Source of the DNA: a virus
IMG/VR virus record: IMGVR_UViG_3300033143_001468
Location: 1 to 31,502 of that record
Direction: 5' to 3' (one strand)
DNA: 31,502 nt
Within the stretch, counting starts at the first letter, position 1. Each line of letters begins with the position of its first letter. Both the position numbers and the translations under genes were made by a program. Positions 1 to 31,502 of the stretch are shown here, one piece after another. Below the pieces are notes generated by a model, which saw nothing but the letters and a program-made list of their open reading frames with translations, had not been told where the DNA came from and did no database searches.

Positions 1-39
1 CAAATTGACGGTCAGGCATATACCATTGTTAATAACTAA
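1..39 (+). CDS. 3' end of an upstream gene (partial)
   Basis: The first 13 codons are open and end in TAA at 37-39, giving the C-terminal residues QIDGQAYTIVNN. The remaining ~60 bases before the next gene look like a normal intergenic leader, so this is probably the end of a gene that begins outside the window. Too little protein is present to suggest a function. The frame choice rests only on the stop codon and the spacing, so this is tentative. Confidence 0.4.
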   Translation, partial: QIDGQAYTIVNN

Positions 40-65
40 GGTTTAAGGTTAGGATTGAATAAAGG

Positions 66-71
66 TATAAT
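66..71 (+). promoter_or_regulatory. Possible -10 element (TATAAT) upstream of the DUF932-like gene
   Basis: A perfect TATAAT lies about 30 bases before the GTG start at 101, which would put a transcript start near 78 and leave a short leader carrying the AAAGGA ribosome site. No good -35 box is present at 16-18 bp upstream (the best is TTAAGG-like), so it may be activator-dependent or a chance match. Confidence 0.25.
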
Positions 72-100
72 ATTAATTAACACTAACAAAGGAATAAAAC

Positions 101-916
101 GTGGATACAATTAAACAAAATAAAAAAGAGCAGTTTTTCGACCTATTAAACCAAAATCAAAGTCTTGAAACGTCAGACCGATATAAGTTGATCAATACAG
201 GTCAAGTCTTAGGTCAATTACAGAAACAAGGCTTTGAGGTAAAAAACTTTAATGCTAGTAACGTTCGCAAAAAGACTAAAGAAGGATTTCAGGCCCATAT
301 GGTCGAGTTATATCATCCTAAAATGCAACTAACTAACCATACGGACTTAGAACCTAGACTATTATTATGGAACTCATACGATAAATCATGTAGTTTACAG
401 ATCTCGTTAGGTTTATATCGCTTTGTATGTAGTAACGGTCTTGTTATAGGTGACGATTATGCAAAATTTAACATGAAACATTTAGGCGATATTGAAACAC
501 AACTTAACAACTTTTTACCGCAACTTAATACTTCATTAAAAAAAGCTAATAATCGTATTGAACTATTTAAATCTACGCATTTAACGGTATCTCAAAGCCT
601 ACAATTAACTCATAATATAGTTGAGAACACTGTATTTAAAAATAGATACAATGTAGTTAAGGATAATTTAATTCAATATAGATTTAATGCATCCAGACGT
701 ATAGAGGACGACAAAACAGATTTATTCACAACCTTAAACCGTATACAAGAAAACATTATTCAAGGGGGGATCACTTATAAAACTATATCAGATAAAGGTA
801 TAAAAAGGCAGTCCACTAAAAAAGTTACGTCTATATTTACTAGTAAAAAGTTTAATAATGAAGTCTGGCTACAATCGGGTCTATTATTAGATAAAATCTT
901 AAAAGAGGCGGTATAA
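101..916 (+). CDS. DUF932-like phage/plasmid protein
   Basis: A 271-aa protein starting at GTG, preceded by an AAAGGA ribosome-binding site. Around residues 103-118 it has the signature of DUF932 proteins, LYRFVCSNGLVIGD (family pattern: aromatic-R-x-V/I-C-S-N-G-L-V). This lies between an N-terminal part rich in charged residues and a helical C-terminal half. DUF932 proteins are common on phages and plasmids and tend to sit among replication or early genes; their biochemical role is not established. It is first of three tightly packed genes (1-bp gaps to the next two) that probably share one transcript ending at the terminator near 2050. The family call is by motif recognition; no enzymatic role can be assigned. 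Confidence 0.7.
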   Translation: MDTIKQNKKEQFFDLLNQNQSLETSDRYKLINTGQVLGQLQKQGFEVKNFNASNVRKKTKEGFQAHMVELYHPKMQLTNHTDLEPRLLLWNSYDKSCSLQISLGLYRFVCSNGLVIGDDYAKFNMKHLGDIETQLNNFLPQLNTSLKKANNRIELFKSTHLTVSQSLQLTHNIVENTVFKNRYNVVKDNLIQYRFNASRRIEDDKTDLFTTLNRIQENIIQGGITYKTISDKGIKRQSTKKVTSIFTSKKFNNEVWLQSGLLLDKILKEAV

Positions 917-917
917 T

Positions 918-1166
918 ATGTCTAAAGTAACTAAAATAAACGAACCAATTATAATGAGTATTAGCGTTAAATGTAGTGATCAATTCTGGTGTCAAGTTAA
1001 AGGTCAAGGTTATGATTTTGAATACTGTGATTATGTACCTGACTTTTTTCCAGATGAGCATTACGGTGACTATGTTATGTTAGATATCGACGTTAAAACC
1101 GGTAAAATAATCAATTGGAGAGTACCAACTAAAACAGACTTAAATAAACTTAAAAAGGAGGCATGA
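918..1166 (+). CDS. Conserved-operon hypothetical protein, 82 aa
   Basis: Begins at ATG 918 one base after the DUF932-like stop, with GAGGCGG as ribosome site, and stops one base before the Cys-motif gene. The protein is acidic in the middle (DYVPDFFPDEHYGDYVMLDIDV) with a Lys-rich C-terminus, two Cys and no membrane segment. It resembles no family I can name. Its position between two recognisable genes, in the same operon, makes it a real gene and possibly a partner of one of them. Confidence 0.7.
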   Translation: MSKVTKINEPIIMSISVKCSDQFWCQVKGQGYDFEYCDYVPDFFPDEHYGDYVMLDIDVKTGKIINWRVPTKTDLNKLKKEA

Positions 1167-1167
1167 T

Positions 1168-2010
1168 ATGTCTAAACTATTAAATCATATTGATAAACTA
1201 AAGTTAGGTATCATTGACGATAACTTAAAAAAAGAACTAAAACAAGTAAACTTATTAACAGAGGACAAAACTAATGCTAAACTAAGTAAAAACATCGGCG
1301 TTAGTGATTATAAGACCTATATAATGTATTTAAGTCCAGCTGATATTAGTGGCGTTAATATATGCCCTTGGTCTAGTAAAGGCTGTAAAAAGTCTTGTTT
1401 AAATACTGCAGGCCGAGGCAGGTTTAGTAATGTTCAGAATGCCAGACTTCGTAAAACGTTATATTTTTTAAAGCTTAAAGGGGATTTTTTATTTCAATTG
1501 GATACTCAAATATCTAAACTTAAAAAGAAGCACAAAAAGTTAGCTATAAGACTTAATGGAACATCAGACCTTAATTGGAGTACTATTATAAAAAGACATC
1601 CCGAAGTACAATTTTACGATTATACTAAGTCCGTATCTAGAGTACTTAATAACAGGCTAGACAACTATGATTTAACCTTTAGTCTAAGTGAATCTAATTA
1701 TAATGATACTATGAGACTGCTATATACAGGCAATCGCGTAGCCATGGTCTTTGATGAGATACCTAAGTACTATATGGGTTATCCTGTAGTTAATGGTGAT
1801 AAACACGATCTTAGATTTTTAGATAAACATGGTGTGATTATAGGCCTAACAGCTAAGGGCGACGCTAAAAAAGACTTGTCAGGATTCGTTATTAGAGACG
1901 TTTTACCACAAGGTTCTAGAGTTATATCAAAGGAATATACGCCTATACCTATAATGCCACAAAAATTTATAATAAATATAATCGATGTAAAAAAATTAAG
2001 CGCGGGTTAA
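1168..2010 (+). CDS. Phage Cys-motif protein, DUF7227/gp88-like
   Basis: A 280-aa protein with ribosome site AAGGAGG before ATG 1168. It carries C66-x6-C73-x3-C77 within PADISGVNICPWSSKGC, followed by a conserved-looking LNTAGRG, then AIRLNGTSDLNW (about 126-137), FYDYTKS (about 150-156) and DLRFLDKHGVIIGLTAKG (about 212-229). This is the pattern I associate with a widespread phage family of unknown function (DUF7227, related to mycobacteriophage gp88). The three-Cys cluster suggests a metal or Fe-S site, but the spacing is not the canonical radical-SAM CX3CX2C, so a radical-SAM role is only a guess. Last gene of the operon; an intrinsic terminator follows 29 bases after the stop. Confidence 0.7.
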   Translation: MSKLLNHIDKLKLGIIDDNLKKELKQVNLLTEDKTNAKLSKNIGVSDYKTYIMYLSPADISGVNICPWSSKGCKKSCLNTAGRGRFSNVQNARLRKTLYFLKLKGDFLFQLDTQISKLKKKHKKLAIRLNGTSDLNWSTIIKRHPEVQFYDYTKSVSRVLNNRLDNYDLTFSLSESNYNDTMRLLYTGNRVAMVFDEIPKYYMGYPVVNGDKHDLRFLDKHGVIIGLTAKGDAKKDLSGFVIRDVLPQGSRVISKEYTPIPIMPQKFIINIIDVKKLSAG

Positions 2011-2038
2011 CTACCCCTTAATATTACTGCTCACATAG

Positions 2039-2061
2039 AGGCCCCTTAGAGGGCCTTTTTT
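2039..2061 (+). terminator. Intrinsic terminator after the DUF932/gp88-like operon
   Basis: AGGCCC (2039-2044), a 6-base loop and GGGCCT (2051-2056) form a perfect 6-bp GC-rich stem, followed directly by five more T (2057-2061). It lies shortly after the stop codon at 2010 and should end the leftmost transcript. Confidence 0.85.
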
Positions 2062-2066
2062 AATGT

Positions 2067-2140
2067 CTATACCTTACTATACCTTTAATATTAGAGTGCT
2101 ATACAGGCCCATATGAGTGCTTCTATGCGTATGGCTATAC
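2067..2140 (+). repeat. Four CTATAC direct repeats
   Basis: CTATAC occurs at 2067-2072, 2077-2082, 2099-2104 and 2135-2140. The first two are a near-perfect 10-bp tandem (CTATACCTTA / CTATACCTTT). The copies lie just after the terminator in AT-rich DNA, which fits protein-binding iterons, but they are short. Confidence 0.45.
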
Positions 2141-2230
2141 TATAGGCTTATAACAGGCTTATATGGTGTATATAATGTTAATAGCTAATAGAATTATAAA
2201 TTAAATCACAATTAAATCTAGGCCTGTATA
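2100..2230. repeat. 10-bp inverted repeat TATACAGGCC / GGCCTGTATA
   Basis: Perfect arms at 2100-2109 and 2221-2230, about 111 bases apart. A related sequence AACAGGCTTATATGG lies between them (2152-2166) and matches ACAGGCCCATATGAG near the left arm. The spacing is too long for a simple hairpin and suggests paired protein-binding sites. Confidence 0.5.
2148..2176 (+). promoter_or_regulatory. Possible sigma70-type promoter for the small-gene cluster
   Basis: TTATAA (2148-2153, four of six consensus bases), a 17-bp spacer and a perfect TATAAT (2171-2176). It would start a transcript near 2183 with a leader of about 350 bases before the first small gene at 2540. The AT-rich context makes chance matches likely. 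Confidence 0.35.
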
Positions 2231-2429
2231 AATTATCATCACCAAATCAAGCTGTATAAGTCTTGTACACTCTGTGTTTCAATATGAGACGTCCTCCTTC
2301 CACTTTCCGGGATTTTAAGAAAAGTTTGGCCTTTTAACGACTTGAAAATTGGGGGAAATGGGAACATTTGAGGGGAATCGGACATTAAATTCAATTAAAA
2401 GTGAAATAAAGCTCAAGTTTTTGTTTAAA

Positions 2430-2471
2430 ACGTCCGAGGAGATCTATATGAGGACAATATCTTGGACGTAA
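2430..2471 (+). promoter_or_regulatory. Leader hairpin enclosing a seven-residue ORF
   Basis: ACGTCCGAG (2430-2438) can pair with CTTGGACGT (2461-2469), giving nine pairs including one G-U. The enclosed loop carries a strong ribosome site (GAGGAG, 2436-2441) and ATG 2448, which reads MRTISWT then TAA (2469-2471). Translation of this mini-ORF would run into the 3' arm of the stem, so it could act as a leader peptide or translational switch for the genes that follow. No function is shown; it may also be fortuitous. Confidence 0.35.
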
Positions 2472-2539
2472 ATTATGATATGTTCTCAAATGGCGATATT
2501 ATAGACAATAGTGACAATTTTTGTCAAAAGGAGGTAAGA

Positions 2540-2746
2540 ATGAAAGAATTTATAACATTAATACTATCGCTGGGATTGGTTATATTTATAATATATGGGC
2601 TGCATTCAATAATGAAAGCTAGTATAAAATCTATACATATAGAAAGGTCCTGTGCAATAAAATGCCTAGAATCATCGTTTTCTGAATATAGATATATAGC
2701 TGGGCGTTGTTTTTGTGAGAACCCAAATAAAGTTAAGGAGTATTAA
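2540..2746 (+). CDS. Small membrane-anchored Cys-rich protein, 68 aa
   Basis: Start chosen at ATG 2540 because a perfect AAAGGAGGT precedes it; the longer reading from TTG 2462 has no ribosome site. Residues ~4-23 form one hydrophobic segment (ITLILSLGLVIFIIYGL), followed by a soluble tail with paired Cys: CAIKC and RCFC. This fits an inner-membrane protein with a periplasmic domain held by disulfides. It is first in a run of small overlapping genes. Small proteins of this build in phages are sometimes superinfection-exclusion or host-envelope factors, but that is inference only. Confidence 0.7.
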   Translation: MKEFITLILSLGLVIFIIYGLHSIMKASIKSIHIERSCAIKCLESSFSEYRYIAGRCFCENPNKVKEY

Positions 2747-2747
2747 A

Positions 2748-3089
2748 ATGAAAGTAGGAGATAAAATAGAAATATTAAAAGATGGTGCAGCGTGTACTGG
2801 CGAAAGTAAAGGTACAATACTTACAGTAATTGAGGTTAATATTGGTGGGGGATGGTTTTATACAGATGTATCTGCAAATAGTCCGGCAAAGCGATGGATG
2901 TTTGATATATCTGACGAAGGTGAACATTATAAGGTAGTTGAAACCAAAGAGGAAAAGGTAGCCCCGCCTGTAAAGGGAGAAGTTGTTGGAATAACTATAG
3001 ATTCTGGTAATCTACTAAAATATGTTGAACTTCATGACTATTTGTCGGGATATGGATATAAACTTAAAATAGTAAAAAAGGGGGAATAA
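2748..3089 (+). CDS. Hypothetical protein, 113 aa, KOW/SH3-like N-terminus
   Basis: ATG 2748 follows TAAGGAG and lies one base after the previous stop; an in-frame upstream extension lies inside the previous gene. The N-terminus (MKVGDKIEILKDGAACTGESKGTILTV is the general region) alternates strands and glycines like a small SH3/KOW-type barrel, and the C-terminal third is a separate mixed segment after a Lys/Glu/Pro linker (about 65-75). Cytoplasmic by composition. No named family recognised. Confidence 0.65.
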   Translation: MKVGDKIEILKDGAACTGESKGTILTVIEVNIGGGWFYTDVSANSPAKRWMFDISDEGEHYKVVETKEEKVAPPVKGEVVGITIDSGNLLKYVELHDYLSGYGYKLKIVKKGE

Positions 3090-3256
3090 TGGACGTAATC
3101 ATAGGTACAAAATATAGAATGTCATATTGGCCGGATAGCTGGTGGATTGAAGTATTATTACTTAGTCCAGATACAGAGTATGTATTTTATATAGATAATC
3201 GCGGTAAGTATGGATGTTTTAATATGTTATTAGAATTTGAAGAATTGGAGGAATAA
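3089..3256 (+). CDS. Hypothetical protein, 55 aa
   Basis: Starts at ATG 3089 sharing its A with the previous TAA (TAATG) and ends at 3254-3256, where the next ATG overlaps the stop by one base. GGGGGA upstream serves as ribosome site. The peptide is aromatic-rich (MSYWPDSWWIEVLLLS near residues 11-26) and acidic at its C-terminus (EFEELEE). The tight coupling on both sides supports it as a real gene. Function unknown. Confidence 0.65.
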   Translation: MDVIIGTKYRMSYWPDSWWIEVLLLSPDTEYVFYIDNRGKYGCFNMLLEFEELEE

Positions 3257-3564
3257 TGAAAATCAAACCAAAAGTATATAGAGATGCAGCAAAACTGTTA
3301 TATGAAAAAGAAACTTGTGGAGCTTGGTCTGGATATAGTGCAGATTATTCTTGTACAGCTATAGACGGTATTATTGGCGGCGATTTATACAAACATATAT
3401 ACGCAGAGCATTTTAAGCCGAGAAATAAATATGAAGGAGATATTTGGTTTGGTGACCGCTATGCCCCAAAGGGTAGACTTAAGTCAGCCAAAGTACGAGA
3501 CCGCATGAGATCAGAGCGTTATATAGCATTATTACTAATGGCAGAGATAGCGGAGGATTTATGA
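3256..3564 (+). CDS. Hypothetical protein, 102 aa
   Basis: ATG 3256 follows TTGGAGGA and overlaps the preceding stop by one base. The protein has an N-terminal helix (VYRDAAKLLYEKE), a Gly/Tyr/Cys-rich middle with CGAWSGYSADYSC, and a basic helical C-terminus (RYIALLLMAEIAEDL). Similar layouts (A/L-rich helix, short Cys-containing loop, C-terminal LLMAxIAE helix) occur in small uncharacterised phage proteins, but I cannot name the family. It overlaps the lipoprotein gene by four bases. Confidence 0.65.
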   Translation: MKIKPKVYRDAAKLLYEKETCGAWSGYSADYSCTAIDGIIGGDLYKHIYAEHFKPRNKYEGDIWFGDRYAPKGRLKSAKVRDRMRSERYIALLLMAEIAEDL

Positions 3565-3758
3565 AGTATATTATAATATTGTTATGTCTAGGGATGTTTG
3601 GTTGTAACGGTAACAGATTAAATATCGATAAAAGTTCTATTTTTAATACAATATGTCTAGACAATCACGTATATTACGATAGTGGATATCGGCTAGCTAT
3701 AAAACTAAATGATGACGGTAAACCTATAAAATGTAAGGAGATTGTAAATGTTTATTAA
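3561..3758 (+). CDS. Small probable lipoprotein, 65 aa
   Basis: ATG 3561 overlaps the previous stop as ATGA and has GGAGG eight bases upstream. The N-terminus is a classical short export signal, MKYIIILLCLGMFGC, with a possible lipobox ending at Cys15 (MFG|C; the -3 Met and -2 Phe are not ideal). The mature part of ~50 residues has two more Cys (ICLDN, IKCKE) that could form a disulfide. Likely an envelope protein; candidates include a lysis outer-membrane component or a superinfection-exclusion lipoprotein. It is not next to the lysis genes, which weakens the first idea. Confidence 0.6.
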   Translation: MKYIIILLCLGMFGCNGNRLNIDKSSIFNTICLDNHVYYDSGYRLAIKLNDDGKPIKCKEIVNVY

Positions 3759-3990
3759 ACACATAGAAGTAACAGATACAGCGTTTGAAGTCTATAAGAT
3801 TTATTTAGAGGGAGACCATTATACTGTAGTTGGAGCCTGGGTTAATATTATATCAATGAGACCATTCTGCATATCAGAAGATACAATATATATACCAGAG
3901 GACAGAATACATGACTGGATTTTAACTAAAGCAGAGGAATATCAGGAACTTAAGACTTGTAGCTGGTATCCACTAAGGGGGAATATATGA
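3748..3990 (+). CDS. Hypothetical protein, 80 aa
   Basis: ATG 3748 overlaps the lipoprotein gene by 11 bases and follows TAAGGAG at good spacing. Soluble, acidic, with several aromatic residues and two Cys. The repeated strand-like segments (FEVYKIYLEGDHYTVVGAWV) suggest a small beta-rich fold. No family recognised; support is the ribosome site and the overlap pattern of the cluster. Confidence 0.6.
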   Translation: MFIKHIEVTDTAFEVYKIYLEGDHYTVVGAWVNIISMRPFCISEDTIYIPEDRIHDWILTKAEEYQELKTCSWYPLRGNI

Positions 3991-4172
3991 TTTATATACT
4001 ACTATCAACGTTCGTTACATGGGGCCCTACAGGAGATACCCTAGTTTTTAACGATGTAAAGCCATATAAAAGCTTAAAGACCTGTGTTATCAGTAAGATG
4101 AGGCTTCGGCAGGACCTTAAGTTAAAATATAAGAATGTCAATGTGAAGTGTATACCGGCGAGGTTAAGATGA
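3987..4172 (+). CDS. Small secreted-type protein, 61 aa
   Basis: ATG 3987 overlaps the previous stop by four bases and follows AAGGGGGA. A short hydrophobic N-terminus (MIYILLSTFVTWG) is followed by a domain with FNDVKPYKSLKTC and VNVKCIPARLR. The pattern of one Cys in a helix after a 'phe-x-ser-leu' segment and a second in a C-terminal V-x-C-I/V-P strand is typical of small exported one-disulfide proteins seen in phages and bacteria. Function unknown. Confidence 0.55.
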   Translation: MIYILLSTFVTWGPTGDTLVFNDVKPYKSLKTCVISKMRLRQDLKLKYKNVNVKCIPARLR

Positions 4173-4369
4173 CAGAAGTGTGGTTGTTAGAAACTAAATA
4201 TAAAGATGGAGAGAGTTATGAAGAGATATTCATACATTTATCAGGAACAGATGTTTGGATCACAGATACCGGAGCGTTGGACGAGCAATTGGAGAATATT
4301 AGCTTTACTAGATTGTTTTGGAGTAGACAGGGAACTGAGCACTTATTTACTAAACTCTGTAATATGTAA
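4169..4369 (+). CDS. Hypothetical protein, 66 aa
   Basis: I place the start at ATG 4169, which overlaps the previous stop (ATGA) and follows GAGGT; a GTG at 4148 would add seven residues but has no ribosome site. The protein starts MTEVWLLETKYKDGESYEEI, is acidic and has no membrane segment. A +1-frame reading of the same region (4206-4415) lacks a ribosome site and was discarded. Function unknown. Confidence 0.55.
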   Translation: MTEVWLLETKYKDGESYEEIFIHLSGTDVWITDTGALDEQLENISFTRLFWSRQGTEHLFTKLCNM

Positions 4370-4389
4370 TTTAAAAAAAAGGAGTTATT

Positions 4390-4782
4390 ATGAATTTAAT
4401 CATAGCTGGCAGTAGAAATATAGATACATTAAGTAAATATTGGTTTAGAGATACTCTACTTAATTTTAAAATTGATTGTAGAAAACTTGCAGATCCTATA
4501 CAAATATATGAAATTATTAGTGGGGGAGCTAAAGGTGTAGATTCTTGCGGAGAGAAGTTTGCTAGCAGTTACTTAATTCCTAAAAAAATATTTCCTGCTA
4601 ATTGGAAGAATCATGGCAAAGCTGCCGGACCTATTAGGAATAAACAGATGGCCGAATATGCTGACGCTTTATTGTTAATATGGGATGGAGAGAGTAGAGG
4701 CTCTGCTAGTATGAAAAGAGAAATGGAAAAATTAAATAAACCTGTATATGAAGTAATACTTAAAACGAATAAGACAGGATAA
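4390..4782 (+). CDS. SLOG-superfamily (DUF2493-like) nucleotide-binding protein
   Basis: A 130-aa protein after a strong AAAGGAG site. It has the ordered SLOG/DUF2493 motifs of a Rossmann-like fold: IIAGSRN (4-10), IISGGAKGVDS (42-52), NHGKAAGPIRNKQMAEYAD (74-92) and LLIWDGESRGSASM (95-108). SLOG domains bind nucleotides or nucleotide-derived ligands such as cytokinin precursors or ADP-ribose-type signals; a standalone phage copy has no fixed role. It closes the rightward small-gene cluster and its 3' end overlaps the convergent minus-strand gene by 23 bases. A role in sensing or removing a defence signal is possible but is inference only. Confidence 0.8.
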   Translation: MNLIIAGSRNIDTLSKYWFRDTLLNFKIDCRKLADPIQIYEIISGGAKGVDSCGEKFASSYLIPKKIFPANWKNHGKAAGPIRNKQMAEYADALLLIWDGESRGSASMKREMEKLNKPVYEVILKTNKTG

Positions 4783-5146
4783 CACCAATCTCTTTATCGG
4801 TTCTCGCATAAACGCCCATATAAGCCCCTAGAAGGACTCTCTTAGAAAAGCTAACCCCGTATATAGGTTGACATCGTAGAACGTCGCTACAGCCGCCTGA
4901 GAGGCTCACAATGGTATTTTTTTGGGTAGCCCGGACTATCTTTGTGGACTTCTCTGTACTTTTATCGATTTCCTTAATGATTTCAACGATCTTAGTTCCA
5001 TCGGGTTTAGTGATGATTCTATCAATAGTTTTGTACTTGGTGACTTCTTTAACTACAACTTGTTTCTCGGAGTAGCCCATACGGCCAAGACCATAAGCAC
5101 CAAGAATAATAACAAGTAATAATCCATACTTAACCTTCTTTGTCAT
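4760..5146 (-). CDS. Membrane-anchored phage protein, 128 aa (possible spanin-like)
   Basis: ATG at 5146 follows AAGGAG and overlaps the 47-aa gene by 17 bases. One N-terminal membrane helix (residues ~6-24, KYGLLLVIILGAYGLGRMGY) is followed by a charged stalk with VVVKEVTKYKTIDRIITKPD, then TEKSTKIVRATQ, then a C-terminal region with two Cys and beta-like strands ending in VILSYSF. The 'valine-rich stalk then KPDGTK' layout recurs in unnamed anchored proteins of aquatic phages. Being downstream of the endolysin and holin genes, an inner-membrane spanin-like role is possible, but no outer-membrane partner lies next to it. The last gene of the minus-strand operon. Confidence 0.65.
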   Translation of the reverse strand: MTKKVKYGLLLVIILGAYGLGRMGYSEKQVVVKEVTKYKTIDRIITKPDGTKIVEIIKEIDKSTEKSTKIVRATQKNTIVSLSGGCSDVLRCQPIYGVSFSKRVLLGAYMGVYARTDKEIGVILSYSF

Positions 5147-5273
5147 CGGATTTCTCCTTTTCTTTAGCCCATTCTTCGGCCAATAGTTGCCACCATAGTT
5201 TTTTCTTAGGTCCCATTTTGTTCTGTGACCGCCACTTCTTAATCCAACCTTTTCTTTTAGTCTTCGCGGGCAT
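5130..5273 (-). CDS. Small basic protein, 47 aa
   Basis: Reads from ATG at 5273 to TAA at 5130-5132, overlapping the nuclease gene by 17 bases at its start and the membrane-protein gene by 17 bases at its end. It is Lys-rich with five Trp (W10, W14, W27, W28, W36) and a charged EKEKSDDKEG tail. The symmetrical overlaps and the ribosome site for the next gene inside it (AAGGAGAAATCCG) fit a translationally coupled operon. No family recognised; a nucleic-acid contact would fit the composition but is only a guess. Confidence 0.6.
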   Translation of the reverse strand: MPAKTKRKGWIKKWRSQNKMGPKKKLWWQLLAEEWAKEKEKSDDKEG

Positions 5274-5655
5274 CTTTATCCTCAATAGGGTTCATAATAT
5301 TATCAGGGTTGTCATCTCCCAATAGCTTCATAAATTTGGTAAAAGGAATAGCGATGTAAACTTCATGACCATTTTTCTTAAATACCACTAAAGGAGTGTG
5401 ACCTTTGGCATTCTTTTTACATTGACTAATAGCTTCCCAAATATTTAATTTCTCTACGTTTTTACATTCTACACTATACGGATAGACCTTTCGTGCGGCG
5501 GGGCTTAGTTGAACATCCTCACCAGACTCACCCATAGTTGTGGACCTTATATCATCTTGCTCAAGGTTAGGTGCGAATCGTAGGAATACATCTCTAACGA
5601 ACTGTTGTAGTCTACGCCCTTTTGCCTTGGCAGATCGGGTAGTTAGCCGCGCCAT
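5257..5655 (-). CDS. PD-(D/E)XK-fold endonuclease (resolvase-like)
   Basis: A 132-aa protein beginning at ATG 5655, which shares a base with the previous stop (TAATG). The nuclease core is visible: GESGEDVQLSPAARK with D47, followed by YSVECKN with E63 and K65, that is D-x15-E-x-K. The N-terminus (SAKAKGRRLQQFVRDVFL) is a basic helix typical of these phage enzymes. Such small PD-(D/E)XK proteins are often annotated as Holliday-junction-resolvase-like and lie near terminase genes, where they may trim branched DNA before packaging. Location between lysis genes and the terminase operon agrees. Exact substrate unknown. Confidence 0.75.
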   Translation of the reverse strand: MARLTTRSAKAKGRRLQQFVRDVFLRFAPNLEQDDIRSTTMGESGEDVQLSPAARKVYPYSVECKNVEKLNIWEAISQCKKNAKGHTPLVVFKKNGHEVYIAIPFTKFMKLLGDDNPDNIMNPIEDKDARED

Positions 5656-5819
5656 TATTTAGTCCTCTCCCACTTACCATTGCTATATCTGTATGTACCA
5701 GGGACAAAATCTCCCGTTTTCTTTACTATCAAAATCATCATACCTTCTAGCTCGTACTGCTGTAATCCTAGTAATTTCTTAGCCTTACGGGCCGCATCTA
5801 AACTAATTATATTATTCAC
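5655..5819 (-). CDS. Hypothetical protein, 54 aa
   Basis: Starts at GTG 5819 after AAAAGGA on the minus strand and ends with TAA at 5655-5657, overlapping the nuclease start by one base. The peptide has an N-terminal helix (ISLDAARKAKKLLGLQQYEL) and a beta-like C-terminus (TYRYSNGKWERTK). Its start codon overlaps the -35 region of the rightward promoter on the other strand. Supported by the ribosome site and coupling; function unknown. Confidence 0.55.
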   Translation of the reverse strand: MNNIISLDAARKAKKLLGLQQYELEGMMILIVKKTGDFVPGTYRYSNGKWERTK

Positions 5820-5848
5820 TTGACATCCTTTTCAAAGTTTGGTATAAT
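5820..5848 (+). promoter_or_regulatory. Perfect-consensus sigma70-type promoter, antisense to the lysis genes
   Basis: TTGACA (5820-5825), a 17-bp spacer and TATAAT (5843-5848): twelve of twelve consensus bases with ideal spacing. Transcription would start near 5855 and run rightward through the complement of the holin and endolysin genes toward the small terminase gene at 6628. It is the strongest promoter I see. It may be the late promoter of the morphogenesis operon, an antisense regulator of lysis, or both. Confidence 0.85.
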
Positions 5849-5924
5849 GGTATCTAGACGAGAACACAATTGGAGGCTTCCATTATTAGGTTCCCCCCAG
5901 GAACTACAGTATTTAAGGATAACT

Positions 5925-5972
5925 ATGTTCAAAATCATTTCTTTAATACCTTATCTATCATTTTGTCTCTAA
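5925..5972 (+). CDS. Putative 15-aa hydrophobic leader peptide
   Basis: ATG 5925 opens a 15-codon ORF, MFKIISLIPYLSFCL, with AAGGAT five bases upstream. It lies ~70 bases downstream of the consensus promoter and antisense to the 3' end of the holin gene. The 13 bases around its ribosome site (TAAGGATAACTAT, 5914-5926) recur exactly before the gene at 12336, which argues that it is translated. It could be a leader peptide or a tiny membrane peptide. Coding capacity this short can arise by chance. Confidence 0.35.
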   Translation: MFKIISLIPYLSFCL

Positions 5973-6165
5973 AATAGTCTTTACCTAGATTTAACAGCCT
6001 CTCTCCGACATTAGTTGCCATAAATGCTATAACTACCTGACTATTATATTGTACCCATTCGGAGCCTGTCATTAGCTCTGCCAATAACAAGCCAAGGCTA
6101 ACACAAAGAAAGATTATTACTACAGTAAATTTACGAAAACCAACTAACCATTTGAAATTACTCAT
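5935..6165 (-). CDS. Holin-like small membrane protein
   Basis: A 76-aa protein whose ATG (6165) overlaps the endolysin stop as ATGA. It has a first membrane helix at about residues 13-32 (FTVVIIFLCVSLGLLLAELM), a polar turn with TGSEWVQYNS, a second, weaker hydrophobic segment (VVIAFMATNVG, about 44-54), and a basic C-terminal tail (KMIDKVLKK). Two helices, a charged tail and tight pairing with an amidase are typical of class II-type holins, which form the membrane lesion that releases or activates endolysin. The exact holin family is not certain. Confidence 0.65.
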   Translation of the reverse strand: MSNFKWLVGFRKFTVVIIFLCVSLGLLLAELMTGSEWVQYNSQVVIAFMATNVGERLLNLGKDYFRDKMIDKVLKK

Positions 6166-6578
6166 TTAAACAATACCTCGGCTCTAAACTTATTCATATC
6201 CAAATTGGGACATGTCTTATTGGGATTTAGTTCGTAATGCCCTAGTAGGTAGTCCACACTAACCTCATAATTACTCATTAATGCTCTAACTAGCTGTTTT
6301 AACGACCGAAACTGGTCCTCGCCGGGATTGTTCCTTCCGACCCAACATATACCGATAGAGTCTGAGTTCCATCCTGCAGCATGAGCGCCAATTTCTTCAA
6401 TAGGCCTTCCACGTTCAACATCACCATTTCTTCTAACAATGTAATGATATCCACAACTTACGCCACTTGGAGACAGCCATCCCCGTTTTCTATGCCAGTC
6501 ATTTATGTCCTCAAACCCAAAGTCTAAGCTGTCGTCTGAATCTGATACATGTATTACAATTCTCTTTATTTTTCGCAT
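6162..6578 (-). CDS. Endolysin: N-acetylmuramoyl-L-alanine amidase (Amidase_2, T7-lysozyme type)
   Basis: A 138-aa single-domain enzyme cutting the amide bond between muramic acid and the stem peptide. Zinc ligands of T7 lysozyme are all present: H10 (IVIHVSDS), H114 (LLGHYELNP) and C123 (KTCPN), as are the catalytic-site Tyr (Y44 in CGYHYIVRRNG) and Lys (K121). HAAGWNSDSIGICWVG (66-81) is the conserved core. No signal peptide, so it depends on the holin encoded next. The start lacks a clear Shine-Dalgarno and lies by an 8-bp inverted repeat shared with the divergent terminase gene. Confidence 0.92.
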   Translation of the reverse strand: MRKIKRIVIHVSDSDDSLDFGFEDINDWHRKRGWLSPSGVSCGYHYIVRRNGDVERGRPIEEIGAHAAGWNSDSIGICWVGRNNPGEDQFRSLKQLVRALMSNYEVSVDYLLGHYELNPNKTCPNLDMNKFRAEVLFK

Positions 6579-6583
6579 ACTTG

Positions 6584-6621
6584 TATAGAACGACTGTTCC
6601 TGGGGTAGCTAATGTTCTATA
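6584..6621. repeat. 8-bp inverted repeat between divergent endolysin and terminase genes
   Basis: TATAGAAC (6584-6591) and GTTCTATA (6614-6621) are perfect inverted arms in the 49-base gap between the endolysin start (6578) and the small terminase start (6628). Neither gene has an obvious ribosome site, so this element could be an operator or an RNA structure affecting initiation of both. Confidence 0.5.
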
Positions 6622-6627
6622 GTTTAT

Positions 6628-7035
6628 ATGGGAAGATCTAATAAATATGACATGTTACAACGTGAGACCGTTATTATGGACCGCCTGAGTAAGGGACACC
6701 CAGTTTCCGAAATATGTCGAGATCTTGCAAAAGCCTATAATTGTAGTGAATCTGCTATAAGAAAACAATATGAAAATATGATGAAAGAAATGGCCCATCG
6801 TAATCAAGTAGCAATGGAGTCCACAAGACAAGAGATTGACCTTCGTTTGGACTTTGCATACCGTAAGGCCGTTGAAGCAGATAATATTAAAAATATGATT
6901 GACGCCTCAAAAGAGAAAGCCCGACTACATGGGTTATATGAGAAGAAAGAAGATGTCGCAAAGATCCCAGAGGTTATTGAATTTGTGGAAGAGGATTTTA
7001 GTGGCTTAAAAGTTGTCGGTGACAAGAAAAAATAA
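6628..7035 (+). CDS. terS: Terminase small subunit
   Basis: A 135-aa protein with an N-terminal helix-turn-helix region (about 10-47: LQRETVIMDRLSKGHPVSEI, then ESAIRKQYENM), a central helical oligomerisation segment (TRQEIDLRLDFAYRKAVEAD) and an acidic, then Lys-rich tail. This layout and its position directly before the large subunit mark it as the DNA-recognition subunit of the packaging motor. No clear Shine-Dalgarno precedes ATG 6628. First gene of the rightward morphogenesis operon; probably transcribed from the 5820 promoter or a local one. Confidence 0.8.
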   Translation: MGRSNKYDMLQRETVIMDRLSKGHPVSEICRDLAKAYNCSESAIRKQYENMMKEMAHRNQVAMESTRQEIDLRLDFAYRKAVEADNIKNMIDASKEKARLHGLYEKKEDVAKIPEVIEFVEEDFSGLKVVGDKKK

Positions 7036-7042
7036 TTAAAAT

Positions 7043-8248
7043 ATGAGAATACCCTTATCTAAAACCCAAAGACAGTTTGTAACTGCTCCACAGGACTTTG
7101 TTTTGTATGGCGGAGGGTTAGGTAGTGGAAAAACTTGGGCTGGTGCTGCCTGGGTCACAACGATGATTCTAAAGTACCCCGGAGTAAATGGAGTAATAAC
7201 CGCTAACTCATACAAGCAGCTTAATCGCGCAACATTAGCAACGCTGTTTGAAATATGGGACTTGTGGGGAATACCCTTCACTTATGGTGAGAAACGCGGA
7301 GAGATCAAAGTCTTTGGTACAACAATCTATACCGTATCTATGGACAACTATAACGATCTTCGTGGATTTGAAGTTGGTTGGGCTTGGAGTGATGAGTGTG
7401 CGTTTTATAAGAAAGAAGCCTTTGACGTTTTAATTGGTCGTATAAGAAATAAAAAAGGACCGTGTCAATGGAAGGGAACCACAACTCCAAACGGATATAA
7501 CTGGCTCTATGAAACTTTTGTAGAGAATGCCGATGAGAATACTAAATTAATAAGATCGTCAACTTTAGATAACGCAGCGAACCTATCAGATTCATATATA
7601 AGAAACCTTAGAAAGAATTATGATAGCAAGTTAGCACAGCAAGAGATAGATGGTGAGTTCGTAAACCTTAGCAGCGGGAAAATATATTACCAATTCGATA
7701 GAGACAAGCACATTGATACTGTACCAGATAGCCCCGATTTTTTACTTAATGTGGGTCTTGATTTTAATGTCAATCCTTTGTGTGGGACTTTCATATATGC
7801 TAAAGGGCTTAAACTCTATGTCAAACAAGAAATGCGCCTTAAAAATAGTAACACCTTCGAGGGAGCAAAAGAAATAATCAAACGATACCCATATCAAGCA
7901 TTACAAATAGTGCCGGATGAAACTGGAAACAGAAGAAAGAGTAGCACGATAAAAATAAAAGGTGCCTATCAAACAGATCATGAGATTCTACGGAGAGCCA
8001 ATTTACAGTTAGCCCAATTTAGAAACCCCGGCGTTAAAGATAGATACAACAACTTAAACAGATTATTTGAACAAGGTAGAATTATAATAGATCCAAGTTG
8101 TAAATACCTTATTAAAGATTTAGAACAAATGACTTACGATAACAATGACGATATGCTTGGACATCTTGGGGACACTCTAGGATACGTAGCATGGCACATT
8201 CACCCGATGAAACCGCCTCCGCGTCGAGCAACCGTTAGATACCAGTAG
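7043..8248 (+). CDS. terL: Terminase large subunit
   Basis: A 401-aa packaging ATPase-nuclease. Walker A is GGGLGSGKT (23-31), Walker B with the catalytic Glu is VGWAWSDE (111-118), and GTTTPNGYNW (about 144-153) fits the coupling motif. The C-terminal RNase H-like nuclease begins at LNVGLDFNVNP (about 235-245), continues with VPDETGNRRKSS and ends with GHLGDTLGYVAW carrying the last metal-binding Asp. It cuts concatemers and drives DNA into the prohead through the portal. Length is at the short end of the family. ATG 7043 has no strong ribosome site, so it may be coupled to terS, which ends eight bases before. Confidence 0.93.
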   Translation: MRIPLSKTQRQFVTAPQDFVLYGGGLGSGKTWAGAAWVTTMILKYPGVNGVITANSYKQLNRATLATLFEIWDLWGIPFTYGEKRGEIKVFGTTIYTVSMDNYNDLRGFEVGWAWSDECAFYKKEAFDVLIGRIRNKKGPCQWKGTTTPNGYNWLYETFVENADENTKLIRSSTLDNAANLSDSYIRNLRKNYDSKLAQQEIDGEFVNLSSGKIYYQFDRDKHIDTVPDSPDFLLNVGLDFNVNPLCGTFIYAKGLKLYVKQEMRLKNSNTFEGAKEIIKRYPYQALQIVPDETGNRRKSSTIKIKGAYQTDHEILRRANLQLAQFRNPGVKDRYNNLNRLFEQGRIIIDPSCKYLIKDLEQMTYDNNDDMLGHLGDTLGYVAWHIHPMKPPPRRATVRYQ

Positions 8249-8255
8249 GAAATAT

Positions 8256-9797
8256 ATGCCAACTAAAAAACCTTTACGCGAGTTAATACCAGATATACTA
8301 GTCCACATACAGAATCACCAGGACTATTTACAATTCAACCAAAATTTATATGAGATGTGGCAGGGCCAAATAAAAGAGTTTGTTAAAGACTCCCTAAAAG
8401 AAGAAATAATCTCGAAGGCTGCATACAGCAGAGCAATCAAAAGAATACCATCAATAAACGTAATTCAAAAGACAACACAAAAACTTTCTAAAGTATACAC
8501 TAATCCACCAACTAGACTCACAGACAATACCGTTGACAAAGACATAATGGACTCCATTGAAAAACATGGCAATTTAAATCAAGCTTTAGATGTTGGCAAT
8601 AATGTAGCTAATCTCCACAGAGGGTTTTACATTGAGCCATTTATCGAAGAGAAGAAAATAAAGTTTAGAACCTTAGCATACCAACAGTTCTTGCCGTTTA
8701 GTGACGACACTATTAACCCTTTGAATATGACAGTCCTAATAAAACTTATGGGTAAAGATAAAAAGGTTACTCAACAACAGACGTATGACGAACAGGGTAG
8801 AAAGTTAGAGGGAATTGAAGATCAAATAAGAGAAGTGGACCTTTATAGTTTAACCTCCGATGGTGAATTTATGATTATAGATTCTCAAGGTGACGTTAGG
8901 CTTGATAAGATGGAAGAAATATTTGGGAGCAATTCTACTGTAAACAAGTTCGGAGTTATCCCAGGTAGATACTTTAACACATCTGCGTTTGAATTAATAC
9001 CGTTTTTAAACCAGGCTGGTTACGACATATCAATACTAATACCTAAGCTATTAACAGATTTAAACTTCGCAGCACAATATATGAGTCACTCTATTATATG
9101 GACCAAGAATGCAAATCTAGGGGGACAGTCAATTAACCCGGACGCTATTATAGATCTTGGGGACCAAAAAGAAGGTGGTGGCGATCCTGACATGGGGGTT
9201 ATAGACCCGAAGGTTGATATTGAAAAGATCTTGATGTTAGTTGAATTTGAATTAAGCGCATACTTTAGTTCTGTTGGGATTAAAACCTCAACCCAAGGTA
9301 CCATGATGCCGGGTAGAGAAGCTAGTGGATTTGCTAAAGCTATGGATGAGGGCGACGCTACTCAAGAAAGACAAGCACAGGTTGAACAGTTTAGAGAGTA
9401 TGAACATAACTTTTGGAAGATGTTAGCTAAGGTACAGAACGTATGGGCCGGAGAGAATAAACTAAGTGAGAACCGCAAGTTCAGTCCACAGTTCTCGGAT
9501 ACATTTAGTGTTGTGTTCTCAGAGATGAAAGTATTAAAGTCTGCTAAACAAAAACTAGAAGAAATAAAATTAAGTCAAGACCAGGGATTAATGTCCGAGA
9601 GACAAGCTTTAAGATTCCTATACCCTGACTTCACAGAAAAACAATTAGACGAATGGCAAGCTGAATTAGAAGTCCAAAAGAAAAAGCAAATGGAAGAGAT
9701 GTTAGCTATGGCAGCACCAGTGCCAGGCGATGATCCAGATAAAAAGAAGTCTAGCGATCCTGCAGAGGCCCAGCGTAAAGAAACGTTAGGTAAATAA
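8256..9797 (+). CDS. Portal protein
   Basis: A 513-aa protein directly downstream of terL, the usual place for the portal, with AGGAA before ATG 8256. Recognisable portal features are the N-terminal helical part with YSRAIKRIPSINVIQKTTQKL (within 60-85), the central beta-rich stem and clip region, a long helix around TDLNFAAQYMSHSIIWTKN, SSVGIKTSTQGTMMPGREAS (about 340-360), and a C-terminal charged helix with a Pro/Asp/Lys tail. It forms the dodecameric ring at one capsid vertex for DNA passage and connector docking. Its stop overlaps the next ATG by one base. Confidence 0.85.
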   Translation: MPTKKPLRELIPDILVHIQNHQDYLQFNQNLYEMWQGQIKEFVKDSLKEEIISKAAYSRAIKRIPSINVIQKTTQKLSKVYTNPPTRLTDNTVDKDIMDSIEKHGNLNQALDVGNNVANLHRGFYIEPFIEEKKIKFRTLAYQQFLPFSDDTINPLNMTVLIKLMGKDKKVTQQQTYDEQGRKLEGIEDQIREVDLYSLTSDGEFMIIDSQGDVRLDKMEEIFGSNSTVNKFGVIPGRYFNTSAFELIPFLNQAGYDISILIPKLLTDLNFAAQYMSHSIIWTKNANLGGQSINPDAIIDLGDQKEGGGDPDMGVIDPKVDIEKILMLVEFELSAYFSSVGIKTSTQGTMMPGREASGFAKAMDEGDATQERQAQVEQFREYEHNFWKMLAKVQNVWAGENKLSENRKFSPQFSDTFSVVFSEMKVLKSAKQKLEEIKLSQDQGLMSERQALRFLYPDFTEKQLDEWQAELEVQKKKQMEEMLAMAAPVPGDDPDKKKSSDPAEAQRKETLGK

Positions 9798-10282
9798 TGG
9801 CTGAAGCTCAGAATACGTACACAGCTTTTGTGGACCCCCGCTTCACATTTAAACAGAGACAACAAATAGGTCGAGACATAATAAAGTTTATAGTTAAAAG
9901 AGCTGGCAATAATAAAGGGATAGCGGGAGTTAGATTTCACAACTACTCAAAAAGTTATGCCGATAGTGCAGAGTTTAAAGCCGCAGGTAAGAGTAAGAAT
10001 AACCCCAATATAAAACTACGTGGTGATATGTTAAATCAATTGAAAATATTAGATGCATCATTAGCCGGAAGAGTGGTTGTGGGTTTTACATCTGGGACTA
10101 AATCAAACGATAAGTCTGTGTGGATGAGAGAAAAGGGATTCAACTTCCTGGGATTAAGTTCCGATGAGTTAACCTTCATTCTTGCAAGTTACGCAGTTCC
10201 GACCGTAAGTGACAGAGATTTAATACAACAAATTATAGCCGTTAGGCAACCTGAAGAGGATGAAGAAGACATTGACAATTAG
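9797..10282 (+). CDS. Virion morphogenesis / head-neck protein
   Basis: A 161-aa protein whose ATG 9797 shares a base with the portal stop. The central pattern FHNYSKSYADSAEFKAAGKS followed by IKLRGDMLNQLKIL is one I associate with small structural proteins encoded after phage portals, often described as minor capsid or neck proteins. It has an acidic tail (EEDEEDID). It overlaps the next gene by 23 bases, indicating translational coupling. Exact role (minor head protein or connector component) not resolved. Confidence 0.6.
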   Translation: MAEAQNTYTAFVDPRFTFKQRQQIGRDIIKFIVKRAGNNKGIAGVRFHNYSKSYADSAEFKAAGKSKNNPNIKLRGDMLNQLKILDASLAGRVVVGFTSGTKSNDKSVWMREKGFNFLGLSSDELTFILASYAVPTVSDRDLIQQIIAVRQPEEDEEDIDN

Positions 10283-10757
10283 TATTAAACAATTAAAAAA
10301 AGAATTACTTAAGATAGCAAATGAAGCAGTTAAAAGAGACACCATGAGAGAAGCTATAGAAGTAATCGAGAAAGACATAAAGAAAAGAACTGTAGAAGGA
10401 AAAAGCTCACGCGGGGCTAACTTACCCGAACTAGCAGAGTCCACAAAGAGAATAAGAAGACATCTAGGAGCAACCGGCAAACTAACCGGACCAACTGTCC
10501 CCGGCCTATCAAACGTAACTAGAAGCGGCAAAATGATAAACTCCGTTACAAGCAAAGCCTTTAGGGGTAAAGCTATTATAAAATTTAGAAGTGCAGCACA
10601 AGCTAAGAAGATGCAAAAGTTATTAAATGTAACAAGTAAACAATATGGTACCAGAACCTTTAAGTGGTTTGTTGCTAATAAGAAAAATAGAAAAGATAGT
10701 TTAGATATTATACAAGTCGCAGTAGATAAAGCTGTGCGAAGATTTAACAACAAATAG
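10260..10757 (+). CDS. Head-tail / virion morphogenesis protein (HK97 gp10-like layout)
   Basis: A 165-aa very basic protein starting at ATG 10260 inside the end of the previous gene. An N-terminal helix (IKQLKKELLKIANEAVKRD) is followed by GKSSRGANLPELAESTKRIR, TRSGKMINSVTSKAF and QYGTRTFKWFVANKK. The sequence of 'G-x-P-L-x-x-S-T' then 'TGxM-x-S' then 'YGT-R-F' is what HK97-gp10-like and Mu virion-morphogenesis proteins show. Such proteins act at the head-tail joint. Family assignment is by pattern only. Confidence 0.6.
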   Translation: MKKTLTISIKQLKKELLKIANEAVKRDTMREAIEVIEKDIKKRTVEGKSSRGANLPELAESTKRIRRHLGATGKLTGPTVPGLSNVTRSGKMINSVTSKAFRGKAIIKFRSAAQAKKMQKLLNVTSKQYGTRTFKWFVANKKNRKDSLDIIQVAVDKAVRRFNNK

Positions 10758-10778
10758 CCTAGTAGGCAGGAGAATAAA

Positions 10779-11384
10779 ATGAGTATAGAAAACAATGACA
10801 GTGTTATTGATAAGGTTGAACCTGTAGTAACGGATGATGCTAAAAAAGATGAATATGTAGCAAGAAAAGCCTATGAAGATGTATCCAAAGATATGCATAA
10901 GTATAAATCACAGGTTCGAGATGCTCAAGCTGCAATGAATGAGGCAGAAGCCAAACTCAAAGCAATCGAGGATCAAAAACTAAAAGATAATCAACAATGG
11001 GAAGAACTATATAATCAACAATGTGCGAAAAGTGAGAATGCGGAAAAGATGAGATCACAGGATAAACAATTGTATTTAAGATCTGTGAAACTTAATGCTT
11101 TAAAATCAGAACTTGGTGGTAAAGTAAAAGAGGATTATCTTTCGTTCGCTAATCTAGACGATATTGACATTAACGAGGATGGCACACTAAGCTCTGATAG
11201 TGTTAGAACCGTAGCCAATAGTTTTAGACAGGCACACCCGCAGTTAATCCCTTCAGAGGGAAACCCAGACATCACTAATAGTGCAACCAAAACGTCTTTT
11301 TCTAACGATGTAGATCCAGAAGTGGCTAAAATGTCGTTTGAAGAAAAGGCTAAATTATTGAATGAACTTAAGAAACAAAATTAA
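10779..11384 (+). CDS. Capsid scaffolding protein
   Basis: A 201-aa acidic protein after CAGGAG. Residues ~25-110 are a long, almost continuous coiled-coil of Lys, Glu, Gln and Ala (for example SQVRDAQAAMNEAEAKLKAI), followed by a less ordered part and a C-terminal helix SFEEKAKLLNELKKQN that would contact the capsid protein. This composition and position immediately before the major capsid gene are standard for scaffold proteins that guide prohead assembly and are removed before packaging. No protease motif is seen in it. Confidence 0.8.
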   Translation: MSIENNDSVIDKVEPVVTDDAKKDEYVARKAYEDVSKDMHKYKSQVRDAQAAMNEAEAKLKAIEDQKLKDNQQWEELYNQQCAKSENAEKMRSQDKQLYLRSVKLNALKSELGGKVKEDYLSFANLDDIDINEDGTLSSDSVRTVANSFRQAHPQLIPSEGNPDITNSATKTSFSNDVDPEVAKMSFEEKAKLLNELKKQN

Positions 11385-11397
11385 ATAGGAGAATAAA

Positions 11398-12273
11398 ATG
11401 GCTATTATTAATAGTGCAACTACTTCCGCAGCCGTAGAAAGAGAAGTCATACTGTCGATTGTGCAGGACGAACTTTTAAAAGCTGCTAAACTAAGACCTA
11501 CCGTATCTGATTACAGTTCAAGTGTAAGTAAAGGCGATAAGTCTGTCGAGATTCCAAAATTCACTGCCAGTTTCAGTGGACCTACTGCCCAAAACGTTGA
11601 TGGTACAACTGCCACAGCTTTACAGGCATACACTCTTGGAACTGACGCGATTGCTTTAAATAAGCACGTTAACTTACCTTACAGAATTACTGATAGAGCA
11701 TCGACTCAATCTGCGGTAAATCTTGAAGCTGAAGCTGCGAAATCTGCTGGACAACATATGGGTATCTACATTGATGACCAAATCATTGCTCAACTAAGAT
11801 TAGCATCTGCATCTACACCTGATCACATTCGTGCATTAGATGATGGTGGAGCTACTTCTGGCGTTGGTGCTGCGATCACTCTTGAAACTATTGCTGTTGC
11901 TAGACAACTTTTAAAAGAGCAAAATGTTCCTCAAGACGGTCTATGGTTGGTGATTCCGCCTGAGCAAGAAAAGAATATTATCTTAATTGATAACTTTAGA
12001 AATGCCGATAAATACGGTTCTAGAGAAGCTTTACTTGAAGGTGAAATTGGTCGCATATATGGTTTCAGAGTAATGGTCCACAATGGACTTGCTGCTAATG
12101 AAGCTTTTGCTTACAGTCCTAAGGCTGTGGGATTTGCGATGCAACAAGAGGTTAAATTTGAATCTCAAAGAGCCCCGGTTGATATTTTAGCAACTGATTA
12201 CTCTTTCTCATTATTGATGGGTGATGCTGTATTAAGTGACGGTAAATTACAAGTTTACATGCTTGGTGCATAA
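11398..12273 (+). CDS. Major capsid protein, HK97 fold
   Basis: A 291-aa protein after TAGGAG, with no obvious long N-terminal delta domain, consistent with the separate scaffold gene upstream. Segments typical of P22/T7-like and related HK97-fold capsid proteins are visible: the N-arm VEREVILSIVQDELLKAAKL, the E-loop-like DKSVEIPKF region, DRASTQSAVNLEAEAAKSAG (spine helix), IDDQIIAQL, then LKEQNVPQDGLWLVIPPEQE and GRIYGFRVMVHNGL in the A-domain. The strong ribosome site and the intrinsic terminator right after it suit a protein needed in hundreds of copies. Confidence 0.88.
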   Translation: MAIINSATTSAAVEREVILSIVQDELLKAAKLRPTVSDYSSSVSKGDKSVEIPKFTASFSGPTAQNVDGTTATALQAYTLGTDAIALNKHVNLPYRITDRASTQSAVNLEAEAAKSAGQHMGIYIDDQIIAQLRLASASTPDHIRALDDGGATSGVGAAITLETIAVARQLLKEQNVPQDGLWLVIPPEQEKNIILIDNFRNADKYGSREALLEGEIGRIYGFRVMVHNGLAANEAFAYSPKAVGFAMQQEVKFESQRAPVDILATDYSFSLLMGDAVLSDGKLQVYMLGA

Positions 12274-12287
12274 TATTGAATTTATAT

Positions 12288-12322
12288 AGGGATAAAGGGG
12301 CTTCGGCCTCTCCCTCTTTTTT
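12288..12322 (+). terminator. Intrinsic terminator with UUCG loop after the capsid gene
   Basis: GGGGC-TTCG-GCCTC (12297-12310) forms a stable tetraloop hairpin that can be extended by AGGGA (12288-12292) pairing with TCCCT (12311-12315), with TAAA bulged out. Six T follow (12317-12322). It lies inside the morphogenesis operon, so it probably reduces rather than stops expression of the genes beyond the capsid gene. Confidence 0.85.
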
Positions 12323-12335
12323 ATAAGGATAACTA

Positions 12336-12518
12336 TTGGAATTAGCTAATCAACCGCCAGCATCATTAGAAGCCAAAACAAAGGCAGATCTGCGCATATT
12401 AATGCTTCTCAACAATAGAAAACATAACAAACGATTTCATTACTTCGATTTCAGCTTTGCAAAAGGCAAATGGCATTGTTGGTTTGAAATATCTGAAACG
12501 GATAGGGTAACTAAATAA
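12336..12518 (+). CDS. Hypothetical protein, 60 aa (TTG start)
   Basis: Start taken at TTG 12336, five bases after TAAGGAT; the same 13-base block (TAAGGATAACTAT) precedes the tiny ORF at 5925. The protein starts MELANQPPASLEAKTKADLR and has a basic, aromatic second half (RFHYFDFSFAKGKWHCWFE). It is the first gene beyond the capsid terminator. No family recognised; given its place it may be a minor head component or assembly factor. Confidence 0.55.
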   Translation: MELANQPPASLEAKTKADLRILMLLNNRKHNKRFHYFDFSFAKGKWHCWFEISETDRVTK

Positions 12519-12583
12519 TGAAACGAACAAAATTAAATATTGCACAAGTCGTTTCTAAAGATACCGGAGGTATCAATGGCTAA
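12518..12583 (+). CDS. Possible 21-aa coupling peptide
   Basis: ATG 12518 overlaps the stop of the 60-aa gene (TAATG) and a 21-codon ORF runs to TAA at 12581-12583, past the ATG (12576) of the next gene. No ribosome site of its own is seen, so translation would depend on coupling; ribosomes ending here would be placed at the start of the next gene. This could be chance. Confidence 0.22.
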   Translation: MKRTKLNIAQVVSKDTGGING

Positions 12584-12998
12584 ACCTAAAGGTGGAAGAA
12601 AAGATAAAGACGATGCTGCGTATATAGTTAATACTGGAGACTCTGGTACTGACCGTAGAACAAACGATAGCATAACACACACAAAACTAGATGCAATTAT
12701 AGATGGTGTTGGGGGAAACCCTACAGGCGGCGATACTATTCAAGATAATGATACCGCAACAACAAGTCCAGTAGATGTGCCAGCAGTAGCCGGTGGAGTC
12801 ATCACTGACATTTTAATAGAAAATACAAACTCTTCCGCTGCGACTTTACAAGTTAGCTTAGACGGGGGAACCAATTATTTCGACATGGACAAGAAGTCCA
12901 CACTAGACGGACCCATCAATGCCGATATAACACAAATAAAAATTAAAGCCTCAAGCGGCACGTGCGATTATCAATACATAATAAATAGAAGGACTTAA
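12576..12998 (+). CDS. Probable head decoration or fibre-associated structural protein, 140 aa
   Basis: Start set at ATG 12576 behind CCGGAGGT. After a Lys/Asp-rich N-terminus (MAKPKGGRKDKDDAA) the protein becomes beta-rich and Thr/Asn/Asp-heavy: DNDTATTSPVDVPAVAGGVI, IENTNSSAATLQVSLDGGTN, ITQIKIKASSGTCDYQYI. This looks like a small immunoglobulin- or jelly-roll-type structural domain such as those decorating heads or joining fibres. It directly precedes the 949-aa fibre-like gene, so it may be its anchor or a capsid decoration protein. Function inferred from composition and location. Confidence 0.55.
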   Translation: MAKPKGGRKDKDDAAYIVNTGDSGTDRRTNDSITHTKLDAIIDGVGGNPTGGDTIQDNDTATTSPVDVPAVAGGVITDILIENTNSSAATLQVSLDGGTNYFDMDKKSTLDGPINADITQIKIKASSGTCDYQYIINRRT

Positions 12999-13000
12999 TA

Positions 13001-15850
13001 TTGAGATTAGGTAGAACTTGGGTAGATGGCCCAGACATTAGTACAAATAGAGCAATACCAACGTGGAATGGTACTGATGGTAAATTGTTACGAGATAATG
13101 ACAATAGTTGGATCGGTAATACTGGTGGACTATGGATTAATCAAACTAATCAAGATGCCGTTAATATTGAGGGTATATCTAATATAAGTGGATTCTTTAA
13201 TACAAATACCCATAATAGATTAGAGGTGGCGGGTAACGGAGCCTTTCATGCAACAGCGGCATTAGGGATAAACATATCAGCGTCGGGAATTCAAACTGGA
13301 ACTGGTATATTATTTAGCGGAGCAATGAATCGTTTAGTATATTTTAATAATGGAGTAAATTCCGCAAATCTTAGCCCAGCCGCATTAAAATTTACAAACA
13401 CAAGTTCGGCATATAGTGGTGTAGTGTTTGAATCCTCGCTATCTGGAAGTCCCACCAACGCCAATTTTGCTAAATGGTCAAGCGGTAATAGAACAGAATT
13501 TCAAGTTGACTCACAGGGTAATATGTTAATAGGGGGAAGTTATATTTCTCCAAGGTCAGCTCTCGGTGAGTTTGAAAACTTAACTAAATATTCCGAAGCA
13601 ATAAATGATGGAGTAATCGCCGGATCGTGGACTAATGTAAATTGGGTAATAACTCCCGACCAAGAACTTGGACCTGAAAATAGTCCATTAATAGCCGATA
13701 AACTAGACTCAAACGGCGCAAGCTCACAGACCGCAATTTTAAAACAAAGTTTTGGAACTGAAACCGCAGCAAACAATACCTTTACTTGTTCATTTTGGGC
13801 TATAAGAACTGACGCGAGTGCCTCAACTATAAGAATGAAAATCACAGACTCTACTGATTCAGATAGCTCGTCCACAGAAAATATAGGGCTAATCGGAAAT
13901 GAAAATAGATGGGAGCAGCATACCGTTCCTCACACGTTTGGAGGCTCTGCTACAGGCTCCCCCGAAATATGGTTCTTTAATGGCAACGCTAATAATACCG
14001 GAGCAGTTTGGGGGGTATCGTTCACTAACCTTAATCGTACAGTTGGTTATGTTCCTACAATAGATTATACGGTAGCTAATAGTAGAGGTGCTTCATTTTC
14101 AGATGACGTTTTAATAAGCTCAGCTAAAGGTGGCTCCCATTTAAATATAAACGAAGGCGGCAACCAGGGCTCAAAGAACTTAGTCTGTATAAGAAGCGTA
14201 AGCGGCACTGAGAAATTTTGCATCGATTCAAGTTTTAATCAAACAAACCAAGGTAAATTAAAAATAATAGGCCATTCACAATTTGGATCAGGCACTCACT
14301 CAAACAGCGCTAATAAAATTGTCAGCATAAAAGAAACGTTTACTGACGCGTCATTAGCAGTTAAGCAAGCACTACACACAGATCTAAATATAGAGGGTGA
14401 TATAAATAATGTAATTGCCTATGGTCACGAGATAACAACCACCATTAAAGCCTCTAGCGGAAGTGGGTATCAATCGAGTATGGGCGTATTCAATGACCTA
14501 ACTTATGAACACGTTGGGGGCTCAATAAATCTGTTAGCTGGAATTTATTCTCAAGTAGTAGTTGATGGCGGTACTGTAGATGAGGCCGTGGGGGTTAGGT
14601 CTATGGGCAGACAGTTTGGTGGAGACATAACAGACTTTGTTCATTTCCATGCAGAAAATCCTTACCAGCAGAACGGAACAATAACCGACCTTTATGGACT
14701 TAGAATTGACAAGCAAACTATAGGAGCGAATAATTACGGCATAGTTTTAGATGGTGACGGTCAGGGCAGTGATATAACTTTCGGAGCAGGGCAAAACTCT
14801 AGTGTATATTATGACAGTTCCAATCTTAAATTTGAAGTAGAAGGTTATGTAGGTTTTAATGTAGCCAAGTCCACAGGAAATTATGCAAACGTAGGCATGG
14901 GAGGTAACGCTTCTACAAACGATAGATATATAAACACAATGTCTAGAAATGTCGGTGATGTTCTTACAATGCAATTAGCCAACGCTAGTACTGTAAATAC
15001 ATCTGGATCTAAGTTTGAAATAAAATCTGGTCAAAGAAGTAGCGAATTAATACAATGGGAAGATGGGTATGTTTATGTTGATGCCTATACCACAGGTAGA
15101 TGTGTATTAAGAAATGCAGGAACTGGTGGAGGAATATCATTAGCCACATCATTAGGTACAAGTTTAAGAGTATATGCCGGTGGGGTTAGTGTTAATGAAA
15201 AGATAACAGAGTTCAATCCAACTAATGCTGAGTTCTTTTATCCGGTACAATTAATGGCAGGTACAACTACTTATGCGCCAATGAATATACCACCAGGCAC
15301 AGCAAAAACAACTCCAGTAGAGGGAGACATTGAATACGTTAATGGACATTTATTCTTTACACAAAAACAGAGACTATCTATATTACTTGGAAACGGAATT
15401 AAAACCACAACCACAACCGTAGAAAATACAGTAACAGAGACACAAGTATATAGTTATACATTCGCTGCGGATCAATTAAACTCCGATCAAGTTATTAAAT
15501 TTGTAATGAATGGTCTAGTTAGTAATGCCTCTGCGAGTGATGATTATATAATAAGATTTAAAGCCGGCGGCACTACAGTCCACACAATAAACAGAACTGG
15601 CGGTAACGTATCAGATGAAGCTTGGGATATTACATATAGTGGCACAATTAGAACTGCCGGAGCTAGTGGAGAGTTTGTAGATTATAGCACATGGGCCGAA
15701 GGATCTTTATCAGACAGACACGCAGACATCACAACACATAGCATTGACACAACTGGAACTATATTATTTGAAGTAACAGTAGAGTGGAATGCCGCTAAAG
15801 TTGGTAATATTTTTAAATGTAATCAAGGACATCTGGAGTTTTTACACTAA
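13001..15850 (+). CDS. Large fibre-like virion protein, 949 aa (TTG start, in the head module)
   Basis: Start at TTG 13001 with AAGGA seven bases upstream. The protein is Asn/Ser/Thr/Gly-rich and beta-rich throughout. A carbohydrate-binding-like jelly-roll appears at about residues 190-365 (SWTNVNWVITPDQELGPENS ... EIWFFNGN). The middle resembles repetitive virion fibre segments (DLYGLRIDKQTIGANNYGIV, then NSSVYYDSSNLKFEVEG). A TPVEGDIEYVNGHLFFTQ element near 770 precedes a final beta domain (about 800-949). Such segments occur in marine phage fibre and structural proteins. Its place between capsid and connector genes, far from the tail-tip genes, suggests a head fibre or whisker rather than a tail fibre. 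Confidence 0.65.
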   Translation: MRLGRTWVDGPDISTNRAIPTWNGTDGKLLRDNDNSWIGNTGGLWINQTNQDAVNIEGISNISGFFNTNTHNRLEVAGNGAFHATAALGINISASGIQTGTGILFSGAMNRLVYFNNGVNSANLSPAALKFTNTSSAYSGVVFESSLSGSPTNANFAKWSSGNRTEFQVDSQGNMLIGGSYISPRSALGEFENLTKYSEAINDGVIAGSWTNVNWVITPDQELGPENSPLIADKLDSNGASSQTAILKQSFGTETAANNTFTCSFWAIRTDASASTIRMKITDSTDSDSSSTENIGLIGNENRWEQHTVPHTFGGSATGSPEIWFFNGNANNTGAVWGVSFTNLNRTVGYVPTIDYTVANSRGASFSDDVLISSAKGGSHLNINEGGNQGSKNLVCIRSVSGTEKFCIDSSFNQTNQGKLKIIGHSQFGSGTHSNSANKIVSIKETFTDASLAVKQALHTDLNIEGDINNVIAYGHEITTTIKASSGSGYQSSMGVFNDLTYEHVGGSINLLAGIYSQVVVDGGTVDEAVGVRSMGRQFGGDITDFVHFHAENPYQQNGTITDLYGLRIDKQTIGANNYGIVLDGDGQGSDITFGAGQNSSVYYDSSNLKFEVEGYVGFNVAKSTGNYANVGMGGNASTNDRYINTMSRNVGDVLTMQLANASTVNTSGSKFEIKSGQRSSELIQWEDGYVYVDAYTTGRCVLRNAGTGGGISLATSLGTSLRVYAGGVSVNEKITEFNPTNAEFFYPVQLMAGTTTYAPMNIPPGTAKTTPVEGDIEYVNGHLFFTQKQRLSILLGNGIKTTTTTVENTVTETQVYSYTFAADQLNSDQVIKFVMNGLVSNASASDDYIIRFKAGGTTVHTINRTGGNVSDEAWDITYSGTIRTAGASGEFVDYSTWAEGSLSDRHADITTHSIDTTGTILFEVTVEWNAAKVGNIFKCNQGHLEFLH

Positions 15851-15859
15851 GGAGAAGTA

Positions 15860-16153
15860 ATGGGATTAGAAAAATTGATAGATTCCCCCGAAGGGATAAG
15901 TGCAAAGTATTGGAAAATAGAACGTACTTTTGTTGAATATGGTGAGAAACATATTGTGGTGAAAGTATCCCTATTTATTGATAAAGATGCTAGAGATAAT
16001 AAGAAACGACCACTATCAGAATTTGACATTAACTTTGTCGGCGACTCATATGATTCTATTATGAACGGTGGTGATGACTTAAACCGATCAAGATTATATG
16101 ACGAACTTAAAAAGAACCCAATGCTCGAAGGGGCTACTGACGTAATCGAATAG
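15860..16153 (+). CDS. Hypothetical protein, 97 aa
   Basis: ATG 15860 follows AAGGAG. Soluble mixed alpha/beta protein, with a strand-rich first half (YWKIERTFVEYGEKHIVVKV) and an acidic loop (DKDARDNKKRPLSEFDINFV). No family recognised. It lies between the fibre-like gene and a small membrane protein gene; an accessory role to the fibre is possible. Confidence 0.6.
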   Translation: MGLEKLIDSPEGISAKYWKIERTFVEYGEKHIVVKVSLFIDKDARDNKKRPLSEFDINFVGDSYDSIMNGGDDLNRSRLYDELKKNPMLEGATDVIE

Positions 16154-16162
16154 GGAGACACT

Positions 16163-16321
16163 ATGGAACAAGAACTAACAAAGGCCGTAAACAAAATAGC
16201 AGAATTATGCAATAACTCAAAGTTAACCGTAGATGAGAGAGAGGATATTAATCGTGCGATGAGTATTATAATATCAAACCTTGATTCTAAGCCGAAGAAT
16301 GACACACCCGAAGAGAAATAA
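16163..16321 (+). CDS. Small helical protein, 52 aa
   Basis: ATG 16163 follows AGGGAGA and the frame ends with TAA at 16319-16321. The peptide is predicted to be two helices (KAVNKIAELCNNSK and DEREDINRAMSIIISNLDSK) with an acidic tail. Good ribosome site and fit between neighbours support it. Possibly a small assembly or coupling factor; function unknown. Confidence 0.55.
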   Translation: MEQELTKAVNKIAELCNNSKLTVDEREDINRAMSIIISNLDSKPKNDTPEEK

Positions 16322-16325
16322 CACT

Positions 16326-16559
16326 ATGAGCGATAAAGAAGATAAAATACTAGATCACATCACAGAAATACGGATATGTTTAACTAAGATGGAAAAGGAT
16401 GTTAGAGAAAATACCAAGGATCTAGCACACCATATAAAGAGGACCGACACTCTACAAGATAAAATGAGAAGGGTTGAAATTCTATTGTGGTTAGGGGCCG
16501 GAGCAGGATTAGCCCAGTATGGACCAGCCGCATTAAAATTATTAGGAGTTTTAGGATGA
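16326..16559 (+). CDS. XhlA-like coiled-coil membrane protein, 77 aa
   Basis: Start at ATG 16326, four bases after the previous stop; an in-frame start 45 bases upstream would lie inside that gene. Residues 4-50 are an amphipathic coiled coil with DLAHHIKRTDTLQDKMRRVE, the HI-x-RTD-x-L motif typical of XhlA/phage coiled-coil membrane proteins. Residues ~54-76 form one C-terminal membrane helix (LLWLGAGAGLAQYG ... LLGVLG). XhlA acts with a holin in PBSX-type lysis. Here it lies in the structural operon, away from the lysis cassette, so the role could be a second lysis factor or membrane docking. Confidence 0.65.
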   Translation: MSDKEDKILDHITEIRICLTKMEKDVRENTKDLAHHIKRTDTLQDKMRRVEILLWLGAGAGLAQYGPAALKLLGVLG

Positions 16560-17383
16560 TAGATAGTAGAACCAAGTTAACTGTATTTCATGATGACAAT
16601 AGCTCCTTTGTGGACTACTCCGATCTGGCAGTTGACTATATGAGAGACCCATTCACGGTAACTGTCGTAAGTGCGGAAGATTACTTGTATTTTGGGTATT
16701 CCAAACCATTCAATGCAACATACGTAGAACTGGATAGCCCCGGCTCTATCTCAAATGAATACACAATAGAGTTATATGATGGCTCAGGATGGGCTACAGT
16801 GGACGCTAGGGACGAGACTCAGGGCATGACAAGGTCTGGATTTATAACCTGGGAGAAGGGCGATATGAACGCCGTAGAGGTTAATTCTGTCAGTGCCTAT
16901 TATATTCGACTTAAGCCATCCGTAGATCAGGGGTCCACAACTATCCGTGGCATCAATCTGGTATTTAGTGATGACCAACAAATGAAGCAGGAATTCTTTG
17001 AAATAACAAATACCTCGTTACTACCTAACGGCGAGAATAGCCAAATAACAAAACACGTAGCCAGTCGTAATGCGATCATGCAGATGCTTAGAAATCAAGG
17101 TTATGTAAAGGTAAATGGTTCCACCGGAGAAGAAAATATAAATCAATGGGATCTTCACGATATAACTGAGATAAGACAAGCCGCAACCTTCATGGCACTA
17201 TCTAAGATATTCTTTAATCTTTCGGATAGCGTTGATGATAACTGGTGGCACAAATATAGGGAATATCAATCAAAGTTTAGTACTATGTTTGCCCTAGCTA
17301 AATTAAAATTAGATGATGACGACGATGGCGCAGTTGATGAAGTAGAGAAAAAAGCATTTCAAATAAAAACATGGAATAGATAA
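16556..17383 (+). CDS. Head-tail connector-like structural protein with EF-hand loop, 275 aa
   Basis: Start at ATG 16556 (ATGA overlap with the previous gene, TTAGGAG upstream). Residues ~1-140 are a beta-sandwich, discoidin-like region (YVELDSPGSISNEYTIELYD, then AYYIRLKPSVDQGSTTIRG). Residues ~150-275 are helical, resembling adaptor proteins of the head-tail joint (RNAIMQMLRNQGYVKVNGS, EIRQAATFMALSKIFFNL). A perfect EF-hand-type loop, DDDDDGAVDEVE (253-264), sits in the last helix pair and should bind calcium. Immediately upstream of the tail terminator gene, as expected for a connector. Confidence 0.6.
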   Translation: MIDSRTKLTVFHDDNSSFVDYSDLAVDYMRDPFTVTVVSAEDYLYFGYSKPFNATYVELDSPGSISNEYTIELYDGSGWATVDARDETQGMTRSGFITWEKGDMNAVEVNSVSAYYIRLKPSVDQGSTTIRGINLVFSDDQQMKQEFFEITNTSLLPNGENSQITKHVASRNAIMQMLRNQGYVKVNGSTGEENINQWDLHDITEIRQAATFMALSKIFFNLSDSVDDNWWHKYREYQSKFSTMFALAKLKLDDDDDGAVDEVEKKAFQIKTWNR

Positions 17384-17832
17384 TGAGTGATATAATGCGT
17401 ACCATTAGAGATGGTATTGAAACTAGAGTAGCCGCTGTTGCTGGTGGTGGTTATTCAAAATTAGCATATGTGGAGCAAATAGAAAAGAATAGCTTCAACA
17501 CTAGCAATGATAGATACGGAGTTCGAGCCTTAGGTGCATTACAAAACCCTGGGGTTACTAGACACACGACTTTTACTCAATCTTTCGAGGTGGTACTCAC
17601 GAAGGGTTATATTCAATCAAGCATAGATGATACAGAGCAAGTAGAAAAGAGTTATGATCTTAGAGCAATCATACTTGACATCTACACCGACCTAGTTAAT
17701 ACCAAAGCTGGTGTTCCCGCAGTCGTAATGAATATTTTCAATCTAGAGTTTGCAGAGCCAGAATATTTAGAGGAAGATAAGGTAGTAATAACACGGTCCA
17801 CAATGGACATTACATTTAGATTAAACTTATAA
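17383..17832 (+). CDS. Tail terminator / tail completion protein
   Basis: A 149-aa protein whose ATG 17383 overlaps the connector stop by one base. It starts with a helix (IMRTIRDGIETRVAAVAG), continues with strands including TFTQSFEVVLTKGYI and ends in a terminal strand pair (VVITRSTMDITFRLNL). This alpha/beta layout, the ~150-aa length and the location just before the tail-tube gene fit the tail terminators (lambda gpU-like, SPP1 gp17-like) that cap the tube and dock it to the head. Confidence 0.6.
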   Translation: MSDIMRTIRDGIETRVAAVAGGGYSKLAYVEQIEKNSFNTSNDRYGVRALGALQNPGVTRHTTFTQSFEVVLTKGYIQSSIDDTEQVEKSYDLRAIILDIYTDLVNTKAGVPAVVMNIFNLEFAEPEYLEEDKVVITRSTMDITFRLNL

Positions 17833-17845
17833 TTTAGGAGACAAT

Positions 17846-19042
17846 ATGGCTATAGCTGTAAAAGATAATACGGTATACGCGGTAGAAATTGAAGTCACCG
17901 AAGGAACATACGTACCACCATCGAGTGCAACAGAAAGTTACGTACAAGTTCTAACGGATGGTGCTGAGATGACTCCCGCGAAAGACCTATTAGAAAGAGA
18001 AATATTTAATGGTAGTATCGGTAAGACTACACCTAGAACTGGTATGAGATCAGTGACAGGAGCTTTACCTACTGAAATGAGAGCTGCCGAAGTAGAAGGA
18101 GATGCACCAGAGTTTGACGCATTGATTAGATCTGCTTTAGGATTAAGACGACAAGTAACTACAACTACTGCAGATGACACAGATTCTGGTACGTCTCACA
18201 CGGCCCAAAGAATTTATTTATTAGATGCAGATGGTTCCAAGTATGCTGTTGGAGATTGTATAACGGTTAAGGTGACTGGTGATTATCATACTAGTCCTAT
18301 CACGGCAGTTTCGAGTGCTGGTGGGGATTCTTATGTGGACCTCCTTATACCTGCAGCCGGAGCATTTAGTGATGGTGACGTTATTATGGCCGTTACAACT
18401 TATGTGACTGCAAATAGTGGGCATCCATCTTTATCGGTATCAAAATACTTAGAAACTTCAAGATTGGATCAAGCTGCCGGGTGTAGAGTTAACAACTTTT
18501 CTTTAGAGAACTTTTCTACCGGACAACTAGCATCATTTAACTTTGGGTTTGAGGGATTAAACTTTGATCAAACGATCACTGCACAACCCCACAGTCCAGA
18601 CTATGATGATTCATTACCACCTATTATATTAGATGCGTGTGTATATCAAGATGCTACTCAGATTCACGTTAACGAATTTGCATTTTCTGTAGAGAATACT
18701 CTTGGTTTTGCAACATCTACTTGTTCACCTAACGGCAAGATAAGTGGTAGAGTTACTGAGAGAACTGTTACTGGTTCATTTAATCCGTACAAACAAGACG
18801 ACGATGTATCTAACTTCGATAAATTCAATAACAACACTGAGTTTAGTTTGTTCGCACAGGCACATAATCCAACTTCAACTTCTGGTGAGTATGACCAAGT
18901 TGTGGCGATGTATATGCCGAATTGTATTTCAACTGAAATTTCCGAGTCAGACCAAGATGGTTTATTACAAGAGGGAATCTCTTATAGTGCCGGTCGTGGT
19001 GCTGATGGAACTGCAGAAGAAATTTTTATTAGTTTTTCGTAA
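17846..19042 (+). CDS. Major tail tube protein
   Basis: A 398-aa protein after TAGGAG. The N-terminal part (IEVTEGTYVPPSSATESYVQ, then LEREIFNGSIGKTTPRTGMR and GALPTEMRAAEVEGDAPEFD) is the pattern of tail tube proteins that form hexameric rings stacked around the tape measure. Residues ~104-200 are a Thr/Ser/Asp-rich beta segment (GDYHTSPITAVSSAGGDSYV) that looks like an extra domain, making the protein larger than simple tube proteins. The C-terminal half returns to a second tube-like part ending GADGTAEEIFISFS. Followed by the chaperone pair, as usual. Confidence 0.8.
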   Translation: MAIAVKDNTVYAVEIEVTEGTYVPPSSATESYVQVLTDGAEMTPAKDLLEREIFNGSIGKTTPRTGMRSVTGALPTEMRAAEVEGDAPEFDALIRSALGLRRQVTTTTADDTDSGTSHTAQRIYLLDADGSKYAVGDCITVKVTGDYHTSPITAVSSAGGDSYVDLLIPAAGAFSDGDVIMAVTTYVTANSGHPSLSVSKYLETSRLDQAAGCRVNNFSLENFSTGQLASFNFGFEGLNFDQTITAQPHSPDYDDSLPPIILDACVYQDATQIHVNEFAFSVENTLGFATSTCSPNGKISGRVTERTVTGSFNPYKQDDDVSNFDKFNNNTEFSLFAQAHNPTSTSGEYDQVVAMYMPNCISTEISESDQDGLLQEGISYSAGRGADGTAEEIFISFS

Positions 19043-19065
19043 TACTTTAGCCCAAGGGAGAGAAA

Positions 19066-19470
19066 ATGGCAATAGTATATAGAACGAGCGATCGTTTAAA
19101 AGTTAAAGTCGGAGGGTTAGTTGTGGTGATTAGCCCTCTTAATAGATACCAAAAGGCAAAGATTCAATCATTAATTATGGAAGATAAGATGTATGACTCT
19201 GCAGCCGAAGCGTTAAAGTGTTCGATAAAAGGAATAGAAGGTTTGACCCTTCCAGATGGTTCCGATTATAAAGTTGATATGGATGATAATAAAGAGTTGT
19301 CCGATGAAGCCTTAGATGATTTATTGAATCTTGATGTAGCCGGGGAGTTAACAACAATAGCGGTGTCCTTATTAAACGGGGTCCCAAAAGAATTTGTTAA
19401 TCCAACCACTGGCAAAAAGTTAAAAGGTGTAGAATACGTAGACAAGGAAGAGTCCACAAAAAAGTCATAG
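19066..19470 (+). CDS. Tail assembly chaperone, short form (gpG-like)
   Basis: A 134-aa acidic/helical protein after GGGAGAG, lying between the tail tube and tape-measure genes. It begins with a small beta part (VKVGGLVVVISPLNRYQKAK), followed by helices (DEALDDLLNLDVAGELTTIA) and a Lys/Glu tail. Its end carries a classic -1 slippery heptamer, A AAA AAG (19458-19464), two codons before the stop. Most ribosomes would make this short form; the rest would shift into the downstream frame. It coats the tape measure before the tube polymerises. Confidence 0.8.
   Translation: MAIVYRTSDRLKVKVGGLVVVISPLNRYQKAKIQSLIMEDKMYDSAAEALKCSIKGIEGLTLPDGSDYKVDMDDNKELSDEALDDLLNLDVAGELTTIAVSLLNGVPKEFVNPTTGKKLKGVEYVDKEESTKKS
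19458..19464 (+). promoter_or_regulatory. -1 programmed ribosomal frameshift site (A AAA AAG)
   Basis: In the reading frame of the 19066 gene the codons are ACA AAA AAG TCA TAG, so the heptamer is in the correct phase for -1 slippage. After the shift the frame continues GTC ATA GGT CCT and is open to 19928 without stops. A modest hairpin follows: ACT (19476-19478) and CCC (19481-19483) can pair with GGG (19492-19494) and AGT (19495-19497). TCCT/AGGA (19472-19475 / 19509-19512) may close it. Confidence 0.85.
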
Positions 19471-19514
19471 GTCCTACTATCCCGATATTCTGGGAGTATT
19501 TATACTATAGGATT

Positions 19515-19928
19515 ATGAGCATGTCTTCTCTTACTAGTTATGAACTCGCACTGATAGTCGGTCAATATCACGGTCTTGATAGTAAGGACATAATTGATCC
19601 TAGATTATTAAACAGAGGCTACACACCAGAGCAGTTAGAAATACTTAAGAAACAAACCATAACAAATCAGACTTCTATAGTTAGTTGTGGACTTGCCATC
19701 AGTGCAGATCTAAAAAGTTTCACGGAACCCGCTTTCCATTATTATCTAACTTCATTTCACTCATATGATCAACATCACCAATTACCCTTTCCTGGTACCT
19801 ATAACGAACAACCTTCAAAGATAATAGAGATATTTGACATATTAGACCAACTAAAATTTGATTCAGAACAAAGAGCAATAAGAAAACACGAGAGAGAACA
19901 AAAGGCAAAGAATGGCAGCAAACGTTAA
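19515..19928 (+). CDS. Tail assembly chaperone extension (gpT-like), made as a G-T fusion
   Basis: The frame is open from the slippery site at 19464, so the natural product is a frameshift fusion of about 287 aa: 133 residues from the upstream gene plus 154 from here. ATG 19515 could serve as an internal start but has only a weak ribosome site. The segment is helical, starting SMSSLTSYELALIVGQYHGL and ending in a basic helix (RKHEREQKAKNGSKR). The T part is thought to recruit tail tube subunits in lambda-type systems. It overlaps the tape-measure gene by 17 bases. Confidence 0.8.
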   Translation: MSMSSLTSYELALIVGQYHGLDSKDIIDPRLLNRGYTPEQLEILKKQTITNQTSIVSCGLAISADLKSFTEPAFHYYLTSFHSYDQHHQLPFPGTYNEQPSKIIEIFDILDQLKFDSEQRAIRKHEREQKAKNGSKR

Positions 19929-22326
19929 AATAAAATTAATAGTAGACGATAATGGTGCGTTACAAACGTTAAAAGATTTTAATAAGTCCATGCAGAAAAT
20001 CGCAGACACTCAGAAGGGTTTAAATAATCAATTCACCAGAACCTTCTCTAACGTATCTAAACAATCTAAAAAGGCCAGAGATAACTTTAAACAGCTAGGT
20101 CTTGTAGCAAAGAATGGGTTTACTAAAGCAAATAGGGCAATTAAAAAAACAAGAAAAGAAGTCGGAGCATTAAGTAAAGCCGGAAGTCAAATTAAGAATA
20201 TCTTTGCTGGTGTATTTATTGCAGACACATTAAGGTTGTCTATCAACGCACTTAAAAACGCATTCGTCGGATCAATTAAAACTATGGCCGAATTTGAAGA
20301 TGGCTTAATTGGCGTTGGTAAGACTGTCAATATTGTAGGTCCAGAACTAGCGGCCCTTGGTGAAGATATAAGAAATTTAAATGTTCCAGTTTCAAACGCA
20401 GACCTACTAGAATTAGCTAAAACTGCAGGTCAATTGGGAGTTCGGGGAAGTAAAAACATATTAAAATTCACTGAGACAATGGCGCGATTAGAATCTGCAA
20501 CCGACGTTGCGGGAGAGGCCGGAGCACAAGCAATAGCTCGAATATTAAACGTAACTGGTGAGGCCGTAGAAAATGTGGACGTTTTTGGTTCTATATTGGT
20601 CGCGTTAGGTAATAACAGTGAAGCTACAGAGTCTCAAATTTTACATATGACAAACGAAGTCGCTAGAGCTACAGGACATTTTGGGGTATCTGCAGAGCAA
20701 GCCCTGGCCTTTGGTGCCGCAATGAAATCTCTTGGTATAAGAGCCGAGGGTGGTGGTACTGCGGTTGGTAAGATATTTAAGTTATTAGATCGTGCGGTTA
20801 GTGAACAAAGTCCTAAGCTTCAAAAATTTGCAGAAGTAATTGGAATTACCGGGAAACAGTTAACCGAGTCCTTCCGAGAAGATAAAGTAAAAACTGTATT
20901 GTCAGTACTTAAAGGCTTAGGTCAAGACTCTGATAATCTAAATACAAATCTATCTAAACTAGGATTAAACAGCGAGAGAACCTCGAAGGTCATTGCACCA
21001 CTCGCACTACGATTTGAAAAACTTAGCGAAAGCTTTGGTCTTGCTGCGGAAGAATCTAAAAAGAATACAGCATTAACAATTGAATCAGATAGAGCATTTA
21101 AGTCTTTAAATAAAACCTGGGATCTATTAGAAAAACAAGTGTCTAGCGCAGCTACAGAAATAGTTACAACATTTGCCCCAGCGATGAAAGGCCTCATCAA
21201 AGCAACAACAGAATATATTAAAATATTTAGAGGTATAGATGAGACTAAAGGAGTATTCGCAGGACTTGGGTTTGATAGCGGCAAAACTACGGCCCAACTT
21301 GAAACGGATAAAGATAAAATTGTTCAAATAATAAGAGACCTTAAAGCTGAGTTAGATAAACCGATTGGAAGATCCGCAACAGATAGAGCAAAAAGGCTTG
21401 AAGATGTTAAACGATTATCCGATGAGGAGGCAAGACTTCTGCGAGTTAATAATCTTATACAAAAACAGGAACTGCAAGATTTTACTGATGCATATGTGGC
21501 AAATTTAAGAACTCAAACTACCGCAGTTAATGAAGAATTAAATAAACGTGGGGAGCTACTAAAATTGTTCTCCGACACACAAGCACTGCAGGAACAGACC
21601 GATAAAGAAAAGAAAGACATATTGGCGGTGGTTGACGGCACTGATAGATTTGATCGTCTGGTAGAAGCGTTCGGTAAAGAAGACGCATTAGATATTGTAT
21701 TTAAGGCTAGAAAATTAGAAAGAGAAAGTGACCAAAATAAAGGTATAGCCCTATTGCGCCAGAAAGATTTAGAAGCTCAAAAGAAAATTGCAAAACAAAA
21801 ATTAGACTTACTAACTAAAAGTGAAAACGCAAAAGTAAATATACTATCGTCATTCTCGAACCTAGCAACTGCAGTAGCTCAAGATGGAAGTAAGGCTGCG
21901 TTCTTAATTCAAAAGGCTGCGGCATTCGCTTCGGTATTTGTTGCAGGGAAACAAGCGACGGCTTTAGCTTTAGCAACTCCACCCGGCCCTCCAGTAACAA
22001 TACCTCTAGCTAAAAGTGTAGCCTTGGCTGCGAATATAAACTTAGCTGCGATTGGTGCCTCTGCGATTAAGGGATTTCAAAACGGCGGTATAGTGCCGGG
22101 GTCTTCTTTTAGTGGAGATAATGTCCCAGCTAAGGTAAACTCTGGTGAGATGATTTTAAATAGACAACAACAAGCTACTCTATTCAAACAAGCTAACGGG
22201 GCTACACAACAAGGCGGTCCACAAGAGATAGTAGTTCATACCAACGTACAAATAGACGAGGAAACTGTATTTAAAGCTGTATCTAGACAAGTCGCAAATG
22301 GTGGACAATTAGGAGAAGTAACATGA
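19912..22326 (+). CDS. Tail tape measure protein
   Basis: An 804-aa protein starting at ATG 19912 within the chaperone gene. The N-terminus is a basic coiled coil (to about residue 95) followed by a hydrophobic segment (IFAGVFIADTLRL, 97-109). Residues ~120-400 carry the conserved tape-measure core: MAEFEDGLIGVGKT, LAKTAGQLGVRGS, ARATGHFGVSAEQALAFGAA and MKSLGIRAEGGGTAVGK. A coiled-coil middle leads to a C-terminal Ala-rich hydrophobic part and FQNGGIVPGSSFSGDNVPAK, the standard ending. At roughly 1.5 angstrom per residue it predicts a tail of about 120 nm. It also probably helps DNA cross the cell envelope. Confidence 0.93.
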   Translation: MAANVKIKLIVDDNGALQTLKDFNKSMQKIADTQKGLNNQFTRTFSNVSKQSKKARDNFKQLGLVAKNGFTKANRAIKKTRKEVGALSKAGSQIKNIFAGVFIADTLRLSINALKNAFVGSIKTMAEFEDGLIGVGKTVNIVGPELAALGEDIRNLNVPVSNADLLELAKTAGQLGVRGSKNILKFTETMARLESATDVAGEAGAQAIARILNVTGEAVENVDVFGSILVALGNNSEATESQILHMTNEVARATGHFGVSAEQALAFGAAMKSLGIRAEGGGTAVGKIFKLLDRAVSEQSPKLQKFAEVIGITGKQLTESFREDKVKTVLSVLKGLGQDSDNLNTNLSKLGLNSERTSKVIAPLALRFEKLSESFGLAAEESKKNTALTIESDRAFKSLNKTWDLLEKQVSSAATEIVTTFAPAMKGLIKATTEYIKIFRGIDETKGVFAGLGFDSGKTTAQLETDKDKIVQIIRDLKAELDKPIGRSATDRAKRLEDVKRLSDEEARLLRVNNLIQKQELQDFTDAYVANLRTQTTAVNEELNKRGELLKLFSDTQALQEQTDKEKKDILAVVDGTDRFDRLVEAFGKEDALDIVFKARKLERESDQNKGIALLRQKDLEAQKKIAKQKLDLLTKSENAKVNILSSFSNLATAVAQDGSKAAFLIQKAAAFASVFVAGKQATALALATPPGPPVTIPLAKSVALAANINLAAIGASAIKGFQNGGIVPGSSFSGDNVPAKVNSGEMILNRQQQATLFKQANGATQQGGPQEIVVHTNVQIDEETVFKAVSRQVANGGQLGEVT

Positions 22327-23096
22327 GTGGTATAAACTTTTTATCAGAGAACTTAGTAGATAACTCAACCCTAACAATAACGACAGGCGCAGCTAACTCG
22401 CAGTTTCCATTGATCAACCTATTAAATGAAAGTCCATCAAACAAATTTAGATCAACCGGAGATACTGTAGTACTAGAGGTGGACCTGCTTCAAACAAGGG
22501 ACATAGATACCATCGCTATAGTCGGAGATCCTATTGGAACTTTTGGAGTCACAGATCTAGTAGCTAAGACTTCAGTTACCACAGACTTTAGTGGTTCAAC
22601 TCCGATACCTATCACACTATCCCCGACTAACAACATGGGCTATGAGTTTATAACAGAGGTCTCTCATCGTTACGTAGAGTTAACATTCACAGGCACAGGA
22701 TCTTTCTCCGAGGTGAGTAACATATTTATAGGTAAAAGAATTAACTTAACACAAAATAACCTATCTCTTGGATCTTTTAGATACGGGTATACAGATAAAT
22801 CCGTGGTGAGAAGAAATGATTATGGACAACACTTTATTGATACAAGGAACCTCGTTAAGTTTTTAAGTGGTGGAATAGAGAATACCAATCTGACAGAACA
22901 AGAAACTCTAGATGATATGTTTATCCGACATAGCCGACACTTACCAATATGGATGATTGTTGATGAGTTAGGTGAGGGTATGAATGATGGAGAATTTAAA
23001 TTGGCTATATATGGATATTTAGATAGAAGTCCCAGATGGTCTGCGGTTGGTGGACAACATTATAATGCTAACCTGAGAGTGAACCAAGCAATATGA
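22323..23096 (+). CDS. Distal tail / tail-tip structural protein, 257 aa
   Basis: ATGA overlap with the tape-measure stop and GGAG upstream. The N-terminal half is a discoidin-like beta-sandwich (SNKFRSTGDTVVLEVDLLQT, VSHRYVELTFTGTGSF), like phage proteins binding at the tube end. The C-terminal half (KSVVRRNDYGQHFIDTRNLV, then RHSRHLPIWMIVDELGEG) resembles tail-tip proteins encoded right after tape measures. Likely the distal tail ring or baseplate hub adaptor. Assigned by position and pattern. Confidence 0.6.
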   Translation: MSGINFLSENLVDNSTLTITTGAANSQFPLINLLNESPSNKFRSTGDTVVLEVDLLQTRDIDTIAIVGDPIGTFGVTDLVAKTSVTTDFSGSTPIPITLSPTNNMGYEFITEVSHRYVELTFTGTGSFSEVSNIFIGKRINLTQNNLSLGSFRYGYTDKSVVRRNDYGQHFIDTRNLVKFLSGGIENTNLTEQETLDDMFIRHSRHLPIWMIVDELGEGMNDGEFKLAIYGYLDRSPRWSAVGGQHYNANLRVNQAI

Positions 23097-23566
23097 GCAC
23101 TTTAATAGTAGACGAACTATATCCAGACGTTGTTTTCTCCCAACCATTTAAGCTCACGCGGAGTATACAATTGACTTACGTTAGACCTTGGGTTATGTTA
23201 TGGGGAACCTTAGCAGATGGAGATTTGGTCTGTAGAATAAAAGACGGGTCCACCCTTTTAAAGACAGTCACACTTAACTACGTAGATATAAATACTGCAA
23301 AGACCCTAGACTACGCACATGGATTTTTAAGAATAGACCTAACTAATATGGTACTACGTTTACCGCAGGGGTCCACAGAAAAAGAATATACCATAGAATA
23401 CGAAATGATTAATCATACAAAAGACGCTAGTAACTTTCTAGGAATTGTAAGAAGATATGAAGATAAAACTTATCCAACTTATGGTGATGGGGTTATAGGC
23501 GGTGAAGCACCTAACGATAATGTTGAGCCGTCTGGCTTAGAATTGTTTATACACAAGGAGATTTAA
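23093..23566 (+). CDS. Tail-tip structural protein, 157 aa
   Basis: ATG 23093 overlaps the previous stop by four bases (ATGA); no strong ribosome site, so coupling is likely. Beta-rich throughout (QPFKLTRSIQLTYVRPWVML, DLVCRIKDGSTLLKTVTLNY, MVLRLPQGSTEKEYTIEYEM), suggesting a jelly-roll-type structural domain. It precedes the long tail fibre gene and may join the fibre to the tail tip. No family named. Confidence 0.55.
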   Translation: MSTLIVDELYPDVVFSQPFKLTRSIQLTYVRPWVMLWGTLADGDLVCRIKDGSTLLKTVTLNYVDINTAKTLDYAHGFLRIDLTNMVLRLPQGSTEKEYTIEYEMINHTKDASNFLGIVRRYEDKTYPTYGDGVIGGEAPNDNVEPSGLELFIHKEI

Positions 23567-23567
23567 A

Positions 23568-26500
23568 TTGGCTAGAACTGTAAATTTTTTCGATGGAGCT
23601 AGTAGTGGAACTGTACCAACAATAGGTAACGTGGTTGCTAGTGATTTAGTTACTTACGCTAATGACGCAGCCTTTGAAGCAGCTAATGTTGGAGCCCCCA
23701 CTGAAGGTAACATATACTTTAACACAACTTTAAATCTTATAAGATATTATACAGGATCTGCCTGGGTTAGTATTGCTGATGAGTCTAGTGCTCAAACCTT
23801 TACAAACAAGACCATCGATGCCGATAACAATACAATATCTAACGTTGGCGATGAAGAATTAAAGGCAGGAATAGACGCAGCTAAAATCGCAGATGGTTCA
23901 GTTTCAAATGCCGAATACCAGTATATTGGTGGACTTACTTCTGACGCACAAGCTCAATTAAACGCTAAAATTCCTAATGCTGAAAAGGGAGCCGCGAACG
24001 GTGTAGCAGAATTAGATTCAAATACTAGATTGCCTGAAGCACAATTAACTCTTGATGCAATGCAATATAAAGGGGACTGGGACGCCAATACAAATACTCC
24101 GACCCTTGCTGACTCCGATACAGATAAAGATGGTGACTTATATAGAGTTAGTGTTGCTGGTACTCAAAATCTTGGTGGGGCCGGCGGTGGTGGATCTAGT
24201 GAAGTCTCTTCTTTAACCGATACGAATGATGTTACTTATGGTACTGGTACTTCTGTCTTTTCAGCACAATCATTTACAACTACTGGATCTTTTGACGTTG
24301 GTAGTATTAAGATTAAATATGCAAAAGAAACTACGGCAACTGGCAATATATCTATGCAAATATGGGGGATCTCTGCAGGCATCCCTAATAGCTCTGACGT
24401 TATTGGCGTGTCTGATTCTATTAGTGTTACCGCATTAGGTACAGACCCATCTTTAAATATACAAACTTTTACATTTCCCACACAGCCAACTTTAAGCGCC
24501 ACAACAAAATATGCTATAGTCTTTGATAACTCAGGCCTAGGTGGATCACAACAAACATTAACTAGAAGAGATGTTGGTACCGTTTATCCCGGCGGTGGTA
24601 TATTTATTAGTACAGATGCAACTAGTTGGGGAACAGAACATGCCTCACAAGATTGGTATTTTGATGTACTTAGTGCTGTGGGATTACCTGCCAATAATAT
24701 AACAGTTGATGTTGGAGACTTTGTTTATAACGATGGTACACAATACCAACAATCAAATTCAATCTCTGGAAAAGAAGATGTTGCTAATAAGGGTGTAGCC
24801 GGCGGTTATTGTCCTCTAGATGGTGGCGCTTTAGTTCCTGCCGCAAATTTACCTTCTTATGTTGATGACGTTTTAGAGTTTGCCGACCTCGGTTCATTTC
24901 CTGGTACTGGAGAGACTGGTAAAATATATATAGCAATTGATACAAACTTTGTTTATAGGTGGACTGGCTCTGTTTATGTAGATATAACTTCTAAAGTTGA
25001 TAGTGTTAATGGTCAAGTTGGTGCAGTAGTTCTAGATGCAGATGATATAAGCGACACTTCCACAACAAATAAATTTGCAATTGAAGCTCAGCTAGTAAAG
25101 ATTAATCATATAACAGTAACTCAGCCCGTAGATTTAGATACAATGGAAACTGACGTTAATACTAACAACGCTAAAGTAAGCGCCGATGGATCAATAGGTA
25201 CCCATAGTGATGTAGATGTTACAACAACTGCCCCTATAACGGGAGATATATTAGAATTTGATGGTTCCGATTGGGTTCCGGTTGAGAATGTTGGAGGATC
25301 TGGTCAAGGTGGTATTAATTATCTTGAGGGTGATGATGCGAGTGTTGATAGCTCAGTTGGAAATTGGGATATCTATGATGATGGAGCCGTATCAGATCCT
25401 GTCGATGGGGCCGGTGGTAGTCCAACATCTGCGCTATTACACACAACATCTGCGGCAAGTGTATTAAGAGGTTCTGGAAGTCTTCAATTTTCTTTACCTA
25501 ATGCTGACGTTCAAGGTGAGGGAATTTCTGTAGATTTTACAATAGACAATCAGGATAAAGAGAAATCGCTATTAGTATCTTTTGATTATAAAAACACAAA
25601 AACATCTGCGCTTAGAGTATTCGTATATGACGTTACAAACGCAACTCTCTTAGGTGCAGTCAGCAATGACGACGATGGATATTTAAAGAATTTAACTGGA
25701 ACAAATGCAACCTTTGTTGGTAAATTTTATACTACAGACGCATCTGATTATAGATTAATAGTTCACATGACGACAACTGAAGTTGTAAACGCGGCAGGTA
25801 CGTATGATAATTTTAAAGTTGGTCCTGAAGAGTTTGCTCCTGGTTATATTGGGACTGAGCCTGTTGATTTTACTCCTTCGTTTACAAATTTTACTTTAGG
25901 AAATGGTACTGTAAATAAAGCAAAGTGGTGGAGAGCTGGCTCGTTTATGAAGGGTTGCGTTAGGGTAACACTGGGATCTACATCTTCAATGGGGACAGGT
26001 CCATTGATGGATATCCCAGATAGTGAATTAATTGACGATGCGGTTTTTGTTGTAGATACCAATAGACCAATAGGCAGTGGTATAATTCAGGATATAAGTA
26101 CACAACAATATATAACATGGATTGAGTGCAATACCTCTACAACAATGGTTATCAGATATTTAACTAGTAGTGCTCAACATAATACAATAACAGCTACTGC
26201 TCCGTTTACCTGGACTACTGGTGATGTTGTTGATTTTGATTTTGAAGTTCCTATTGATGGATGGAAGGCCTCAAACTTAATAAGCACACAAGAGAGTTTG
26301 TTTAGTAACGCCCTGATTGATGGCGCTGGTAATGGCGGCACCGTATTAACCGCAAGTGTAACCAATATTGATTTTATAGAGGTTGAAGATAAATTTGGAC
26401 TTTGGGATGGCGCTATTTTTACCGCGCCAAAAACTGCTTACTATTCATTCTTAGGATCAACTCTGTTTACTGGTGCGTCTGGTGCAATAATTTACGCTTA

Positions 26501-27095
26501 TGTAAACGGGACGATAACAAGGAGCACCACAACAAATGCTAGCTTAAATTTAAAGAAAATGGTTGGAACACTATTGCTACAAAAAGGAGACGCCCTGTCG
26601 TTCAGAGCCTCAACTGGGGTAACACTTGCGAATGATGTAACCAATCACTTTTTAAATATTTGGGAGTTTAAAGACCTCTCAGTATTCGGAGTAAATGGAG
26701 TTACTGAAATAATATCAAGCGGTACCTCGGTAAATGAAAATTACGTTATTACTGTCGGGAACATGGGCGACCTAACCTCTATTCTTTTACCTAGCGGAGA
26801 ATGGGACATTACAGCACAGGCGCAAACATACGCACAAGGGGCTATAACAACTTCTAGATTTAATATTGGGATTTCGGAGTATTCAGGTAATGATTTAACT
26901 GGCTTAGACATTGGTAGTAATAGGGTGTATGCTAAACCGGCAACGGTATCTGGAGACTTTACAAACTTAGCTATAGCCGCGCCACATAATGTAACAGTTA
27001 CAGAACCAACAACGTATTACTTAAAAGCGCAGGCAGAGACTTCAATCACAAATTTACAAGTTTCTTACAAAATATCAGCTAGGAGAATCAAGTAA
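23568..27095 (+). CDS. Tail fibre, 1175 aa (TTG start)
   Basis: Start at TTG 23568 behind AAGGAG at ideal spacing. The N-terminus has fibre elements (APTEGNIYFNTTLNLIRYYT, AKIADGSVSNAEYQYIGGLT, AEKGAANGVAELDSNTRLPE). Around 420-480 YVDDVLEFADLGSFPGTGET and KIYIAIDTNFVYRWTGSVYV repeat this theme. Residues ~580-760 form a carbohydrate-binding-like jelly-roll (starting GGINYLEGDD). C1q-like beta domains follow at about 940-1035 (FTAPKTAYYSFLGSTLFTG) and 1040-1175 (ending TNLQVSYKISARRIK). The protein should trimerise and bind host surface polysaccharide or protein; the C-terminal domains are the likely receptor-binding part. Confidence 0.85.
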   Translation: MARTVNFFDGASSGTVPTIGNVVASDLVTYANDAAFEAANVGAPTEGNIYFNTTLNLIRYYTGSAWVSIADESSAQTFTNKTIDADNNTISNVGDEELKAGIDAAKIADGSVSNAEYQYIGGLTSDAQAQLNAKIPNAEKGAANGVAELDSNTRLPEAQLTLDAMQYKGDWDANTNTPTLADSDTDKDGDLYRVSVAGTQNLGGAGGGGSSEVSSLTDTNDVTYGTGTSVFSAQSFTTTGSFDVGSIKIKYAKETTATGNISMQIWGISAGIPNSSDVIGVSDSISVTALGTDPSLNIQTFTFPTQPTLSATTKYAIVFDNSGLGGSQQTLTRRDVGTVYPGGGIFISTDATSWGTEHASQDWYFDVLSAVGLPANNITVDVGDFVYNDGTQYQQSNSISGKEDVANKGVAGGYCPLDGGALVPAANLPSYVDDVLEFADLGSFPGTGETGKIYIAIDTNFVYRWTGSVYVDITSKVDSVNGQVGAVVLDADDISDTSTTNKFAIEAQLVKINHITVTQPVDLDTMETDVNTNNAKVSADGSIGTHSDVDVTTTAPITGDILEFDGSDWVPVENVGGSGQGGINYLEGDDASVDSSVGNWDIYDDGAVSDPVDGAGGSPTSALLHTTSAASVLRGSGSLQFSLPNADVQGEGISVDFTIDNQDKEKSLLVSFDYKNTKTSALRVFVYDVTNATLLGAVSNDDDGYLKNLTGTNATFVGKFYTTDASDYRLIVHMTTTEVVNAAGTYDNFKVGPEEFAPGYIGTEPVDFTPSFTNFTLGNGTVNKAKWWRAGSFMKGCVRVTLGSTSSMGTGPLMDIPDSELIDDAVFVVDTNRPIGSGIIQDISTQQYITWIECNTSTTMVIRYLTSSAQHNTITATAPFTWTTGDVVDFDFEVPIDGWKASNLISTQESLFSNALIDGAGNGGTVLTASVTNIDFIEVEDKFGLWDGAIFTAPKTAYYSFLGSTLFTGASGAIIYAYVNGTITRSTTTNASLNLKKMVGTLLLQKGDALSFRASTGVTLANDVTNHFLNIWEFKDLSVFGVNGVTEIISSGTSVNENYVITVGNMGDLTSILLPSGEWDITAQAQTYAQGAITTSRFNIGISEYSGNDLTGLDIGSNRVYAKPATVSGDFTNLAIAAPHNVTVTEPTTYYLKAQAETSITNLQVSYKISARRIK

Positions 27096-27301
27096 TGTGT
27101 TATATATTATACTCAAAAGATCGTGGATATTATATTGAAATACGTAAGGGTAATCTCCCAGATAATATCATAGCTAGATGTGCTAACGACGGTTGCGGCC
27201 ATCCAATCACTAAGATAGAATTTTACACAATAGAAGATGGTAGGATAACAAATGTTGACTATAAAGGTTGGTTAATAAGTAAGGAGCACGATGTCATTTA
27301 A
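27095..27301 (+). CDS. Hypothetical protein, 68 aa
   Basis: ATG 27095 shares a base with the fibre stop and the end overlaps the tail-hub gene by 11 bases. Contains YIEIRKGNLPDNIIARCAND and a two-Cys loop (ARCANDGCGHP), possibly a small metal or disulfide site, then a strand-rich end. Coupled between fibre and hub genes, it could be a fibre assembly factor, but nothing in the sequence proves this. Confidence 0.55.
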   Translation: MCYILYSKDRGYYIEIRKGNLPDNIIARCANDGCGHPITKIEFYTIEDGRITNVDYKGWLISKEHDVI

Positions 27302-30209
27302 CGATAGATCAGAATTTATTCAAGCACAGGCGTCAGAGAAACTCACAATTGCTCACGTTCATGCCACCAATAGACTAGTTAACTGGTCACTATTTTCAGG
27401 GGCAATATATTCTAAAGTAGTCCCATACTTCGCTGTAGATCTAAAACAAAAAACTACAGAACTAACGCAGGTATTCTCATTCGGCTCCATAGTCGAGGGG
27501 TCTTGGCTTTATGAAACTGACACTAGTACATTGTATACTTGGCTACCTTCATCTGTGGACCCCGCTACGCAGGAAATGGTTGTAACTTACCGCTTCTTTT
27601 GGGCAACAGGCCCATCGACTTTAAGTTGGGATTTAACCGATACCGGAGACCATGTTTTTTATAACGGGTTAATTAAAGATGCTCCTTCATTCAAACACAA
27701 GGTTGGGATAGATCAAAAGTTGGTGTCTGTGATAGGACAGGGTGACTTAAAACTACAAAACAACGATGGTAACTTAGATGAGGTATATGATACGCTATTC
27801 TTTGAGAACCAAATAGTTGAGATATATAGTTGGAATAGAGACTTACCTTTTAGTGAATCTAGGATTATATATCGAGGGCGAATAACAAACAAAAGATTTA
27901 ATTCCACAGAGGTAGTGTTTAAAGTTAAAGATATGTTATACGACTTGCTACAGAATGTTCCACAGATTCCCTATGATGATACTGACAATGTTAATGATGC
28001 GGTTAGGGGTACATATAAAAGATGGGTTTATGGTCGGGTTGATGGGTTACACCTACAATCGTTGGATCAGATCGGTGAAGGATATGAAATTACTGGCACA
28101 GTTACAAGTGCAACCCCGATTAAAGAAATAACTAAGTTTACAGGATTCCCGGCAGGCTCTACATTAGAGGGTAAATACTTTTACATAAATAACGGAAGTG
28201 ATGATAACCAATATTACTACTATTACAAATACTCAGGTAGTCCACCAACAGTAGATCCAGAAATTCCAAACAAAACTGGTATAAGTATAACGGTTACCGC
28301 CGGAGATAACGCGAATACTGTTACGGAGAAAACCTCAGTTAAGTTGGCAAATAACTTTACAATATTAGATGGTTCGGGATTCTTTCAAACTGAAAATACT
28401 AAATTTGGTAATAGTACAGACGCTTCAGATGTAGATACTGGCATAACTATAACAACCACAACTCAAGGTGTAGCGGAAGAACAGATAAACGGAACGTCAA
28501 CATTATTTCTATCGGAGACTTCACCTGGAGATAGTATAACCATCGGCACACAGGAATTTACTATAGATAGAGTGGTAAACGATACCGAATTAGAATTAAG
28601 CGACGCTCCAGACTTTGGGTTTATAGCTAAAGCTGCAATACTAAGCCCTTCAATACCCACTACAAATAAAAATAGAGACTTCTTTGTGGCAGGACACGCA
28701 ACCGCTAGACTTACAAAGACTGTGGTATCAGTTACACAATTAAATAGAATCGTACTAAATGACACTAACGGATTAAACGAGGGGGACTTTGTAGAGTTTG
28801 ACAGTGGAGAAAGAGTAGAAATAAAGAATGTAGCCCCCGGCAATATAATAGTCCTCAGGCAAAACATAATAATTAAACCCACAGTAAGTAGCGACGTTAT
28901 AAGACAACCTATACAAGATGTGTTCATTAAGTCTGAGTTAGTATCAAACGAAAAGTATACAATATCCAACACGGGGGGGTCCACAAAAGAGACTACAATA
29001 ACCCTGGACGATGATGTTGAATTTGAAATAGCCCTAACTAAGAGCATAGGATTTAGTGGAGTCTGGACCAATGGTTCAAGAGATGTGACCACAACTGACG
29101 ACGTTAACCTAACTGAAATATTAAGCCCTAGAGACTGGATCAGACCCACAGACATAAGCTTCACAACGTTCTATGAAATATTAAGTGTATCTGAGCAATC
29201 GTTAGAGTTAAGAGTTGTATTCGGAGACCCCAACCATACCGGAGCAGTACAAGGTAAAAGACCAGACTACATTGGTGACGATACAATAGTTAGTTCTAAC
29301 GTTCTTGGTAAGACTGTTGACGGTGAGCCCGATGGAACCTGGATTGAAACTGGAGCTACTGCTGTACGAGATCTCTTAAGCGAAGTTAACATTACTAATA
29401 TAAACGAAGCTAGTTTTGTGGACTCCTCTGTGATAAATAGTGAACTACTCTCACTAACAATACCGCTAATAAAAGAGGGAGCCCAAGTCAGTACAAAGAA
29501 TATAGTAGATAGAATAAGTAAGTCCATAACGTCAGCTTTAACTTTAGATAACAATTTAGACCTGCAATACGTCAATTTATTGCCCAAAATACCCGATAAT
29601 CCGGCGTTAATACAGGATAAAGATGTCATAGAGTGGTCAATACAGTCGGTTAATGGTGATTTAATTCGTAATGGTCTGGTCAGATACCGCCACAGAGATG
29701 TAGACAGATACACACAAGAACCTGGCAGCTCAATAGAAACACATAGTAGTGAATTTGTAGAAACATATATTGGAACTAATACATCTGCGGAGTTAGACGT
29801 TTATCTTTATAACCAAAGTAGTGCTATTGTAATGGCCCAAAGAGATGTTTACTTTAGAAGTTTAGCCAGAGCAGAGATTAGAATACTCACAGACTTACGG
29901 TTTGAAGACTTGGATATTGGCGACCATGTAATTGTGGACTTTAATAGATTATATAAAAGATTCGGTGACTCAACTACAAGAAAGAAAATCGGCGTTGTTA
30001 TAGGTAAGACTGTTAATGGTCAAAAGGTGGAGTTATTCTTATCCGATTTAGCCAATATACCTAACAGAACTGCAATTATAGCGCCTAATACAACTAACGA
30101 ATTTAATAGTGCTACTGAAGATGAGAAACTAAAATATGGTTTTATTACAGACGATCGCGGTATAGTAGACGATGACGAAGACACACAAAATATAAATTTA
30201 ATATCATAG
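27291..30209 (+). CDS. Tail hub / tip protein, 972 aa
   Basis: ATG 27291 follows AAGGAG within the end of the small gene. The N-terminal ~220 residues look like a tail-tip hub adaptor: FYNGLIKDAPSFKHKVGIDQ, then IYSWNRDLPFSESRIIYRGR and VVFKVKDMLYDLLQNVPQIP. The middle is beta-rich with repeated short barrels. The C-terminal part (ELRVVFGDPNHTGAVQGKRP; later RFEDLDIGDHVIVDFNRLYK and KIGVVIGKTVNGQKVELFLS) resembles the final domains of siphovirus tip proteins that contact the membrane or fibres. Probably the central tail hub that closes the tube; assignment is by size, location and pattern. Confidence 0.65.
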   Translation: MSFNDRSEFIQAQASEKLTIAHVHATNRLVNWSLFSGAIYSKVVPYFAVDLKQKTTELTQVFSFGSIVEGSWLYETDTSTLYTWLPSSVDPATQEMVVTYRFFWATGPSTLSWDLTDTGDHVFYNGLIKDAPSFKHKVGIDQKLVSVIGQGDLKLQNNDGNLDEVYDTLFFENQIVEIYSWNRDLPFSESRIIYRGRITNKRFNSTEVVFKVKDMLYDLLQNVPQIPYDDTDNVNDAVRGTYKRWVYGRVDGLHLQSLDQIGEGYEITGTVTSATPIKEITKFTGFPAGSTLEGKYFYINNGSDDNQYYYYYKYSGSPPTVDPEIPNKTGISITVTAGDNANTVTEKTSVKLANNFTILDGSGFFQTENTKFGNSTDASDVDTGITITTTTQGVAEEQINGTSTLFLSETSPGDSITIGTQEFTIDRVVNDTELELSDAPDFGFIAKAAILSPSIPTTNKNRDFFVAGHATARLTKTVVSVTQLNRIVLNDTNGLNEGDFVEFDSGERVEIKNVAPGNIIVLRQNIIIKPTVSSDVIRQPIQDVFIKSELVSNEKYTISNTGGSTKETTITLDDDVEFEIALTKSIGFSGVWTNGSRDVTTTDDVNLTEILSPRDWIRPTDISFTTFYEILSVSEQSLELRVVFGDPNHTGAVQGKRPDYIGDDTIVSSNVLGKTVDGEPDGTWIETGATAVRDLLSEVNITNINEASFVDSSVINSELLSLTIPLIKEGAQVSTKNIVDRISKSITSALTLDNNLDLQYVNLLPKIPDNPALIQDKDVIEWSIQSVNGDLIRNGLVRYRHRDVDRYTQEPGSSIETHSSEFVETYIGTNTSAELDVYLYNQSSAIVMAQRDVYFRSLARAEIRILTDLRFEDLDIGDHVIVDFNRLYKRFGDSTTRKKIGVVIGKTVNGQKVELFLSDLANIPNRTAIIAPNTTNEFNSATEDEKLKYGFITDDRGIVDDDEDTQNINLIS

Positions 30210-30218
30210 GAGATATAG

Positions 30219-30731
30219 ATGGCATACGATCCAGTCCCAGTGGCTGATATAGAAGTTGGAGATCCGGTAAAGAAAGAACTATTTGACAAGCTCCGGGCTA
30301 ACCAAGAAAGTTTTAACACAGACATTGAAGCTCTAAAACAGACAAGTAGAGTAGATATCTTTGATGTTAAATATAGTGGGTCCGTCGATCAATATTTGCA
30401 GGCCGAGTTAGACTCTCTAGCCCCGACATTTAAAGCTCCAGTTGGTGCGAGCATGGTTAGTTTTATAGTGACATTACTCGAAGCCTCAACTTCCGGCAAT
30501 CTAGAGGTAGACTTAGAGAAGTCCATAGATAACGGAATAAATTGGAGCCCATTGTTAAATAACCCCGTCACAGTTACCGGGACTACGGTTGGTAGCATCA
30601 GTGGTACAGTAGATTGGGTTGATGTTCCAAGTCAAAGTTTTAGTGAGAATGATTTATTAAGAATAGTTATAACGGGTATCCAAGTTGATCAAGGGGCCTT
30701 CCATATTTCAGTTTACGGAGAGGTAGCATAA
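30219..30731 (+). CDS. Tail-tip structural protein, 170 aa
   Basis: ATG 30219 follows ATAGGAG. The first ~45 residues are helical with DPVKKELFDKLRANQESFNT, a trimerising-stalk-like start. The rest is a beta domain (SMVSFIVTLLEASTSGNLEV, then DLLRIVITGIQVDQGAFHIS). This stalk-plus-jelly-roll design suits a small fibre or connector for the adhesin encoded next, with which it is coupled by a one-base overlap (TAATG). Confidence 0.6.
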   Translation: MAYDPVPVADIEVGDPVKKELFDKLRANQESFNTDIEALKQTSRVDIFDVKYSGSVDQYLQAELDSLAPTFKAPVGASMVSFIVTLLEASTSGNLEVDLEKSIDNGINWSPLLNNPVTVTGTTVGSISGTVDWVDVPSQSFSENDLLRIVITGIQVDQGAFHISVYGEVA

Positions 30732-31342
30732 TGAGTGCAAGTATAGTTAATTTACCAAGTAAGAATAAAACTCGCATTGTATTAACCGGCTCTGGTACGT
30801 GGACTCCCCCATTAGGTATAAACGTTGTATTGGTTGAAGCTTGGGGAGCTGGCGGTGGTGGTGGTGCGGGTAATTCTGCTTTTGAGGACGCTGCCGGTGG
30901 TTCTGGGGGTTCTTATGGATTTTTTATAAGTTCAGTAACCCCAGGATCGGGAGTGTCATATTCGGTGGGCGCCGGAGGAACTGGAGGAACTTCTCTAGGG
31001 AATGGGGCTGTCGGAGGAAATACAACATTCGGATCTTTAACAATTAAAGGTGGTCCTGGCGGGATTGGTGGAGATACTACGGCAAACACCCTTAATAGCT
31101 CTACTGGAGCCTTTGGTGGAGCGCCCGGCGTTTACGGTCAGGATAGTATGCTTGCATCTGGAGGCATAGGTATTGCCGCAACGGACAGTGGTGGTGGCGG
31201 TGGCGCTGGCGTGGGTAATGGTGGTAATGCAGGAACTCCGGGGACTAATGGTGGTGTCGCTGCTGGTGGTGGCGGTGGTATATATAATCTTAACACCAAC
31301 GGCGGTAATGGTGGGGCTGGTCAACTAGTAATCTACTATTAA
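30731..31342 (+). CDS. Glycine-rich adhesin-like protein, 203 aa
   Basis: ATG 30731 overlaps the previous stop. The N-terminus, IVLTGSGTWTPPLGINVVLV followed by EAWGAGGGGGAG, is the mark of the phage glycine-rich domain. Many polyglycine segments follow (GGSGGSYG, GAGGTGGTSLG, GGGGGAGVG), ending in GAGQLVIYY. Similar proteins form a polyglycine-II-type bundle in the receptor-binding tips of phages such as S16-type adhesins. As the last virion gene it is a good candidate for the receptor-specificity determinant. Polyglycine coding makes the local DNA GC-richer than its surroundings. Confidence 0.75.
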   Translation: MSASIVNLPSKNKTRIVLTGSGTWTPPLGINVVLVEAWGAGGGGGAGNSAFEDAAGGSGGSYGFFISSVTPGSGVSYSVGAGGTGGTSLGNGAVGGNTTFGSLTIKGGPGGIGGDTTANTLNSSTGAFGGAPGVYGQDSMLASGGIGIAATDSGGGGGAGVGNGGNAGTPGTNGGVAAGGGGGIYNLNTNGGNGGAGQLVIYY

Positions 31343-31355
31343 TATATAAAAACGT

Positions 31356-31401
31356 TTGTCCTTGACTGGAGCCTAGTCTCTCTTACTCTGGTCTTGGACA
31401 A
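31356..31401. terminator. Hairpin terminator between convergent transcripts
   Basis: TTGTCC (31356-31361) pairs with GGACAA (31396-31401); inside, after a TT/TT loop, GAC pairs with GTC and GGAG with CTCT. On the minus strand it is followed by ACGTTTTT (31348-31355), so it fits a terminator for the leftward 42-aa gene. It may also stop the rightward operon, though the plus strand has no clear T run. Confidence 0.55.
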
Positions 31402-31501
31402 TTATTAATAACATTAAACCTGCGAATGCTGCTAAATTTATAGGTTCATGATATATAAAATAAAAATATAAATTCACTAACCCCATTAACCATAATATCA
31501 T
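31373..31501 (-). CDS. Small hydrophobic membrane peptide, 42 aa (may extend past the window)
   Basis: Reads on the minus strand from ATG at 31501, one base from the window edge, to TAG at 31373-31375. Two hydrophobic stretches (MILWLMGLVNLYFYFIY and LAAFAGLMLLIIV) are joined by HEPIN, with a charged end QDQSKRD; this suggests a two-helix membrane protein such as a holin-like or immunity peptide. The true start may lie outside the window. Its last codons lie inside the terminator hairpin. Confidence 0.45.
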   Translation of the reverse strand: MILWLMGLVNLYFYFIYHEPINLAAFAGLMLLIIVQDQSKRD

Positions 31502-31502
31502 G

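Follow-up and report, generated by a model that had tools for sequence, protein, structure and literature searches.

A very probable consensus sigma70 promoter directed against the lysis genes of an uncultivated virus

Antisense control of late functions is known from phages: in lambda, the antisense promoter paQ, which needs the activator CII, opposes the antiterminator gene Q (PMC2327240). In bacteria, bidirectional promoters usually share a symmetric -10 element, with divergent starts about 18 bp apart (PMC10268837). We analyzed a window consisting of all 31,502 bases of IMG/VR record IMGVR_UViG_3300033143_001468, an uncultivated virus, in which a sigma70 promoter very probably faces genes of the kind opposed by paQ-like promoters, here holin and endolysin (Table 1). 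No named phage matched the window at the DNA level, and its TerL protein had remote matches only among named phages (about 32% at best) and likewise among plasmids. A search of GTDB genomes with a TerL alignment returned no match.

Table 1. Positions and strands of the features around the rightward promoter site, with the basis of each assignment
Feature	Position	Strand	Basis and remarks
54-aa ORF, GTG start, adjoining the promoter	5655-5819	-	in a slot with variable cargo in related phages
11/12 leftward promoter-like site	5806-5835	-	-35 overlaps the rightward -35 region; overlooked in the original prediction
Consensus sigma70 promoter TTGACA-17-TATAAT, TGG extended -10	5820-5848	+	sequence, 12/12; predicted start about 5855
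Six-pair hairpin GGTTCC/GGAACT in the predicted leader	5889-5905	+	sequence
Shine-Dalgarno-like AAGGA and 15-codon ORF MFKIISLIPYLSFCL	5914-5972	+	not conserved, within chance
Holin-like small membrane protein	5935-6165	-	assigned by hydrophobicity and location without a profile match; the predicted RNA is antisense to it
Endolysin, Amidase_2 (PF01510)	6162-6578	-	E 6.8e-19; phrog_822; antisense to the predicted RNA
Inverted repeat TATAGAAC-22-GTTCTATA	6584-6591 and 6614-6621		in the endolysin-terS gap
Putative terS and TerL genes	6628-8248	+	TerL by sequence and profile matches; terS, which had no profile match, from its synteny and position

The rightward site and its expectation by chance

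The original prediction of a perfect rightward consensus was borne out on reading the sequence, as were its direction against the minus-strand holin and endolysin genes and the position of its -35 element directly next to the GTG of a minus-strand gene (5819-5817, the start of the 54-aa ORF). An extended -10 element had been overlooked, TGG being the three bases before the -10. Together, the two consensus hexamers, a spacer in the 16-18 bp range and the TGn motif are what is expected of an extended -10 promoter read by sigma70, whose recognition of the site is assumed. The weight-matrix scores and ORF maps used in the analysis were produced mechanically.

Sites of this quality are rare by chance. 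Exact matches to TTGACA-N15-19-TATAAT number two in the window, compared with 0.11 expected, and one has the 17-bp spacer, for which dinucleotide shuffles of the window gave an expectation of 0.01. When TGn was required as well, the site was found once in the window and in none of 300 shuffles. This rarity makes it very probable that 5820-5848 is a real rightward sigma70 promoter directed against the lysis genes. Looser promoter-like sites (at least 9 of 12 positions, within 1-16000) were at shuffle level, with 57 found and 59 expected. The exact 29-mer of the promoter had no other occurrence in viral_contigs, in a search that may leave out very near records.

An inert match, in which the hexamers are a chance product of the AT-rich DNA surrounding the start and Shine-Dalgarno sequence of the 54-aa ORF and are either unused or give a product without effect, would be in keeping with several observations. 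The site overlies the ribosome site of another gene (the AAAGGA of the 54-aa ORF sits within the promoter spacer), it was picked from the whole window, it is not conserved in relatives that cover this slot, and its recognition by sigma70 is an assumption. Nevertheless, the low expectation at exactly 17 bp and the absence of the TGn version from the shuffles speak against such a match, as does the enrichment of the same promoter class in related records over a reversed-pattern control (see below), and we consider it quite improbable.

A second perfect sigma70 site, also overlooked originally, is present at 2527-2498 on the minus strand, with an 18-bp spacer. The palindrome TGACAATTTTTGTCA spans its -35, and a rightward gene follows closely. 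Transcription from 2498-2527 would enter a non-coding stretch of 450 bp and, beyond it, run antisense to a GP88-family gene. The stretch (2011-2461, about 450 bp without a convincing gene) could be a control region or an origin, and contains a terminator-like hairpin at 2037-2058, after the GP88-family gene.

The predicted leader and the overlapping leftward site

The hairpin that had been proposed for the RNA is indeed present, but its folding is within the range of chance: the 76-nt leader folds no better than its shuffles (z 0.58), and a trimmed 33-nt piece holding the hairpin gave a z of -1.7. As a terminator the hairpin was ruled out, the T-run after it being missing. No conserved RNA families or tRNAs were found. 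We also compared the stretch 5815-5940 with the promoter cassettes of relatives and with the rest of the window and detected nothing beyond chance, the strongest matches being a 15-mer in L081 (E 0.09) and the 13-mer at 12324 that was already known. This 13-base identity between the ribosome site and that of the gene at 12336 is exact, TAAGGATAACTAT at 5914-5926 recurring at 12324-12336, but unremarkable in a window with 49 repeated 13-mers (19 in shuffles).

The 15-codon ORF extends from ATG 5925 to TAA 5972 and had been described as antisense to the holin gene, which holds for 5935-5972, but not for its first 10 bases, which lie past the holin stop. The window has 4 ATG ORFs of 8-40 codons that follow a Shine-Dalgarno sequence, whereas shuffles have 14. 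Given these counts and how common repeated 13-mers are, neither the mini-ORF nor the identity of its ribosome site is an argument for function. Near the same position, the relative L002 has four codons only (ATG TAT CCT TAT TAA), and no convincing match to the peptide was obtained among the fetched related loci. With the ORF broken in this relative, no homologue in the fetched loci and such ORFs scarcer than in shuffles, the suggestion of a tiny membrane-peptide gene is not supported.

On the other side of the promoter, profile, sequence and related-locus searches found no relatives of the 54-aa ORF. The leftward site, which has an 18-bp spacer and no TGn, may be incidental, since its predicted start falls inside this ORF. 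Alternatively, the two sites could form a back-to-back divergent pair, the 12/12 site supplying the late operon rightward and the 11/12 site the resolvase-spanin genes leftward. Both -35 elements do lie within 16 bp (TTGACATCCTTTTCAA), and divergent promoters are common in bacteria (PMC10268837). The pair at 5806-5848 further resembles bidirectional bacterial promoters in that promoter elements overlap on both strands; however, it shares the -35 region and not a symmetric -10, and its predicted starts are about 56 bp apart rather than the usual 18 (PMC10268837). As the leftward start inside the 54-aa ORF, the missing TGn and the 18-bp spacer also count against a divergent pair, we regard it as very unlikely.

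Related loci, promoter class and the endolysin-terS gap

Relatives were collected from IMG/VR by searches with TerL, endolysin, capsid and resolvase queries. This gave about 20 distinct loci that have a common layout as far as each contig reaches: genes for a spanin-like and a resolvase-like protein, then a variable slot and the genes for a small membrane protein and an amidase endolysin, all leftward, followed by rightward terminase and portal genes. L002 was the sole close relative found with these and the 54-aa queries (84% TerL), the other loci being at about 50-58% TerL. The holin-resolvase slot carries differing cargo among the relatives; by reading of the translations, some of it is HNH-, GIY-YIG endonuclease- or ClpP-like, while the rest consists of small unknown ORFs. 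In L003, L004 and L007, the endolysin-side slot before the resolvase-like gene is filled by a protein of about 180 aa whose translation appears ClpP-like.

A comparable rightward promoter was absent from the slot in all relatives that cover it (about 50-58% TerL), where the best rightward sigma70 weight score was 9.8, compared with 15.5 in the window. Judged on relatives of about 55% TerL identity, the promoter in the slot is apparently lineage-specific. By the original prediction, loss of both promoter and ORF in close relatives of the same gene order would speak against it. This is half borne out by L002, which keeps the gene order: the ORF is lost there, and the contig ends 42 bp past the holin stop, short of the promoter position, with a readable part that differs in sequence.

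The promoter itself belongs to a type that recurs in the group. Across 11 records, window included, TTGACA-17-TATAAT occurred 24 times when up to one mismatch was allowed, compared with 5 times for the reversed pattern, and 11 of the 24 had TGn where 1.5 were expected (p 7e-8). In 20 related records, the TGn pattern was found eight times and its control not once. This enrichment likewise indicates that the window promoter is probably real. By its sequence, it is a typical member of the group's class with 17-bp spacer and TGn, in an unusual location: the sigma70 promoters of the relatives (G004, G010, G007) have the same hexamers, spacing and TGn and are intergenic in several cases, but those that could be placed lie mostly left of the spanin gene or ahead of short rightward ORFs in regions that look early, whereas that of the window lies in the holin-resolvase slot and faces the lysis genes. 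A search of the relatives for a single-subunit RNA polymerase, as an alternative to the host polymerase, gave no match, but the control genomes gave none either, so this result does not establish its absence.

Several class members in G004 and G010, located to the left of the lysis block, have a short rightward ORF beginning 8-24 nt downstream. The window site could therefore be what remains of a small-gene cassette, or such a cassette in its minimal form, in which the promoter drove or still drives a short rightward ORF and the 15-codon ORF is a leftover or a tiny membrane peptide. The well-spaced AAGGA before the mini-ORF and the variable cargo of the slot would agree with such an origin. 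Yet neither 5815-5940 nor the peptide is similar to any fetched cassette, shuffles contain more such ORFs than the window does, L002 has just its four codons near the same place, and the distance from the -10 to the ATG is 76 nt. On balance, a cassette remnant seems rather unlikely.

The original prediction also offered 5820-5848 as the late promoter. This is weakened by the endolysin-terS gap, a divergent stretch of 49 bp (6579-6627), in which several relatives have sigma70-like sites of their own: rightward sites are present in the gaps of L009, L024, L029, L030, L032 and L034, and leftward ones precede the endolysin gene in L005, L023 and L034. The window promoter lies outside this gap, beyond the lysis genes and 780 nt upstream of terS. 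Several relatives also have inverted repeats in the gap, with about 18-25 bp between the arms and often beside a TATA box, although the letters of the arms differ. Overall these repeats exceed shuffles (Stouffer z 4.8), albeit not in each locus, and part of the signal consists of facing Shine-Dalgarno sequences. The gap repeat is a candidate for a divergent late promoter or operator, or for a packaging feature. The window terS has no clear Shine-Dalgarno sequence, so that its mRNA would be almost leaderless if transcription started at a point fixed by the TATA box.

Elsewhere in the window, a terminator-like hairpin, AGGGGCTTCGGCCTCT, within 12275-12336 separates the capsid gene from the conserved small gene at 12336. 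Ahead of the hairpin lies TTGAATTTATATAGGG, similar to the TATA motif seen in the endolysin-terS gaps.

Possible roles of the promoter and comparison with lambda paQ

As we infer from sequence, host RNA polymerase would start near 5855 at the extended -10 promoter, and the RNA would run antisense across the holin and endolysin genes and then into the terminase-portal operon, where terS and TerL are the first annotatable sense genes. Such read-through into terS is suggested by the lack of a convincing terminator between 5855 and 6628: a weak site at 6312-6325 is the only one there that resembles a terminator, and overall such sites are no more frequent than expected by chance. The likeliest use of the promoter would be additional rightward transcription, any damping of the lysis genes through collision or antisense pairing being a by-product. 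We favor this reading of an extra rightward host promoter tentatively. Such a promoter may be superfluous, given the sigma70-like sites in the gaps of some relatives, and class members in relatives mostly precede a nearby rightward ORF, unlike here, where terS is 780 nt away. In addition, the relatives by which its restriction to this lineage was judged have about 55% TerL identity.

A dedicated antisense timer, in which the RNA or the opposing polymerases restrain holin and endolysin until late infection, had been put forward in the original prediction. The orientation and strength of the promoter would suit this role, as would the absence of a convincing terminator ahead of the endolysin gene and the precedent of lambda paQ and Q (PMC2327240). 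On the other hand, relatives covering the slot (about 55% TerL identity) have no comparable promoter there and do not conserve the leader, no conserved RNA family was found, the leader folds no better than chance, and the predicted continuation of the RNA into terS would be superfluous in a dedicated timer. A dedicated timer is therefore unlikely, and the broader proposal of an undescribed regulatory device finds no backing in conservation or RNA features. In a variant to which we give little credence, a constitutive, host-read promoter would delay lysis by transcriptional interference, serving this lineage as a timer and supplying the late operon as well.

For the present, the value of the locus lies in a well-supported promoter and in a pointer to a more widespread control region between endolysin and terS in this phage group. 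If active, the promoter would clearly exemplify a strong phage promoter that opposes lysis genes, and would make it easy to test whether lysis time is set by transcriptional interference. With lambda paQ it has in common that the promoter opposes a gene controlling late functions and lysis (PMC2327240). It differs in that the window site has a full consensus and is directed against holin and endolysin themselves; by analogy, the resemblance to paQ is one of logic and not of membership.
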